Source: Consotaella salsifontis
GTDB lineage: Bacteria; Pseudomonadota; Alphaproteobacteria; Rhizobiales; Rhizobiaceae
Assembly (NCBI RefSeq): GCF_900167365.1
Contig: NZ_FUXL01000012.1
Span: 62,001 to 126,000, forward strand
Length of the DNA stretch: 64,000 bases
Direction: 5' to 3'
The notes beneath the pieces were generated by a model. That model was not told the DNA's origin. It saw only the letters and a program-made list of their open reading frames with translations, and did not search any database. A program made the position numbers and the translations under genes. This document shows positions 1 through 64,000 of the stretch, in pieces; position 1 is the stretch's first letter, and every line of letters begins with the position of its first letter.

Positions 1-100
1 CGCGCTTGACGCAGGAGGCGCAGGTCATGCCCTCGACGACATAGTGGCGCCGGAGGGGAGAACCGGCCGCGAAACGGTCGGTGGGGAGACTTTCGTTCAT
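1..100 (-). CDS. copA: Copper-translocating P-type ATPase, N-terminal fragment
   Basis: The gene runs off the left edge; only the first 33 codons are visible. They encode a short leader and the start of a heavy-metal-associated (HMA) domain with the metal-binding motif GMTCASC, in which the two cysteines bind Cu(I). HMA domains at the N-terminus are typical of CopA/ActP-type copper-exporting ATPases of the inner membrane. A small copper chaperone would also carry this motif, but the roughly 20-residue leader before the domain fits an ATPase better. The ATG at 98-100 follows a purine-rich AAGGCGGTG. The MerR-type copper promoter directly upstream supports a copper-export role. Confidence 0.8.
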   Translation of the reverse strand, partial: MNESLPTDRFAAGSPLRRHYVVEGMTCASCVKR

Positions 101-136
101 CGCACCGCCTTTAGGAGAAATTCCGAAGACGGGGTG

Positions 137-167
137 AAGATGGACCTTCCCGTTACGGGAAGGTCAA
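137..167 (-). promoter_or_regulatory. CueR/HmrR-type copper-responsive promoter and operator
   Basis: On the minus strand there is a -35 box TTGACC (162-167) and a -10-like CATCTT (137-142) separated by 19 bp. The spacer holds the dyad ACCTTCC-N7-GGAAGGT (144-164). An over-long 19-bp spacer with this exact dyad is the hallmark of MerR-family Cu(I) activators (CueR, HmrR), which twist the promoter to activate transcription. It lies about 40 bp upstream of the copper ATPase start. The regulator gene itself is not in the window. Confidence 0.88.
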
Positions 168-295
168 GGGCCTACGTCAAATTCATGGTGCGCAGGCGGC
201 GAGGCGCGTTTCCAGCGGTAGAAGCGCCGAGGAGCCAGCGTTTTTCCATGGCGCATCCGAATGCGGCTTCCCGTCGCACGTCTGTTGGGCCTGCC

Positions 296-1285
296 TTACG
301 CGGCGGCCTTCTTGCGGAACGACACCGAGCCGTGCTCCGACATCCACAGGATGCCGCGCTGCAGGGCGATGAAGCCGAAGAGCAGGAGGCCGATGACGAT
401 CTTCGTCCACCAGCTCGACAAGGTGCCGTCAAAGACGATGTAGGTCTGGATCAGACCCTGGATGAAGATGCCGATCAAGGTGCCGGCGATGAAGCCCGAG
501 CCGCCGCTGAGCAACGTGCCGCCGATAACGACGGCCGCGATAGCGTCGAGTTCCACGCCGGAGGCCGAAAGCGAATAGCCGGCCGAGGTGTAGAGCGAGA
601 AGACGATGCCGGAAAGGCCGGCGAGGAAGCCCGAGACGGCATAGATGCCGATCGTCGTGCGCCCCACGGGCACGCCCATCAGCTCCGCCGATTGGATATT
701 GCCGCCAAGCGCGTAGACATTGGCGCCGAAGCGCGTGCGCTGGGCGACGATGGAGCCGACGAGGAAGACCACCAGCATGGTGATGCCGATGAGGGTCAGG
801 CGCCCGCCGCCCGGCATCTTGAAGTAGAGGTGCTGAAGCGTCGCGTAGAACGGATGGTTGATCGGGACGGACTGGGTCGACAGGAGAAACGAGACGCCGC
901 GGGCCAGGAACATTCCCGCCAGCGTGACGATGAAGGCCGGCATTTCCAGATAATGGATCACCGCTCCCATGAAGGCGCCGAAGGCCGTCGTGATCATCAG
1001 CGCCAGGACGAAGGCGAAGAGCGGATGGATCGAGGTGTTCTGGAGAAGGACGGCCAGGAAGACGCCGGTAAAGGCGATGACCGAGCCGACCGAAAGGTCG
1101 ATGCCGCCGGACAGGATAACGAAGGTCATACCCACCGCCGTGATGCCGAGGAAGGCATTGTCGGTCAGAAGGTTGCCGATGACCCTGGTCGACCACATCG
1201 AGGGAAACTGCGCGATGCAGATGAGATAGGCGAGGACAAAGACCGCGATCGTGGTGATGAGCGGCAGGTATTTGGAGGATGTCAT
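296..1285 (-). CDS. yjfF: Galactofuranose ABC transporter permease YjfF
   Basis: Inner-membrane permease of the BPD_transp_2 family (ribose/galactose type), 329 aa with about nine hydrophobic segments. It contains the family signature around GGIDLSVGSV (about residues 60-70) and a second conserved GG-rich stretch near the C-terminus. Together with YtfT it forms the membrane channel of a YtfQRT-YjfF furanose importer. The ATG at 1283-1285 overlaps the stop of ytfT by 4 bp (ATGA), indicating translational coupling. It is the last gene of the operon; 130 bp later comes the copper promoter of the next gene. Confidence 0.92.
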   Translation of the reverse strand: MTSSKYLPLITTIAVFVLAYLICIAQFPSMWSTRVIGNLLTDNAFLGITAVGMTFVILSGGIDLSVGSVIAFTGVFLAVLLQNTSIHPLFAFVLALMITTAFGAFMGAVIHYLEMPAFIVTLAGMFLARGVSFLLSTQSVPINHPFYATLQHLYFKMPGGGRLTLIGITMLVVFLVGSIVAQRTRFGANVYALGGNIQSAELMGVPVGRTTIGIYAVSGFLAGLSGIVFSLYTSAGYSLSASGVELDAIAAVVIGGTLLSGGSGFIAGTLIGIFIQGLIQTYIVFDGTLSSWWTKIVIGLLLFGFIALQRGILWMSEHGSVSFRKKAAA

Positions 1286-2307
1286 CGCACCGCCCTTTCC
1301 TGTTTTGCCGTCGGATGGCGATCGCGCCTGAGGAACGTCCACAGGGACTGGCTCGTCGGCGACTGAACCACCAGGATGATGAGGATGATCACCGCCTTGA
1401 TGATGAGGTTGAACTCGGGCGGGAAGCCGGAAAGCAGGATGCCGGTGTTGACCGACTGCATGATCATCGCGCCGATCAGCGAGCCGGCGATGGAGAAGCG
1501 CCCGCCGAGCAGCGAGTTGCCGCCGATGACGACGGCGAGGATGGCGTCGAGCTCCAGCCAGAGGCCGGCATTGTTGGCGTCCGCGCCCTTGATGTCGGCC
1601 GCCGCGATGATGCCGGCGATCGCGGCGCAAAGCCCCGAGGTGGCGTAGACGGCGAAGAGCAGCGAGCGCGAGCCGACGCCCGACAGCGTCGAGGCGCGGC
1701 GGTTGACGCCGATCGCCTCGATGAGCAGGCCGAGCGCCGTGCGCCGGACGATCGTCACCATCAGGATCGCCATCACGAACCAGATGATGAAGGGCATGGG
1801 CAGGCCGAGGAAGGCGCCGCTGCCGACGAAGATCAGATCCGGCTTGTCGTTGAAAGTGAGGATGATGCCTTCGGTGATGAGCTGGGCGATGCCGCGCCCG
1901 GCAACCATGAGGATGAGCGTGGCGATGATCGGCTGAATGTCCAGAAGCGCGACGAGCGCGCCGTTCCACAGGCCGCAGAAGAGCCCGACGGCCAGCGTGC
2001 CGCCGAGCGTGGCGACGAGCGGATAGCCCTGCGTGATCAGCGACGCGGCCACGGCCCCTGTAATCGCCATGACGGCGCCAACCGAAAGGTCGATGCCCTT
2101 GGTGGCGATGACGAGCGTCATGCCGATGGCGAGCAACGCCACCGGCGCGCCGCGGTTGATGACATCGATAAGGCTGCCGTAGAGCCGCCCGTTCTGCATC
2201 TCGACATGGAAGAAGCCGGGCGAGATCATCGCGTTGAGCAGAAGGATGATGCCAAGGGCCGCCAGCTGTGGCAGCAGGCGCCTGAGGGCGGAAAGAAAGC
2301 GTTTCAT
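1282..2307 (-). CDS. ytfT: Galactofuranose ABC transporter permease YtfT
   Basis: 341-aa multi-span permease of the BPD_transp_2 family, the partner of YjfF. It has the motif KGIDLSVGAV (about residues 69-78) and the conserved VVIGGNSLLGGR near residue 260. The N-terminus MKRFLSALRRLLPQ is a short cytoplasmic lead into the first membrane helix. The start overlaps the stop of the ATPase gene by 4 bp and its own stop overlaps yjfF, so the three genes are tightly coupled. Confidence 0.92.
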   Translation of the reverse strand: MKRFLSALRRLLPQLAALGIILLLNAMISPGFFHVEMQNGRLYGSLIDVINRGAPVALLAIGMTLVIATKGIDLSVGAVMAITGAVAASLITQGYPLVATLGGTLAVGLFCGLWNGALVALLDIQPIIATLILMVAGRGIAQLITEGIILTFNDKPDLIFVGSGAFLGLPMPFIIWFVMAILMVTIVRRTALGLLIEAIGVNRRASTLSGVGSRSLLFAVYATSGLCAAIAGIIAAADIKGADANNAGLWLELDAILAVVIGGNSLLGGRFSIAGSLIGAMIMQSVNTGILLSGFPPEFNLIIKAVIILIILVVQSPTSQSLWTFLRRDRHPTAKQERAVR

Positions 2308-3827
2308 GCCGCAGCTCCCGTGGTGCCGCTCGCCGCGATCGCCTTGAGAATGCCGGTGGTCGAAACCTCCTCGCCGACGAGCTCGGCGACATGCCGCCGG
2401 TCGCGCAGAACGAGGACGCGGGCGCTGTAGCCCACCAGCTCCTCGAGCTCGGAGGATATGACGAGAAGCGACATGCCGTCGGCGCAGAGCCGGCGAATGA
2501 GGCGGATGATCTCCGCATGGGCGCCGACGTCGATGCCGCGTGTCGGCTCGTCCAGAATGAGGAAGCGGGGGTTGGTGGCGAGCCAGCGGGCGAGCAGCAC
2601 CTTCTGTTGATTGCCGCCGGAGAGAAACTTTACCGGCATCTCGGCGCCGGCCGTGCGGATGTCGAGAGCCTCGATATATTGACTGGCGAGATCGTCCTGC
2701 TCGCGCCGCGACAGCGGCTTGGCCCAGCCGCGCCGGGCCTGAAGGGCGAGCGCGATGTTCTCGCGCACCGAAAGATCGCCGATGATGCCGTCGGTCTTGC
2801 GGTCTTCGGGACAGAAGCCGAAGCCGGCGTGGACCGCCTTCTGCGGCGAGGCGAGATTGGTCGCCTGCCCCTCGACCTCGACCGTGCCGCCATCGGCCCG
2901 CTCGATGCCGAACAGGAGCTGGGCCGTCTCCGTGCGCCCCGAGCCGAGCAGGCCGGCGATGCCGACCACCTCGCCGCGCTTCACGTCCAGATCGAAGGGC
3001 GCAAGGACGCCGCGTTTGCCGAGATGGCGCACCTTGATGACGGTCTCGCCCCCCGTGTCAGCGGCCACGCCGTTGCCGGTGTCTTCGGCCTCTTCCAGGC
3101 GGCGGCCAAGCATCATGGAGACGAGATCGATGCGCTCCAGTCCCTCGACGGCGCGGCTGGCGATCAGGCGGCCATTGCGCAGCACCGTTATGGTGTCGGC
3201 GATCGAAAAGACCTGATCGAGGAAATGGCTGATGAAGATGATGCCGAGGCCCTCGGCCCGCAGTTGCCGCACGACCGAAAAGAGCATCTCGACCTCGTGG
3301 GTGTCGAGACTGGCCGTCGGCTCGTCAAGGATCAGCACCTTGCCGGAAATGTCGACGGCGCGGGCGATCGCGATGATCTGCTGAATGGCGACGGAGAAGC
3401 TCGAGAGCGGCGCCGCCACATCGATGTCGAGGCCATAGCGCTTCAGAAGCTCGCGAGACAGGCGGTTCATCGCGCGCATGTCGATCATGCCGAAGCGCTT
3501 CGGCTGGCGACCGAGATAGAGGTTTTCAGCCACCGACAGATTGGGCAGGAGGTTGACCTCTTGATAGACGGTGCCGATGCCGAGCGCCTGCGCGTCCAGC
3601 ACGTCTCGCGGGAAGATCGGTTTGCCTTCCAGCAGCACTTCGCCGGCATCGCGGCGGTAGGCGCCGGTGATGACCTTGATCAGGGTCGACTTGCCGGCCC
3701 CGTTCTCTCCGAGAAGCGCGTGAACTTCTCCCGAGCGAAGCGTGAAATCCACATCGTCGAGCGCGGCGACGCCGAAAAAGGATTTGCTGACGCCCTTGGC
3801 CCTGAGGAGCGGCGTTTCGTTGGCCAT
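2304..3827 (-). CDS. ytfR: Galactofuranose ABC transporter ATP-binding protein YtfR
   Basis: 507-aa double ATPase of the ribose/galactose importer class. The first nucleotide-binding domain has Walker A GENGAGKST (40-48) and Walker B LILDEPTAS. The second half has the degenerate P-loop GLLGSGRTE, the signature LSGGNQQK and the Walker B LILDEPTRGID. I chose the ATG at 3825-3827 (MANETPLL) because GGAGGG sits just before it; a longer reading frame starting upstream lacks a ribosome site and family similarity. It energises uptake through YtfT/YjfF. Confidence 0.93.
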   Translation of the reverse strand: MANETPLLRAKGVSKSFFGVAALDDVDFTLRSGEVHALLGENGAGKSTLIKVITGAYRRDAGEVLLEGKPIFPRDVLDAQALGIGTVYQEVNLLPNLSVAENLYLGRQPKRFGMIDMRAMNRLSRELLKRYGLDIDVAAPLSSFSVAIQQIIAIARAVDISGKVLILDEPTASLDTHEVEMLFSVVRQLRAEGLGIIFISHFLDQVFSIADTITVLRNGRLIASRAVEGLERIDLVSMMLGRRLEEAEDTGNGVAADTGGETVIKVRHLGKRGVLAPFDLDVKRGEVVGIAGLLGSGRTETAQLLFGIERADGGTVEVEGQATNLASPQKAVHAGFGFCPEDRKTDGIIGDLSVRENIALALQARRGWAKPLSRREQDDLASQYIEALDIRTAGAEMPVKFLSGGNQQKVLLARWLATNPRFLILDEPTRGIDVGAHAEIIRLIRRLCADGMSLLVISSELEELVGYSARVLVLRDRRHVAELVGEEVSTTGILKAIAASGTTGAAA

Positions 3828-3950
3828 GGTCCCTCCACCCCGATCAACTCCATCCGGAGCCGCCGGCCCGGGGGGCGGGGCGAGGAACCGGATCGTCTGT
3901 CGCAGGAAACGCCGCCCGCCCAAGGGCAGGCGGCGGCAGTGGGTCGTGGC

Positions 3951-4913
3951 TCAGTAGCCGAGGCCCTTCTTTTCCTCGTAGACCTTCATCGGCTCGTCGG
4001 CGGGCGTGTAGAGCTTGGATTCGGTCTGAATCCACTTCGCCGGCTCTTTCTTGTCCTTGAGGTAGGCGTCGAGCGCGTCGAAGGCGGGGCCGGCCATGTT
4101 GGGGGTCAGCTCGACCGTGGCATTGGCCTCGCCGTTGGCCATGGCCTGGAAGATGTCCGGCACGGCGTCGATGGACACGACCTTGATGTCGGTGCCGGGC
4201 TTCAGCCCCGCTTCCTTGATGGCCTGGATGGCGCCGACCGCCATGTCGTCATTGTGGGCGTAGAGGGCGCAGATGTTCTTGCCGCCATCCTCGGCCTTGA
4301 TGAAGCTCTCCATGACTTCCTTGCCCTTGGTGCGGGTGAAGTCACCGGTCTGACTGCGCACGATCTTGATGTTGTCGTGGCCGGCGATCGCCTGCTCGAA
4401 GCCCTTCTTGCGGTTAATCGCGGGCGAGGAGCCGGTGGTGCCCTGAAGCTCGACGACATTGCATTCCTTGTCGCCCACATCCTTGACCAGCCAGTCGCCG
4501 GCGACCTTGCCTTCATAAGTCTGATCGGAGGTGACGGCGGTGAGATAGAGGTCTTCCGGCGCGTCGATCTGGCGATCGAGCAACACGACGGGGATATCGG
4601 CTTCCTTGGCCTCTTCGAGCACCGAATCCCAGCCCGTGGCGACGACGGGCGCGAGCAGGATAGCGTCGACGCCCTGCGCGATGAAGGAGCGGATGGCCTT
4701 GATCTGGTTTTCCTGCTTCTGCTGGGCATCGGCGAACTTCAGGTCGATGCCGCGCTTCTCGGCTTCCTGTTTGGTCACGCTGGTCTCAGCCGCGCGCCAG
4801 CCCGACTCCGAGCCGATCTGTGAGAAGCCGACAGTCATGGCGTTGGCGCTGACGGACGACAAGACCAACCCCGCCGCGACAGCCGTCCCGGCAAGCAAAA
4901 TCAACGATCGCAT
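3951..4913 (-). CDS. ytfQ: Galactofuranose-binding periplasmic protein YtfQ
   Basis: 320-aa periplasmic binding protein (Peripla_BP_4 family). Residues 1-25 form a signal peptide ending SANA. The mature part begins MTVGFSQIGSESGWRAAET, which closely matches E. coli YtfQ, as do DAQQKQENQIKA and SPAINRKKGFEQAI; the latter indicate a galactofuranose-type ligand. Start at 4911-4913 with GGGAGA 7 bp upstream. It is the first gene of the operon, followed after 123 bp by ytfR. No sugar kinase or regulator is adjacent, so the cluster is for transport only. Confidence 0.93.
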   Translation of the reverse strand: MRSLILLAGTAVAAGLVLSSVSANAMTVGFSQIGSESGWRAAETSVTKQEAEKRGIDLKFADAQQKQENQIKAIRSFIAQGVDAILLAPVVATGWDSVLEEAKEADIPVVLLDRQIDAPEDLYLTAVTSDQTYEGKVAGDWLVKDVGDKECNVVELQGTTGSSPAINRKKGFEQAIAGHDNIKIVRSQTGDFTRTKGKEVMESFIKAEDGGKNICALYAHNDDMAVGAIQAIKEAGLKPGTDIKVVSIDAVPDIFQAMANGEANATVELTPNMAGPAFDALDAYLKDKKEPAKWIQTESKLYTPADEPMKVYEEKKGLGY

Positions 4914-5271
4914 TGAATTCTCTCCCATCATTGACCGGTCTCCCCACCGGCACGTTCACGCTACCGCGCAATCGAAGCCATTGCTAGAGAGCAAAACCGC
5001 TACAATGATGGACAATCCTGCTACCTTATCGCTGCTGCTTATTTCGCGAGAGCTTGATATCTTTCCATAAAACCAAGATTTTAGCCGGAGAGATCAGCTC
5101 CGTGACGATTCGGCTATCGACGAACTCCGAAATTTTTCGAAAAGGAATGAAAGCTCACGAAGCCGCTACTTCGAAGGCAGAGAACATTCGATGAAGCAGC
5201 TCTCTCGGACGTTGATTGTAACGAATCGCTACTCCAGGTAGTCCGCCTTCCTCGCCAAGCCGGGTGGCCTG
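4914..5271 (-). other. Intergenic region upstream of ytfQ
   Basis: 358 bp between the end of hypF and the start of ytfQ, both on the minus strand. It is AT-richer than its surroundings and presumably holds the ytfQ promoter and any sugar-responsive operator. I found no convincing -35/-10 pair, strong palindrome, terminator or coding sequence. Confidence 0.5.
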
Positions 5272-7566
5272 TCACAGAGACCGTGCATCGCGCGCCTGCG
5301 CTTCGATGAGCTGGCCGAAGGCAAGGCCCCCGTCGTTGGCCGGCACGGTCTCTGGCAGATGCACGGCGATGCCCTCCGCCACGAAAAGCGCCGCCACGCG
5401 CTCGGCGAGTCGCCGATTCTGGAACACGCCGCCGCAGAGGCCCACCGCGTCGAAGGCTTGATGGCGGGCGACGGCCAGCGCCTGTCGAACAAGGCCGCGC
5501 GCTAGGCTCTCATGAAACAGCGCCGCGCGACCGCCCGGCGATAGCGTCGGGTCCGTCAGGGGCGAGAGCAGCGGCGCCCAGTCCAGTCGAAGAAGGCCGT
5601 ACCCGTCTTCCACGATCGGCAGGTCCACGAAGCCGCCGGTATCCTCCGCCATTGCCTCGAGACGCATCGGCCCTTCGCCCTCGAAGCTGACGCGCTCGAT
5701 GCCGAGCGCGAGCGCTGCGGCGGCGTCGAAGAGGCGTCCGATCGACGAGGTGGAAAGCGTGCGCACCCGCTTTTCCCAGGCCTGACGGGCGATAGCGCCG
5801 CCTTCCGCCTCGGGCAGCCAGTCGTGGCAGGCTTCCCACATCAATCCGGCGGCGGAGCGCCACGGCTCGCGCCCGGCCTTGTCGCCACCGACCAAACGGA
5901 ATTGCCGGATGCTCCCGACGCGGTGGAACCCGCCCGGAGCCCCGAGCAGAGCCTCGCCGCCCCAAAGCTCGTTGTCCGGGCCGAGGCCGACACCGTCCCA
6001 GGCGAAGACGAGCCATCTGGCGACGTCCGGGTTTTCGCCGGCGATCGCCGAGGCATGGGCGACATGATGCTGGACCAGCGTTACCGGGCGCCCGTCCGAG
6101 AGGGCCCAGCGTGTCGAGGCGTAGTCGGGATGGACGTCGGCGACGAGGCGCGTTGCCTCCACCGCGTAGAGCGCCTGGAGATCCGCCGCCACCTGGGAGA
6201 AGACGGCTAGGCTTCGCGGGCTGTCGAGCTCGCCGATGTGCGGCGAGACGACCGCACGCCGCCCCCAGCCAAGGGCGATCGCGCCCTTCATGTGGCCGCC
6301 GACCGCGAGAGTCGGCTCGGCGAGTGGACGGGCGAGCTCGATCTCCAGCGGCGCCACGCCCCTGCCGATCCGGATCGGCCGGGCCTTGCCCGCGATCACT
6401 CGAACGACGGAATCGTCGGCCGGCCGGACGATCGGCCGGTCGTGGTCGAGAAACGCGTCGGCGACCTGGGCGAGGCGGCGATGGGCCTCGTCCTCGTCGG
6501 TGATCACCGGCTCGCCGGAGATGTTGCCGGAGGTCGCCACGATCGGCGCGCCGAAATCGCCGAGAAGGAGATGATGGAGCGGGCTGTAGGGCAGGAAGAC
6601 GCCAAGCTCCGCAAGTCCCGGCGCCAGCCCCGCCGCGAGGCCGCTACCCGGCCTCTTGGCGGTGAGGACGATGGGGCGCGCCGGATCGGCGATCGCCGCG
6701 GCCTCGGCGGCATCCGGAGAGACGAAGCGGCGCACGGCATCGAGCCCATCGATGCCTTCCTGCGGGATCATCACGGCGAACGGCTTGGTCGGCCGGTGCT
6801 TGCGGGACCTGAGGCGGGCCACAGCCGCCTCGTCGCGGGCATCGCAGACGAGATGGTAGCCGCCAATGCCCTTGACCGCGACGATACCGCCCGCGCTAAG
6901 GCACGCCACCGCTGCCGCCAGCGCCTGCTCCCCGTGCTCCTCGGCGGCACCCGCCCTGACGAAGGAGAGCCGTGGCCCGCACGCCGGGCAGGCCAATGGC
7001 TGGGCATGAAAGCGCCGGTCGAGCGGATCGGAATATTCGCCCGCGCAATCCGGGCACAGGGGAAAGCCGGCCATTGAGGTGGCCGGCCGATCGTAGGGCA
7101 GGGCCCTGATGATGGTGTAGCGCGGACCGCATTGGGTGCAGTTGGTGAAGGGATAGCGATGCCGCCGCGCGGAAGGGTCCGAAAGCTCGGCCACGCATTC
7201 CGCGCAACAGAAGAGGTCCGGCGGAAGGTGGATATCCGGTTCCTCCGTTCCCTCGCTGTGGCGGATTTCGAAACCATGAAACAGGCCGAGCGAAGCCGGC
7301 TCTGAAAGGTCGATCCGTGGCCGGGCCAGCGGTGGCGCCTCTTTGATGAGCACCGTCTCGAAGGCAGCGAGAGCCTCAGGCGCGCCGGCAATTTCGATGA
7401 TGACGCGACCGGCGCCGTTCCTGACCCAGCCCGTGAGACCATGGGCATGGGCGATGCGATAGACGAAGGGGCGGAAACCGACTCCCTGGACGCGCCCGCT
7501 GACGAGGATTCTCCGCCCGTTTGCTGCCGCCTCGTCCATTGATGGATGGCCTGTCTCGTTGCTCAC
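5272..7566 (-). CDS. hypF: Carbamoyltransferase HypF (hydrogenase maturation)
   Basis: 764-aa full-length HypF, which makes and transfers the carbamoyl group from carbamoyl phosphate to HypE for the cyanide ligands of [NiFe]-hydrogenase. Order of domains: acylphosphatase (GRVQGVGFRPFV, 24-35); two zinc fingers with cysteines at 121, 124, 143, 146, 171, 174, 193 and 196; a YrdC-like domain (about 205-395); and a Kae1/TobZ-like domain (about 400-764, with HHVAHASAI). The start is a GTG at 7564-7566 preceded by AAGGAG at 7-bp spacing. No other hyp gene or hydrogenase subunit is nearby, so it is an orphan here; partners must lie elsewhere if it is functional. Confidence 0.94.
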   Translation of the reverse strand: MSNETGHPSMDEAAANGRRILVSGRVQGVGFRPFVYRIAHAHGLTGWVRNGAGRVIIEIAGAPEALAAFETVLIKEAPPLARPRIDLSEPASLGLFHGFEIRHSEGTEEPDIHLPPDLFCCAECVAELSDPSARRHRYPFTNCTQCGPRYTIIRALPYDRPATSMAGFPLCPDCAGEYSDPLDRRFHAQPLACPACGPRLSFVRAGAAEEHGEQALAAAVACLSAGGIVAVKGIGGYHLVCDARDEAAVARLRSRKHRPTKPFAVMIPQEGIDGLDAVRRFVSPDAAEAAAIADPARPIVLTAKRPGSGLAAGLAPGLAELGVFLPYSPLHHLLLGDFGAPIVATSGNISGEPVITDEDEAHRRLAQVADAFLDHDRPIVRPADDSVVRVIAGKARPIRIGRGVAPLEIELARPLAEPTLAVGGHMKGAIALGWGRRAVVSPHIGELDSPRSLAVFSQVAADLQALYAVEATRLVADVHPDYASTRWALSDGRPVTLVQHHVAHASAIAGENPDVARWLVFAWDGVGLGPDNELWGGEALLGAPGGFHRVGSIRQFRLVGGDKAGREPWRSAAGLMWEACHDWLPEAEGGAIARQAWEKRVRTLSTSSIGRLFDAAAALALGIERVSFEGEGPMRLEAMAEDTGGFVDLPIVEDGYGLLRLDWAPLLSPLTDPTLSPGGRAALFHESLARGLVRQALAVARHQAFDAVGLCGGVFQNRRLAERVAALFVAEGIAVHLPETVPANDGGLAFGQLIEAQARDARSL

Positions 7567-7692
7567 GCGTCGCTCCTTCCCGCGCGGCGAATCCGTTAGC
7601 CGGCTGGACGTCGTCCATCGCGCATTCTGGCGCCATTTGCTTCGGAGATCGAGTGTGGTCGGAGAGAGAGTGCGGCCGCGAGGACCGGAAAA

Positions 7693-8058
7693 TCAGGCTT
7701 CGTCACCCTCGGCAAGGGGCGTTGCGTGAGGCGCGACGCTCTCGGGCTCGCAATAGAGCGAATAGAGGGTGCTCAGGATGGCGCTCACCTCGCGCCCGTT
7801 CAACGAGTAGAAGATCATTTGAGCCGAACGACGGGTGCGCACCAGCTCGTGGCGGCGGAGCACCATGAGGTGCTGGGAAAGCGCCGACTGGCTCAATCCG
7901 ATGATGCGCTCCAACTCGCCAACGGATTTTTCGCCGTGGACGAGCTGGCAAAGGATGAGAAGGCGCCATTTGCTGCCGATCGAACGGAGCAAAGTCGCGG
8001 CGCGCTCGGCATTTCTCTCGAGCGCGGTCATCTCCATATTCTGAGGCAAGTCCAACAT
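7693..8058 (-). CDS. ArsR-family repressor of the SqrR/BigR dithiol type
   Basis: 121-aa winged-helix repressor. The recognition helix region reads LSQSALSQHLMVLRRHELV (about 55-73). It has only two cysteines, C37 in LILCQLV and C103 in LYCEPES, 66 residues apart. This is the spacing of the sulfide/persulfide-sensing pair in SqrR (C41/C107) and BigR (C42/C108), in which persulfides create a tetrasulfide bridge that releases DNA. The divergent gene encodes a TusA-like sulfur carrier, which agrees with a reactive-sulfur role. A second in-frame start lies at 8037. The ArsR assignment is certain; the persulfide-sensing role is inferred from the cysteine spacing and the neighbour. Confidence 0.88.
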   Translation of the reverse strand: MLDLPQNMEMTALERNAERAATLLRSIGSKWRLLILCQLVHGEKSVGELERIIGLSQSALSQHLMVLRRHELVRTRRSAQMIFYSLNGREVSAILSTLYSLYCEPESVAPHATPLAEGDEA

Positions 8059-8349
8059 CGGCGACCACTGCGGCAGATCGGCCCTTCCACTCTACAACCT
8101 GTCAGGTCATGGCAGGACCGCGTCAAATTCTTTATCAAACATTCCACTTTTCCTGCTTCAGGATCAAGAGCCCACGACGTCCTCTTGGATATTGTCCCCG
8201 ATGGCCAGGAAAGCGACGGATTTGTTTCTTCCGAAGCTGTATTGCGCGAGGCATTTCAGACGCAAGGGGAGAGCCGGAGGCTGGGAACCAGGTTCGGTGC
8301 TCGCGAGAGGGAGCCGGGGCTGAGTGCCAGCGAGAGCGAAAGGGTGGGG

Positions 8350-8577
8350 ATGGCCGACAAGATGCTGGATGCCAGAGGGCTCAATTGCCCGTTGCCGATC
8401 CTGAAGGCAGCCAGGGCGCTCCGGGACGTTCCGGTCGGCGGGACGCTGGAGGTTCTGGCGACCGATCCGCTCGCCCCGCAAGATTTTTCGGATTTCTGCC
8501 GCTCGACAGGCAGCGAGCTTGTCGAGCGCGAGGTGGCGAGCGGCGTCTTCCGCTTCGTCATCCGGCGCGGGAGGTGA
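8350..8577 (+). CDS. TusA-like sulfur carrier protein
   Basis: 75-aa protein of the TusA/SirA/YeeD family. The family motif LNCPLPILKA contains the persulfide-carrying Cys13. The rest has the two-layer alpha/beta pattern ending FRFVIRRGR. TusA proteins pass sulfane sulfur between donors and acceptors, for tRNA thiolation, molybdenum-cofactor enzymes or sulfur oxidation. The ATG at 8350 is preceded by AGGGTGGGG. The gene is divergent from the SqrR/BigR-like repressor with a 291-bp gap that probably holds its operator. Whether it serves tRNA or sulfur metabolism cannot be read from the sequence. Confidence 0.88.
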   Translation: MADKMLDARGLNCPLPILKAARALRDVPVGGTLEVLATDPLAPQDFSDFCRSTGSELVEREVASGVFRFVIRRGR

Positions 8578-8588
8578 CCCCGCGCCGG
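8562..8588. terminator. Bidirectional hairpin between tusA-like and DUF533 genes
   Basis: A perfect 10-bp stem, CCGGCGCGGG (8562-8571) with CCCGCGCCGG (8579-8588), and a 7-nt loop that holds the stop codon of the tusA-like gene. The two genes converge here. There is no clear U-run, so it is a likely but not classical terminator. Confidence 0.55.
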
Positions 8589-8601
8589 TAGGGGGCCGGG
8601 C

Positions 8602-9348
8602 TTATTCTTGGGCTTCGTCGGTGGTCGCCCGGATCGAGGCGACAAGCTGCGGATCGAGATTGAGGCGCGCCGCCAGCATGTCGAGATAGGCTCTTTCCGC
8701 CGGATGATCGGGGTCGATGGCCAGAAGCGACACGGTATAGACTTCGGCCGCCGTCTCGGGATTGGGCACCCGCGCCACCAGATCGTCGATGGAGAGCGGG
8801 CGGCGCATCTCGTCCATCAGCCGGCCCTTCTCCTCGGGTGCGAGATCGAGATCCTCGATCTTGGAGAAAATGCCTTCCTGCTCGTCACGATCGATATAGC
8901 CATCGGCCTTGGCCGCGGCGATCATAGCGGACAGCATGAGGCTCGCCCGCTCTTCGGCAGCCTCGCCCTCGGGGTGGAAGTGCGTGCCTTCGAGGCGCGG
9001 CAGATCGTCGGCCGGAGCGGCGGGAGCCGGAGCCTCGCCCCCCTGGCGCGCCTGATAGTCCTGCCAAGCCTTGTAGGCGAGACCGGCGACAAGCGCCATT
9101 CCGCCGTATTTCACCGCCTTTCCGCCAAGCTTGCGGCCGCGCTTGCTCGACAGAAGGTAGGTGGCAAGGCCACCCGCCACCGCGCCCGGCAGCATGGAGC
9201 CGCCCTTTCCGCCTCCGAGAAATCCGCCGATCTGATCCTGAAGGGAAGAGCCGCTGCCGCCGCCGTTCGCCTGTCCGCCTCGCGGGGGCTGACGGGCGGC
9301 TGCGCCCGTGCCGAGGAACTGGTCGAGAAGCTTCTGCGCGTCGATCAT
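8602..9348 (-). CDS. DUF533 / TerB-like protein of unknown function
   Basis: 248-aa protein. After a short N-terminal helix there is a Gly/Ser-rich linker (about 20-50), then a weakly hydrophobic Gly/Ala-rich stretch (51-95, GAVAGGLATYLLSS and MALVAGLAYKAW) that may touch the membrane. The C-terminal half (about 130-248) is an acidic helical domain of the DUF533/TerB type, with LMLSAMIAAAKADGYID and LLAIDPDHPAERAYLD. The family is widespread in proteobacteria and its function is not established. The start at 9346-9348 (MIDAQKLL) follows AAGGAC. Confidence 0.85.
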   Translation of the reverse strand: MIDAQKLLDQFLGTGAAARQPPRGGQANGGGSGSSLQDQIGGFLGGGKGGSMLPGAVAGGLATYLLSSKRGRKLGGKAVKYGGMALVAGLAYKAWQDYQARQGGEAPAPAAPADDLPRLEGTHFHPEGEAAEERASLMLSAMIAAAKADGYIDRDEQEGIFSKIEDLDLAPEEKGRLMDEMRRPLSIDDLVARVPNPETAAEVYTVSLLAIDPDHPAERAYLDMLAARLNLDPQLVASIRATTDEAQE

Positions 9349-9440
9349 TCCGAAGGTCCTTTGTGCCAATGGGTCCGGCACGGATATCGGAATGCGCATG
9401 TCGCGGCGCAACGGTCGATAACGCAGGCTTTATGAAGTGC

Positions 9441-10094
9441 TCAGTCTTCGCCGAAAGGCTCCAGTGAATGGCGCTTCAGAAGCGGCAGCTGGGCCATCAT
9501 GAAGATGATCGTGAGCGGCATCGTGCCCCACACCTTGAAGGCGACCCAGGTATCGGTCGAGAACAGGCGCCAGACCACCTCGTTCAATCCCGCGAGCACG
9601 AAGAAGAACAGCCCCCATCGCAGCGTCAGCTTTCGCCAGCCCTCGTCGGTGAGCTTGAACGCCTGGTCGAAGACATAGCCGAGCAGCGGCTTGCCGACCA
9701 TGAGACCGCCAAGAAGGATCACGCCGAAGAGGGCGTTGACGATGGTCGGCTTCATCTTGATGAAGGTGTCGTTCTGCAGCCAGAGCGTCAGCCCGCCGAA
9801 GACCACGACGAAGACACCCGTGACCAGGGGCATGACCGGCAGCGTCTTGGTCAGCGCCCATGACAGGGCGAGCGCGATCACCGTCGCCGCCATGAACAAC
9901 GCGGTGGCGATGAAGATCGGCCCGCCGAGCGCGGCCAGCGCTGGGAAATGATCAACGAGGGCCTCGCCCCGCGAATTGGCGAAGAAGAAGACGGCGAGAG
10001 GGCCCAGTTCCAGGGCGAGCTTCAGAAGCGGGTTGAGCGCCTTGTGCCCCGGTGTGTTCGGCGCCTCTTCGAAAATGTGCTGCTGATCGGTCAT
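9441..10094 (-). CDS. yciB: Inner-membrane septation protein A (YciB/IspZ family)
   Basis: 217-aa integral membrane protein with five to six hydrophobic segments. Family hallmarks are [18 protein letters not shown] near the N-terminus, [18 protein letters not shown] in the middle and WRLTLRWG-like [12 protein letters not shown] followed by NEVVWR. YciB proteins influence envelope integrity and division-site peptidoglycan synthesis. The ATG at 10092-10094 (MTDQQHIF) is preferred over an upstream in-frame ATG because homology begins here. It is a single gene with a 92-bp gap to the DUF533 gene. Confidence 0.9.
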
Positions 10095-10227
10095 CACGCG
10101 TCCTGTCTCGTCTGCCGCCCTCATATTGGCACGGAAAGCGACGAGAGGAAGACGAAACCGCAAGATTGCAGGACGGGCACTGAACTTGCCGTGCGCCGGT
10201 CGGGCTCACGAAATCAGCGGCGGGCTG

Positions 10228-10797
10228 TCAAACGGTGTCGATCTCGATCAGCAAAGCCTCGCCCGATGCCGCCACGGGCTCGAGGATGACGTCGCCATCG
10301 AGGATGAGCGCGTCGCGCGGCGCGAGGGTTTCGGCCTCCGCATCTGACCGGACCGCAAGTGGCGTCAAGGCGAAGACAATCGTTGTTTCACCCTTCTCAA
10401 GGGCCTGTGCGCCGTCGAGCCTCAGCCGCCGCACGTGGTGCTGGAAGGCGGCGCGGCGCGTCATGACGTTGAGATCCGTGATGGGGCCGGCGAGGAGACG
10501 GCATTCGGCCGCCACGTCTCCGGCGAAGGCAAAGGGCGCATCCGCCGCCGTGAGGCGTGCGGTCGTCACCTTGCCCTCGAAATCGAGGACGATGCCGTCG
10601 CCTTCGATGACGGTCAGTGTGCGGTCAATGCCGGGAAAGGCGGAGAACAGGCCGTCGGTGGCGACGTGCGCCATGCTGATCCGCCAGCCGAACTCCTCCA
10701 GACCGGCATTCGGCGGAAAGACGGCGATCTCCGCCGTCTCGCCGCCGCCGTTCTTCCATGGCATGCGCCTGTAACGGGCGCTCGCGAGGATCGTCAT
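10228..10797 (-). CDS. hutD: HutD family protein
   Basis: 189-aa cupin-like protein of the HutD family. It shows the N-terminal motif RMPWKNGGGETAEIAVFP and the conserved GWRISMAHV, followed by GIDRTLTVIEGDG. HutD accompanies histidine catabolic genes and is thought to limit intracellular urocanate or formylglutamate-type effectors; the biochemical activity is not settled. It begins 3 bp after the hutU stop (GTG at 10800 is an alternative start), making it the last gene of the hutHGUD operon. Confidence 0.92.
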   Translation of the reverse strand: MTILASARYRRMPWKNGGGETAEIAVFPPNAGLEEFGWRISMAHVATDGLFSAFPGIDRTLTVIEGDGIVLDFEGKVTTARLTAADAPFAFAGDVAAECRLLAGPITDLNVMTRRAAFQHHVRRLRLDGAQALEKGETTIVFALTPLAVRSDAEAETLAPRDALILDGDVILEPVAASGEALLIEIDTV

Positions 10798-10800
10798 CAC

Positions 10801-12474
10801 TCAGTTGCCGAGAATGCCGGGAAGGCGCAGCCCATGTTCCTTGGCACAGTCGATCGCCGCCTCGTAGCCGGCGTCGGCATGGCGCATGACGCCGGTGGCT
10901 GGATCGTTCCAGAGCACCCGCCCGATGCGTCGATCGGCATCCTCGGACCCGTCGCAGCAGATCACCATGCCTGCGTGCTGGGAAAAGCCCATCCCGACGC
11001 CGCCACCGTGGTGGAGCGAGACCCAGGTCGCCCCCGAGGCGGTGTTGAGGAGGGCGTTGAGGAGCGGCCAGTCGGAGACGGCGTCGGAGCCGTCGCTCAT
11101 CGCTTCTGTCTCACGGTTGGGCGAGGCGACGGAGCCGGAGTCGAGATGGTCGCGGCCGATGACGATAGGGGTCTTCAGCTCGCCCTTGCGCACCATCTCG
11201 TTGAAGGCGAGGCCGATGCGGTGGCGATCGCCGAGGCCGACCCAGCAGATGCGTGCCGGCAGGCCCTGAAAGGCGATGCGCTCGCGCGCCATGTCGAGCC
11301 AGCGGTGGAGATGGCCGTCTTGCGGCATCAGCTCCTTCACCTTCTCGTCGGTGCGATAGATATCCTCCGGGTCGCCCGAGAGCGCGGCCCAGCGGAACGG
11401 CCCGACGCCCCGGCAGAACAGAGGCCGGATGTAGGCCGGCACGAAGCCGGGGAAGGCAAAGGCATCCTCGAGACCCTCTTCCTTGGCCATCTGGCGGATG
11501 TTGTTGCCGTAGTCGACGGTGGGAACGCCGGCCTTGGCGAAGTCGACCATGGCGGCGACATGCTGGAGCATGGAGGCGCGGGCGGCCTTTTCGACCGTCT
11601 TCGGCTCGCTCTCCTGGCGCTCGCGCCACTCGGCGACGGACCACCCGAGGGGCAGATAGCCATGGACGGGATCATGCGCGGAGGTCTGGTCGGTGACGAT
11701 GTCGGGCCGCACGCCGCGACGGAAGAGCTCCGGGAAGATGTCGGCGGCGTTGCCGATGAGGCCGACGGATTTCGCCTCGCCCGCCTTTGTCCAGCGCCCG
11801 ATCATCTCCAGCGCCTCGTCGAGGCTCGCCGTTTTTTCGTCGACGTAGCGGGTGCGCAGGCGGAAATCGATGCGGCTCTCGTCGCACTCGACGGCCAGGC
11901 AGCAGGCGCCGGCCATGACGGCGGCAAGCGGCTGGGCGCCGCCCATGCCGCCAAGCCCGCCGGTCAGGATCCACTTGCCCTTGAGGTCGCCGCCATAATG
12001 CTGGCGTCCCGCCTCGGCGAAGGTCTCGTAGGTGCCCTGAACGATGCCCTGAGCGCCGATATAGATCCACGAGCCGGCCGTCATCTGGCCGTACATCATC
12101 AGGCCCTTTTTATCGAGCTCGTTGAAGTGGTCCCAGTTGGCCCAGCGCGGCACGAGGTTGGAATTGGCGATGAGGACGCGCGGCGCGTCCTTGTGGGTGC
12201 GGAACACGCCGACCGGCTTGCCCGACTGGACGAGCAGCGTCTCCTCGTCGGTGAGCGTCTTCAGCGTCGCGACAATGCGGTCGAAATCGTCCCAGGTGCG
12301 CGCGGCACGGCCGATGCCGCCATAGACGACGAGCTCGTTCGGCCGCTCGGCCACATCGGGATCGAGGTTGTTCATGATCATGCGCAGCGGCGCTTCGGTG
12401 AGCCAGCTCCGGGCATTGAGCTCGGAGCCATGCGGCGCCCTGACTTCGCGAATGTTGTGGCGGGGATTGGTCAT
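10801..12474 (-). CDS. hutU: Urocanate hydratase
   Basis: 557-aa NAD-dependent urocanase that converts urocanate to 4-imidazolone-5-propionate, the second step of histidine breakdown. Recognisable stretches are [15 protein letters not shown] at the N-terminus, a glycine-rich NAD-binding region ([14 protein letters not shown], about 165-178) and the C-terminal [15 protein letters not shown] followed by [10 protein letters not shown] chose the second of two adjacent ATGs (12472-12474) because AGGTG lies 5 bp upstream. It is 4 bp after the hutG stop, in the hutH-G-U-D operon. Confidence 0.96.
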
Positions 12475-12478
12475 CATG

Positions 12479-13285
12479 TCACCTGGCGGACTGGAGTTCG
12501 GGGGCGATCGCCACCATGCGTGTCAGGATCGCCTTGAGATGGATGCGGAGCCGCTCAGTCTTCTCATCGTCATAGGCGAAGGGCGCGCTTTCGGTCGTGA
12601 GATAGGCCGACTGCGCCAGCTCCATCTGGAGGGCGTGGATATTTTCGGCGGGCTTGCCGTAGTGGCGCGTCGTCCAGCCGCCGCGAAAGCGTCCGTTGAC
12701 GACATGGCTGTAGCCATCGGCGCCGGCCGCCACCTCCGCCGCGGCCGCCTCGATGCGCGGATCGCAGGTCTTGCCGTTGTCGGTGCCGATGTTGAAGTCG
12801 GGCAGCCGCCCTTCGAAAAGGAAGGGGATGAGCGAGCGGATGGAATGGCAGTCGTAGAGGACGGCGACGCCATGGAGCGCCCTGACGCGCTCGATCTCGG
12901 CGGCGAGCGCCGCGTGATAGGGCTGATGATAGGCCTCGCGTCGCGCCTCGATCTCGGCGGCGTCAGGCTCCTCGCCCTCCTGCCACAGCGGCAGGCCGTC
13001 GAAATCGGTCATGGGCACCAGGCCGGTGGTATTCTGGCCCGGATAGAGGCTCGCCCCGCTCGGATCGCGGTTGGCGTCGATCACGGTGCGGTGGAAGGTC
13101 GCGCGCACCACCGTCGCATCGGGCACCAGCCCATCATAGAGCCGCTCGATGTGCCAGTCGGCATCGGCGCGGCTTTTGCCGACCTCGCTGAGGCGGGAGA
13201 AGATGTCCCCTGGAATGTCGAGGCCGACATGCGGCATGGCGAGAATGAGGGGCGAGCGCCCCTGCTGGACGATGACGGGGTTCAT
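12479..13285 (-). CDS. hutG: N-formylglutamate deformylase
   Basis: 268-aa zinc amidohydrolase of the FGase family. It cleaves N-formyl-L-glutamate to glutamate and formate, the last step of the five-step pathway. Motifs include [39 protein letters not shown] and the tail [16 protein letters not shown]. Its presence with HutF shows that this organism deiminates formiminoglutamate first and then releases formate, rather than formamide. The start overlaps the hutH stop by 4 bp. Confidence 0.95.
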
Positions 13286-14820
13286 CGGGCCGTCTCCAGA
13301 GCCGGCAGGACGTCGGCCACGGGCGCGACGAGAGCGCCGGAGGCGACGAGAGCACGGGCCTTCTCCAGGTCGCCGGCCATATAGCGGTCTTCTTCGAGAG
13401 GCGGCACGACTTGGCGCAGCGCCGCCATCACCGCCGCGAGACGCGCGCTGGTCTGAAGTGGGGCGCGGTATTCGATGCCGCGAACCGCCGTCAACGCCTC
13501 AATGCCGATGATGGTGTGAAGGTTCTCGGTCATGGCGAGAAGGCGGCGCGCGCCGTGGCAGGCCATGGAGACGTGATCCTCCTGATTGGCGGAGGTCGGC
13601 GTCGAATCCACCGAGGCGGGATGCGCCATCTGCTTGTTCTCGCTCATCAGCGCCGCCGACGTTACCTCGGCGATCATGAAGCCCGAGTTGAGCCCCGGCT
13701 TGGAGGCGAGGAACGCGGGAAGCCCGAAGCTCAGGGCCGGATCGACGAGAAGGGCGATGCGCCGCTGGGTGATCGCGCCGATCTCGCAGATGGCGAGGGC
13801 GATCTGGTCGGCGGCGAAGGCCACGGGCTCGGCGTGGAAGTTGCCGCCGGAGACGGCGGTTCCGTCATCGAGGATGAGCGGGTTGTCGGTCGCCGCGTTG
13901 GCCTCGATCTCGAGCGTGGTCGCCGCCTGGCGCAGCAGGTCGAGACAGGCTCCGATCACCTGCGGCTGACAGCGGATGCAATAAGGGTCCTGCACCCGGC
14001 CATCCCCAACGAGGTGGCTTTCGAGGATGGCGGAGCCATCGAGCAACGTCCGCAGCGATGCGGCGACGTCGATCTGGCCCTTGTGTCCGCGCAGATCGTG
14101 GATCGGCGCCTTGAAGGGAGCGGCCGAGCCCATGGCTGCGTCGGTGGAAAGGGCGCCGGAGACGACGGCGGCGCGGATCGCGTGGCTCGCGCGGAAAAGG
14201 CCGGCAAGGGCAAGCGCGGTTGAGACCTGCGTGCCGTTGATGAGGGCAAGGCCCTCCTTGGCGGCGAACGCGACCGGAGAAAGCCCGGCCGCCTCCAGCG
14301 CCTCGCGCCCCGGCCGGCGCTCGCCGGCGACGAAAGCCTCGCCCTCGCCCATCATCACCGCCGCCATGTGGGCGAGCGGCGCGAGATCGCCCGAAGCCCC
14401 GACCGAGCCCTTTTCGGGAATGACGGGCACGACGTTCCTGGCGAGCATCGCCTCGAGAAGCCGCACCACCTCGAGCCGCACGCCCGAGGCGCCTCGCCCG
14501 AGGGAGACGAGCTTCAGCGCCATGATCAGCCGCACGATCTCGGGGGCCAGCGGTGCGCCGACGCCGCAGCAGTGGGAAAGGATGAGGTTGCGCTGAAGCA
14601 GCGCGAGATCGCCTTTGGAAACCTGGACCTGGGCGAGTTTGCCGAAGCCGGTGTTGACGCCATAGACGGGGGCGTCGCCGGCGGCGATCGCCGCCACCGC
14701 GGCCGAGGACTTCTCGACCCCGGCGATGGCCTCGGGCGCGAGCCTGACGGCGCCGCCGTCATGATAGATCGTGGCGAGGACTTCCAGGGAAACCGACCCT
14801 GGATTCAGCATCAGCGTCAT
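13282..14820 (-). CDS. hutH: Histidine ammonia-lyase
   Basis: 512-aa histidase that deaminates L-histidine to urocanate. The Ala142-Ser143-Gly144 triad in [16 protein letters not shown] self-cyclises to the MIO electrophile. The conserved active-site Tyr53 is in YGVNTGFG, and NQEDHVSM and [11 protein letters not shown] appear in the C-terminal half. The length is normal for the family. The ATG at 14818-14820 gives MTLMLNPGS, with AAGGCAAG upstream. It is the first gene of hutHGUD and begins 14 bp after the hutI stop, so the whole set is probably transcribed from the hutI promoter. Confidence 0.96.
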
Positions 14821-14834
14821 CGTGTCTTGCCTTC

Positions 14835-16052
14835 TTAAATGTTGCCGCGCCAGACCCGCCCGTGGAGCGGGTTGAAACCAATTCGGTAGACGAGCTCGGC
14901 CGGCTCCTCGATGTCCCAGATGGCCAGGTCCGCCCACTTGCCGGGCTCGAGCGTCCCGATCTCGCCGAGCCGGCCGAGTGCCCGTGCCGCCTCGCGCGTG
15001 ACGCCGGTAAGGCACTCGTCGACGGAGAGGCCGAAGAGCGTCGCGGCCATGTTCATGGTGAGGAGAAGCGAGGTCAGCGGCGACGTGCCGGGATTGTTGT
15101 CTGTGGCGATGGCGATCGGCACGCCCGCCTTGCGCATGTCATCGACAGCTGGCTTCTTCGTCTCATGGATGAAGTAGAACGCGCCGGGCAGCAGCACCGC
15201 AACGGTGCCGGCGGCGGCCATCGCCGCGATGCCGTCGGCGCTTGCATGTTCGATGTGGTCGGCCGACAGCGCGCCATGGCGCGCGGCGAGGGCGGCGCCG
15301 CCATTGTCGTGAAGCTGGTCGGCGTGGAGCTTCACCGGCAGGCCGAGCGCTCGCGCCCTGGTGAAGACGCGGTCGACCTCCTCGGCCGAAAAGGCGATGG
15401 TCTCGTGGAAGGCGTCGACGGCGTCGGCAAGGCCGAGCCGGGCGATCTCCGACAGCATGTCCTCCACCACATGCGCGACATAGCCCGCGCGGTCGTCCTT
15501 GAATTCCGGCGGCACGGCATGGGCGCCGAGAAAGCTCGTCGTCACCGATACGGGTCGCTTCTCGGCGAGCCGGCGCGCCGCCCGCAGCGCCTTGATCTCG
15601 TTGCTCAAGTCGAGGCCGTATCCCGACTTGATTTCGACCGTGGTGACTCCCTCGGCGATCAGCGCGTCGAGGCGGGGCAGCGTCTCGGCGATGAGCGCTG
15701 CCTCGTCGGCTGCCCGGAAGGCGCGCAGGCTGGAAATGATGCCGCCGCCCGCCTTGGCGATCTCCTCATAGGAGGCGCCCTTCAACCGCATCTCGAATTC
15801 GCGGGCGCGGTTGCCGGCATGGACGAGATGGGTGTGGCAATCGATGAGGCCGGGCGTGATCCAGCGCCCGCCGCAGTCGATCGTCTCCTCCGCGTCGAAC
15901 GCGCCGAGACCGGCCGCCGGGCCGGCATAGACGATGTGGCCGTCGCGGGCCGCGACGACGCCGTCCTCGATACGGCCGAGAGGATTGGTCCCCGCCACCA
16001 TGGTGGCGAGGCGCGCGTTGCGCCAAAGGCGTGATGGTGTGTGAGCAGTCAT
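14835..16052 (-). CDS. hutI: Imidazolonepropionase
   Basis: 405-aa metal-dependent amidohydrolase that opens 4-imidazolone-5-propionate to N-formimino-L-glutamate. The metal-binding HxH is H73/H75 in [10 protein letters not shown]; further motifs are [24 protein letters not shown] and [11 protein letters not shown] place the start at 16050-16052 ([10 protein letters not shown]); an in-frame ATG at 16067 would add five residues and cannot be excluded. The gene heads the minus-strand hut operon and faces hutF across a 100-bp divergent control region with a HutC-type operator. Confidence 0.95.
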
Positions 16053-16087
16053 TGTTGACTCGTCCATGGGCTGGCATCAGTCATGAA

Positions 16088-16122
16088 TTTATGTATAGAC
16101 ATAAACCTGAGATGCTTGTCCA
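16088..16122 (-). promoter_or_regulatory. HutC operator with hutI promoter
   Basis: A perfect inverted repeat TTTATGT-ATAG-ACATAAA (16088-16105) lies between hutI and hutF. On the minus strand it overlaps a plausible -10 TCTATA (16094-16099) placed 17 bp from a -35-like TGGACA (16117-16122). The core TGTATAGACAT recurs upstream of the histidine-cluster ABC transporter (22101-22111). HutC, encoded next door, is a GntR-family urocanate-responsive repressor; assignment of this site to HutC is inferred from position and recurrence. Confidence 0.78.
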
Positions 16123-16152
16123 GTGGTCACTGTTCAAAAAAGAGGATCGTCG

Positions 16153-17511
16153 ATGTCCACCCTGTGGTTTGATCAGGCTCTGCTGCCCAGCGGCTGGGCG
16201 AGGAACGTCGCCATCGAAATCGACGGCGGAAGGATCGTGGCCGTCGAGGCCGATCGCGAACGCACCGGATGCGACGAGGCCCACGCGATCGGCGTGCCCG
16301 GCCTTCCCAACGTTCATAGCCATGCCTTCCAGCGGGCGATGGCGGGCCTCACCGAGGTGCGGGGGGCTTCGCAGGACAGCTTCTGGACGTGGCGCCAGCA
16401 GATGTACCGCACTGTCGACGCGATGACGCCGGACGACGTCGAGGCTGTGGCGGCGCTCGCCTATGTCGAAATGCTGGAGTCGGGTTTCACCCGCGTCGGC
16501 GAGTTCCACTACCTCCACCACGCCGAGGATGGCTCGCGCTATTCGAACGTCGGCGAGATGTCCGCCCGCATCGCCGCAGCGGCGGAGACGACCGGCATCG
16601 GCCTGACGATGCTTCCGGTCTTCTACGCCCATGCCAATTTCGGCGGCGCCGAGCCATCTCCTAGCCAGCGTCGCTTCATTTCGAGCATCGAGACCTATGG
16701 CGAAATCGTCGAGACCGCGCGGGCCGAGGTTTCGCGTCTTCCGGGTGCGGTGGTCGGGATCGCGCCCCACAGCCTCCGCGCCGCGACGTTTCGTGAGATC
16801 GAGGACATTCTTCCGCTTGCCGGAGGCGGGCCGGTGCATATCCATGTCGCCGAGCAGACGCGCGAGGTCGAGGAATGCCTTGCCATCGAGGGCGGACGGC
16901 CGGTGGAGCTGCTGCTGGCCCGCGCCCCGGTCGATGAGCGCTGGTGCCTCATCCACGCGACGCATGTGACGGATGAGGAGGTGCGCGGCATCGTCGCGGC
17001 GGGGGCAACGGTGGGGCTTTGCCCTATCACCGAGGCCAATCTCGGCGACGGCATCTTTCCGGCCGCGGAGTTCGCGGCGGCTGGCGGCCATTTCGCGGTC
17101 GGCTCTGATTCCAATGTGGAAATATCGGCGCCGGGCGAGCTGCGAATGCTCGAATACTCGCAGCGCCTCTCGCGACGGGTTCGCAACGCCATGGCGGCGG
17201 GCAGCGGCCGTTCCACGGGCCGATCGCTGTTCGAGGCGGCGCTTTCCGGCGGCAGCCGCGCGTTAGGCGTAGAGGGAAGGGGGCTCGCTGTCGGCGCCCC
17301 GGCCGATATTGTTTCGCTCGATCCGGCGCGCGCGATCGGCGCGGGGCTTGATCAAGACGCCGTGTTCGATACCTGGATATTCACAGGCGCATCCTCGCTG
17401 GTCGACTGCGTGTGGCGGCATGGTATCAAGCAGGTGGAAGGCGGCAGGCATCGCGCGCGGGAAGTGATCGCCGCCCGCCTTCGAGCGAGTCTGAAGCGGA
17501 TGATGATTTGA
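16153..17511 (+). CDS. hutF: Formimidoylglutamate deiminase
   Basis: 452-aa amidohydrolase that converts N-formimino-L-glutamate to N-formyl-L-glutamate and ammonia. The metal-binding HxH is H55/H57 in NVHSHAFQRAMAG; other family marks are FWTWRQQMYR, GIAPHSLRA, HIHVAEQ and GSDSNVEIS. The ATG at 16153 (MSTLWFDQ) follows GAGG by 7 bp; an upstream in-frame GTG-rich extension has no homology. The stop overlaps the start of hutC, so both genes are co-transcribed and divergent from hutI. Confidence 0.95.
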   Translation: MSTLWFDQALLPSGWARNVAIEIDGGRIVAVEADRERTGCDEAHAIGVPGLPNVHSHAFQRAMAGLTEVRGASQDSFWTWRQQMYRTVDAMTPDDVEAVAALAYVEMLESGFTRVGEFHYLHHAEDGSRYSNVGEMSARIAAAAETTGIGLTMLPVFYAHANFGGAEPSPSQRRFISSIETYGEIVETARAEVSRLPGAVVGIAPHSLRAATFREIEDILPLAGGGPVHIHVAEQTREVEECLAIEGGRPVELLLARAPVDERWCLIHATHVTDEEVRGIVAAGATVGLCPITEANLGDGIFPAAEFAAAGGHFAVGSDSNVEISAPGELRMLEYSQRLSRRVRNAMAAGSGRSTGRSLFEAALSGGSRALGVEGRGLAVGAPADIVSLDPARAIGAGLDQDAVFDTWIFTGASSLVDCVWRHGIKQVEGGRHRAREVIAARLRASLKRMMI

Positions 17512-18248
17512 ACGAGACAAGCAACAAGGGTGAGTCGCGGGCCGATCCGGCGCTCTACCGGCGCATTCGCGCGGACCTTGAGGAAGCGATCCTTTCCGGG
17601 AAATGGCCTCCCGGCCACCGTATTCCCTTCGAGCATGAGCTCATGGTCCGCTATGACTGCGCGCGCATGACCGTGAACCGGGCGGTCTCGGCGCTGGTGG
17701 ATTCGGGGCTCGTCGAGCGCCGCCGCCGCGCCGGAACGTTCGTCGCGCAACGAAAGGTCGAGTCCGCCGTCCTCAACATTCCAAACCTCGCCGACGAGGT
17801 GAAGGCGCGCGGCATGCGCTACAGCTATCGCCGCCTCTCCCTCGATCGTCGCGCGGCCGGCGCCGAGGACGTGAAGGACTATGGCGTGGAAGAACGGGCG
17901 GATATCATCGAGATTCGCTCGCTGCACTTCGCCGACGACATTCCGCTCGTCTGCGAGCTCCGTCTCATCCACGTCGCGGCGGTGCCGGCGGTCGCGGATC
18001 TGACCTTCGAGGAGGCTTCGCCGGGAAGCTGGCTTCTGGCCCATGTGCCGTGGACGGAAGCCCAGCACCGGATCTCGGCCGTCACCCCCGATCGGCAGAC
18101 CACGGCGCTTCTCGAAATTCCGCGCAACACGGCCTGCCTCTGCCTCGAGCGGCGAACCTGGCGCAACGGCGGCCCCGTCACCTTCGCGCGGCAGATTTTC
18201 CGCGGCGACATGTACCATTTCGCCGCCCACTTCGTGCCGAGCAACTGA
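17508..18248 (+). CDS. hutC: Histidine utilisation repressor HutC (GntR family)
   Basis: 246-aa regulator with an N-terminal GntR winged helix (about 10-75, with RIPFEHELMVRYDCARMTVNRA) and a C-terminal UTRA ligand domain (about 90-240, ending IFRGDMYHFAAHFVP). HutC proteins repress hut genes and are released by urocanate. No ATG is suitably placed; the likely start is the TTG at 17508-17510, which overlaps the hutF stop (TTGA) and gives MNETSNKGES. Its presumed operators are at 16088-16105 and 22101-22111. Confidence 0.92.
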   Translation: MNETSNKGESRADPALYRRIRADLEEAILSGKWPPGHRIPFEHELMVRYDCARMTVNRAVSALVDSGLVERRRRAGTFVAQRKVESAVLNIPNLADEVKARGMRYSYRRLSLDRRAAGAEDVKDYGVEERADIIEIRSLHFADDIPLVCELRLIHVAAVPAVADLTFEEASPGSWLLAHVPWTEAQHRISAVTPDRQTTALLEIPRNTACLCLERRTWRNGGPVTFARQIFRGDMYHFAAHFVPSN

Positions 18249-18267
18249 GCGTATTTTCCTGATCGTC

Positions 18268-18304
18268 GCCGGCCTGCCACGCCATGGAGGCGCGGCAGGC
18301 CGGC
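18268..18304. terminator. Bidirectional terminator hairpin between hutC and the transporter operon
   Basis: An 11-bp perfect stem, GCCGGCCTGCC (18268-18278) with GGCAGGCCGGC (18294-18304), separates the convergent ends of hutC and the cyclophilin-like gene. It is very GC-rich and lacks a strong U-run. Confidence 0.65.
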
Positions 18305-18322
18305 GGCTTCATTCAAGTCTGG

Positions 18323-18748
18323 TCAGTCGATGACCTTCATCTCCAGGACGCGGCCCTGGTCGAACCAGGTTTCCATGCCGGTGACGCGGAGCTGCATCTG
18401 GCCTTCCACGACCTCGCCGATATAGGAGATCGGCAGGGGCTCGTCGGAGGTGTCGTCGCCATAGACGATGCAGAACTGCTGGCGCGGGCTGTAGAAGCAG
18501 ACGGTGCCGGCGGCCGTGCCGTACTGCTTGATGCGCTCCTTGCCGAGATCGCCGGTGACATGCAGGTTTTCCCACGGCGCGACGATGGGCAGCGTGAAGA
18601 AGATCAGGTCGCCGTTGAGCTTGCCGTGCTGAAGCATCGTCTTCATCGGCAGCTTTTCGCGCAGCTCCTTGGCAATGATCGGGACCTTGTCTTCCCAGAC
18701 CTCGATCTTGCAGATTTCCTTGCCTTCGATTTCAATCGCGAGACGCAT
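18323..18748 (-). CDS. Cyclophilin-like (DUF3830-type) protein, cucumopine-synthase N-domain-like
   Basis: 141-aa protein beginning MRLAIEIEGKEICKIEVWED, with the beta-barrel pattern of the cyclophilin-like DUF3830 group: an early helix (PIIAKELREKLP), then APWENLHV, GTVCFYSPRQQFCIVYG and PISYIGEVVEG. From memory of the family, the same fold forms the N-terminal half of cucumopine/mikimopine synthase of Agrobacterium, which condenses histidine with 2-oxoglutarate. The next gene upstream resembles the C-terminal helical half. The start at 18746-18748 follows GAGGAGA. It is the last gene of a histidine-linked transporter operon. An enzymatic role is inferred, not shown. Confidence 0.7.
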   Translation of the reverse strand: MRLAIEIEGKEICKIEVWEDKVPIIAKELREKLPMKTMLQHGKLNGDLIFFTLPIVAPWENLHVTGDLGKERIKQYGTAAGTVCFYSPRQQFCIVYGDDTSDEPLPISYIGEVVEGQMQLRVTGMETWFDQGRVLEMKVID

Positions 18749-18774
18749 TTTTTCTCTCCTCGTTCGTGTGGGGC

Positions 18775-19263
18775 TTAGTCGGCTTTGGCCTTGAGCGGCT
18801 TCTTGCGGAAGCCGCCACCCAGGCCCCAGGGGAGGATGAAATCGACCCACATGTGCAGGCGGTTGGCATAGCCGAGCGCTGCCTTGGTGAGAGCCAGAAG
18901 CTCGGCGTTGGTGGTGCAGGCCTGGGCCGCATCCACATACATGCGGGTCATCTCGCAGGCATGCGGCAGGCCGACGAAGTCGAAGAACGACGCCTTGTAG
19001 CCGATGACCTGGGCAATATAGGCCTGCAGCGTCTTGAGGTCGGGCTCGCTGTCCTCAATGACGCGGATGATGCCCCAAAGGAACTCGTCGGCGAAGGTGC
19101 GGGTCTCGCCCTCGGCGAAGATGATGGTCGACAGATACTGGCCACGCGAGCCGGAATTGCGCGGGACATAGCCCTCGCTGAGCGAGCGAACCTCCTCCGG
19201 TTGATCGAGCCAAATCTTCTCCCGCTCGGCTTCGAGCTTCCTGATCGCCTCTTCAACGGTCAT
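18775..19263 (-). CDS. Cucumopine synthase-related helical bundle protein
   Basis: 162-aa protein, almost entirely helical by composition, with no signal peptide or membrane segment. Distinctive stretches are EGYVPRNSGSRGQYLSTII, FADEFLWGIIRVIEDSEPD and GLPHACEMTRMYVDAAQ. I recognise it as the family annotated as cucumopine synthase-related helical bundle (Cucumopine_C-like). It lies 26 bp upstream of the cyclophilin-like gene, in the order expected if a two-domain enzyme had been split or two subunits work together. The ATG at 19261-19263 has a weak AGGAAAG-type ribosome site. It could instead be an unrelated small helical protein; the family call rests on memory of sequence style and on context. 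Confidence 0.6.
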   Translation of the reverse strand: MTVEEAIRKLEAEREKIWLDQPEEVRSLSEGYVPRNSGSRGQYLSTIIFAEGETRTFADEFLWGIIRVIEDSEPDLKTLQAYIAQVIGYKASFFDFVGLPHACEMTRMYVDAAQACTTNAELLALTKAALGYANRLHMWVDFILPWGLGGGFRKKPLKAKAD

Positions 19264-19385
19264 GAACTTTCCTTTCTTCCTGGATTTGCTGGCCGTTCCG
19301 CCGCATGGCGATGACGGCATGGAGGGCTCGGCGTCAGCGCGCCGATCGCTGTGGCCGCCGGCATTCGCGCGGCCGCTTTTTCCTT

Positions 19386-20150
19386 TCAGAGAACGCGGGC
19401 GAAGAAGGAGCGCGCGCGTTCGCTGGTGGGATTGTTGAAGACCTCGTTGGGAGGACCGCACTCGACGACGCGACCGTCGTCCATGAAGGCGACGCGATCG
19501 CAGACTTCCCTGGCGAAGGCCATTTCGTGGGTCACCACGACCATGGTCATGCCGTCGGCCGCGAGGTCCTTCATCACGGCCAGAACCTCGCCCACCAGCT
19601 CGGGATCGAGCGCGGAGGTCGGCTCGTCGAAGAGCATCAGCTTGGGGTCCATTGCCAGCGCCCTGGCGATGGCCACCCGCTGCTGCTGACCGCCGGAAAG
19701 CTGGGATGGATAGGCATCCGCCTTGGATGACAGGCCGACGCGCTCGAGAAGCGCAGCCGCTCTGGCGCGCGCGCGCTCGACGGGCTGCCGCTTCACCTGC
19801 ACCGGGCCCTCGATAACGTTCTCGATCGCCGTCTTGTGGCCGAAGAGGTTGAAGCGCTGAAACACCATGCCGATTTCGGCCCGCGTCAGCGCCACTTCCG
19901 CGTCGGACAGCTCGTAGAGCTTGTTGTCGCTGCGTCGGTAGCCGACGGGCTCGCCATCGACGGCGAGATAGCCGCCGGTGATCTTGGTCAGATGGTTGAT
20001 GCAGCGCAGAAAGGTCGACTTGCCGGAGCCGGAGGGGCCGATGAGGCTGACGACCTCGCCTCGGTCGACGGTGAAATCGATGCCCTTCAGGATCATCTGG
20101 TGGCCGATCTGCTTCTCCACGCCGACCGCTTCGACCATGTGGAAACTCAT
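19386..20150 (-). CDS. Amino acid ABC transporter ATP-binding protein
   Basis: 254-aa ATPase of the polar-amino-acid (HisP/GlnQ) class. Walker A is GPSGSGKST (38-46), the signature is LSGGQQQR and Walker B is [14 protein letters not shown], followed by the switch His in [14 protein letters not shown] characteristic insert, [16 protein letters not shown], precedes the Q-loop. The start overlaps the permease stop by 4 bp. It probably powers uptake of histidine or a histidine derivative, judging from the operon and the HutC-type operator. Confidence 0.93.
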
Positions 20151-21046
20151 GTCCGCTCTCCCGGCTGAGGTGTGGCGGAGTGCCGGCCCCGGGCATAATG
20201 GCGCTCGATGCGCCCCTGGATCACGGTCAGCACCGACGTCAGCAAGAGGTACCAGCAGCAGCACACGAGCAGCAGCGGAATCACCTCGAAATTGCGCGAA
20301 TAGATGGTCTGCGCCGAGTAGAGCAGGTCCGACAGGGAAATGACGCTGACGAGGGACGTCATCTTCAACATGCCGATGGTCTCGTTGCCCGTCGGCGGAA
20401 TGATGAACGGCATGGCCTGCGGCAACACGATACGCCGCATGGCGCGCAGACGCGTCATGCCGATGGCGCGCGCCGCCTCTTCCTGTCCCGTGTCGACCGA
20501 CCCGATGCCCGCCCGCACGATCTCCGCCATATAGGCGCCCTCGTTGAGGCTGAGGCCGAGAAACGCCGCCATGAAGGGCGTGATGAGGGTGTTGGTGTTG
20601 ACGGTGAAGAGGCTCGGGCCGAAGGGCACGCCGATCGACAGATTGGGGAACAGCGCCGCGAGGTTGTACCAGAAGATCAGCTGCACCAGGATCGGGGTGC
20701 CCCGGAAGAACCAGATGTAGACCTTGGCGAAACCGACCACCAGCCAGTGCTCCGAGCGGTGCATGACGGCGATGATGATGCCCAGGACCGCGCCGGTGAG
20801 CATGCACATCGCGGTGAGGCCGAGCGTGGTGGCGAGGCCTTCGAGAATAGCGGTCGAGAACAGGTAGCTGCCGACCAGCGGCCATTCGAAGTTGGGATTG
20901 AGAACCACGCTCTGGAGAAGCGCCAGCCCGACGAAGACGACGATCAGAGGCGGAACGAAGCGCAGGACCGAGCGGCGAGGGACGACTTCCATGTGCTCGT
21001 GCCGAGGCGGATCGTTGATGTCCTGTGAGGTCTCGTGGGTCACCAT
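20147..21046 (-). CDS. Amino acid ABC transporter permease (HisM/GlnP type)
   Basis: 299-aa permease of the His/Glu/Gln/Arg/opine (HEQRo) family. It has a hydrophilic N-terminal tail of about 35 residues and about five membrane segments. The EAA loop reads [20 protein letters not shown], and the conserved [11 protein letters not shown] and [14 protein letters not shown] are present. A single permease gene implies a homodimeric channel. The ATG at 21044-21046 is preceded by AAGGGGAAA. The HEQRo family includes opine importers, which fits the cucumopine-like neighbours. Confidence 0.93.
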
Positions 21047-21114
21047 GGCGATTTCCCCTTCCAGCGAATGAAACGGGGGCCGCCGGGAGAGCCGGCGGCC
21101 CGTGCGGCATCGGC

Positions 21115-22044
21115 TCAGGGCTTCGGCTGGGTCAGCGGCTTCTTGGTCGCCAGGTTGATGCCAGGCTCCTTGAGCGCCAGCAGGGAAATGTCCCACTTCT
21201 CCATGATCTTGTCATAGACGCCCTCGGCATGGACCGCCTTGAGGCCCGCCAGAAGCGCCTCGGCCAATTCCATGTTGTCCTTCTTGACCACCATCCCGTT
21301 GTAGTACTTCGGGAGATACTCGTTCTCGACGACGCGGATCGGCTTGGGCGCGCGCTTCTTAATCTCCTCCGTGGCGGCGATGTCGTTCAGCACGAAATCG
21401 ACGCGCCCCGAATAGAGGGCCAGCAGCACGGCGTCGCCCGACGGGTACTGGTTGACGGTGACGGGCTTCAACCCCTTCGACGTGCAGTGAGGCGTCATCT
21501 CGTCATTGACGACGTTGACGAAGTCGAAGCCTTGCTGGACCGCGACGGTGAGCCCGCAGAGCGAATCCGCGTCCGACGTGATGGACGTGTTGGATGCCAG
21601 CTTGAACACGGCACCGGTGGCATAGGCGTCGTCAATGAAGGTCACGCGCTTCTGGCGCTCGGGATTGTCGGAGATGCACTCGGCGGCCATGTCGTAGCGG
21701 CCACCCTCCACGCCGGGGATGAGGCCGGCGAAATCGATCGACTCGACAGTGTAGGTGATGCCGAGCTTTTCGGTGATCGCCTTCCACAGATCCGGCTCGT
21801 AGCCGACGATCGTCTTGTTGTCCGCCGCGAAATATTGGCACGGCGGGTAATGGGCATCGGTGACGATGGAGATCTTGCCGGCTTCCCGGATCTTCTCGGG
21901 CAGCATGTCGTGCAGACTCTTGTCGGCTTGCAGAGCCGGAATTCCGGCCCCAACCACCTCCGCCTCGTCGGCGAAGGCAACACCCGTCAGCATGGTGAAT
22001 GCGAGGACTGCGGTGGCAAGCGGTGTCGGAATCCCGGCTGTCAT
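21115..22044 (-). CDS. Amino acid/opine ABC transporter substrate-binding protein
   Basis: 309-aa periplasmic protein of SBP_bac_3 type. Residues 1-25 are a signal peptide ending GVAFA. The mature protein has [46 protein letters not shown] and [10 protein letters not shown], all landmarks of cluster-3 amino acid binders. The start at 22042-22044 follows GAGGG. First gene of the five-gene operon; the HutC-type operator lies 57 bp upstream. The ligand is not readable directly; histidine, urocanate or a histidine conjugate is likely from context. Confidence 0.92.
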
Positions 22045-22098
22045 ATTCGAACCCTCATGGTGTTTTGATCTGGACGGCATCAGGTGCCGGTCCTTGTT

Positions 22099-22126
22099 TT
22101 TGTATAGACATATAGAAGGCTGTCAA
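22099..22126 (-). promoter_or_regulatory. Promoter with second HutC-type operator
   Basis: On the minus strand a consensus -35 TTGACA (22121-22126) is followed after 16 bp by TACAAA (22099-22104). The spacer and -10 are covered by TGTATAGACAT (22101-22111), identical to the core of the operator between hutI and hutF. A weaker copy, CTGTCTATCC, lies at 22134-22143. Repressor binding here would block polymerase. This puts the transporter and cucumopine-like operon in the HutC regulon by inference. Confidence 0.7.
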
Positions 22127-22644
22127 GCGCATTCTGTCTATCCTGGTAGCGAGCCCAATTTTTAGGCAAAAGACAAGCGGCCTCCGGTTGTCGCCTTGCG
22201 CACCAATGCGAACTGAACGTGTTTTCTGGGATGGAGGGGCGACAGGGCAGGCTGAGGGGCGATGGCGGTCGACTGTCGATCTGCGGCGGGACGGTGTCGC
22301 CTGCGTCAAAAAAAGCCTTTGACAGGCACCCCGGTTGCTTCGTATGTAAGCGCTTACAGGAGTGAGGGTATGGTCTGGGAGATGAGGCTCGAGCCGGGGG
22401 AGCGACAGGCTTCCTTCTGAAGCCGGCATTGGGCTGCCGAACGATCGTTCCGACCTGAAGAAATTTGCGGCGTCCAGGGCTTGTCGGCGCCGTCGCGTTC
22501 GCGCGGCGGCATGCTCGGCGGCAACGGGAAAGCCATGTGCGGGCGGGGGCGGAGCACGTCTTCTGGCGGCGCTCCGCCCTCCGGGTGAATTAGCGTTGCC
22601 GCGCTGCGGTGGTGCGCGAGGATTGGATAGTTGGTGGGCAGGAA
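22127..22644. other. Divergent intergenic region upstream of the DapA-family gene
   Basis: About 520 bp between the transporter promoter and the plus-strand aldolase gene. It contains the LacI-type promoter/operator listed separately. About 285 bp of transcribed leader follow it. A 16-codon frame beginning at 22370 (MVWEMRLEPG, preceded by GGAG) could be a leader peptide but has no other support. Nothing else is recognised. Confidence 0.5.
22319..22358 (+). promoter_or_regulatory. Promoter with LacI-family operator
   Basis: -35 TTGACA (22319-22324) and -10 TATGTA (22343-22348) with an 18-bp spacer. The perfect palindrome TGTAAGCGCTTACA (22345-22358) overlaps the -10 and start point. The central CG with GTAAGC arms is the classic LacI/GalR-family operator form. 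A LacI-type regulator lies at the other end of the cluster (27817-28959) and is the likely ligand-controlled repressor. Confidence 0.82.
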
Positions 22645-23571
22645 ATGACGCGATACGAAGGTATCATTCCGGTGATGATCACGCCGTTCAAGGACGACGG
22701 CGCGATCGATTATGAGGGCGTCTCCAGGCTGGTGGACTGGTATGTGGAGAACGGTGCCGACGTTCTGTTCGCCGTCTGCCAGTCGAGCGAGATGCTGTTC
22801 CTCAGCCTGGACGAGCGGGTCGCTCTCGCCCGTCACGTCAAGAAGGCGGCGGCGGGCCGCATCCCGGTCATCGCGTCCGGCCATGTCAGCGATCGCCTTG
22901 AGGACCAGGAGCGCGAACTCAATGCGGTGGCGGAGGCGGGTGTCGACGGCATCGTGCTCGTGACCAATCGCCTCGACGCCGATCAGCGGGGCGGCGGCAA
23001 GTTTCTCGATGACCTCGGCTGGCTGCTCGACCGCCTGCCGGCGGATCTGCCGCTCGGCCTCTATGAGTGCCCTGCGCCCTATCGGCGGCTTCTGAGCGAC
23101 GATGAGATCCGGTTCTGCGCGCAGTCGGGGCGGTTCGTGGTGCTCAAGGATGTGTCCTGCGACCTCGCCACCGTCGAGCGCCGGGTCGCCCTCACCAAAG
23201 GCTCCAAGCTGTCGGTGGTCAATGCCAACGCCGCCATCGCCTTCGCGGCGATGCGCGCCGGCTCCAACGGCTTCACCGGCGTCTTCACCAACATCCACCC
23301 CGATCTCTACAAGTGGCTGCTCACCCATTGGCGGGAGCATCGGGAACTGGCGGACGAACTGTCGGTCTATCTGGCGCTGTCGGCCATGGCCGAGCCGATG
23401 GGCTACCCCAAGCTCGCCAAGCTCTATCACCAGCGTCTTGGAACCTTCGCGGGCGTCGGCAGCCGCGCCGTGACCTTCGATATTCGTGAGAAATTCTGGG
23501 CGCTCGATGCGCTGATCGACAAGATCGTCGAGGGGCAGGACCAGTTCCGCCGCCGCATCGCCGCGCTCTGA
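22645..23571 (+). CDS. DapA/NanA-family (class I) aldolase or dehydratase
   Basis: 308-aa TIM-barrel enzyme of the dihydrodipicolinate synthase/N-acetylneuraminate lyase family. The Schiff-base Lys168 is in FVVLKDVS, and the catalytic Tyr140 is in GLYECPAPYR. The pyruvate-carboxylate loop, normally GTTGE or GSTGE, reads CQSSEM here, so it is not a standard DapA. With a TRAP transporter, a hydroxyacid dehydrogenase and a LacI regulator it is more likely a catabolic 2-keto-acid aldolase or dehydratase for a sugar acid. The ATG at 22645 follows AGGA. It is the first gene behind the LacI-type promoter. Confidence 0.88.
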   Translation: MTRYEGIIPVMITPFKDDGAIDYEGVSRLVDWYVENGADVLFAVCQSSEMLFLSLDERVALARHVKKAAAGRIPVIASGHVSDRLEDQERELNAVAEAGVDGIVLVTNRLDADQRGGGKFLDDLGWLLDRLPADLPLGLYECPAPYRRLLSDDEIRFCAQSGRFVVLKDVSCDLATVERRVALTKGSKLSVVNANAAIAFAAMRAGSNGFTGVFTNIHPDLYKWLLTHWREHRELADELSVYLALSAMAEPMGYPKLAKLYHQRLGTFAGVGSRAVTFDIREKFWALDALIDKIVEGQDQFRRRIAAL

Positions 23572-23664
23572 GCGGCGGCGATCCGTCAGACGATGCCATC
23601 GGGTCAAGGGCGTTTCCTTCGCAGTCGAGGGCGCCCGGGCACCGGGAGAGAGTGAGGGCAAGCC

Positions 23665-24618
23665 ATGTCACACAAGGTGCTGGTCACTGCGACCAATTAT
23701 TCGAAACTGTGCCGCGAGGCGAAGGCGCTGTTCGAGGAGAACGGCTGGGAGGTGGTGGAGAACACCTTCGGCCGGCCGATGACTTTCGACGAGCTGAAGT
23801 CGCGCGTCGGCGATATCGATGCCGTCATCGCCGGTGTCGACGACTGGAACGAGGCGGTCTTCAAGATCGCTCCGAAGCTCAAGGTGATCAGCCGTTTCGG
23901 CGTCGGTGTCGACAATATCGACGTGGAGACCGCGCGCCGCCACGGCATCGCCGTGACCAATGCGGCCGGCGGCAACTCCAACGCGGTGGCGGAGATCACC
24001 ATCGGCCTCATCATTTCCGCGATGCGCGCCATCCCTCAGCTTCACCAGACGACCCGCCAGGGCCGCTGGGATCGCTTCGTCGGCGAGGAAATTCTCGGCC
24101 GGACCGTCGGCATTCTCGGCTTCGGCAATATCGCCCAGAAGATCGCCCGGAAATTGCAGGGGTTCGAGGTCGAGGTTCTCGCCTACGACAAGTACCCCAA
24201 CCAGGAGGCGGCTTCGCGCCTGGGCGTGACATTGGCAACCTCGGAGGATGTGCTGTCGCGGGCCGACGTGCTCCTGATGATGCTGCCGAGCCTGCCCGAG
24301 ACGCGCGGCTTCATGAACGCCGAGACCTTCGCGAAAATGAAGGACGACGCCTACTTCATCAACACGGCCCGAGGCGCCCTGGTCGACGAGACGGCGCTGG
24401 CAGACGCGCTTTCGAGCGGCAAGCTCAGGGCGGCGGCGATCGACGTCTATCAAAGCGAGCCGACCTCGGCGGACAATCCGCTGTTCCAGTTGGACGGCAT
24501 CGTCACCACGCCCCACACCGCGGCCGAGACCTTTGAGGCCTATCGCGGTATCGGGCTCCTGACAGCGCGGGCCGTGCTCGACGTCTTCGCCGGTCGCAGC
24601 CCTGCCAATCTTCTGTAG
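23665..24618 (+). CDS. D-isomer 2-hydroxyacid dehydrogenase (phosphoglycerate dehydrogenase-like)
   Basis: 317-aa NAD-dependent dehydrogenase with a catalytic domain split around a Rossmann domain. The dinucleotide-binding loop is GILGFGNIA (149-157); active-site residues are Arg236 (TARGALVD), Glu265 and His284 (TPHTAAE). SerA-like features include FGVGVDNID. It lacks the regulatory ACT/ASB domains of long SerA enzymes. Context suggests oxidation or reduction of a sugar-derived 2-hydroxy/2-keto acid rather than serine synthesis. It begins 94 bp after the aldolase with a GGGAGAG-type site. Confidence 0.9.
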   Translation: MSHKVLVTATNYSKLCREAKALFEENGWEVVENTFGRPMTFDELKSRVGDIDAVIAGVDDWNEAVFKIAPKLKVISRFGVGVDNIDVETARRHGIAVTNAAGGNSNAVAEITIGLIISAMRAIPQLHQTTRQGRWDRFVGEEILGRTVGILGFGNIAQKIARKLQGFEVEVLAYDKYPNQEAASRLGVTLATSEDVLSRADVLLMMLPSLPETRGFMNAETFAKMKDDAYFINTARGALVDETALADALSSGKLRAAAIDVYQSEPTSADNPLFQLDGIVTTPHTAAETFEAYRGIGLLTARAVLDVFAGRSPANLL

Positions 24619-24678
24619 CGGCCTCAAAGCCCGCCCCCGAAACTTCAGTCGCCCGGTGGAGCGGGCAGGGGAGGAATC

Positions 24679-25185
24679 TTGAAAATCGTCGACCTCTTCG
24701 ATCGTAACTTCGAGAAGTCCATCGTCACGGTGATCCTCGTGGCCACGTCGTTGATCCTCGTGGTCCAGGTCTTCATGCGCTATGTGCTCGGCTCCCCGCT
24801 GGTTTGGGCGGAGGAGCTGGCGCGGTATCTGCTCGTCTGGTGCACCATGATCGGCACCAGTCTGGCGGTCAGGGAGAGCCGCCACATCGTCGTCGATTTC
24901 GCTCCCGTTGTCTTCGGCGCGCGCTCCGTCGGCCTCTTCAGCGTGCTCTCCCATATTGGTGTCCTGATCTTCTGCGGGGTGATCCTCTACTACGCCATCC
25001 CCTTCGTCGAGCGGGTTCGCGCGCTTGGTCAGCTTTCGCCGACGCTCGAGATCCCGATGTGGCTGGTCTACGCCGCTCTTCCCGTCGGCGCCGCAGCCTC
25101 CGCGCTGCGCACCCTTCAGGCCATGTGGTTGCTCCATAGGGGTGTTCCGGTTCCGGCCGGACAGAATGCCGAGGAGTCGCTCTGA
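24679..25185 (+). CDS. TRAP transporter small permease (DctQ family)
   Basis: 168-aa protein with four hydrophobic segments and the DctQ landmarks VFMRYVLGSPLVWAEELARY and ESRHIVVDF. It is the small membrane subunit that couples the binding protein to the large permease in a Na+-dependent TRAP importer. The start is a TTG at 24679, preceded by GGGGAGG; no ATG or GTG is better placed. The stop overlaps the DctM start (TGATG). Confidence 0.92.
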   Translation: MKIVDLFDRNFEKSIVTVILVATSLILVVQVFMRYVLGSPLVWAEELARYLLVWCTMIGTSLAVRESRHIVVDFAPVVFGARSVGLFSVLSHIGVLIFCGVILYYAIPFVERVRALGQLSPTLEIPMWLVYAALPVGAAASALRTLQAMWLLHRGVPVPAGQNAEESL

Positions 25186-26462
25186 TGTATCCTCTCGTCG
25201 CTCTCGGCTCTTTCCTCCTCATTCTGCTTCTCACCGTGCCCATCGCCATGTCGCTTGGACTGGCGGCCTTCATTCCGGGCTGGATGGGGGCGCCGGTCAA
25301 CCCGAGCCAGGTGGTGCGCACGATCGTCACGGCGATCGATTCGTTCCCGCTGCTCGCCGTGCCGCTGTTCATGGTCGCCGGCGACATCATGACCCGCGGC
25401 GGCCTCGCCAAGCGGCTCTTCAATTTTGCCGATGCGCTGCTCGGACGCTTCAACGGCGGACTGGCCATCGCCACCGTCGTCGCCTGCATGCTGTTCGGCG
25501 CCATTTCCGGTTCCTCGCCCGCCACGGTCGCGGCCATTGGCTCCATGGCGATCCCGCTCCTGGTGTCGAATGGCTACGAGAAGCGCTTCGCCACCGTGCT
25601 CGTGGTTTGCGCCGGCACCCTCGGCGTGATCGTGCCGCCGAGCATCCCCATGATCATCTACGGCATGTCGGCGGGCGTCTCGGTCAGCGCGCTGTTCATC
25701 GCCGGCATCGGCCCGGCCTGCGTCATTGGCGGCCTGCTGTCGGCCTATGCCTTCTGGTACGGCACCAAGAACAAGCACAGGATCACGACCCAAGCAGGCA
25801 AGATTTCCCTGATCCGAGCGACACGCGAGAGCTTCTGGGCGTTGCTGGCCCCGGTCGTGGTGCTCGGTGGCATCTATTCGGGCGCCTTCACGCCGACCGA
25901 GGCGGCGGCGATCGCGGTAGCCTACAGCGCCGTTGTCTCGCTCTTCATCTTCCGCGAGATGAACCTGCCGCAGCTTCTGGACACCATCGGGCGCACTTCG
26001 CTCACCATCGCGCCGATCCTCATCATCGCCGGCACCGGCGCCGCCCTCGGCCGCGTCTTCAACCTGCTGCGCGTGCCCGTGATGCTGGGTGACCTGATCT
26101 CCAGCGTCGTCAGCGAGCCGGTGATGCTGCTCCTGCTCATCAACGCGATGTTGCTGGTCGTCGGCATGTTCATGGAGACGCTCGCCGCCATCATCGTGCT
26201 GACGCCGATCTTCCTGCCGATCGTCATGCCGTACGGCGTCGACCCGATCCATTTCGGCCTGATCATGACGACCAACCTTGCCATCGGCTTCGTCACGCCG
26301 CCAGTGGGCGCCAACATCTTCGTCGCCACGGGACTGACCAAGTTGTCGATGGTGGACGTGTGCAAGGGGCTGCCTGTTCCCCTGGCCATGCTCGTCATCG
26401 CCCTGGCCATCATCACCTATGTGCCGGCGCTGTCGCTCTGGCTGCCGGGCCTCGGCGGCTGA
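25185..26462 (+). CDS. TRAP transporter large permease (DctM family)
   Basis: 425-aa membrane protein with about twelve segments, the transport-forming subunit. Characteristic stretches are VPLFMVAGDIMTRGGLAKRL, CMLFGAISGSSPATVAAIG, GVIVPPSIPMIIYG, TPTEAAAIAVAYS and GFVTPPVGANIFVA. Normal length for the family. Translationally coupled to the small permease by a one-base overlap. Confidence 0.95.
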   Translation: MYPLVALGSFLLILLLTVPIAMSLGLAAFIPGWMGAPVNPSQVVRTIVTAIDSFPLLAVPLFMVAGDIMTRGGLAKRLFNFADALLGRFNGGLAIATVVACMLFGAISGSSPATVAAIGSMAIPLLVSNGYEKRFATVLVVCAGTLGVIVPPSIPMIIYGMSAGVSVSALFIAGIGPACVIGGLLSAYAFWYGTKNKHRITTQAGKISLIRATRESFWALLAPVVVLGGIYSGAFTPTEAAAIAVAYSAVVSLFIFREMNLPQLLDTIGRTSLTIAPILIIAGTGAALGRVFNLLRVPVMLGDLISSVVSEPVMLLLLINAMLLVVGMFMETLAAIIVLTPIFLPIVMPYGVDPIHFGLIMTTNLAIGFVTPPVGANIFVATGLTKLSMVDVCKGLPVPLAMLVIALAIITYVPALSLWLPGLGG

Positions 26463-26505
26463 ACCGGTCAACTATCATCCGCGATCCAAAAAGGGAGTGA
26501 GAAAA

Positions 26506-27513
26506 ATGAAACTGACGAGATCCTTCGTCGCTGCCGCCGCGCTTGCCGTGGCGACCGCACTGCCGACCATCGCGTCGGCGGCCGATTACACGATGATCAT
26601 GGCCCACACGCTGTCGGACACCAAGCATCCGATCTATCAGGCGTTCCTCAAGCTGAAGAAGGACATCGAGGAGCGCTCGGGTGGGCGCATCGAGGTGGTG
26701 GACCAGGGTGGCGGCGCCCTCGGCGGCGATCGCGAGATCATGGAATCCACCATGTTCGGCGATGTGCAGTTCGGGCCGATGGCGAGCTCCGGCGCCACGC
26801 AGTTCATCCCCGAACTCGCCGTTTTCGACATTCCTTACGTGATGCCGACGGACAGCGAGGAGAGGCGCGCGCTGACCAACGAGGGTCCTCTGGCCGATGC
26901 CATCGCCAAGGCGCTCGAGGCCAAGGGCCTGCGCTTTGAGGGCACTATGGACGGCGGCTTCCGCAACCTCACCACGTCCAACACCGAGGTTCACACCCCC
27001 AAGGACATCGCCGATGCGGGATTGCGCATCCGTGTCCAGGAGAACCCGATCCACATCGCCATCTGGAAGGCTCTCGGTGCCGCGCCGACGCCGATCTCCT
27101 TCCCCGAGCTTTACGGCGCGTTGCAGCAGGGCGTCGTCGACGGACAGGAGAATCCCTACGGTCACATCCTGTCCCAGCATTTCTACGAGGTGCAGAAGTA
27201 CCTCATGAACACGCGCCACATCTTCCTGGCGAACCTCAACATCATCAACCTCGCCTGGTACCAGGATCTGCCGGACGATCTGAAGAAGGTCGTGGACGAC
27301 AGCTTCAAGGATGCGACCGACTACCAGTGGCAGCTTCAGGCCGAGCTCGAGCAGGGACAGCGCGCCGAACTCGCCAAGCACATGACGATCGTCGACCTCT
27401 CTCCCGAGGAGCTGAAGCAGTTCCAGGAAAAGACCGCCGACGTCATCGATATGGTGCGGGAGAAGGCTGGCAACGAGATCGTCGACACGCTGATGTCGCA
27501 GATCAAGAAATAA
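26506..27513 (+). CDS. TRAP transporter substrate-binding protein (DctP family)
   Basis: 335-aa periplasmic protein. Residues 1-25 are a signal peptide ending IASAA. The ligand-anchoring Arg lies in LRIRVQENPIHIAIWKALGA; this conserved arginine salt-bridges the carboxylate of the substrate in DctP/SiaP-type proteins. ALQQGVVDGQENPYGHIL is also typical. The substrate is therefore probably a carboxylate such as a uronate or aldonate. The ATG at 26506 follows GGGAG. The strong hairpin just downstream ends the operon. Confidence 0.94.
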   Translation: MKLTRSFVAAAALAVATALPTIASAADYTMIMAHTLSDTKHPIYQAFLKLKKDIEERSGGRIEVVDQGGGALGGDREIMESTMFGDVQFGPMASSGATQFIPELAVFDIPYVMPTDSEERRALTNEGPLADAIAKALEAKGLRFEGTMDGGFRNLTTSNTEVHTPKDIADAGLRIRVQENPIHIAIWKALGAAPTPISFPELYGALQQGVVDGQENPYGHILSQHFYEVQKYLMNTRHIFLANLNIINLAWYQDLPDDLKKVVDDSFKDATDYQWQLQAELEQGQRAELAKHMTIVDLSPEELKQFQEKTADVIDMVREKAGNEIVDTLMSQIKK

Positions 27514-27521
27514 GCTAGCCA

Positions 27522-27563
27522 AGAGGGTATGGCTTGCCGCCCCAGGCGGTAGGCCATCCCTCT
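27522..27563 (+). terminator. Hairpin after the TRAP operon
   Basis: A long imperfect inverted repeat, starting AGAGGGTATGGC and ending GGCCATCCCTCT, closes through GCCGCC/GGCGGT around a short CCCA loop. It begins 8 bp after the DctP stop codon. It abuts the RIME-like repeat, so some of it may belong to that element. Confidence 0.65.
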
Positions 27564-27666
27564 AGAGCGGGATGAGTTGAGCTTCGCTCATCATCCCGCT
27601 CCATCTTCTTCTGTGCGCATGACCTTTTCCGAAAACCGGTTCCCACTTTTCGGGATCATGCTCTAG
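27560..27666. repeat. RIME-like Rhizobiales intergenic palindromic element
   Basis: A 107-bp element bounded by CTCTAGAGCGGGAT on the left and CGGGATCATGCTCTAG on the right. Inside are the hairpin GAGCGGGATGAG/CTCATCATCCCGCTC and the typical motif GAAAACCGGTTCCCACTTTT followed by CGGGATCATG. This motif is very common between genes in Rhizobiales genomes and belongs to the RIME-type mosaic repeats. Only this copy is seen in the window. It supports the order-level placement of the organism. Confidence 0.78.
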
Positions 27667-27816
27667 GCACTCATTCGTGTGAAGGCTTGATAAGCCGGCT
27701 ACCTGTGATATTTGCCGCCGGGCCGTCGACCAGTGTCGAGGTCCACTTCCGGAGGTGCCCTTGGCCGCTGCCATCGTCATTCCACCAAGGTCCATCCCGC
27801 CGCAGAAGCGATCGCC

Positions 27817-28959
27817 ATGAGAGCGCCCGGCGGCAGGACGCCGCAAGGTGGCGGAGGCAGCCAGGAGCCCCCGGCGGATACGGCGGCGGGCGACGCCAAG
27901 CGCGGTGATGCCGTCGTGCGCCGCACGCGTGGCAGCAGTGGCAAGGTCAAGCTCGACGAGGTGGCCCGCGCCGCCGGCGTATCGACCGCCACGGTGTCTC
28001 GTGCCTTCAACGAGCCCGACAAGGTCTCGGACGAGATTCGCGAGCGCGTCTTCGCGGTCGCCAACGCACTTCATTGGATTCCCAATGCCGCGGGTCGCGC
28101 GCTTGCATCCAGCCGGACTCATATTGCCGGCGCTATCATCCCAACGCTCGACAATGAGGTTTTCGCCCGCCAGATCAACGCCATGCAGGCCGTCATGGCC
28201 GGCCATGGCTATACCCTCTTTATTGGCTGCTCCAACTACGACCAGGCGGAGGGGCTGAAGCAGGCCCAGGCTATGCTGGCGCGAGGCGTCGAAGCTTTGG
28301 CTTTTGCCGGCGAGCGCCATCCGGCGGAACTCTTCCAGGCGCTCAAGGCGCGGGGTCTCCCCTATGTTGTGACCTATTCCTATCGAGCTGACAGCCCGCA
28401 TTGCTGCGTCGGCTTCGACAACAAGGTCGCGTTTCGCCGGATCACGCGCCATCTTCTCGAACTTGGCCATCGTCGCTTCGGCATCATCTCCCAGCCGGTG
28501 GCCGACAACGACCGCGTCGAGGCGCGCCTCGCTGGAATAAACGAGGAGCTCGCCGACGCTGGGCTCGCTGTGCCGGAGGGCCGGTGCCTGATCGGCCCCG
28601 GCACGCTGGACGCTGGCGCACAAGGCTTGGCGCGCCTGATGGACAGTCCGAAGGCAGATCGGCCCACCGCCGTCATCTGCGGCAACGACAATCTCGCCCT
28701 TGGCGCGCTGGCCTGCGCGCCATTCCTCGGCTTGCGCGCACCGGACGATTTTTCCATCACCGGCTTCGACGATCTTGCGATCTCCTCGCGCCTTTCACCG
28801 CGTCTCACCACCATGAGGGTCGACAACCATGCCATCGGGGCGATCGCTGCCGAGAAGCTGCTCTGGTCCATGGGGCACAAGGGCAAGGCGGCGGAGCCCC
28901 GCGAACTCGTGCCCGACCTGATCGTGCGCGACACGAGCGGGCCGCCCAGTGGGGATTGA
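27817..28959 (+). CDS. LacI-family transcriptional regulator
   Basis: 380-aa regulator with an unusually long, Gly-rich N-terminal tail (about 1-42), then the LacI helix-turn-helix (46-66, VKLDEVARAAGVSTATVSRA) and a hinge and periplasmic-binding-like sensor ending FDDLAISSRLSPRLTTMRVD. The GntR-II (gluconate repressor-like) subgroup shows similar wording (IPTLDNEVFARQINAMQ). The ATG at 27817 is the best start but has a weak ribosome site; a further upstream in-frame start would lengthen the disordered tail. The palindrome at 22345-22358 is its probable operator. Confidence 0.9.
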   Translation: MRAPGGRTPQGGGGSQEPPADTAAGDAKRGDAVVRRTRGSSGKVKLDEVARAAGVSTATVSRAFNEPDKVSDEIRERVFAVANALHWIPNAAGRALASSRTHIAGAIIPTLDNEVFARQINAMQAVMAGHGYTLFIGCSNYDQAEGLKQAQAMLARGVEALAFAGERHPAELFQALKARGLPYVVTYSYRADSPHCCVGFDNKVAFRRITRHLLELGHRRFGIISQPVADNDRVEARLAGINEELADAGLAVPEGRCLIGPGTLDAGAQGLARLMDSPKADRPTAVICGNDNLALGALACAPFLGLRAPDDFSITGFDDLAISSRLSPRLTTMRVDNHAIGAIAAEKLLWSMGHKGKAAEPRELVPDLIVRDTSGPPSGD

Positions 28960-29101
28960 AATGGGGGGACGCTCATGCTTCGCGCCTTCACAGGCTGCGA
29001 CAGACCGGTGAGGCGTCTTGCCGCGTCGATCGATGATGTGGTTGCGTAAAGAAACGAGTCGGCCGGCAAGACCGGATTGCGTAAAGGGAGTGGGATCAGC
29101 G

Positions 29102-30022
29102 ATGAGCATTGTCGTTTTCGGCAGCACCAACATGGACATCTTCGCTTATGCGGAGCGGCTGCCGCGTCCGGGAGAGACGGTCCATGGTGAAAGCTATTCC
29201 ATCACCCTGGGCGGCAAGGGAGCAAACCAGGCTGTCGCCGTGGCCCAGCTCGGCGGCAGGGTCGAACTGGCAGGGCGAACCGGTCAGGACACGTTCGGCG
29301 CCCTGGCGCGGGAGCGTCTGACGCAGAAGGGCGTCGGCCTCACCTATCTTCTGGAGGACCCGGCGAGCCCGACGGGCATCGCCGCCATCGGTGTCGACGC
29401 CCGCGCCGAAAACTGCATCACCGTGGTCGGCGGTGCCAACATGGCGGTGGGCGAAAGCGACGTCGAGCGACTGGCGCCGCTGATCGGCGCGACCCGCGTC
29501 CTGCTTCTCCAGCTCGAAATCCCGCTCGAGGCCTCCCTTGCGGCGGCGAAGCGATTCCGCGCCGGCGGGGCACTCGCGATCCTCGACCCGGCGCCCGCGC
29601 CTTCGGGCGGCTTTGCGCCGGAGATCTGGTCATCGGTCGATGCGATGACGCCCAACGAAACGGAGACCGAGGCGCTGGTGGGCATCCGCCCGACCGACAT
29701 TCCCTCGGCCGCCAAGGCCGCCGCCGCGCTGATCGAGCGCGGGCTGCGCATCGCCGTCGTCAAGATGGGCGGTGCCGGCGTCTACTATCGCGGCGGGGGC
29801 GGGGAGGGGCATATTCCCGCCTTCAAGGTAACACCTATAGACACGGTGGCCGCCGGCGACTGCTTCAATGGCGGCCTCGCCTTCGCCCTGGGGCGCGGCG
29901 ACGACTGGCCTGATGCGCTCCGCTTCGCCTCGGCCTGCGGTGCTTTGGCCACGACCCGCCGCGGCGCATCCGACGCGGCGCCTTCTCTCGCCGAGGTCGA
30001 GGAGATGATGGCTCGCGGCTGA
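29102..30022 (+). CDS. rbsK: Ribokinase (PfkB family)
   Basis: 306-aa carbohydrate kinase. PfkB signature 1 is present as GGKGANQAVAVAQLGG (37-52), and the C-terminal anion-hole/catalytic-base motif reads DTVAAGDCFNGGLA near residue 250, with the catalytic Asp in AAGD. The N-terminus FGSTNMDIFAY is close to RbsK. It phosphorylates ribose or a related sugar. It follows the LacI-type regulator by 142 bp and may serve the same catabolic unit. The substrate within the PfkB family is less certain than the kinase call. Confidence 0.87.
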   Translation: MSIVVFGSTNMDIFAYAERLPRPGETVHGESYSITLGGKGANQAVAVAQLGGRVELAGRTGQDTFGALARERLTQKGVGLTYLLEDPASPTGIAAIGVDARAENCITVVGGANMAVGESDVERLAPLIGATRVLLLQLEIPLEASLAAAKRFRAGGALAILDPAPAPSGGFAPEIWSSVDAMTPNETETEALVGIRPTDIPSAAKAAAALIERGLRIAVVKMGGAGVYYRGGGGEGHIPAFKVTPIDTVAAGDCFNGGLAFALGRGDDWPDALRFASACGALATTRRGASDAAPSLAEVEEMMARG

Positions 30023-30538
30023 AGCCGGCGCGGGGCATTTCATCGACCTTTTCACGGCTCGCGCTCCGCGAGCCTCAACGGCTGGATTTGATCAAGCCAT
30101 GCAGCCGGAGCGCTGCTTGAGAACAGGCGCGGCACCACGCCCGCCTGTCGGTGCGGCGCGCCTGGCTGCACCGCGCTTGTCCTCTCGTCTCGGATCGGCG
30201 CTTTTGGCCGCTACAAATGGACGCAGAACGATATCGGCGCGGTCACCGGGGGGCCGGCGCGATGGCGGCGCTTTGCTTGAACGATAACGATTTCAGGCAG
30301 CAAACCTCGCCTGCCTGCCGCCAGCTTAGACACGTCCTGCCTTCCACAACTGCGGCAGCGATTCTTCAAATTGATCAATCTCAAGGCGAAAATTCGTCAA
30401 GTGCCCGAATGATCCTGGTCGTGGCCGCATAGTTCCCTGCCGCGTTGAAAAGCCTGGACATCCCGCGTGAAAGTCAGCCTTCGCGATCGGCGGAGGACTC
30501 TCTTGGTGCGTCGGCATGTTCGTCATGAGGGAAGAGTG
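30023..30538. other. Intergenic region upstream of dmsA
   Basis: About 515 bp with no supportable gene. It contains the FNR/FixK box at 30371-30384 and, 23 bp further, AATGAT (30408-30413), a possible -10 element that would put the start point 41-42 bp from the centre of the box, as in class II activation. The first 300 bp hold nothing I recognise. Confidence 0.55.
30371..30384 (+). promoter_or_regulatory. FNR/FixK-type anaerobox upstream of dmsABCD
   Basis: TTGATCAATCTCAA matches the TTGA-N6-TCAA consensus of Crp-Fnr family anaerobic activators exactly. It lies 155 bp before the dmsA start. DMSO reductase operons are known FNR targets, so oxygen-limited induction is likely. Whether Fnr, FixK or Dnr binds cannot be told from the site. 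Confidence 0.75.
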
Positions 30539-33001
30539 ATGACTGAAAGACGCGATGAGACCATGTCCTTCATGAGCGCCTCGCCAACCCGCCGCCAGTT
30601 GCTGCAAGCTGCCGGCTGGTGTGGGCTCGCGACGGCCGCCGCAGGGCTGAGCTCACCCTTCTCCTGGTCCGCGATGGCGGAGCCCGCCGCTTCAGGCGTT
30701 GCGGCCGCTTCGAAAGGAATCGACAAGACGGTCTGGAGCGCATGCACGGTCAATTGCGGCAGCCGCTGTCCGCTGCGCATGCACGTCGAGAACGGCGTGA
30801 TCAAGTGGGTCGAGACCGACAACACGGGCCTGGACGTTTACGGCGAGCATCAGGTGCGCGCCTGCCTGCGTGGCCGCTCGATGCGTCGGCGCGTCTATAA
30901 TCCCGACCGATTGAAGTATCCGATGAAGCGGGTCGGCCGGCGCGGAGAGGGCAAGTTCGAGCGAATTTCGTGGGAAGAAGCCTACGATCTGGTGGCCGAC
31001 AATCTCAAGCGGGTCATTGCCGAGCATGGCAACGAGGCCGTCTATCTCAACTATGGCACGGGCACTTTGGGGGGCAGCGTCACCCGCTCCTGGCCTCCCG
31101 CAAACTCTCTCATCGCGCGCCTGATGAACCTGTGCGGCGGCTATCTCAACCACTACGGCACCTACAGCACCGCGCAGATCTCGTTTGCGACGCCATTTAC
31201 CTATGGGACGTCGGCGGATGGCAACAGCCCGTCCGATATCGCCAACACCAAGCTCCTGGTGATGTTCGGCAACAATCCCGCCGAAACCCGAATGAGCGGT
31301 GGCGGCGTGATCTATCATCTGGCCGAGGCGCGGGCGCGCTCCAATGCCCGCATGATCGTGGTCGATCCGCGCTACACTGATACGGCCGGAGGCCGTGAGG
31401 ATGAATGGATACCCATTCGTCCCGGCACGGACGCCGCCCTGGTTGCGGGGCTTGCCCATGTGCTGATCACCGAGAACATGGTCGACCAGCCCTTCCTTGA
31501 TCGCTATTGCGTCGGCTACGACGAGACGACGCTGCCTCCCGAGGCGCCGCGCAACGGCCATTACAAGGCCTATATCCTGGGCGAAGGGCCGGATGGCATC
31601 GCCAAGACGCCGGCCTGGGCGGCCTCGATCACCGGAATCCCGGCTGATCGCATCATCAAGTTGGCGCGCGAGATTGGTTCGACCAAGCCGTGCTGCATCA
31701 TGCAAGGCTGGGGGCCGCAGCGCCATGCCAATGGCGAGATGAGCTCGCGCGCCGTCCTGATGTTGGCCATTCTCACCGGGAACGTGGGCATCAGCGGTGG
31801 CGGGTCTGGCGGCCGCGAGGGCTCGTTCTCGATTCCCTTCGAGCGCTTCCCGACCCTGAAGAACCCGGTGAGCACTGCGATCCCCGTGTTCATGTGGACC
31901 GACGCCATCAAGCGCGGGCCAGAAATGACCGCGCTGCGCGACGGCATTCAGGGCAAGGAAAAGCTCGACGTTCCCATCAAGTTCATCTGGAACTACGCCG
32001 GAAACGCGCTCGTCAATCAGCACGCGGACATCAACCGCACGGACGAGGTTCTGGGCGACGATAGCCTTTGCGAGATGATTGTCGTCATCGACAATCACAT
32101 GACCGCCTCGGCGCGCTATGCCGACGTTCTTTTGCCCGACCTGACCACCTCGGAGCAGATGGACCTGGTGATGGACGCCAGCGCCGGCAACATGAATTAC
32201 CTCATTTTCGCGGATCAGGCGATCGAGCCGCTGTTCGAGTGTCGGTCGATCTACGACATGTGCTCGGAGATCGCCGCGCGAATGGGCGTCAAGGACGCCT
32301 TCACCGAGGGACGGACGCAGGAGGAATGGCTGCGCCATCTGGTGGAGATCAACCGCGAAAAAGACCCCGCCCTGCCGGATTTGGACAGCTTCCGCGCCGC
32401 CGGCATCTACAAGCGTCACGATCCCGACGGCCATCACATCGCCTACAAGGACTTCCGGGCAGACCCGGAGGGGCACCCGCTGAAGACGCCTTCGGGCAAG
32501 ATCGAGATCTACTCGCAGCGTCTGGCGGATATCGCCGCCACATGGGAGCTGGCGCCGGACGACGTCATCGATCCGCTGCCGATATATGCCTCCACTTTCC
32601 GTGGCTGGGACAGTCCGGAGCGCAAGACCTATCCGCTGCAGCTCACCGGCTTCCATTTCAAGGCACGCACCCATTCCACCTATGGCAATGTCGATGTGCT
32701 AAAGGCGGCGGCGCAGCAGGAGGTTTGGATCAACCCGATCGATGCCGGGCCTCGCGGCATCGCCAACGGCGATCTCGTGCGCGTCTTCAATGCCGAGGGC
32801 GAGACGCGCCTCCACGCCAAGGTGACGCCGCGCATCATGCCGGGCGTGACCGCCATGGGCGAGGGCGCCTGGCACAGCGCCGACAGCTCGAAAGTCGATC
32901 ATGCCGGAAGCATCAACGTGCTGACCACGCAGCGCCCGTCGCCGCTGGCCAAGGGCAACCCGCAGCACACCAACCTTGTCGACGTGCAGAAGGTGGCGTG
33001 A
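30539..33001 (+). CDS. dmsA: Dimethyl sulfoxide reductase catalytic subunit DmsA
   Basis: 820-aa molybdopterin-guanine-dinucleotide enzyme of the DMSO reductase superfamily. The twin-arginine signal includes SPTRRQLLQAAG (RR at 18-19) and a hydrophobic stretch. The [4Fe-4S] ligands follow CTVNCGSRC (C69, C73, C77) and later RACLRG. The molybdenum-ligand region GTYSTAQI keeps the serine. Long stretches are close to E. coli DmsA, for example NYGTGTLGGSVTRSWPP and EDEWIPIRPGTDAALV. It reduces DMSO/TMAO with electrons from DmsBC on the periplasmic face. Start at 30539 with GAGGGAAGAG upstream. Confidence 0.95.
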   Translation: MTERRDETMSFMSASPTRRQLLQAAGWCGLATAAAGLSSPFSWSAMAEPAASGVAAASKGIDKTVWSACTVNCGSRCPLRMHVENGVIKWVETDNTGLDVYGEHQVRACLRGRSMRRRVYNPDRLKYPMKRVGRRGEGKFERISWEEAYDLVADNLKRVIAEHGNEAVYLNYGTGTLGGSVTRSWPPANSLIARLMNLCGGYLNHYGTYSTAQISFATPFTYGTSADGNSPSDIANTKLLVMFGNNPAETRMSGGGVIYHLAEARARSNARMIVVDPRYTDTAGGREDEWIPIRPGTDAALVAGLAHVLITENMVDQPFLDRYCVGYDETTLPPEAPRNGHYKAYILGEGPDGIAKTPAWAASITGIPADRIIKLAREIGSTKPCCIMQGWGPQRHANGEMSSRAVLMLAILTGNVGISGGGSGGREGSFSIPFERFPTLKNPVSTAIPVFMWTDAIKRGPEMTALRDGIQGKEKLDVPIKFIWNYAGNALVNQHADINRTDEVLGDDSLCEMIVVIDNHMTASARYADVLLPDLTTSEQMDLVMDASAGNMNYLIFADQAIEPLFECRSIYDMCSEIAARMGVKDAFTEGRTQEEWLRHLVEINREKDPALPDLDSFRAAGIYKRHDPDGHHIAYKDFRADPEGHPLKTPSGKIEIYSQRLADIAATWELAPDDVIDPLPIYASTFRGWDSPERKTYPLQLTGFHFKARTHSTYGNVDVLKAAAQQEVWINPIDAGPRGIANGDLVRVFNAEGETRLHAKVTPRIMPGVTAMGEGAWHSADSSKVDHAGSINVLTTQRPSPLAKGNPQHTNLVDVQKVA

Positions 33002-33011
33002 GGAAGAGATC

Positions 33012-33629
33012 ATGACCCAACAATACGGCTTCTTCATCGATTCCAGCCGCTGCACGGGATGCAAGACCTGCATGCTCGCCTGCAAGGACCTCAAGGATCT
33101 TCCGCCCGAGGTCAACTTCCGCCGCGTCTATGAATACACCGGCGGCGAGTGGACACAGGACGGCGATGCCTGGCGGCAGGACGTTTTCTCGTATTACACC
33201 TCCATCGCCTGCAATCACTGCGCCGATCCGGCCTGCACCAAGGTTTGCCCGACAGGCGCCATGGCCAAGCACGAGAACGGCTTCGTCATCGTCGACGAGG
33301 AGGTTTGCATCGGCTGCAAGTCCTGCGCCATGGCGTGCCCCTATGGCGCCCCGCAATACAGCGAGGTGAAGCGGCACATGACCAAGTGCGACGGCTGCTA
33401 CGGCCGCGTCGCCGAGGGCAAGAAGCCAGTGTGTGTCGAGGCCTGCCCGCTGCGCGCCCTGGACTTCGGCCCGATCGAGGAACTTCGGGAAAAGCACGGC
33501 ACGCTGGCGGCCGTGGCGCCCTTGCCCGAGGACACCTACACCCATCCCTCGATCGTCATCAAACCCAACCCCAAAGCGCGTCCGGTGGGCAACCACGACG
33601 GCTTCCTGGCCAACCCGAGGGAGGTGTAA
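33012..33629 (+). CDS. dmsB: DMSO reductase iron-sulfur subunit DmsB
   Basis: 205-aa ferredoxin-like protein, the same length as E. coli DmsB. Four cysteine groups, CTGCKTCMLACKD, CNHCADPACTKVCPTG, CIGCKSCAMACPYG and CDGCYG...CVEACP, bind four [4Fe-4S] clusters that carry electrons from DmsC to DmsA. It has no signal of its own and is exported with DmsA by the Tat system. It starts 10 bp after dmsA with AGGAAGAG. Confidence 0.96.
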   Translation: MTQQYGFFIDSSRCTGCKTCMLACKDLKDLPPEVNFRRVYEYTGGEWTQDGDAWRQDVFSYYTSIACNHCADPACTKVCPTGAMAKHENGFVIVDEEVCIGCKSCAMACPYGAPQYSEVKRHMTKCDGCYGRVAEGKKPVCVEACPLRALDFGPIEELREKHGTLAAVAPLPEDTYTHPSIVIKPNPKARPVGNHDGFLANPREV

Positions 33630-33630
33630 G

Positions 33631-34476
33631 ATGGGCTGGAACGAATGGCCGCTGATGCTCTTCACGGTCCTGGCGCAAAGCGCCATCGGCGCCTACTGGC
33701 TGTGCGCCTTCGCTCTTTTCACCGAGCGCCGGGACGTTCTCGCCCGCCGGCGGCTTGAACGGTTGATGATCGTGGTGTGGGTGGTGCTGGGCGCCGCCTT
33801 CCTCTCATCGACCGCCCATGTGGGCTCGCCCATGCGCGGCGCCAACGTGCTGCTGCGCGTCGGGCAGGCCCCGTTGAGCAACGAGCTCTTCTTCGGCATG
33901 AGCTTCATCGCCGTCGGCGGTATCGCCTGGCTGCTCAGCCTGTTCGCCGACTCTTCGCGAACGCTGCGCAACGCGCTTTATCTGCTTGCCCTGGTGCTCA
34001 GCATCGCCTTGCTGTGGAACATGACGCGGTTCTACCTCATGCCCACGGTGCCGACATGGAACACGCCGCTGACGCCCGTGGCCTTCGTCGTGACCGCGGT
34101 GCTGGGGGGCGCGATGCTCGCCAACCTGCTGTTCGCCCTGGCCGGCCTCGCCTCGCGCCGGCTCGACCGGCTGGTGGCGGCGGTCGCCGTCCTCGGTCTC
34201 ATCGGGGGCGTCGTCGCGGCGGTGGTCCTGATCACCACCTTGCCCGGCATTCAGACGTCGGTTCACGCCGCGACGTCCATGTCGCCCGACATGGGGATGT
34301 GGCAGGCGGCGCGCTTCCTGCTGCTCTTCGCGGCAGTAGCCCTGGTGCTGGGGCAGGTGATCGTCGGGCGCCGGGTTCTGCCGGTGATGGTCGTGGCCCT
34401 GCTCCTGGTGCTGGGCGGTGAGATCATCGGGCGCGGCGTCTTCTATGCGCTTCACATGACCGTTGGTCTGGTGTGA
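33631..34476 (+). CDS. dmsC: DMSO reductase membrane anchor subunit DmsC
   Basis: 281-aa integral membrane protein with eight predicted segments. It begins MGWNEWPLMLFTVLAQSAIG, typical of DmsC, and has HVGSPMRGANVLLRVGQAPLS and the C-terminal GRGVFYALHM. It anchors DmsAB and oxidises menaquinol or another quinol. The start is 1 bp after the dmsB stop with GGGAGG overlapping the end of dmsB. Confidence 0.93.
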   Translation: MGWNEWPLMLFTVLAQSAIGAYWLCAFALFTERRDVLARRRLERLMIVVWVVLGAAFLSSTAHVGSPMRGANVLLRVGQAPLSNELFFGMSFIAVGGIAWLLSLFADSSRTLRNALYLLALVLSIALLWNMTRFYLMPTVPTWNTPLTPVAFVVTAVLGGAMLANLLFALAGLASRRLDRLVAAVAVLGLIGGVVAAVVLITTLPGIQTSVHAATSMSPDMGMWQAARFLLLFAAVALVLGQVIVGRRVLPVMVVALLLVLGGEIIGRGVFYALHMTVGLV

Positions 34477-34477
34477 C

Positions 34478-35146
34478 GTGACCGGCGATCCGAAAGACAG
34501 CCGGGTCGCGGCGGGGGACGGCGTCCCTCTCCGCGATCCCGCGAACGAAGAGATCTCGGCCTGCCTCGCCGTGCTCGGGGCGCTGTTCCGCTCCTCGCCG
34601 GACGATCCTTCGCTGGCGCCGGTTCTCGCCCTTCTCGCTGATCCGGATTTCAGCCGGGAGTGGCCCCTGGGCGAACCGCAAGCGCTCGCCTCCATCCAGG
34701 AGAGAATGCGGCAGGCGGGCTCGACCGGGGAAATGAAGGAGGCTTGGCAGAAGCTCTTCATCGGTCCCGACCATTTCGACGCGCCGCCCTGGGGATCGGT
34801 CTATTTGGACAAGGAGAGCGTGCTCTTCGGCGACTCCACCATGGCGTTGCGGAGCTTCCTCGCGGGACGCGGCATCGCCGTGCGCAAGGAGGTGAACGAG
34901 CCAGAAGACCACATCGGCCTTCTGCTCCAGCTCGCCTCGGGGCTGGCGGCGCGTGGCGACGAGGAGGCCCTGCGCGAGCTTCTGGCTGAGCATGTGCTGC
35001 CGTGGAGCGGGCGCTATTGCCAGCTTCTGGCCGCCAACGCCGGACATCCGTTCTACGCCGGCCTTGCCGACCTCGCCGCTCTCAGTCTTGCATACCTTGC
35101 GGAGCATCTCGGCGCCGCTCCTGCAAAGAAGGCGCTGCACTTCTGA
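34478..35146 (+). CDS. dmsD: TorD/DmsD-family Tat proofreading chaperone
   Basis: 222-aa cytoplasmic helical chaperone. The family motif region appears as WQKLFIGPDHFDAPPWGSVYLDKESVLFGDST, and EPEDHIGLLLQLASGL matches the E(P)xDH motif of TorD/DmsD proteins. It binds the Tat signal of DmsA until the cofactor is inserted. The likely start is a GTG at 34478, 1 bp after the dmsC stop; a TTG at 34463 is an alternative. It completes a dmsABCD operon and converges on cutC with a 15-bp gap. Confidence 0.9.
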   Translation: MTGDPKDSRVAAGDGVPLRDPANEEISACLAVLGALFRSSPDDPSLAPVLALLADPDFSREWPLGEPQALASIQERMRQAGSTGEMKEAWQKLFIGPDHFDAPPWGSVYLDKESVLFGDSTMALRSFLAGRGIAVRKEVNEPEDHIGLLLQLASGLAARGDEEALRELLAEHVLPWSGRYCQLLAANAGHPFYAGLADLAALSLAYLAEHLGAAPAKKALHF

Positions 35147-35161
35147 AGTGGGTGGGGCGCG

Positions 35162-35899
35162 CTAGGCCCCCGTTGCCCCAGCATCGCTGGATATCTCGGC
35201 AAGGCTCGCCTTGAGGCGGCGAACGAGAAGCGGGTCGGTCATCGCGGCCTGCGGACTCTGAAAGCCGAAGTCGCGCATCGTCGATGCCGGCAGGCGCCGG
35301 GAGCAGGACGCGTGGACCTCGTGGACGCCGGTGCTCGCGACAAGATCGGCGGCGGTCTCCAGCTTGATGCCGCTGCCCGCCATGATGGCGATCCGGCTCG
35401 CCGCCTGCCGCTGAAGACGCGCGATCAGCGCTGCCCCGGCCGGCGCCGTCGGGGCCTGACCCGAGGTCAGGATGCGCTCGAAGCCGAGTTCGACGGCTTC
35501 CTCGAGCGCCGCCGCCGGGTCCGGCGTCAGGTCGAAGGCGCGATGCAGCGTCGTGCCCATTCCCCGTGCCTCGGCCATGAGAGCCGCCAGCAGCGGCCGG
35601 TCGAGACGGTTGTCGGGCAGGCTCGCGCCGAGCACGACGCCGGCAAGGCCAGCCTCGCGCGCGGCGCGGATATCGTCCATCATCATCTCAAACTCGGCCG
35701 GTGCAAAGACGAAATCGCCCTCGCGCGGTCGGATCATGGCATAGACGGGGATCGGCGCCCGCGCCGCCAGGCGCATCAGCCCCATCGACGGCGTTAAGCC
35801 GCCAAGCGCCAGAGCCGAGCACAGCTCCACTCGATCGGCACCCCCCTCGATCGCGGCAGCCAGGCCGTCGGCCGAATCGACGCAAACTTCGAGGATCAT
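35162..35899 (-). CDS. cutC: CutC family protein
   Basis: 245-aa TIM-barrel protein of the CutC family. It contains the signature EVCVDSADGLAAAIEGGADRVELC, then IPVYAMIRPREGDFVF and the conserved ILTSGQ. CutC was first described in copper tolerance but its biochemical role is unsettled; in several bacteria it lies with sugar or peptide catabolic genes, as here. The start overlaps the stop of the ABC ATPase gene by 4 bp. It is the last gene of the operon that begins with the ROK regulator. Confidence 0.93.
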   Translation of the reverse strand: MILEVCVDSADGLAAAIEGGADRVELCSALALGGLTPSMGLMRLAARAPIPVYAMIRPREGDFVFAPAEFEMMMDDIRAAREAGLAGVVLGASLPDNRLDRPLLAALMAEARGMGTTLHRAFDLTPDPAAALEEAVELGFERILTSGQAPTAPAGAALIARLQRQAASRIAIMAGSGIKLETAADLVASTGVHEVHASCSRRLPASTMRDFGFQSPQAAMTDPLLVRRLKASLAEISSDAGATGA

Positions 35900-36896
35900 T
35901 GGAAGAGTTCCGTGCGGATGCAGGCCGAGACATGGTCGGGCTCGACGGCGATCGCCGGCGGCACGATCTCGGCGCAGTCCTTGATGGCGTAGGGGCAGCG
36001 CGTGCGGAAAACGCATCCCGAGGGCGGATTGATCGGGCTCGGCACCTCGCCCTCCAGCACCTGTTTCTCATGCGCCGCGTTGCGGTCGAGAGAGGGCGCG
36101 GCCGAAAGCAGGGCTCGGGTGTAGGGATGGCGCGGCGCCGAATAGAGGCGCTTGGTCGGCGCCACCTCCATGATCCTGCCGAGATACATGACGATGGTGC
36201 GGTCGCACAGATGCTCGATGACACCGAGATCGTGGGCGATGAAGAGCAGCGAAAGGCCGAGCTCCGACTGAAGGTCCTGGATGAGGTTGACGATCTGCGC
36301 CTGGACGGAGACGTCGAGCGCCGACACCGGCTCGTCGGCGATGACAAAGCGCGGCTCGACCGCCAGCGCCCGGGCGATGCCGATGCGCTGGCGCTGCCCG
36401 CCGGAAAACTCATGCGGGAACCGCGCCATCGCGTCCTCGGGAAGGCCGACGAGCCGCAGCAGCTCGGCGATGCGCCCGCGCCGTTCCGAGCGCCGGCCCA
36501 GCCGGTGGATCGACAGCGCCTCGCCGATGATGGCGTCCACCCGCTTGCGCGGGTCGAGGCTGGCGAACGGGTCCTGGAAGATAATCTGCATCTTCCGCCG
36601 ATAGGGCTGGAACTCCCGGTCGGAAAGCCCCGTCAGCTCCTGACCTTCGAAGCGGATGGAGCCGGCCGTTGCCCGATTCAGCCGTACGAGCGAGCGGCCG
36701 ACCGTGGTCTTGCCGGAGCCGGATTCGCCGACGAGGCCGACGACCTCGCTATGGCCGATGTGAAAGGAAATGTCGTCGACGGCGTGGACGTGGCCGACGG
36801 TGCGCGACAAGACGCCTTCGTTCACCGGAAAGTAGGTCTTGAGATTGGCGACCTCGACCAGCGGGGCTGGGCGGGGCGTGGGGCTGTCCGGCGTCG

Positions 36897-36900
<4 letters not shown>
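35896..36900 (-). CDS. Peptide ABC transporter ATP-binding protein (DppF/OppF type)
   Basis: 334-aa ATPase with Walker [10 protein letters not shown], signature [15 protein letters not shown] and Walker [13 protein letters not shown]. The oligopeptide_HPY C-terminal extension ([12 protein letters not shown] ... [16 protein letters not shown]) carries a cysteine cluster typical of DppF/OppF. It pairs with the DppD-type ATPase just upstream, sharing a 4-bp overlap. It supports import of peptides or peptide-like solutes through the permeases on the opposite strand. Confidence 0.93.
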
Positions 36901-37925
<1,025 letters not shown>

Positions 37926-38006
37926 GGTACTACTCCTGGATCGCGCAGCGAGCGGAGGGCCGCGCATCGGCCCCTGCCGCGTTGTCATGTGTTCCAAGGG
38001 GCAGGG

Positions 38007-39467
38007 TCATCCCTTTCCGTGTCCTTTGAGCCGCGCCGCCGACCGCGCCGAGAGGAAGACTTCCGGAGCAAAGTCGAAGTCCTTGTCGAAGGGGTAGGTC
38101 GGCTTCATCTTGCGGTGGCGCGGCAGCCGCTCGATGAACTGGTCGACGACGCCGGGCGACAGGGCCATCAGGTTGGGATTGGCGATCGGCGCCAGCTCCG
38201 GCGACAGATAGCCGGATTTGACGACGACGATCCCGGCCGCCTTCGGGTCGAGGCCCAGGCGGGTGAAGTCCTCGATGTTGTGATAGGGGCGGCGCCGCGC
38301 CGCCAGCACCAGCGTGATGCCGCCGAACCGCACCACCGCCTCGCGCTCCGCCGGTGCGGCCGCCTCCACCAGATGAACCACCGTCGCTTCGACCGTAACG
38401 CGCGGGCTCGAGGGATCGAGACTGCCGCCCACCGTCAGCGAGACCGTCGCGCCAAGCCCCGCCGCATAGGCCGCCTCGGCGGCGGGCCGGTCGGTGATGC
38501 CGACGACGATGGTGTCGCTCGCACCCTTGTCGATGAGTTCGGCCAGGACGTCGGCGCGGTCACCGACGCCGCCGCCTGTCGGATTGTCGCCGGAATCGGC
38601 CAGGATCACCGGATGCGTCGGGGAGGCGAGCGCCCAGCCGACGCACTCCTCGATGCTGCCGGTCTTCGGCCCGAAGACGAAGGCGTCACGGGCGCCCCAA
38701 TAGGACCGCGCCAGCGCCTTGGCCTGGGTTTCGAGAGCGTCGCGGTCCGTGCCGGAAAGGATCGCCGCAGCCGTGGCGCGCGGTTCGTCCGCCCAGACAT
38801 AGCCGACGTTCAGCGAGGCGTCCCAGATGCCGGGCAGGGCGTCGATCGCGGGAAGGGCGGCATAGAGCCCCTTGGCCGGCTGATCCTCCGTGCTCGTGCG
38901 CTCGCCCGGCAAAACCACCGGCACCGGCGCCCACAGAAGGATCGGCCTGACGCCCGTCCTGATGCTTTCCACCAGCATGGTGACGGCGCGGCGCATCGTC
39001 TCTTCAACGTCGATATGCGGCGCTGTGCGATAGGTCGAATACATGTCGAGCGCGTCGATGATGCGCTGGCTGAGATTGCCGTGCAGGTCGTAGCTCGCCG
39101 ACACCGGCACGTCGTCGCCGACCACGGCGCGCGCCGCCGTGATCCAGTCGCCCTCAGCGTCCTCCATCCCCTCGACGTTCATCGCGCCATGCATCGGCAG
39201 ATAGAGCCCGTCGAGCGGGCCGAGCGCGGCGAGGCGGGCGAGAAAGTCGGCCTTGAAGGCTTCGTAGGTCGCGCGGCTGACCGGCCCCCCCGGCACGGCG
39301 CGGGCATGCAGCGTCGGCAGGAACTGGGCTTCGTAGTCCTTGAGGAAGGCGAAACGCGGCGAGCGGATGAGCTCATCCCCGCGCACGACGTTGAAGTCGC
39401 GCTCTTCCATGAGCACCGGGTTGTACGTGCTGCATTCGACGTGAATGCCTCCGACGGCGATGCGCAT
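38007..39467 (-). CDS. M81-family metallopeptidase (MlrC/microcystinase C-like)
   Basis: 486-aa protein of the MlrC family (DUF1485 plus MlrC C-terminal domain). The N-terminus GGIHVECSTYNP carries a metal-binding His-Glu pair, SYDLHGNLS carries further ligands, and LADSGDNPTGGG begins the C-terminal domain. MlrC opens or trims linearised microcystin in sphingomonads; in most bacteria the substrate is unknown but is probably a peptide or peptidomimetic. Its place inside a peptide-uptake operon supports a peptidase role. ATG at 39465-39467 overlaps the ROK stop by one base. Confidence 0.92.
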   Translation of the reverse strand: MRIAVGGIHVECSTYNPVLMEERDFNVVRGDELIRSPRFAFLKDYEAQFLPTLHARAVPGGPVSRATYEAFKADFLARLAALGPLDGLYLPMHGAMNVEGMEDAEGDWITAARAVVGDDVPVSASYDLHGNLSQRIIDALDMYSTYRTAPHIDVEETMRRAVTMLVESIRTGVRPILLWAPVPVVLPGERTSTEDQPAKGLYAALPAIDALPGIWDASLNVGYVWADEPRATAAAILSGTDRDALETQAKALARSYWGARDAFVFGPKTGSIEECVGWALASPTHPVILADSGDNPTGGGVGDRADVLAELIDKGASDTIVVGITDRPAAEAAYAAGLGATVSLTVGGSLDPSSPRVTVEATVVHLVEAAAPAEREAVVRFGGITLVLAARRRPYHNIEDFTRLGLDPKAAGIVVVKSGYLSPELAPIANPNLMALSPGVVDQFIERLPRHRKMKPTYPFDKDFDFAPEVFLSARSAARLKGHGKG

Positions 39468-40600
39468 TAGACGACGTCCTTTTGATGCAAAACGGGATTG
39501 GACAGGAACTTGTCGGCGGCGATGCTGGCGGCGCCCCGCGCCCATATATCGGCCGACACATGCCGGAACTGGATGTCGATCTCGCCGGCGATCCGCGGCA
39601 GAACGTTGGCTTCGATGGTCGCCCGTGTCACGGTGCCGTAGAGTCCATCGAGTGCCCCATGCCGATGGGTGACGATGATCCGTTCCGGATCGATGATCTG
39701 AATGATCTGCGCGATGGCGAGGCCGAGTGCCGCGCCCGCGCGATGGAGAATAGCGATCGCCTCGCCGTGGCCGTTGGACGCCAGCTGCTCCAGGGCCTTC
39801 ACGTCGCCCGGGAGCCCGGCCGTGCGCGCACTCGACTGGATCGCCATCAGCGAGGCGACAGTGTCGAGGCAGCCGCGCTTGCCGCAACGGCAGGGCAGGC
39901 CGTCGGGCTCGATCGTGGCATGGGCGATCTCGCCGGCGCCGCCATGGGAGCCGCGATAAAGGCGACCATTGATGATGTGGCCACAGCCGATGCCGTCGCC
40001 GACCGAGATCAGGCTGAAGGAGCCCTTGTCGCGGATGGCGCCGAACAGGCGCTCGCCCAGCGCCACGGCCTTGGCGTCGTTCTCGATGGCTGTCGGCAAC
40101 CCGATCTCGGCTTCCATCAGGCTTGCAGCCGGCACGTCCTGCCAGCCGAGAAGCGTTGATTTGAGGCAGCGGGTCTGTGACGGGTCGACATAGCCGGACA
40201 GCGCCACGCCAACCCCCGCCACATTCGCCCGCCCCGCCGTGAGCGCCGGCAGTCCAGCGGCGATCAGCCGGCCGACCTCGCTGGCATCGTTGGACCAGTC
40301 GATTTCGTGACGCCCGAGAAGCTTGCCGTTGAGGTCCGTCAGCACCATGACCACCGGCGCCTCCACCAGCGAAACGCCGACGAAATGGGCCGAGCTTCCC
40401 AAAAGGCCGAGCCGAATGGAGGGGCGGCCCGTCCCACGAACCGTCTCGGTCTCTGCCAGAAGTCCGCCGTCGAGAAGCTCCCGCGTCAGAAGCGAGACGG
40501 CCGCCTTGCTCATGCCGGTGCGCCCGGCGAGCTCGGTCCGGCTGAGCGGTCCCGCCTCGCTGATCAGGCGCAGCATCTGCAACTGGACGGGATTGAACAT
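39467..40600 (-). CDS. ROK-family transcriptional repressor
   Basis: 377-aa regulator with an N-terminal winged helix (about 5-60, PLSRTELAGRTGMSKAAVSLLTRELL) and a C-terminal ROK sugar-binding domain. The ROK zinc site is visible as GEIAH and CRCGKRGCLDT. NagC/Mlc-like proteins respond to a sugar or sugar phosphate. It heads the minus-strand operon and faces dppA across 132 bp, so it probably controls both operons. The ROK kinase at 44170-45123 hints that the inducer is an amino sugar. Confidence 0.93.
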   Translation of the reverse strand: MFNPVQLQMLRLISEAGPLSRTELAGRTGMSKAAVSLLTRELLDGGLLAETETVRGTGRPSIRLGLLGSSAHFVGVSLVEAPVVMVLTDLNGKLLGRHEIDWSNDASEVGRLIAAGLPALTAGRANVAGVGVALSGYVDPSQTRCLKSTLLGWQDVPAASLMEAEIGLPTAIENDAKAVALGERLFGAIRDKGSFSLISVGDGIGCGHIINGRLYRGSHGGAGEIAHATIEPDGLPCRCGKRGCLDTVASLMAIQSSARTAGLPGDVKALEQLASNGHGEAIAILHRAGAALGLAIAQIIQIIDPERIIVTHRHGALDGLYGTVTRATIEANVLPRIAGEIDIQFRHVSADIWARGAASIAADKFLSNPVLHQKDVV

Positions 40601-40732
40601 GCTGAAACTTTCAACAGGGCCGTTCGCTTGACACTTAATTCAACACGTGAACCAATAGGGCCGTCAAGTGGGTGAATTGGAACAAAGCCGACTCGATTTC
40701 CTCCTTCAGTGAACGAATAGAAGGGAAAGACC
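40601..40732. promoter_or_regulatory. Divergent control region between the ROK repressor and the peptide-binding protein
   Basis: 132 bp. Visible elements are a perfect palindrome TGAAACTTTCA (40603-40613), a -35-like TTGACA (40628-40633) and TTCA-N5-TGAA (40640-40652). Their TTCA/TGAA arms suggest repressor sites for the adjacent ROK protein, but no canonical NagC box is present and the -10 element is weak. Confidence 0.45.
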
Positions 40733-42277
40733 ATGGCAGTTCACGTCAAAGCACTACGCGGGGTTGCGCTGCTTTGCCTTGCCGCCGCCTCTGTCGCGGT
40801 ACCTGGATATGCCGGCGCCACGACGCTGACGATCCTTCAGTCCGAGCCGCCCCGCAGCATGGACCCGGCGGATCAGGGCGCGACGTTCACCGGAAACGTT
40901 CTCATGCCGATGTATGAGGGCCTGGTCACGCGCGGGGAGGACCTGAAGCTCCATCCGGGCCTTGCCACCAAGTGGACGGTGAGCGATGACGGCCTGACCT
41001 GGACCTTCGACTTGAGGGAAGGCGTCAAGTTCCACGACGGCTCGGATTTCAACGCCGAATCCGCCGCCAAGTCCTTTCACCGCCTGATGGACGAAAAGCT
41101 TGGTCTCGCCGGCGCCGGGCGCCTCCGGCCGTTGCTCAAGACCGTCGAGGCGGCCGATCCGAAGACGCTGAAGATCGAGCTGACGCGCAATTATCCCGCC
41201 TTCCTCGATCTTCTGGCTTCGCCTCAGGCGATGATCGTTTCGCCGTCCGAGGCGGAGAAGGGCGATCTCAACCGCGTGGCCAGCGGCACCGGGCCGTTCA
41301 AGTTCGTCGAGTGGTCGTCGGGGGATCATGTGCTCGAGGAGGTGAACCCCGACTATTGGGGCGAGAAGCCCAGCGTCGACCAGCTCAAATGGACCTGGTC
41401 GGCCGAGCAGTCGGTGATGAACATGGCGCTGCAGACGGGCGATGCCGACATCGTCAATCCGCTGCCCCCGGTCTTCGCGGCCAGCATCGAGAACAATCCG
41501 GATCTGAAGCTGGTCACGGGCAATGGCTCGGCAGTGTTCTGGGTCGCGCTCAACGTCCAGCAGAAGCCGCTCGACAAGGTCGAGGTGCGCCAGGCGCTGA
41601 ACTATGCCACCGACCGCGACGCGCTGGTCAAGGCTCTGCTCCACGGCTACGGCACGCCCGCCGATTCGCCGCTCGCCCCGATCCCGCCCTATCATCTCGA
41701 CGGGCCGCAGCCCTATCCGTATGACATCGACAAGGCCAAGGCGCTCTTGGAGAAGGCCGGCGTTCCCGACGGCTTCACCATGTCGGTCGCCGTGCAGGAG
41801 CCGGAGGCCAACATCGCCGAGGCCCTTCAGGGCATGTGGGCCAAGATCGGCGTGAAGCTCGATATCCGTCGGCTCGAAAGCGGCGTGTGGACCAAGGCGG
41901 CGTTCAACGATCCGGAAGCGAAGAAGGCCGACAATCTCGGCTCCGTCGTCGCCTCCTGGTCGTCCGGCGGCTTCAATCCCGATCAGCAGCTGCGGCCGCT
42001 CTACGACACGTCGAGCTGGGCGCCGAGCGGGGCCAATCTCGGCTTCTACTCCAGCAAGGAGCTGGATGATCTGCTCGATACGGCCGCTTCGACGGCCGAG
42101 CCGGCCAAGCGCAAGGAACTCTACGACCAGGCGCAGAAGATCGTGAACACCGATGCGCCCATGGTGCTGCTCTACGTCACCAAGGATCTCGTCGGCGTCA
42201 AGAAGGGCGTCGATGGCGTCTGGCTGATCCCGGGCGGCGACATCCGCGCCACCTACGCGACCAAGTCGTCGAACTGA
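40733..42277 (+). CDS. Peptide ABC transporter substrate-binding protein (SBP_bac_5)
   Basis: 514-aa periplasmic binding protein. Residues 1-28 form a signal peptide (VALLCLAAASVAVPGYAGA). Family marks are PPRSMDPADQ, LHPGLATKWTVSDDGLTWTFDLREGVKFHDG and NPDYWGEKPSVDQLKW. This group binds di- and oligopeptides, but also nickel, opines and glycopeptides. The ATG at 40733 follows AAGGGAAAG. First gene of the plus-strand operon. Confidence 0.93.
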   Translation: MAVHVKALRGVALLCLAAASVAVPGYAGATTLTILQSEPPRSMDPADQGATFTGNVLMPMYEGLVTRGEDLKLHPGLATKWTVSDDGLTWTFDLREGVKFHDGSDFNAESAAKSFHRLMDEKLGLAGAGRLRPLLKTVEAADPKTLKIELTRNYPAFLDLLASPQAMIVSPSEAEKGDLNRVASGTGPFKFVEWSSGDHVLEEVNPDYWGEKPSVDQLKWTWSAEQSVMNMALQTGDADIVNPLPPVFAASIENNPDLKLVTGNGSAVFWVALNVQQKPLDKVEVRQALNYATDRDALVKALLHGYGTPADSPLAPIPPYHLDGPQPYPYDIDKAKALLEKAGVPDGFTMSVAVQEPEANIAEALQGMWAKIGVKLDIRRLESGVWTKAAFNDPEAKKADNLGSVVASWSSGGFNPDQQLRPLYDTSSWAPSGANLGFYSSKELDDLLDTAASTAEPAKRKELYDQAQKIVNTDAPMVLLYVTKDLVGVKKGVDGVWLIPGGDIRATYATKSSN

Positions 42278-42351
42278 CGCGCCGCTGAAACCGGCGGGGC
42301 CGGCGAGAGCGCCGGACCCGCCCTGCTTCCACCCTTGCCACGGAGAGGGCG

Positions 42352-43272
42352 GTGAAAACCTATATCGCCAGAAAGCTGCTGGCGCTGCCACTGATCGTTC
42401 TCGGCGTGTCGCTCTTGGTGTTCCTGGCGATCCGCATGCTGCCCGGGGACCCTGCCAGGATGATGGCGGGCCCCGAGGCGCCCGAGGCGGCGGTCGAGGC
42501 GATGCGCGTCCGCCTCGGCTTGGGGCAGCCCCTGTTCATGCAGTATTTCGGCTTCGTGGTGCATGCCATCCAGGGCGATTTCGGCATCTCCATCCGCTCC
42601 AACCTCCCGGTGGCGAGCGAGATCGCGAACCGCTTTCCCTATACCTTCGCGCTCGCCCTCACGAGCTACGCCATGGCCATCTTGATCGGCGTGCCGGCCG
42701 GCATGGCCGCCGCCGTGTTCCGCAACCGCTGGCCCGACCAGATCGTGATGCTGCTGGCGATCGCCGGCGCCTCGGTGGCCAATTTCTGGCTGGCGCTGAT
42801 GGCGATGAACTATTTCGCGGTGGAGCTGCACTGGCTGCCGCTCTTGGGCGCCGGCTCGTGGAAACACTACATCCTGCCGACGATCGCGCTTGGCACGCTG
42901 CCGACCGCGCTGATTGCCCGCATGACCCGCTCGTCCATGATCGAGGTGCTGAGCCAGGATTTCATCCGCACGGCCCGCGCCAAGGGTCTCGGCTCCTTCG
43001 CCATCTACCGCAAGCACGCCCTGCGCAACGCGCTCATCCCCATCGTCACGATCGTCGGTCTCAATTTCGGTTCGATCATGGGCGGCGCGGTCGTCACCGA
43101 ATCCGTCTTCAACTGGCCGGGAATCGGCCGCCTGCTGGTGGATTCCGTGCGTTATCGCGATTATCCGATGATCGAGGGCGTGACGTTGCTGGCGGTTGTC
43201 AGCGTGGTCGTCGTCAACTTTCTCGCCGAGATGGCGATCGCCGCCATCAACCCACGCATAAGGCTGACCTGA
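42352..43272 (+). CDS. Peptide ABC transporter permease (DppB type)
   Basis: 306-aa permease with six membrane segments. It begins KTYIARKLLALPLIVLGVSL, with LPGDPARMMAG after the first helix, and the EAA motif region is DFIRTARAKGLGSFAIYRKHALRNALIP. The start is a GTG at 42352 preceded by GGAGAGGG. It forms the channel with the DppC-type subunit. Confidence 0.93.
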   Translation: MKTYIARKLLALPLIVLGVSLLVFLAIRMLPGDPARMMAGPEAPEAAVEAMRVRLGLGQPLFMQYFGFVVHAIQGDFGISIRSNLPVASEIANRFPYTFALALTSYAMAILIGVPAGMAAAVFRNRWPDQIVMLLAIAGASVANFWLALMAMNYFAVELHWLPLLGAGSWKHYILPTIALGTLPTALIARMTRSSMIEVLSQDFIRTARAKGLGSFAIYRKHALRNALIPIVTIVGLNFGSIMGGAVVTESVFNWPGIGRLLVDSVRYRDYPMIEGVTLLAVVSVVVVNFLAEMAIAAINPRIRLT

Positions 43273-43273
43273 C

Positions 43274-44149
43274 ATGACGGCCGCCGAAGAAACATTGAGC
43301 GAGATGGACGCGCCTCGCTCGCGAACCTCCATCGTGATGCGCTGGCTCTTGCGCCGCGCCAACCTCGTCCTCGGCGCCGTGCTGGTCGGCCTGATCGTGA
43401 TCGTCGCTATCTTCGCTCCGATGATCGCGACCGCCCAGCCGGACGCGCAGGACCTGATGAACACCCTGTCCGCCCCATCGGCGATCCACTGGTTCGGAAC
43501 CGACAATTTCGGCCGGGACATCTTCTCGCGCGTCGTCTACGGCGCCCGAATCTCCCTGCTCGAGGTCGTCATCAGCGTTGGGATCTCCTGCCTCGTCGGC
43601 GTGCCGCTCGGCCTCATCGCCGGGACGCTGGGCAAGCGCGCGGACCAGATCATCATGTGGATCATGGACATCCTCTTCGCCTTTCCCGGCATCATCCTCG
43701 CCATCCTCCTGGTGAGCGTGCTGGGCGCGAGCCTGTTCAACATGATGCTGGCGATCGCCATCTTCTCCATTCCCGTCTATGCGCGCCTCAGCCGCAACGT
43801 GTCGCTCGGATTGAAGGAGATGGAATATGTCGAGGCGGCGACGGCGCTCGGCGCCAGCATCTGGCGCGTCATGTTCGATCACATTCTGCGCAATTCGCTC
43901 GGCCCCATCATCGTGCAGTCGACCCTGACCGCCGGCACGGTGGTGCTGGCGGCGGCGAGCCTCTCCTTCCTCGGCCTCGGCGCGCAGCCGCCGACGCCGG
44001 AATGGGGCGCGATGATGAGCGACGGCCGAAACTTCCTGGGAGTGAACGTGTACTTGTCGCTGTTCCCTGGGCTTGCGGTCACGGTGATGGTACTCGGCTT
44101 CAACATTCTGGGCGATGGGCTGCGCGATCTGCTCGATCCACGCTCCTGA
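43274..44149 (+). CDS. Peptide ABC transporter permease (DppC type)
   Basis: 291-aa permease with six membrane segments. It has the typical periplasmic loop HWFGTDNFGRDIFSRVVYGAR, the EAA region YVEAATALGASIWRVMFDHIL and the C-terminal SLFPGLAVTVMVLGFNILGDG ending RDLLDPRS. It starts 1 bp after the DppB-type stop. N-terminal cytoplasmic tail of about 30 residues. Confidence 0.94.
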   Translation: MTAAEETLSEMDAPRSRTSIVMRWLLRRANLVLGAVLVGLIVIVAIFAPMIATAQPDAQDLMNTLSAPSAIHWFGTDNFGRDIFSRVVYGARISLLEVVISVGISCLVGVPLGLIAGTLGKRADQIIMWIMDILFAFPGIILAILLVSVLGASLFNMMLAIAIFSIPVYARLSRNVSLGLKEMEYVEAATALGASIWRVMFDHILRNSLGPIIVQSTLTAGTVVLAAASLSFLGLGAQPPTPEWGAMMSDGRNFLGVNVYLSLFPGLAVTVMVLGFNILGDGLRDLLDPRS

Positions 44150-44169
44150 TCCGGCAGACAGTCCCGACG

Positions 44170-45123
44170 ATGAACGAATCCCTGGCTCCTCTCCGTCCGG
44201 CGGCGATCCTTTGCGCCGATATTGGCGGCTCCTTCATCCACGCCGCGCTGGCGGACGACGCGGGCGTCTTGAGCGGCCATTGGCGCGTTCCGACGCCGAC
44301 GACGGATTTCGCGTCCTTCGTCGCTGCTCTCGATGAGGTTGCCCGGCACTACCGCGATCATCTGCCGCCACGCGCGTCGCTCTCCATCTCCGTCGCCGGC
44401 CTCGTCGACCCGGACAACGGCACCATGATCAGCGCCAACATTCCGTGCGTCACGGGCCGCCCGCTGGCGAGCGAGCTTTCGGCGGCGCTTGGTCGTCCGG
44501 TCGAAATCGCCAACGATGCCGATTGCTTCGCCGTCGCCGAGGCGCTTAGCGGGGCGGGGCGGGGGCATGCCATCGTCTTCGGCGCCATCCTCGGCACGGG
44601 CGTCGGCGGCGGGCTTGTGGTGGAGGGGCGCCTGGTGCGGGGCGCCGGCGGGTTGACGGGGGAGTGGGGCCATGGCCCGATCGTCGCCTCCTATGCCCGC
44701 TCCGGCCGTTTCGTCCCGCGCTTCCAATGCGGCTGCGGCCGCATCGGCTGCGTCGATACGGTCGGCGGCGCCCGCGGCATGGAACGGCTCGACGCGACGC
44801 TGCATGGCGGTTCGCCGCGCGACAGCCGCGCCATTCTCGCTGCATGGCGGGAGGGCGAGCCGCGCGCGCTGGAGACGATCGAGACCTATCTCGATCTCGT
44901 CGCCGAGCCGCTTGCCCTGGTGGTCAATGTGACAGGCGCCGGCATTGTGCCGGTCGGCGGCGGGCTTTCCAACGACGGCGAGCTGATTTCTGCGCTCGAC
45001 AAGGCCGTGCGCGAGCGCATCCTGAGGCGCACCGACCGGCCGCTCGTCGTGGCTGCCCTTAACAGAGCCGACGCCGGCCTTCGCGGCGCCGCGCTGCTGG
45101 GGCTAAGGCATTCGGCGGCCTGA
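44170..45123 (+). CDS. ROK-family sugar kinase (N-acetylglucosamine kinase-like)
   Basis: 317-aa kinase without a DNA-binding domain. The phosphate loop is DIGGSFIH (17-24), the catalytic Asp116 is in ANDAD, and the ROK motif GEWGHG (164-169) with Cys187, Cys189 and Cys194 (CGCGRIGC) forms the zinc site. This arrangement fits NagK or another hexosamine/hexose kinase. It follows the peptide permeases by 20 bp, so the transporter may import an amino-sugar-containing molecule. The exact sugar is not determined. Confidence 0.88.
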   Translation: MNESLAPLRPAAILCADIGGSFIHAALADDAGVLSGHWRVPTPTTDFASFVAALDEVARHYRDHLPPRASLSISVAGLVDPDNGTMISANIPCVTGRPLASELSAALGRPVEIANDADCFAVAEALSGAGRGHAIVFGAILGTGVGGGLVVEGRLVRGAGGLTGEWGHGPIVASYARSGRFVPRFQCGCGRIGCVDTVGGARGMERLDATLHGGSPRDSRAILAAWREGEPRALETIETYLDLVAEPLALVVNVTGAGIVPVGGGLSNDGELISALDKAVRERILRRTDRPLVVAALNRADAGLRGAALLGLRHSAA

Positions 45124-45162
45124 GGCGCGCGCCGGCCTTCCCCCGCGACGAGTGCCGAAGGC

Positions 45163-46176
45163 TCAGAAGCCTTCGAGCACAACCTTGCCCCGGGCCTTGC
45201 CGCTTTCCAGAAACGCGTGCGCCTGACGTAGGTTGGCCGCGTTGATCGGCTTGAGCGTCTTCGTCAGCGTGGTCCGAATCCGGCCGTCGTCGACAAGCTT
45301 GGCCACCTCGGCCAGGATACGGCCCTGCTCGTCCATGTCGGGCGTCTGGAAGACCGGCCGGGTGAACATCAGCTCCCAGTGGATCGAGATGGCCTTGCGC
45401 TTGAACGGCATGACATCCAGGCTGTCCGGATCGTCGATGAGGCCGAAGCGACCCTGGGGCGCGATGAGCTCGACGATGTCCTTCAGGTGATGGTGCGTGC
45501 CATGGGTCGAGAAGGCGAAGGCAGGCGCGCCGATGCCAAGGGCCGCGACTTCCTTGGCGAGCGGCTTGGTGTGATCGACGACGTGGTGCGCCCCGAGTTC
45601 TCGCGCCCAGTCCTGTGTTTCGGGCCGCGAGGCTGTCGCGATGACCGTGAGGTCCGTCAGGGCGCGCACGAGCTGGATCGCGATGGAGCCGACACCGCCC
45701 GCGCCGCCGACGATGAGGATCGCGTTTGCCGCGCCTGGCACGGCCTTGCGGATGTCCAGACGATCAAAGAGCATCTCCCAGGCGGTGAGCGCCGTCAGTG
45801 GAAGCGCCGCGGCTTCCGCTTTGGAGAGCGAGGTCGGCTTTGGTCCGACGATGCGTTCGTCGACGAGCTGGAATTCGCTGTTGCTGCCGGGCCGGTTGAT
45901 GGAGCCGGCATAGAACACCTCGTCGCCAGGCTTGAAGCCGGTGACCCCTTCGCCGGCCTCGACCACATGGCCGACGGCGTCCCAGCCCAGAACTTTCCAC
46001 TCGCCTTCCGCCGGCGCGGCGCTGCGGCGCACTTTCGTGTCGACCGGGTTCACCGAGACCGCCTCCACCGCAACGAGAAGATCGCGCCCGGTGGGGGAGG
46101 GCCGAGGCAGCTCGATATCCTCCAGCGCGTCCGCGCGGTCGATCTCTCCAGGCGCCTTGTAGCCGATGGCCTTCAT
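45163..46176 (-). CDS. Zinc-independent NADPH:quinone reductase/alcohol dehydrogenase-like protein
   Basis: 337-aa medium-chain dehydrogenase. The nucleotide-binding loop is VGGAGGVGS (156-164); the N-terminal GroES-like domain has VEAVSVNPVDTKVR, the hallmark of quinone oxidoreductases, and lacks the structural zinc cysteines. It probably reduces quinones or reactive enones with NADPH. The ATG at 46174-46176 follows AGGAG. It is divergent from an HxlR-type regulator with two N-terminal cysteines, an arrangement known for redox-responsive qor genes (QorR, YodB). Confidence 0.9.
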   Translation of the reverse strand: MKAIGYKAPGEIDRADALEDIELPRPSPTGRDLLVAVEAVSVNPVDTKVRRSAAPAEGEWKVLGWDAVGHVVEAGEGVTGFKPGDEVFYAGSINRPGSNSEFQLVDERIVGPKPTSLSKAEAAALPLTALTAWEMLFDRLDIRKAVPGAANAILIVGGAGGVGSIAIQLVRALTDLTVIATASRPETQDWARELGAHHVVDHTKPLAKEVAALGIGAPAFAFSTHGTHHHLKDIVELIAPQGRFGLIDDPDSLDVMPFKRKAISIHWELMFTRPVFQTPDMDEQGRILAEVAKLVDDGRIRTTLTKTLKPINAANLRQAHAFLESGKARGKVVLEGF

Positions 46177-46230
46177 GGATTTGTGCTCCTGCAACAGGTT
46201 CGTTCGTTGATAGGAGCTGAAGATGGCACT

Positions 46231-46244
46231 AGCTTCCGGAAGCT
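46231..46244. promoter_or_regulatory. Palindromic operator candidate between quinone reductase and HxlR gene
   Basis: AGCTTCCGGAAGCT is a perfect 14-bp palindrome in the 112-bp divergent region, 55 bp from the reductase start and 45 bp from the regulator start. Position and symmetry suggest the HxlR-type regulator binds here. Confidence 0.55.
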
Positions 46245-46288
46245 CAATACGCACAAAATCAGCCTATAGTGACCAAAAGGATACTGTG

Positions 46289-46702
46289 ATGGCCAAGGCC
46301 CGGTTCTCTCGGTTCGATTGCAGTCCCGGTTGCTCGGTGGAGGCGGCTGTTGGGCTGATCGACGGCAAGTGGAAATCGGTCATTCTCTTTCACCTTCTGT
46401 CGGGCACGCTGCGCTTCGGTGAGATCAGGCGGCAGGTGCCGAACGTCACGCCGCGCACGCTGACCAACCAGCTTCGGGAGCTGGAGGAGGATGGATTGGT
46501 GGACCGCAAGGTCTATGCGCAGGTGCCGCCGAAGGTGGAATACAGCCTCTCGCCACTTGGCCGCTCGATGGAGCCGATCCTTTTGGCCCTGAAGACCTGG
46601 GGCGACGCCAATTTGAACCTCTACGGAAAGCCGCGCCCGGCCGTGGCCGGAGACGGTTCGGATGAGGCCGCGTCCGCAACAAGCCGCAACGCTCCAGCAT
46701 GA
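46289..46702 (+). CDS. HxlR-family (DUF24) transcriptional regulator
   Basis: 137-aa winged-helix regulator. The family core is GKWKSVILFHLLSGTLRFGEI, followed by TPRTLTNQLRELEEDGLV and KVEYSLSPLGRSM. Two cysteines, C11 and C15 (FDCSPGC), precede the core; the first is placed like the redox-active Cys of YodB, HypR and QorR. The ATG at 46289 follows AAGGATAC. It probably senses quinones or electrophiles and controls itself and the divergent reductase. Confidence 0.9.
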   Translation: MAKARFSRFDCSPGCSVEAAVGLIDGKWKSVILFHLLSGTLRFGEIRRQVPNVTPRTLTNQLRELEEDGLVDRKVYAQVPPKVEYSLSPLGRSMEPILLALKTWGDANLNLYGKPRPAVAGDGSDEAASATSRNAPA

Positions 46703-46915
46703 AGCGGGCTAGTCCCTCGGAAGCACAATCCGCTTGCGCCGTGTCAGGCTGAACGTGTTCGCCGGCGACCACGCCGCCAAAGCCGGACATGACCAATGCG
46801 CCACCGGGCGCTTGCCCGAAGCCCGTTTGTGGTCAAGCTTATTCGCTGGGTCGAGTTCATCATTCTGCCTCGGGAAGGCGCGTCGGGACCCCCAGAGGCG
46901 ATCGGTTGAAGGAAT

Positions 46916-47734
46916 GTGTGCTTGCAGCGAGTTTTGATCACCGGTGCCGCCGGGCGCCTCGGCAGGGTGTTACGGGCAGGATTGGCACGGCCCGATCGAA
47001 TCCTGCGGCTGACCGACATCGCCGATCTGGGCTTGGCTTCGGTCAACGAGGAATTGCATCAAGTCGATGCGACCGACTTGGAAGCCGTGTTGCCGCTCAT
47101 GGATGGCGTCGACGTCGTCGTGCATCTCGCGGCCTATCCAGAGGAAGCCGCGTGGGAGCGCATCTTCCCGCTGAACTACGCGTTGAACTATGCGGTGCTC
47201 GAAGCGGCCCATCGTGCAGGCGTCAAGCGCTTCGTCTTTGCCAGTTCGGTACAGGCCGTTGGGTTTCATCCGCTCGCAGATATGATCGATCAATCGGCGC
47301 GACCGCGCCCGAGTGGCTATTACGGGGTATCGAAGGTGAGCGGCGAGGCGCTGGCCAGCGTTTACGCGGACAAGCATGGCATGTCGGTCGGTTGCGTTCG
47401 CGTCGCCTCATTCGAGCCGCGCCCGACGGACGCGCGGATGCTGTCGACATGGCTGAGCCATCAGGACGGCGTGCACCTGTTCGAACGGTGCATCCAGGCG
47501 CCGGACCATCATTATTACGTGGTGTACGGCGTGTCGGCCAACACGCGCGCGCGGGTCGACAATTCACATGTCGCATGGCTTGGTTACGAGCCGCGCTCGA
47601 ATGCGGAGGATTACGCACACGAGGTGCTTCTGCACGGCGACGCCCTCGGTCCGCTCGCCCGCGTGACGCAAGGCGGCGGGGCCTGCGATGTCGGATTCAG
47701 CGGCGACGCGGGAAAAACCCTTCGGGCTGATTGA
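46916..47734 (+). CDS. NAD-dependent epimerase/dehydratase, uronate dehydrogenase-like
   Basis: 272-aa short-chain extended dehydrogenase. The NAD-binding loop is GAAGRLG (10-16), and the catalytic Ser111 and Tyr136/Lys140 (YYGVSK) are in place. ARMLSTWLSHQDGVHL, YGVSANTRARVDNSH and the tail WLGYEPRSNAEDYA match bacterial uronate dehydrogenases, which oxidise glucuronate or galacturonate to the aldarolactone. The start is a GTG at 46916; a TTG at 46922 has better spacing to AAGGA. It is the last ordinary gene before the island. Confidence 0.85.
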   Translation: MCLQRVLITGAAGRLGRVLRAGLARPDRILRLTDIADLGLASVNEELHQVDATDLEAVLPLMDGVDVVVHLAAYPEEAAWERIFPLNYALNYAVLEAAHRAGVKRFVFASSVQAVGFHPLADMIDQSARPRPSGYYGVSKVSGEALASVYADKHGMSVGCVRVASFEPRPTDARMLSTWLSHQDGVHLFERCIQAPDHHYYVVYGVSANTRARVDNSHVAWLGYEPRSNAEDYAHEVLLHGDALGPLARVTQGGGACDVGFSGDAGKTLRAD

Positions 47735-48274
47735 GCGTCAATGATCGGTGATTGTTCGCGAACTTCTCGTGTTCACGCTGGCGCCTGAAAATCGACACTC
47801 AACAGGCCAGCCGTTCGCACCGCGTCCCGCCGAGCCGGGCGGAGCCGCCTTCCAGCGGACGCGTCGGCGCCAGTCCTTGCCAGCCGCGCCGTCAACAATG
47901 TTATGGACTTGCCATGAAACGCGAGAACAGGCTGTTCCAGCTTCGTCGCCGCTCTCGCAACTTTGATGTTTCAGCAATTTCAGGATGTTAATGGCGCGCC
48001 GCACCGGGTGATGATGAGAACTATGTCTACTCCGTAGCCCTCTAAGACCCTCCTTTTAGAAGAAGCAGGGCTTGCTGATCTCCGGTCGCGGCATTGGTCA
48101 GCTTGCTTCCATTCATGTCCTTCCCAACGAGGACTATCGGAATGCTGGCCGCCGCCGCGGCGCAGTCAAGCCCGGCCCGCACCAAACCGTGTTGGGCCTG
48201 ACTGCGCCGCTCGATTGCGTCGGCCTGACGCCTCCTCGCCCTCGATGGGAGGGTGACACCGAATGGAGGCAATC
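47735..48274. other. Intergenic region at the probable left edge of the genomic island
   Basis: 540 bp without a supportable gene. At 48159-48208 there is a stem of GGCGCAGTCAAGCCC with GGGCCTGACTGCGCC (14 of 15 pairs, 20-nt loop), 67 bp upstream of the DUF2958 gene. No tRNA, integrase or clear attachment repeat is visible. The base composition changes to lower GC around 47.9-48.1 kb, which may mark the junction. Confidence 0.5.
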
Positions 48275-48628
48275 ATGGCCGAACCGCTCATCACCGAAAG
48301 CCAACTCGCCCAACTCCTCGCAAACGGCGCGCGCAGCGCCGCCGGCGAGGACATCGACCCACGCCCCGTCGTCAAGCTCTTCACGCCCGACGCCGGCGCA
48401 ACCTGGCTCATCACCGAAGCCGATCCCGCCGACCCCGACCGCCTGTTCGGTCTCTGCGACCTCGGCCTGGGCGAACCGGAACTCGGCTACGTCAGCCTGT
48501 CTGAGATCCAGTCCGTGCGTGGCAAGCTCGGCCTGCCGATCGAACGCGACCTGTGTTTCACCGCCGAATATCGGCTGAGCCTCTATACGAAACGCGCTCG
48601 CGACACGGGCAGGATCGTCACCGACTGA
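48275..48628 (+). CDS. DUF2958 domain-containing protein
   Basis: 117-aa small acidic protein. Its pattern, VVKLFTPDAGATWLITEADP, LFGLCDLGLGEPELGYVSLSEI and ERDLCFTA, is that of DUF2958, a family nearly confined to plasmids and genomic islands and often found near ParB-like and antirestriction genes. Its function is unknown. I chose the ATG at 48275 (GGAGG 5 bp upstream); an ATG at 48263 would add four residues. With the ParB-like gene at 62622 it brackets the defence cargo. Confidence 0.88.
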   Translation: MAEPLITESQLAQLLANGARSAAGEDIDPRPVVKLFTPDAGATWLITEADPADPDRLFGLCDLGLGEPELGYVSLSEIQSVRGKLGLPIERDLCFTAEYRLSLYTKRARDTGRIVTD

Positions 48629-48680
48629 TCCTTCATCATCGCGCCCCGCCGTCGGGTGGGGCGCCTTCGCGTGCGGTTTC

Positions 48681-48700
48681 TCTAATTTTCTCTAATTTTC
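48681..48700. repeat. Tandem 10-bp repeat upstream of the HTH-SNF2 gene
   Basis: TCTAATTTTC occurs twice in direct succession (48681-48690 and 48691-48700), followed by a further TCT. The AT-rich tract stands out in a GC-rich setting and ends about 40 bp before the start of a gene whose product has an excisionase-type DNA-binding domain. Such proteins often bind direct repeats, so this may be an autoregulatory site. Confidence 0.55.
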
Positions 48701-48740
48701 TCTTGTCGCCGACATGGAATCACGGCATCATTCCGGCATG

Positions 48741-51700
48741 ATGGAAAATATTCTAACAATCCGGGAAGTTGCGGACCTCCTCAAGATCAACGAGAAAACG
48801 GTCTACAAACTGGCCGCCGATGCCAAAATTCCTGGATTCAAGGTCGGCGGATCGTGGCGCTTTGATCGCGCAACCATCACAAAATGGATCGAAAAGGGAG
48901 TAGTTGCCGCAAGTGACAGCTCGCAACTCGAGACGGAAACGGAAGCGCTAGGCCGCGCGACGCTCGCATCAGCTTACTACTCGCCGCAACAGGCGGCATT
49001 CTTCGCCCATCGCCTCACCCTGGAGGGCACAGGCGAGGACGCCCTCGCGCAGTCGCTTTCCACCGCTCGCGTCGATATGAACCCGCACCAGGTGGACGCC
49101 GCCCTGTTCGCGCTGGCGTCGCCGCTCTCCAAGGGGGTGCTGCTGGCCGATGAGGTCGGACTCGGCAAGACCATCGAGGCCAGCCTGGTCATCGCCCAGC
49201 GTTGGGCAGAGCGGCGCCGCCGCATCCTGCTGATCGTGCCCGCCTCGCTGCGCAAGCAATGGAGCCAGGAACTTTACGACAAGTTCTCGCTGCCTTCCGT
49301 CATCGTGGAGAGCAAGACCTACAATGAGGCGCGCAAGGCAGGCGTGGCCCGCCCCTTCGACCAGAAGGACAAAATCGTCATCACGTCCTACGAGTTCGCC
49401 GCTCTCAAGGACTCCGAAATCGCGCGCGGCGGCTGGGATTTGGTCGTGTTCGACGAGGCGCATCGTTTGCGCAACGTCTATAAGAAGGACGGCTCGACGC
49501 GCGCCAAGCGCCTGCGCGAAGCCACTAAATCCTCCTTCAAGGTGCTGCTGACGGCCACGCCGCTGCAAAACTCCCTCATGGAGCTTTACGGCCTCGTCTC
49601 CGTCGTGGACGAGCGTCACTTCGGCGATGAGGCCTCGTTCCGCAGCCAATATGTGGCGGGGCCGGGCGCACGGAACGGCCTAGTATTTCTGCGCAAACGG
49701 CTGGAGCCGATTTGCAAGCGCACGCTGCGCCGCCAGGTCCAGCAGGCGGGCCTCATCCGCTACACCGAGCGCCGCCCGCTTACCGTGCAGTTCGACCCTT
49801 CACCAGATGAAATGCGCCTCTACGTGGGGGTGTCGGCCTATCTGCAGCGCTCCGACACCATCGCCTTCGGAAACAAGCCCAACCAGCTTGTGACGATGGT
49901 GGTGCGGAAAATTCTCGGCTCATCGACCTTTGCCGTCGCCGAAACCCTCACCAAGATCATCGACCGCCTCAAACAGATGCGACCCGTCGATATTGAAACC
50001 GTCGCCGACTATGACGTGATCGACGAGGACGCCGAGGAGCTTGGGGATAGCGACGACGCGGATGCCGAGCCGACTATCGACCCCAAGAAGCTGGAGGCCG
50101 AGATCGCCGAGCTTGAGGGCTACCGCACGCTCGCGCTCGCCATCGGTCAGAACGCCAAGGGCCTGGAACTGGTCAAGGCGTTGCCGAAAGTCCTTGATGA
50201 AATCGCCGCCAAGGGCGGTCAGCGCAAGGCGGTGATCTTCACCGAGTCGGTGCGTACACAAGGGTATCTCGCCGAGCTTCTCGCCGCCAACGGCTACGAC
50301 AACGACGTCGCCCTGCTCAATGGCCAGAACAACGATCCCGCCAGCAAGGCGATCTATCAGGACTGGCTGGCGCGCCATAAAGGCTCCGACGCCGTATCCG
50401 GCTCGAAAACCGCCGACATGAAAGCCGCCATCGTCGAAGCCTTCAAAGACGGCAAGAGCATCCTGATTGCCACCGAATCCGGCGCAGAAGGCATCAACCT
50501 ACAATTCTGCTCGCTGCTCATCAATTTCGACCTGCCGTGGAACCCGCAGCGGGTGGAGCAGCGCATTGGCCGCTGCCACCGCTACGGCCAGAAAATCGAC
50601 GTCACCGTCGTCAATTTCCTCAACCTGAAAAACCACGCCGAACGGCGGGTGCATCAGCTTCTCGACGAGAAGTTCAACCTGTTCAAGGGAGTCTTCGGCG
50701 CGAGCGACGAAGTGCTGGGCGTGATCGAGCGCGGAGTGGACATCGAGCGGCGCATCTTCGAGATCGTGCAAGGCGCCCGCGACGAGGCGCAGATCAACAC
50801 GGCCTTCGACCAGCTCCAGGACGAGCTTCAAGCGCAGATTAACGAGCAGGTGCTCGACGCGCGGCGGCGGCTTCTGGAGCATATGGACGAGCGGGTCATC
50901 GACCGTCTGAAAGCCCGCGACCAGGAAATCGTCCAGCGCCTCTCCGAGTTCGAGCGCCAGCTTCTGTACGTGGCGCGCGCCGAGCTTCCCGACGCTCGTT
51001 TCCACCCCGACAACGAGCGACGCTTCGACTATCGCGGTGAAACCTACACCACCGAATGGCCGCTGGCCGACGAGAAGGGTTGGAAATTCTTCCGCCTGTT
51101 GGAAGGGACGCTGGCGACCAACCTGGTCGCCAGCGCCAAAGAACGCCGTTTCGACGCGCTCTCCTGCCTGCGCTTCGATCTTGCCGCCTATCCGGGCGGA
51201 CGGCTGGCCGATGTGGAGCAATTGCGCGGCAAGGCCGGATGGGCGCGCGTCGGCAAACTCCACATCGAAACGCCCAAGATCACCCGCGAGTATCTGGTGC
51301 TTTCCGCCGTCGCCGATGACGGCGCCGCCATCCACACCGAAACCTTTGAGCGTCTGCTCCATGTGCCCGCGAAGAATGAGCCCGTGGATGGGGCAGCGCC
51401 CGAAGAACAGTTGAAGGCGGCCGAAGCCGAGCGGCGCAAGGCGCTGCTCGACGAGGCCGAACAGCAGAACGCCGAGTGGCTCGACCTCGAAAGCGAGAAG
51501 CTCGACGACTACGCAGCGGATTTGGAACGGGCCTTCGAGACGGAAATCAAAACCATCGAAACCGAAATCCGCGAGGCCAAGAAGGCCATGCGCGGCTCCA
51601 GCCTGCCGATGGCCGAAAAGCTGGCCGAGAAGCGCCGCATCAGCGGGCTTGAAGGCAAGCGCGACAAACTCAAAGCCGAGTTCTTCGACCGCCGCGCCAC

Positions 51701-51803
51701 CATCCGCGCCGAGGTCGAGGCCATGCTCGACCAGATTCAGGAAAGCCTGAAACTCGAACCGGCCCTGACGGACCTATTCACTATCCGCTGGGAGGTGGCA
51801 TGA
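48741..51803 (+). CDS. Excisionase-type HTH fused to a SNF2/RapA-like helicase
   Basis: 1020-aa protein, first gene of the defence operon. Residues 1-52 form a MerR/excisionase HTH (ILTIREVADLLKINEKTVYK, then GSWRFDRATITKWI). A SNF2 ATPase follows: DEVGLGKT (137-144), DEAH (238-241), TATP (271-274), and motif VI as RIGRCHRYGQK near 607-617. The C-terminal 350 residues are acidic and coiled-coil-rich (EAEQQNAEWLDLESEKLDD). SNF2 enzymes move along DNA and displace proteins; related helicases occur in DISARM and other phage-defence systems. I place the start at 48741 where family similarity begins; ATGs at 48714 and 48738 are alternatives with equally weak ribosome sites. Confidence 0.92.
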   Translation: MENILTIREVADLLKINEKTVYKLAADAKIPGFKVGGSWRFDRATITKWIEKGVVAASDSSQLETETEALGRATLASAYYSPQQAAFFAHRLTLEGTGEDALAQSLSTARVDMNPHQVDAALFALASPLSKGVLLADEVGLGKTIEASLVIAQRWAERRRRILLIVPASLRKQWSQELYDKFSLPSVIVESKTYNEARKAGVARPFDQKDKIVITSYEFAALKDSEIARGGWDLVVFDEAHRLRNVYKKDGSTRAKRLREATKSSFKVLLTATPLQNSLMELYGLVSVVDERHFGDEASFRSQYVAGPGARNGLVFLRKRLEPICKRTLRRQVQQAGLIRYTERRPLTVQFDPSPDEMRLYVGVSAYLQRSDTIAFGNKPNQLVTMVVRKILGSSTFAVAETLTKIIDRLKQMRPVDIETVADYDVIDEDAEELGDSDDADAEPTIDPKKLEAEIAELEGYRTLALAIGQNAKGLELVKALPKVLDEIAAKGGQRKAVIFTESVRTQGYLAELLAANGYDNDVALLNGQNNDPASKAIYQDWLARHKGSDAVSGSKTADMKAAIVEAFKDGKSILIATESGAEGINLQFCSLLINFDLPWNPQRVEQRIGRCHRYGQKIDVTVVNFLNLKNHAERRVHQLLDEKFNLFKGVFGASDEVLGVIERGVDIERRIFEIVQGARDEAQINTAFDQLQDELQAQINEQVLDARRRLLEHMDERVIDRLKARDQEIVQRLSEFERQLLYVARAELPDARFHPDNERRFDYRGETYTTEWPLADEKGWKFFRLLEGTLATNLVASAKERRFDALSCLRFDLAAYPGGRLADVEQLRGKAGWARVGKLHIETPKITREYLVLSAVADDGAAIHTETFERLLHVPAKNEPVDGAAPEEQLKAAEAERRKALLDEAEQQNAEWLDLESEKLDDYAADLERAFETEIKTIETEIREAKKAMRGSSLPMAEKLAEKRRISGLEGKRDKLKAEFFDRRATIRAEVEAMLDQIQESLKLEPALTDLFTIRWEVA

Positions 51804-52642
51804 CGCGCGACCTCATCAGCAAGACCACGCGCAACGAGTTCCGCGAGCTTCTCGTCGGATACACCCTCCGCGAAATCGAAATGACCTTCGATGCGGGCAA
51901 CCTTACCCCGCGCGAGGGCTATCAGCCCATAGTCAGCGGCGAGCGGCGCGGCCTGGTGGAAGCCTACTACGCCAACCTCGATTTTACCTCGCCGACCGAC
52001 GTGAAGGATCTGCTTGTCGTCTATGAGGAGGTCATCGAGCTACTTCGCAAAGTCCAGGATCGCGTCGTCAATCCCGAATCCGTTGACGAGACGATCGGAG
52101 CGCTCTTGCGCCGGATGGAGCGGGACGGCTTCCGCTACGAAGGCGGACGCTTCGTTTCCGACGCGCTGAATGTCGTCGTCGTCCATACGCCGTCGCTGGT
52201 GCAACTCAGCGAAGCCTCCATCCAGGAGCACTTGGAAAAGGCGCGCCAGAAAATCGCCAACGGCGATCCGGCGGGGGCCATCGCCAATGCCTACACCCTG
52301 GTTGAGGAGTTCCTGAAACAGCTCCTCCGCAAGATTGGGACCGCCTTCAACGAGAATGAGGGCGACATTCGCGCACTCTACAAGCTCCTTGCCGAACCGC
52401 TGCATCTCGTGCCGAAGAATGACTCCTTGGAAAGTTACCTGAAGGCCATCCTGGAGGGGCTGCAACGCCAGATCGGTGGCCTGTTTGAGGTGGCCAACAA
52501 GGCCAGCGACCGGCACGCCCGGAAATACAACCCAGCGCCGCACCATGCGCGGCTTGCCGTCAACGCGGCTTTCACGCTGTGCGAGTTCCTGCTGGAGGCC
52601 TACGAATATCAACAAAAACGAGAAGAAAGGCGGGTGTCGTGA
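51800..52642 (+). CDS. Abortive-infection C-terminal (Abi_C, HEPN-like) protein
   Basis: 280-aa soluble protein. The N-terminal half has no assignment. The C-terminal half (about 140-270) resembles the Abi_C domain: a pair of helices with AIANAYTLVEEFLKQLL, then VANKASDRHARKY and HHARLAVNAAFTLCEFLLE. In active HEPN RNases the motif is R-N-x(4-6)-H; here N233 and H239 are kept but the preceding Arg is Ala232, so RNase activity is doubtful. The start overlaps the helicase stop by 4 bp and its stop overlaps the methyltransferase GTG. It may act as an adaptor or effector of the system. Confidence 0.78.
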   Translation: MTRDLISKTTRNEFRELLVGYTLREIEMTFDAGNLTPREGYQPIVSGERRGLVEAYYANLDFTSPTDVKDLLVVYEEVIELLRKVQDRVVNPESVDETIGALLRRMERDGFRYEGGRFVSDALNVVVVHTPSLVQLSEASIQEHLEKARQKIANGDPAGAIANAYTLVEEFLKQLLRKIGTAFNENEGDIRALYKLLAEPLHLVPKNDSLESYLKAILEGLQRQIGGLFEVANKASDRHARKYNPAPHHARLAVNAAFTLCEFLLEAYEYQQKREERRVS

Positions 52643-54369
52643 GCGCGCGGAAACAACGGCTGGAATTGACATGGATCGGCAAGGAAGAACGCCCGCGCGT
52701 GGAGCCGCGCATCCTGCTGGAGGACGGAGACAAATCCTACCATGCCAAGTCGCACGTCACCGACAACGACATCTTCGACAACATCCTGATCCATGGTGAC
52801 AACCTGCTCGCGCTCAAAGCGCTGGAGCAGGAGTTCGAGGGCCGGGTGAAGTGCATATATATTGATCCACCATACAATACGGGATCAGCATTTCGATACT
52901 ACGACGATGGTGTCGAGCATTCTATCTATCTCAGTCTAATGAGAGATAGAATCTCCATCTTGCAAAGGTTGCTACGAAAAGACGGCTGTTTCTTTGTGCA
53001 AGCGGACGACAATGAGGGTCATTATATAAAAGCACTTTGCGATGAAATATTCGGTAGGAAAAATTTCATCGCCACCTTCATTTGGAAGAAGGTCGATAGC
53101 CCGAACGATAACAAGGTTGCAGTTACGCCCGATCACGAATTTATATTTGCCTACGCAAAGGCCATCGAGCACGCTGCTCTTCGTCAACGCCCCGACGGTT
53201 CGCTTCTTGATGCGTATGTCGGACCAGATGAGGAAGGCCGTTATTATAGAGATCGTCTTCTCAAGAAAAATGGCAAGAACAGCCTCAGAAGTGATCGCCC
53301 CTCAATGTGGTTTCCGATTCCTGGGCCTGACGGGAAAGATGTCTATCCTATCCATGACGATGGACGCGAAGCTCGGTGGGCGTTGGGGAAGCAGAGCGTC
53401 AGCGAAGCTCTGCGCGATGGAACACTAATTTGGAAAAATCGGGGAAGCGAGGACGATCCCAAATGGGTTCCCTACACGCGCGAATATGCGAGTGAAAATC
53501 CGTCGCGCCCATTTCCAACTTTGTGGACTGATCTTCCAACAACTCGCCAAACTAAGGCTCACCAAAAGGACCTATTTGGTGCTGGCAATGAGTTCGATAC
53601 TCCGAAGCCGGAGGCGCTTATCGAGCGGGTGTTTCAAGTCTGCACGTCACCTGGCGACCTGGTACTCGATTCCTTCGCAGGCTCAGGCACCACCGGGGCG
53701 GTGGCGCACAAGATGGGCCGCCGCTGGATCATGGTGGAGCTTGGCGAGCATTGCGAAACCCACATCGTGCCGCGCCTGCGCAAGGTGATCGACGGCGAGG
53801 ACCACGGCGGCATCACCGAGGCGGTAGAATGGGGCGGTGGAGGCGGCTTCCGACATTACCGCCTCGCACCCTCGCTGCTGGAAAAAGATGCCTGGGATAA
53901 CTGGGTCATTTCCAAGGAATATGACGCGCCCAAGGTCGCTCAGGCCGTGTGCAAGCTCATGGGCTTCGTCTATCAGCCCGACGAAACCCACTACTGGATG
54001 CAGGGCCGCTCGTCCGAGACGGACTTCATCTATGTCACCACCCAAAGCCTGACGCATGAGCAGCTTGCCGCCATCGCCGAGGAGGTCGGGGACGAGCGCA
54101 CGCTGCTGGTGTGCTGCAAGGCGTTCCACGCAAACGCCGACGCCTTCCCCAACCTGACCATCCGCAAGATTCCGCAGACGGTGTTACGCAAGTGCGAATG
54201 GGGCAAGGACGATTACAGCCTCAACGTCGCCAATCTGCCCGAAACGCCGCCCGAGCCTGAAGAACCGGACGATGCTGCGCCGATGTCAATGGCCAAACCT
54301 GCCAAGAAGCGCGGAAACGATAAGGCCGTCTCGCAGGACGACCTTTTCAGCCAGGAGGCAGGCAAGTGA
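52639..54369 (+). CDS. Type III-like DNA methyltransferase (beta class, Mod subunit)
   Basis: 576-aa adenine or cytosine-N4 DNA methyltransferase. The catalytic motif DPPY (76-79, in YIDPPYNTGSAF) precedes the AdoMet-binding motif FAGSGTT (346-352), the order of the beta class used by type III Mod proteins. The region between them is the target-recognition domain. Start is a GTG at 52639 overlapping the previous stop (GTGA). The stretch from about 52855 to 53660 is much more AT-rich, with rare codons such as ATA and AGA, than the GC-rich ends, indicating replacement of the recognition domain by recombination. It modifies host DNA and gives specificity to the restriction subunit that follows. 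Confidence 0.93.
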   Translation: MSARKQRLELTWIGKEERPRVEPRILLEDGDKSYHAKSHVTDNDIFDNILIHGDNLLALKALEQEFEGRVKCIYIDPPYNTGSAFRYYDDGVEHSIYLSLMRDRISILQRLLRKDGCFFVQADDNEGHYIKALCDEIFGRKNFIATFIWKKVDSPNDNKVAVTPDHEFIFAYAKAIEHAALRQRPDGSLLDAYVGPDEEGRYYRDRLLKKNGKNSLRSDRPSMWFPIPGPDGKDVYPIHDDGREARWALGKQSVSEALRDGTLIWKNRGSEDDPKWVPYTREYASENPSRPFPTLWTDLPTTRQTKAHQKDLFGAGNEFDTPKPEALIERVFQVCTSPGDLVLDSFAGSGTTGAVAHKMGRRWIMVELGEHCETHIVPRLRKVIDGEDHGGITEAVEWGGGGGFRHYRLAPSLLEKDAWDNWVISKEYDAPKVAQAVCKLMGFVYQPDETHYWMQGRSSETDFIYVTTQSLTHEQLAAIAEEVGDERTLLVCCKAFHANADAFPNLTIRKIPQTVLRKCEWGKDDYSLNVANLPETPPEPEEPDDAAPMSMAKPAKKRGNDKAVSQDDLFSQEAGK

Positions 54370-57083
54370 TCGACCGTACCGTCCGCACGATCAGCCAGCG
54401 CCTTTCTCTTCGCAAGCCGCAATCCGATTCATTGGAAATCCTCGCCGACGTTCTCAGCCGGGCGGAGTTGTCGAAGGGTTATGATGCCGAGGCCGCGCTC
54501 GCTGCGATCCGCGACACCTATCCGAGTGTCGAGGCGTTCGAGCATGATTTCCCGTCACTGTGCTTCGCGTTGGCGACCGGCGTCGGCAAGACGCGCCTGA
54601 TGGGCGCATTCATTTCCTACCTCTATCTCACCGGCAAGAGCCGCCATTTCTTCGTGCTCGCGCCGAACAAGACCATCTATGAGAAGCTGATTGCCGACTT
54701 CTCGCCGGAAAGCCCCAAATACGTCTTCAAGGGCATCGCCGAGTTTGCGGCCAACCCGCCGCTGATCGTCACTGGCGACAATTACGAAAGTGGCATCGGC
54801 GTCCGGTTCGATGGTGGTCGTTCGTCCGACCTGTTCGGTTCGGATGTTCACATCAACATCTTTAACGTCGACAAGATCAACAAGGAGGAGAGTCCGCGCG
54901 GCAAACCGCGCATGAAGCGGCTGCAGGAAACGATTGGCGAGAGCTATTACGCCTATCTTGCGCGCCTCGACGACCTTGTCCTGCTGATGGACGAGTCCCA
55001 TCGCTACCGCGCAAGCGCCGGCGCCAACGCCATCGACGGCTTGAAGCCGATCCTTGGTCTTGAATTGACGGCGACGCCGAAGACCGTGGGCTCGCGTTCC
55101 GTTCCCTTTCGCAACGTCATTTACAATTACACGCTCGGCCAAGCCATGGCAGACGGGTTCGTCAAGGAGCCCGCAGTCGCCACACGCAAGGATTTCGATC
55201 CGCGCTCGGTCGGCGAGCAGGAGCTTGAACAGATCAAACTCGAAGATGCCGTCCATCACCACGACCATGTGGCCGTCGAGCTGGATCGCTTCCACCGCAC
55301 AACTGGCGCACCGAAGGTAACGCCGTTCATTCTGATCGTCGCGGCGGATACGGCTGAGGCCAAGCGGCTGCGGGAATTTGTCGAGTCGGAGAAGTTCTTC
55401 AAAGGCCGCTTCAAAGGCAAGGTTGCCGAAGTTCACTCCAACCTGCGGGGCGAAGAAAGCGAAGACGCTATGCAGCGCCTTGTCGCGCTGGAGAAGGATG
55501 GCCGCACCGAGATCGTCATTCACGTCAACAAGCTCAAGGAAGGCTGGGACGTAACCAATCTCTATACCATTGTGCCGCTGCGGGCGTCGGCCTCCGAAAT
55601 CCTCACCGAGCAGACGCTTGGCCGCGGCTTGCGGCTTCCGTTCGGCAGGCGGGTGTCCAGGGGCGGCGATGACGAGTTTGCCGCCGTCGATCGCCTCACC
55701 ATTATCGCGCACGAACGCTTCGACGACATCATCGCCAAGGCGCGCGAGCCGGGCTCCATTGTGATGAGGAAGCTGGAGATCGGCGAAGGCGGGGATATTT
55801 CCGCCACCGGGAGCACGCTGGTCACGGCTCCGTCCGTCGCCGAAATGATCGTGACCGGGGCGCAGCCGGACATTCCCGGTTTTGCCGAGGCGGAGCGTCC
55901 CGCCTTTGCGTTCAAATCGCCGGAGGAAGGCAAGGCCGCCGAGGTCACGCTGGAAGTCATCAAGCGCTACGAGCGCAAGCTCGGCAGCGCAGAGGCGCTG
56001 CGGGAGAAGGCCGTCCAGCAGCAAATCGCCGACGAGGTGCGCGACCTTGTGCGCCCCATTCAGGGGACGCTTGAAGGCGTTGTCGAACAGCCGCGCATCG
56101 ATCAGATCGTGGAAACCGTCGCCGTCACCGTTGCCGACCGCACGATTTCAATTCCTCAGATCGTGGTCCTGCCCAAGAAGCAGGTGACTTTCACCTTCGA
56201 GGACTTCGACCTTGCTAACCTTGAATCGGTTAACATGCGCCCGATTGAGGACGGTATCATCATCGAAGACTTGCGCACCCAGGCGCGCACGTATCTTGCC
56301 CGCACGCTGGACGATCCGCGCGAAGCGCGGCCCGAGGACTACCTTGTCCGTTACCTGATCGAGCGCAACGAGATCGACTACGACGAACACGCCGCCTTGC
56401 TCTACAAGCTGGCGGGGCAGATGGTTGCGCGGATTAGATCGTATCTCGCGGACGACATCGAAGTTGAAAACGTGCTTCTGCGGCATGGACGCCAGCTCGC
56501 CGATTTCATCTTCGCGCAGTTGATGAATCATTATCGCGAGACGCCACTCGGCGAGGAGGACTATGAAGTCACCGTCACGCGCGGCTTCATGTTGCTTCAA
56601 GCGCAGCCGATGAATGTCCCGCAAGGGCAGCGTGTGCGCGACTTCAAACAGGCCGTTGCGCCGCTATCCGAGACGCGGAAACATGTCTTCGGGGGCTTCA
56701 AGAAATGCTGCTATCCACTTCAGAAGTTCGACACGGACCCCGAGCGGCGGCTTGCCGTCACCATCGACGGCGATGGCAATGTCGAGAAATGGCTCAAGCC
56801 GGGCCGTAATCAGTTTCGCATCGACTATCGCTCCGGTGAATCATACGAGCCTGACTTCGTGGTCGAAACGAAGACCAGGATGCTGATCTGCGAAGTGAAG
56901 GCCAGGAACGAGCTGGACGACGCGGACGTCAGCGCAAAAGCGGCAGCCGCCACGAAGTGGTGCACGACCGCCACGCAGCACGCGGGCGGTACCAAGCCGT
57001 GGATGTACCTGCTCATCCCCGACGATCAGATAACCGGCAGCGCGACGCTGGACGGCTTGGCCGCGAAGTTTGCTACGTCTTAG
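54366..57083 (+). CDS. Type III-like restriction endonuclease subunit (Res)
   Basis: 905-aa helicase-nuclease. Walker A is ATGVGKT (70-76), the DEAD-box variant is DESH (209-212) and motif III is TATP (about 235). The helicase C domain includes KEGWDVTNLYTIVPLR and EQTLGRGLRLP. Near the C-terminus P829-D830 and E843-V-K845 (EPDFVVETK ... CEVKAR) form a PD-(D/E)XK nuclease site. Start overlaps the mod stop by 4 bp. With the methyltransferase it makes a complete type III restriction pair; all expected catalytic residues are present. Confidence 0.93.
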   Translation: MIDRTVRTISQRLSLRKPQSDSLEILADVLSRAELSKGYDAEAALAAIRDTYPSVEAFEHDFPSLCFALATGVGKTRLMGAFISYLYLTGKSRHFFVLAPNKTIYEKLIADFSPESPKYVFKGIAEFAANPPLIVTGDNYESGIGVRFDGGRSSDLFGSDVHINIFNVDKINKEESPRGKPRMKRLQETIGESYYAYLARLDDLVLLMDESHRYRASAGANAIDGLKPILGLELTATPKTVGSRSVPFRNVIYNYTLGQAMADGFVKEPAVATRKDFDPRSVGEQELEQIKLEDAVHHHDHVAVELDRFHRTTGAPKVTPFILIVAADTAEAKRLREFVESEKFFKGRFKGKVAEVHSNLRGEESEDAMQRLVALEKDGRTEIVIHVNKLKEGWDVTNLYTIVPLRASASEILTEQTLGRGLRLPFGRRVSRGGDDEFAAVDRLTIIAHERFDDIIAKAREPGSIVMRKLEIGEGGDISATGSTLVTAPSVAEMIVTGAQPDIPGFAEAERPAFAFKSPEEGKAAEVTLEVIKRYERKLGSAEALREKAVQQQIADEVRDLVRPIQGTLEGVVEQPRIDQIVETVAVTVADRTISIPQIVVLPKKQVTFTFEDFDLANLESVNMRPIEDGIIIEDLRTQARTYLARTLDDPREARPEDYLVRYLIERNEIDYDEHAALLYKLAGQMVARIRSYLADDIEVENVLLRHGRQLADFIFAQLMNHYRETPLGEEDYEVTVTRGFMLLQAQPMNVPQGQRVRDFKQAVAPLSETRKHVFGGFKKCCYPLQKFDTDPERRLAVTIDGDGNVEKWLKPGRNQFRIDYRSGESYEPDFVVETKTRMLICEVKARNELDDADVSAKAAAATKWCTTATQHAGGTKPWMYLLIPDDQITGSATLDGLAAKFATS

Positions 57084-57096
57084 GGAACGCACGGAG

Positions 57097-58641
57097 ATGA
57101 CGACAGGGACTAGCCAGCGTACCGCACAGAGCAGCGCTTTCCTTGACGACCTGATCGAGAAGCGTCGTAAGCTTATCGATGCCCTCGATGCCAACAAAGG
57201 CGAGGTCAATCTCGACATCTTCGAGGATTTTTACCCGGATCGCGCTCATTTCGTTTATGAGCTTCTTCAGAATGCGGAAGATGCAGGCGCGACGCAGGTT
57301 ACGTTTACGCTCACACGGGACCGTCTTGTCTGCGAGCACGACGGACGCCGCACGTTCACCGAAGCCGATGTGTCGGCGATCACAGGCATCCACAACAGCA
57401 CGAAAGATAAAACTCAGGATCGGATCGGCAAATTCGGCGTCGGATTCAAATCCGTGTTTGTCTACACGCAGTCGCCAACTGTGCGCTCCGGTCAATTCTC
57501 CTTTCGGATCGTCGAACTGATACTTCCTGAGCCGGTTGCGCCCGATCCGTCGATTGGCAGCCGGACTCGCTTTGAATTTCCCTTCGATAATCCTGGCAAG
57601 CCGCCGAAAGAGGCCTACGCCGAGATAGCCGCAGGCCTCAATGATCTGGACGAAACTACCCTTTTGTTCCTGTCGAACCTTCAAGCGATCAAATGGCGGA
57701 TCGGCGATAGCGAATCCGGCGAAGTGTTCCGTCGGATGCACACGGAGTCGCACTTCGAGATCATCAAGCAAAGCGGAAACCGAACCACATCGAGTTCCCA
57801 CTTCCTGAAGTTCGATCAGGCCGTTCCCGGCCTCGGGACACACCGTGTTGCCGTCGCTTTCCCGCTGGACTTCCTGGCAGGGGTTCGCCAGTTCGATGGA
57901 AGCAAACCGTTATCAGAGCAAATGAGAATCGTCCCCGCGAAGCAGGGGCGTGTTGCCGTGTTCTTCATCGCTGCGAAGGAAACCTCCGGCCTGCTGTTTC
58001 ATCTTCACGGCCCGTTTGTCCCGGAGTTGAGTCGGGCTAGCATCAAGGAAACGAAAGCAAACGAGCCGTTGTTCGAGCAGCTCGCAATGCTCTGTGCGCA
58101 GTCGCTTCACAAGATCAGGGACCTTGGCCTGCTAACGCCTGAATTCCTCGCGATCCTGCCGAATCCGGAAGATCAGATACCGCCCCGTTACCAGCCGATC
58201 CGGAGCTCAATCATCGAGGAGATGAAATCTGCCAATTTGACACCGACCCACGAACGCGGACACGCGGCTGCCAAGCGCCTTATTCAGGCGAAGGCATCCC
58301 TGAAGAGCCTCCTGTCGAACGAGGATATTGAGTTCCTGGTAGAATACGAAGACGACCCGCCCCTATGGGCCATCGGCGTAACGCAGAAAAATAGCCGCAT
58401 CGATAATTTCCTCAGCGGTCTGGAAATTCAGGAATGGGGGATCGACGAGTTTCTCGGGGCGCTAGGCGAAGGAGCGAACACCGGTACGCGCTATATCAGA
58501 GTCGCCCCCTACGTCGTGAACGGGCCGGACCAGGATTTTATGTGGTGGCTGAAGCAGAAGCCGCCCGAGTGGCTCCAACAGTTCTATGCATTATTGCACG
58601 ACGAGACCGTGCAGTCCGCGTACACAGGCTTAGAAACCTGA
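57097..58641 (+). CDS. Sacsin-like GHKL ATPase, N-terminal part of a frameshifted gene
   Basis: 514 codons encoding the N-terminal half of a sacsin-type ATPase. The Bergerat fold is visible: HFVYELLQNAEDAGA (N box, 51-65) and RIGKFGVGFKSVF (109-121). The frame ends at a TGA at 58639-58641, but the same protein clearly continues in the -1 frame from about 58629 (ACTACTGGC-type junction: TGLRNLKIVRLSDGAFSV across the shift). A one-base deletion in or after the CAGGCTTAG at 58625-58633 would explain it. No slippery heptamer is evident, so this looks like a mutation or a sequencing error rather than programmed frameshifting. ATG at 57097, 13 bp after res. Confidence 0.82.
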   Translation: MTTGTSQRTAQSSAFLDDLIEKRRKLIDALDANKGEVNLDIFEDFYPDRAHFVYELLQNAEDAGATQVTFTLTRDRLVCEHDGRRTFTEADVSAITGIHNSTKDKTQDRIGKFGVGFKSVFVYTQSPTVRSGQFSFRIVELILPEPVAPDPSIGSRTRFEFPFDNPGKPPKEAYAEIAAGLNDLDETTLLFLSNLQAIKWRIGDSESGEVFRRMHTESHFEIIKQSGNRTTSSSHFLKFDQAVPGLGTHRVAVAFPLDFLAGVRQFDGSKPLSEQMRIVPAKQGRVAVFFIAAKETSGLLFHLHGPFVPELSRASIKETKANEPLFEQLAMLCAQSLHKIRDLGLLTPEFLAILPNPEDQIPPRYQPIRSSIIEEMKSANLTPTHERGHAAAKRLIQAKASLKSLLSNEDIEFLVEYEDDPPLWAIGVTQKNSRIDNFLSGLEIQEWGIDEFLGALGEGANTGTRYIRVAPYVVNGPDQDFMWWLKQKPPEWLQQFYALLHDETVQSAYTGLET

Positions 58642-58646
58642 AGATC

Positions 58647-60260
58647 GTGCGCCTATCCGACGGTGCTTTCAGCGTAGCCACGCAGTGCTTCTTCGCGAAC
58701 GATCACAATGGGGACGACATCTCCAAGGTGGATGCGCGCGTCTACACATCGGGCAGGGCAAAACCCCAACAGGAGAAGGCGAAGAGGTTTCTTTCCGACC
58801 TCGGCGTGCGCGAGTTGGGCGAGGCTGAAGAAATCGAACTCATCCTGCGAGCCCGCTACACGGAAGAGGCGGAAATACCGGATGACAAGACGTACCTCGA
58901 GGATTTGAAGCGCTTTGTCGCTCTTACAGAGCAGCAGCCGGAAACGGCCAAGCTGTTCGCATCCTATTACATCTTTCAAGGTGAGGACGCACGCTGGTAC
59001 AAACCGGGGGACATCTACCTCGATCAACCCTACAAGCAAACCGATCTCTCCGCTTACTACAGCAGATTCGGAGAGGACGCGGAATGCGCGCCGCTTCACG
59101 CGCGCTACAAGGATTGCGGCATTCCCACGAAACGGGTCAGGGCGTTTGCCGAGGCGGTAGGCGCCAGAGTGGAATTAAAGATCAAGAGAGGGGAGTGCCG
59201 GAACAATCCCCAATGGGCATACCTCAGGTCGGTTGGCGGCGAGCGGTATACCTCATCGCGCGACAACGACTACTTCATCCCGCATCTTCCAGAACTCCTG
59301 AGGACACCCTCGCTTGAACTTTCGCGTTTGGTATGGCGGACGATTACGTCGCTCGCATCGGACTCCGATTATTTGCAGGCAGTCTTCCGGCGCAATTATT
59401 CGGGGGGCACGCACTATGCCGACTCGCGTCTGGTGCACGAACTTCGGGCAGCCAGATGGGTCCCGCAAGGTAATGGCAAGTTTGTTCGCCCGGCAGAGGC
59501 ATCGAGCGAATTGTTGCCGGAGGGGTTCGCTTTCGATTTGGGCAATCCGGGTCTGAAGGCAATCCAATTCGGCGCTGAGGCAGACCGCCGATCAGCCCAG
59601 GAACAGTTGAAGGACAGCATAGCTAAGAAAGCAGGCTTTGCCGACGCAGGCGCGTTGGAGCGCGCGAAGCGCTTTGCTGCCTTGCCTCAGGAGGAGCAGG
59701 AAAGGTTTTTCGCAGAGCGCGAGAAGGCGGCGAAGGCGGCAATTCCAGACCGAAACCTGATTAATCCCCAGCGACACGCGCGGAATGTTGCTGAACAGGC
59801 GGCCGATGCCCCTGATAAGGAGAGTGAGATTCGCGGCCGGTCAGTATCCATCGGCCGCGAGGACGTGAAAATAGAGGCAGAGCAGTACTTGCGGCAGCAC
59901 TATCGCAATGCTGATGGCGATATGACGTGCCAGATATGCAAAGGTCCCTTGCCGTTTAAACTGGATGATGGAAGCGAATTCTTCGAAACAGTAGAATTCC
60001 TGCCAGGACTGAGGAAGCGTCACTTCCAGAACTATCTCGCGCTCTGCCCCAATCACTCGGCAATGTACCGCCATGCGAACGGATGCAAAGAAATCATCTG
60101 CGATATGGTCGAGGGCCTTACCGGGAATGAGCTTGAGGTCATTCTCGCGCAAAGAGACATGACAATCTATCTCAGCGCAGTTCATATCGTAGACATCAAA
60201 GCCGTTCTCGCGGCGGAGGCCAACCTTCCGGCAGAGGCCGAGGATCAGGATATGGAATGA
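58647..60260 (+). CDS. Sacsin-like ATPase, C-terminal part with zinc cluster
   Basis: Continuation of the preceding gene in the -1 frame; the first in-frame GTG is at 58647 but no independent ribosome site is seen. The middle is unassigned. The end has a treble-clef-like zinc cluster: CQIC, about 40 residues later RHFQNYLALCPNH, then YRHANG. This resembles HNH-type endings but lacks the usual His-His pair, so nuclease activity is uncertain. Similar ATPases with this cluster occur next to restriction genes. If the shift is real, the ATPase of this system is inactivated or made as two pieces; the intact protein would be about 1055 aa. Confidence 0.8.
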   Translation: MRLSDGAFSVATQCFFANDHNGDDISKVDARVYTSGRAKPQQEKAKRFLSDLGVRELGEAEEIELILRARYTEEAEIPDDKTYLEDLKRFVALTEQQPETAKLFASYYIFQGEDARWYKPGDIYLDQPYKQTDLSAYYSRFGEDAECAPLHARYKDCGIPTKRVRAFAEAVGARVELKIKRGECRNNPQWAYLRSVGGERYTSSRDNDYFIPHLPELLRTPSLELSRLVWRTITSLASDSDYLQAVFRRNYSGGTHYADSRLVHELRAARWVPQGNGKFVRPAEASSELLPEGFAFDLGNPGLKAIQFGAEADRRSAQEQLKDSIAKKAGFADAGALERAKRFAALPQEEQERFFAEREKAAKAAIPDRNLINPQRHARNVAEQAADAPDKESEIRGRSVSIGREDVKIEAEQYLRQHYRNADGDMTCQICKGPLPFKLDDGSEFFETVEFLPGLRKRHFQNYLALCPNHSAMYRHANGCKEIICDMVEGLTGNELEVILAQRDMTIYLSAVHIVDIKAVLAAEANLPAEAEDQDME

Positions 60261-60599
60261 CGGTCGATCTGGTTGTCCCCGAAAACCGGCCGTCGGCCAG
60301 TCGTTCGTGAAGTAGGCGCGACCATGCAGCTTTGAGGCGGGCTGTGTGCGATTGTGAGCTGAACAACGCAGCCAGGACTAAGGCGTAAGAGAATCCTGAA
60401 TGGAAGTCGCTCGCTCAAGGCGCGGGGGAATCCTTTTGGGCGCTCTATCTGGCGGTCGGCGCGGCGCATGTCGGCTTATTTGAGGGATAGACCTCTCCAT
60501 TACTTAAGCGAGTCCGTTCTTTATTGACAAGCGTTCCGGCTTCTCTCTGAATACCACAGGTAGAAGAGGTGCATTTTTAATCGCGCGATGGGGGGCGAC
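60261..60599 (+). other. Intergenic region before the TIGR04141 gene
   Basis: 339 bp with no supportable gene. Its right half holds the promoter listed at 60524-60553, showing that the next gene can be expressed apart from the helicase-restriction operon. No terminator hairpin is obvious after the ATPase gene. Confidence 0.5.
60524..60553 (+). promoter_or_regulatory. Sigma70-type promoter for the TIGR04141 gene
   Basis: -35 TTGACA (60524-60529) and -10 TGAATA (60548-60553) with an 18-bp spacer, in an AT-rich patch 47 bp before the start codon. The -35 is a full consensus match. Confidence 0.6.
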
Positions 60600-62270
60600 A
60601 TGGCAAAGAGCCGATCTTTTTCAATTTACCTTCTCAAGGAGGGGTACGGAGCAGACAATGCGCTACGCCAGGATCACGTCCTTGATGACGATATCGGCGC
60701 GCAGGGCCTGCCGGAAGGCGCAACGCTGTTTGTGCTCGACAGCGAACCGCGGCCGCCCTGGTGGAGGTCTTATTTTGGCATTGAGAAGAACCTGACCCAG
60801 GTGAACAAGGGCGCTCTTGTTTTCCTGCCGGTCGGTGAGCGATGTTTTGCGCTGTCTTTCGGTCATGTTGCCCATAGCCTGGTCGACTCCAGCTATGAGT
60901 ATGATTTCGGTCTGCGGGTGACACTGAACAGTCTCGACCCACATAAGCTCAAGAGCACCGACACCCTCGACCCCGGCGCAACCAAGCGCCGGAGGACCCA
61001 GCTTCCCATCGAGTCCGAGCTGACGCTGTTCGATTTCGACCGCGACAGCACGATCCTGCGCAGTCTGACCGGCAAGGTCCGTGACGAGCACAAGGAATTA
61101 TTCAGGCACGCTACAGGCAGCAGCAATTTACGCATTAGCACCGACATCGAGTCCGACGGCTTGGTGGAGTTGTGCGAGCAATTGCTTGGCCTTTACCAGA
61201 GCGAGCAGTACAAGACGGCGTTCCCTGAAATCCAGAATATCGTTCCGGTCAGCGATCCGGCGCAGATCGAGGCGCTGAACGGGCGACTCCTCGAAGCCTT
61301 CCGGGCGCGCAATCCCGACCTCAACATCACGGTTCCGGAGATCGTCAACTACAGTGACAATTTCTACGTCACCTTTTCCGGTGCAGGACGCGGCCTGGTT
61401 TATGACGATGTCTATATCGGCCGGTACTATGACTATCTTGATGAGCATGAAACCGATCTGCCCGCCATGGGAATCGAGGACCTGCGCCGCCACGCGCTGG
61501 TCCTGACCGACGAGGACGGGAACGCCCGCGACCGCTACAGCATTTTTAAGAGCCTCGTCTTCGACACGACGCTGGAAGGCGCGCAGGGCGAAACCTTCCA
61601 CCTTTCTGAGGGCCACTGGTATCGCATAGACGACGATTATATCGCGCGCCTTGTCGCCTATCTCGACCCGCTATGCGTGGACAGCGACCTACCGCCTTAC
61701 GATCATCCGAGCGAAGGCGAATACAATGAAGCCGCTGCTGCCGGTAATCCTGCCATTGCTTGTCTCGACAAGAAGAATATTAGCCCAGATGGCCAAAGCG
61801 CGGTGGAACCGTGCGATCTGTTGGCAGTTCGCGACGGCGTTGCTGCCTTCTACCATGTGAAGGTCTCGACCCTTTCGGCGCAGTTGAGCCATCTATTCAA
61901 CCAGGGCGTAAACGCCATCGAATTAATGCAGCTGGAACCGCAGGCGGTCGATAGGCTGGAAGCGCTTATCCGGGAGGCGCTTCCCGGCGCCGACGCGGAT
62001 ACCCTGATGGCGTTGATCCAGGACCGGAATTACCGCATCGTATTCGGCATTGTGACGCGCAAGGACCCGGCGGCGAGGTCGCTGAACCTGCCTTTGTTCT
62101 CCCGCATCAGCCTTATGCGCAGCATGAAGGCTCTGCGGCTTATGGATGTTCAGGGGAACGTGATTTTTATCGCAGACCAGGTTGCGGCAGCGGAAGGCCG
62201 AAAGAAGAAGCGGAAGAAGAAGGAGGCCGCCGCCGAGGCGCAGCCGGTCGTGGACGAGGCCGCAGAATAG
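60600..62270 (+). CDS. TIGR04141/DUF6119 family sporadically distributed protein
   Basis: 556-aa protein that begins AKSRSFSIYLLKEGYGADNAL, the typical opening of the TIGR04141 family. Further landmarks are LFVLDSEPRPPWWRSYFGI, GERCFALSFGHVAHSL and YEYDFGLRVTLNSLDP near the N-terminus, and CDLLAVRDGVAAFYHVKVSTLSAQLSHLFNQG in the C-terminal third, which has the D...K pattern of a PD-(D/E)XK-like fold. The tail is lysine- then glutamate-rich. The family is patchily distributed and found with defence genes; its action is unknown. ATG at 60600 follows GGGGGG by 5 bp. Confidence 0.85.
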   Translation: MAKSRSFSIYLLKEGYGADNALRQDHVLDDDIGAQGLPEGATLFVLDSEPRPPWWRSYFGIEKNLTQVNKGALVFLPVGERCFALSFGHVAHSLVDSSYEYDFGLRVTLNSLDPHKLKSTDTLDPGATKRRRTQLPIESELTLFDFDRDSTILRSLTGKVRDEHKELFRHATGSSNLRISTDIESDGLVELCEQLLGLYQSEQYKTAFPEIQNIVPVSDPAQIEALNGRLLEAFRARNPDLNITVPEIVNYSDNFYVTFSGAGRGLVYDDVYIGRYYDYLDEHETDLPAMGIEDLRRHALVLTDEDGNARDRYSIFKSLVFDTTLEGAQGETFHLSEGHWYRIDDDYIARLVAYLDPLCVDSDLPPYDHPSEGEYNEAAAAGNPAIACLDKKNISPDGQSAVEPCDLLAVRDGVAAFYHVKVSTLSAQLSHLFNQGVNAIELMQLEPQAVDRLEALIREALPGADADTLMALIQDRNYRIVFGIVTRKDPAARSLNLPLFSRISLMRSMKALRLMDVQGNVIFIADQVAAAEGRKKKRKKKEAAAEAQPVVDEAAE

Positions 62271-62422
62271 CCGTCCTGATAGATATCGAGAGCAGATCGT
62301 GGCGCACGGAGGTGTGTCACGTAAAGCATCCAAGACTCGCTGGCGTTGTGATGGGAGCGAACAGGAGACGTCCCCGCGCCAACGTATGATACGGCGATCA
62401 GGATGCCGGACTGGCTAGAGGC

Positions 62423-62543
62423 GGGCAAGGGCGGCCGGGCGGTATCCCCAACCTTCCGCGCGGATTCAGTTTCCCCGCATGCACACCGCAGGAATCCGCT
62501 TGTGCAGGCCGGGTGATCCCCCTCCACCCGGCCGCCCTTGCCC
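62423..62543. repeat. Perfect 17-bp inverted repeat with 87-bp insert
   Basis: GGGCAAGGGCGGCCGGG (62423-62439) is matched exactly by CCCGGCCGCCCTTGCCC (62527-62543). In RNA it would pair into a very stable stem enclosing an 87-nt domain. It lies 79 bp upstream of the ParB-like start codon. Confidence 0.8.
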
Positions 62544-62578
62544 TCTGCTACCCCGGTCTCGCCGACGGGCAGGGTTGC

Positions 62579-62594
62579 AGCGCAGCGCTGCGCT
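62579..62594. repeat. 16-bp perfect palindrome upstream of the ParB-like gene
   Basis: AGCGCAGCGCTGCGCT is fully self-complementary and ends 27 bp before the start codon. It could be a parS-like or autoregulatory site, or pair in the mRNA leader close to the ribosome site. Confidence 0.7.
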
Positions 62595-62621
62595 TCAACC
62601 CAAGCCCATAGGAGAAAGACC

Positions 62622-64000
62622 ATGACCACGAATGCAAAGACTGTTTCCGTCATTGAGAACGGCGAAACGGTTTTCATCCCGCTCAACAAGCTCAAGAAGC
62701 ACCCGAAGAACGCTCGGAAGACCCCGCACAGCGAGGCGTCCATCGAGGCGAAGGCCGCGAGCATCGCCGCCAAGGGGATGCTGCAAAACCTTGTGGTGGA
62801 GCCGGAGCGTGACGGCGAAGGTGAGCCGACCGGCTTCTATCTCGTCAGCATCGGTGAAGGCCGGAGACTGGCGCAGCTTCTGCGCGTGAAACGCAAGGAG
62901 ATCAAGAAGACCGAGCCGATCCGCTGCATCATCGACACGGCGAACGATCCCGCCGAGATCAGCCTTGACGAGAACGTGACGCGCGAAGACCTCTCGCCTG
63001 CGGATCAGTTCGAACGATTCCGCGAACTTGCGGAATCGCGTGGCTGGAGTGCGGAGGAAATCGCGGCCCGCTTCGGCGTCACCCCACATGTGGTGAAGCA
63101 GCGGCTTCGCCTCGGCGCTGTCAGTCCCAAGCTGATGCAGGTGTACCGCGACGGCGAATTGACGCTGGACCAGTTGATGGCTTTTGCCATCACCGAGGAT
63201 CACGCGCGGCAGGAGCAGGTTTATGAAAACCTGTCCTATAACCGCGAGCCGTGGATCATTCGCCGCGACTTGACCAAGACCAACGTGGTGGCAGCGGATC
63301 GACGAGCGGTCTTTGTCGGACCGGAAGCCTATACGCAAGCAGGCGGCGTCATCATCCGCGACCTGTTCACCGAGGATCGCGGCGGCTTCTATGAGGATGC
63401 CGCGCTGCTGGACCGGATTGTCATCGAGAAGCTGGAACGGATCGCCGCCGAGGTTCAGGAGGCGGAAGGATGGAAGTGGGTTTCGGTCCACATCGACTAT
63501 CCCCACGCCCACGGCATGCGCCGGACCTACCCGCATCCGGTGGAGATTTCCGAGGAAGATGCCGTCGCCTACGACGCCGCGCAGGAGAACCTTGAGCGCC
63601 TGTCCGCCGAGTGGGAGGACTCGGATGTAGACCTGCCGCCCGAAGTGGATGCGCGATTTGCGGAGCTTGAAGCCGAAATCGAGCGTATCGACGGGAAGCG
63701 CCACGCCTACGAAGCCGACGAGATCGTGCGCGGCGGCGTGTTTGTCGTCCTCGGCCATGACGGCGCCGCCCGGATCGAGCGCGGTTTCATCCGCCCCGAG
63801 GACGAGGCCCCGGAGCCGGAGGAACCAGAAGCGGACGAGAACGGCGGCACCGTTATCGACGGAGTGCGCGTCAACGCCGATGGCGAGGTCATGGGCGAAG
63901 GCGAGTATGACGAGGACGGGCACCATGTTTCCGCGCTCGAGGACGAGGAAGCGGAGGAAGACGGCAAGCCGCTGTCGGACTCGCTCATCCGCGACCTGAC
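62622..64000 (+). CDS. ParB/RepB/Spo0J-like partition protein, C-terminus beyond the window
   Basis: 459 codons are visible. The N-terminal ParB nuclease-like domain has PLNKLKKHPKNARKTP, the nucleotide-binding GEGRR (78-82) and ENVTREDLSPADQFERF. A central HTH follows (SAEEIAARFGVTPHVVKQRLRL). The rest is unlike chromosomal ParB and is strongly acidic toward the visible end. Such large ParB-like proteins are backbone genes of proteobacterial plasmids and genomic islands and lie near DUF2958 genes. The start follows AGGAGAAAG. No ParA is in view. Confidence 0.92.
   Translation, partial: MTTNAKTVSVIENGETVFIPLNKLKKHPKNARKTPHSEASIEAKAASIAAKGMLQNLVVEPERDGEGEPTGFYLVSIGEGRRLAQLLRVKRKEIKKTEPIRCIIDTANDPAEISLDENVTREDLSPADQFERFRELAESRGWSAEEIAARFGVTPHVVKQRLRLGAVSPKLMQVYRDGELTLDQLMAFAITEDHARQEQVYENLSYNREPWIIRRDLTKTNVVAADRRAVFVGPEAYTQAGGVIIRDLFTEDRGGFYEDAALLDRIVIEKLERIAAEVQEAEGWKWVSVHIDYPHAHGMRRTYPHPVEISEEDAVAYDAAQENLERLSAEWEDSDVDLPPEVDARFAELEAEIERIDGKRHAYEADEIVRGGVFVVLGHDGAARIERGFIRPEDEAPEPEEPEADENGGTVIDGVRVNADGEVMGEGEYDEDGHHVSALEDEEAEEDGKPLSDSLIRDL

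Follow-up and report, generated by a model that had tools for sequence, protein, structure and literature searches.

The systems closest to the locus described here are the cucumopine and mikimopine regions of opine plasmids and two β-carboline-forming enzymes. According to excerpts of PMC9103826, cucumopine and mikimopine both derive in part from histidine and differ from each other as diastereomers at C-4. Excerpts of two further papers assign pRi1724 to the mikimopine type and pRi2659 to the cucumopine type (PMC8554961, PMC6733357), and an excerpt of a third presents pAtAG67 as an octopine/cucumopine-catabolic plasmid without a T-DNA (PMC10745273). The pRi1724 region (NC_002575) carries a split pair of genes for a cyclophilin-like (Cyp, DUF3830) and a helical (Hel, Cucumopine_C) protein, ABC transporters, oxoprolinases and hutF, I, H, G, U and D; the hut regions of pAtAG67 and pRi2659 (hutU, G, I, F, H, C and D) each encode two fused enzymes that between them show both domain orders, and likewise contain oxoprolinases and ABC transporters. 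Oxoprolinases have been suggested, for another opine and in an excerpt of PMC6733357, to open lactams. A further plasmid, pSYMBR3459, encodes a fused enzyme in a region with hutU, G, H, I and F.

The window, by which we mean the whole stretch of 64,000 nucleotides of Consotaella salsifontis that was analysed, resembles each of these systems in part. Like the mikimopine region, it has two separate, co-directional genes of both families together with an amino-acid-type ABC transporter and hutF, I, H, G and U, and the profiles match. In contrast to it, the window has the order Hel then Cyp rather than Cyp then Hel, identity is about 27%, and pRi1724 adds oxoprolinase A/B genes, other regulators and a plasmid location beside rol-like genes and a fused mis-like gene. 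With pRi2659 and pAtAG67 the window shares both domains, the hut genes, a regulator annotated there as hutC and an amino-acid ABC transporter, but those plasmids encode both domains in one chain (in the window they are two separate ORFs), hold two paralogues in the hut region, and carry oxoprolinase and MmgE/PrpD genes; their Cyp-Hel enzyme is about 26% identical to the window pair. The β-carboline Pictet-Spenglerases McbB (3x27) and KslB (9ns6, 9k0a) match both halves by predicted fold, and the helical half also by sequence, whereas they differ in being fused and synthetic and in taking tryptophan as the amine. Finally, ordinary HutC-controlled hut operons with a histidine-type importer have the hut genes, HutC and HEQRo importer in common with the window. 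To our knowledge, the pair of genes that we call HelB and CypL does not belong to the usual hut operon set. On the evidence of sequence and predicted structure, we propose that HelB and CypL probably form a two-subunit enzyme of the Pictet-Spenglerase type that splits imported histidine adducts and passes the histidine to HutH.

Architecture and regulation of the operon

The operon lies on the minus strand, in the order solute-binding protein, permease, ATPase, HelB and CypL. Its first gene encodes a family-3 solute-binding protein (21115-22044; PF00497, 1.2e-30; start at 22044 picked by eye in an ORF that opens at 22080), followed by an HEQRo-type ABC permease (20150-21049; TIGR01726 HEQRo_perm_3TM of NCBIfam, 72.7 bits, cut-off 42.2) and an amino-acid-type ABC ATPase (19386-20153; PF00005 and GlnQ/HisP-like matches, below their cut-offs). 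HelB, a helical-bundle protein of 162 residues (18778-19263), and CypL, a cyclophilin-like protein of 141 residues (18323-18748), close the operon, and each has a purine run resembling a ribosome-binding site upstream. A CypL homologue lies directly downstream of HelB, in the same order, at all 21 related loci that we found, so HelB and CypL can be taken as real genes; a chance pair of ORFs is ruled out by the same conservation.

This operon converges on the end of hutC, one of a set of hut genes. On the minus strand are hutU, for urocanate hydratase (10801-12477; TIGR01228, 975 bits, cut-off 375), hutG, for N-formylglutamate deformylase (12479-13285; TIGR02017, 390 bits, cut-off 279), hutH, for histidine ammonia-lyase (13282-14820, start by eye in an ORF that opens at 15015), and hutI, for imidazolonepropionase (14835-16067; TIGR01224, 450 bits, cut-off 298). 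We named hutH by its identity to annotated plasmid copies, which is 69-72% for Ri, At and Sodalis plasmids and 56% for pSYMBR3459. On the plus strand are hutF, for formimidoylglutamate deiminase (16154-17511; NF006683, 689 bits, cut-off 654, scanned from the ORF opening at 16123), and the repressor gene hutC (17508-18248; TIGR02018 equivalog, 290 bits, cut-off 220, scanned from 17511), whose TTG start overlaps the hutF stop. Between the convergent ends of hutC and CypL, at about 18268-18306, a hairpin of -46 kcal/mol (z -7.4 against shuffles) is perhaps a terminator.

HutC, for which urocanate is the inducer, would act on both transcription units. The pattern TNTGTATAGACATA matches the 4,652,084-base genome twice, both times in the window, and its reversed control not at all. 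One match, TATGTATAGACATA, lies between hutI and hutF (16090-16103, plus strand), and the other, TTTGTATAGACATA, lies 55 bases upstream of the start that we chose for the solute-binding protein (22099-22112, plus strand). Allowing up to three mismatches to TATGTATAGACATA adds no further place within the window, and the two, counted on both strands, give four matches; shuffled windows had a mean of 0.23, and one of 100 shuffles reached four. It is well supported by this sequence evidence that the importer-HelB-CypL operon belongs to the HutC regulon, because the predicted operator is common only to hutI/hutF and the importer operon, and an equivalog-level HutC is encoded alongside. Elsewhere, the exact pattern occurs in two of the 43 loci examined, both from one genome, and seven stretches inspected upstream of relatives' importers share no clear palindrome.

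The preliminary description of this DNA had placed two adjacent, co-directional ORFs of 141 and 162 residues behind an HEQRo-type ABC transporter and under a HutC-type operator. Each of these elements is present as described: the pair lies on the minus strand, the transporter is co-directional and upstream with its permease above the family cut-off, and the operator, predicted by sequence, is one of the only two matches in the genome.

Beyond the operator, at 22642-26462 on the plus strand, Pfam matches indicate a DHDPS-family enzyme and a D-2-hydroxyacid dehydrogenase, and by eye there are TRAP-transporter-like genes; this adjoining stretch perhaps serves a separate oxo-acid or sugar-acid pathway.

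Family and fold of HelB and CypL

HelB is, by profile match and predicted fold, a full-length Cucumopine_C protein and the helical half of McbB/KslB-type Pictet-Spenglerases. It matches PF18631 with 154.5 bits (cut-off 27) over profile positions 1-139 of 141. By sequence, its best PDB entry is 3x27 (E 1.4e-15), followed by 9ns6, which fold-library titles identify as McbB and KslB, respectively; a profile search reaches 3x27 at 1.3e-19. The AlphaFold model (mean pLDDT 80.8) leads to the same enzymes: the best 31 rows listed by Foldseek are all McbB or KslB, the VIA Z score to McbB is 15.3 as against 10.4 for the best row outside the family, and among the matches listed McbB and KslB are the only proteins with both Foldseek E <0.1 and VIA Z >12. 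In profile-profile comparisons, HelB aligns with the Hel proteins of the mikimopine-type and two other pairs at E 5.8e-23 and with three cucumopine-type Cyp-Hel proteins at 95.7% probability (E 9.6e-9). The family is sparse, with PF18631 matches in four of 199 genomes sampled from the bacterial family, four of 385 from the class and one of 398 from the phylum, the window's own genome being counted each time.

By sequence, the evidence for CypL is weaker. It exceeds the cut-off of Pfam Cyclophil_like2 (26.4 bits, cut-off 22.7) and falls below that of DUF3830, a family with no mention in the literature that we searched. Profile searches of the PDB reach 2nnz at E 0.0084 and KslB only at E 1.1; profile-profile comparison with CypL proteins of the mikimopine-type and two other pairs gives E 1.3e-9, but that with three cucumopine-type Cyp-Hel proteins only 33.8% probability (E 0.00043), and CypL alone finds nothing on the plasmids at E 0.01. 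The AlphaFold model (mean pLDDT 70) matches the synthase half with a Foldseek probability of 1.0 and, by VIA, residues 180-317 of KslB with Z 12.4 (2.6-2.9 Å) and McbB with Z 11.4. In this model the cyclophilin-like fold, that of the other half of the Pictet-Spenglerases, is clear. We rejected a cyclophilin fold alone as proof of family, given that TM1367 reaches Z 13.2 and that ordinary cyclophilins, at about 11, come close to McbB. Because ordinary cyclophilins score nearly alike, we base the family assignment of CypL on its HelB partner, on the fusions and on adjacency. The fusions are informative in themselves, since homologues join the two domains in both orders, Cyp-Hel and Hel-Cyp, an argument for joint action of the split proteins.

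The earlier assignments thus hold: the 141-residue protein is cyclophilin-like by profile and by its match to the KslB/McbB half, and the 162-residue protein is the helical-bundle half by its whole-length Cucumopine_C match and its fold. The comparison of predicted structures with the synthase halves, put forward earlier as a check, pairs both proteins with McbB and KslB, CypL less distinctively, and the proposed cucumopine-synthase-like identity of the pair is supported at the level of sequence and model.

A candidate catalytic residue can be proposed for CypL. The catalytic Glu of McbB, which we take to be E97, would be the Glu of YGPLTE in the 3x27 alignment, given the tag offset that we worked out, and CypL E103, in YG-DDTSD-E, may correspond to it. 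MAFFT places E103 opposite the McbB Glu, after the YG motif, and this Glu is invariant in 27 of 27 rows, whereas hhalign shifts the pairing by one residue, so that D102 meets the Glu. The loop from YG to Glu is two residues longer in CypL than in McbB, and the model has pLDDT <50 at residues 98-104, E103 included. In KslB, mis, the cucumopine enzymes and the pSYMBR3459 enzymes, a Glu stands four residues after YG. The 27-row alignments leave out loci L043 and L010; the structure alignments cover the window and L023-L042, without the plasmid rows, L011, L012 and L043.

These data also bear on whether the pair might carry out some other step on histidine or urocanate, such as isomerisation, protection or regulation, rather than Pictet-Spengler-type chemistry. 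In its favour, ordinary cyclophilins match the CypL fold nearly as well as the enzymes do, and titles and excerpts in the literature searched yielded no characterised split-subunit enzyme of the family. Nevertheless, the exclusive match of HelB to McbB and KslB among the matches listed, and the Glu after the YG motif in every CypL row aligned, make such a role very improbable.

Close relatives and the identity of the amine

Because no part of an eight-row HelB alignment was sufficiently conserved to serve in a contig scan, we scanned contigs with the single HelB protein of the window, a query that reaches close relatives only. The scan found 21 distinct loci with 59-72% identity in Rhodobacterales, Hyphomicrobiales and Enterobacterales, which together with the window make up the W-type loci. 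HelB and CypL are two separate reading frames in the relatives too; on the draft contig L043 both genes are broken. Importer parts of the same type (at least 40% identity) accompany the pair in 20 of the 21 relatives, the exception being L033, a contig of 7.9 kb, and the same transporter type lies beside the split pair of another subfamily on a Paraburkholderia plasmid.

The hut genes are less constant companions. Within the DNA examined, hutU, G, H, I or F are present at only four of the 22 W-type loci (the window, L028, L029 and L030), some contigs being short. Fifteen of the 21 relatives fall into groups whose gene set differs and includes no hut gene within the DNA examined; these groups, defined by shared neighbours and descent, are Rhodobacterales L023-L027 and the main Enterobacterales set L031, L033-L040 and L042. 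Two more loci show the importer-HelB-CypL order (L041) or its end (L032), both with no hut gene in view. Cluster names taken from L034 (Serratia sp. M24T3) describe the recurrent neighbours: an ORF of the glutamine-synthetase cluster is nearby in 14 of 21 loci (named type III in L034 only), an aldo-keto reductase in 11, a luciferase-like monooxygenase in 11 and a Rieske oxygenase in nine, the last in Enterobacterales only. Because of this second, non-hut setting, we claim no single substrate for the subfamily, and W-type substrates may vary.

For the window itself, this raises the possibility that the enzyme belongs to the same family and works in the same direction but that the amine half of its substrate is something other than histidine, the adduct being derived from tryptophan, DOPA or histamine, for instance, with an opportunistic hut link. 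The non-hut majority of relatives and their shared glutamine synthetase, aldo-keto reductase, monooxygenase and Rieske ORFs are consistent with this possibility, as are the use of tryptophan by McbB and KslB and the distance between the window's solute-binding protein and those of the opine regions (20-25% identity where they match at all). By contrast, the operator is common only to the hut genes and this operon, and hut linkage recurs in three other subfamilies, the mikimopine type, the cucumopine type and the L011 type. Moreover, the HelB tree unites the W-type rows (support 99/97) and sets them beside the mikimopine-type group (94/86). Among the W-type rows, the window joins those that lack hut genes (97/96) and is separated from the others with a hut link; because the window branches apart, the hut link would not stem from one recent shared ancestor alone. 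The tree took 13 of the 22 W-type rows and has several long branches, so deeper joins are unsure, and weak PF18631 matches (L004, L006, L007 and the longer stretches L014-L016) were left out of both tree and counts. Taken together, we regard a non-histidine amine as unlikely, though a serious alternative. The histidine link that had been proposed for the pair is supported by the operator common to hut and this operon and by relatives on mikimopine and cucumopine plasmids, where hutU, G, H, I and F lie in their regions. Among the other subfamilies, split pairs without a hut gene within the DNA examined also occur in S. medicae (L018, L045), G042 (L010) and Paraburkholderia (L021).

Several neighbourhoods merit mention in their own right. 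In L034, the type III glutamine synthetase, Rieske oxygenase, luciferase-like monooxygenase and aldo-keto reductase lie at 11031-20240 in what looks like a catabolic cluster, and a MetX-like hydrolase and a TetR regulator are there as well. In the Devosia locus L029, a Dak1-Dak2 dihydroxyacetone-kinase-like protein (4188-5882, minus strand) stands beside the UTRA regulator that adjoins the importer-HelB-CypL operon, and an ORF of the same kinase-like cluster is also near the L028 operon.

Opine plasmids and the direction of the reaction

The set of functions that we would look for in a histidine-opine catabolic region, namely Cyp and Hel domains, an amino-acid importer and hutU, G, H, I and F, is present in the window. 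The oxoprolinases are the missing part: Hydantoinase_B matches only contig C30, in one long frame, and not the window's contig, C23. Because they are missing from the contig, the substrate may be an adduct without a lactam, or only the open form may be used. RolB_RolC (PF02027) has no match in the genome, nor in any control genome.

Enzymes of both apparent directions occur on the plasmids. On pRi2659 (L049), the rol-adjacent gene, presumed from its place to be the T-DNA cucumopine synthase, and the Hel-Cyp copy of the hut region share 284 of 315 residues (90.2%); the two genes, at 9234-10196 (minus) and 26301-27248 (plus) in strain K599, look like recent copies. On pSYMBR3459 of Paraburkholderia phenoliruptrix (600000-648000, L048), two fused Hel-Cyp copies at 10227-11198 (plus) and 34236-35222 (minus) agree in 316 of the first 320 residues and 944 of the first 960 bases, and the 400 bases to either side of them are not notably similar. 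One of these copies lies in a cluster of hut, importer, oxoprolinase and chemoreceptor genes, two genes before hutH; the other follows hisZ-like and hisG genes and has hisC and an MFS transporter gene nearby. On pRi1724, the fused mis-like gene has 44.6% identity to the split pair beside it when the two members of that pair are joined into one sequence. On pAtAG67, the fused enzymes would not be plant-expressed synthases, because the plasmid is described, in the excerpt cited above, as catabolic and without a T-DNA. Near-copies on the presumed synthesis and degradation sides of two plasmids suggest that the chemistry probably runs both ways, and the simplest reading of these sequences would be one reversible chemistry whose direction is set by the enzyme's surroundings.

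As a separate observation, the pSYMBR3459 arrangement has the look of a cycle in which a histidine-derived rhizopine is made and then eaten.

The surroundings in the window point towards cleavage, the most likely direction given the importer and the hut genes. Alternatively, the pair could be a synthase that turns plentiful histidine into a histidine-oxoacid adduct inside the cell, to serve as a store, a metallophore or a signal; both McbB and KslB are synthetic, and the pSYMBR3459 homologue among the his genes looks so. We consider this improbable, as the five genes of the operon include an importer but no his gene or exporter, and its operator is common with a breakdown pathway.

On our preferred reading, cleavage of imported histidine adducts, the ABC importer would take up an adduct of histidine with an oxo-acid or an aldehyde, whose six-membered ring is fused with the imidazole as it is in cucumopine. 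An oxo-acid partner would be within the family's range, since KslB joins tryptophan to 2-oxoglutarate. Next, HelB-CypL would protonate the adduct and open its ring in a cofactor-free retro-Pictet-Spengler reaction, yielding histidine and a carbonyl compound. HutH and the remaining hut enzymes would then remove the histidine, pulling the reversible step towards cleavage, and urocanate formed en route would lift HutC from both promoters.

Titles and excerpts in the literature searched, which lies mostly outside subscription journals, gave no instance of an enzyme of this family divided into subunits within a hut operon and no enzymatic retro-Pictet-Spengler step; the papers on retro-Pictet-Spengler chemistry are, by title, a review of the reaction and work on a sponge natural product. 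The family is already known; its split, hut-wired form is new as far as these searches go. If our reading is correct, it would name an enzyme for the breakdown of histidine-type opines, a step undescribed in the excerpts of the literature searched. It would add a cofactor-free, cleavage-directed Pictet-Spenglerase in two separable subunits, make histidine conjugates a food outside Agrobacterium, and suggest bacterial catabolic enzymes as a source of plant-expressed opine synthases. More broadly, and tentatively, histidine opines may be a general currency well beyond crown gall and hairy root. Many Pseudomonadota, both free-living and living with plants, would eat them by means of chromosomal two-subunit retro-Pictet-Spenglerases, some, such as the bearer of the mimosa symbiont plasmid pSYMBR3459, would both make and consume them in rhizopine-like fashion with one enzyme working both ways, and T-DNA synthases would be re-used copies of bacterial degradation enzymes. 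We hold this wider picture with considerable doubt.

One further locus brings the different forms of the enzyme together. A stretch of about 35 kb in genome G254 (contig C31, 140000-174900; L012 and L013) holds a mikimopine-type split pair and both fused types, together with hutH, hutU, a hutG-like ORF, oxoprolinases and an importer, and positions 9132-9145 of L013 match the HutC-type operator pattern.
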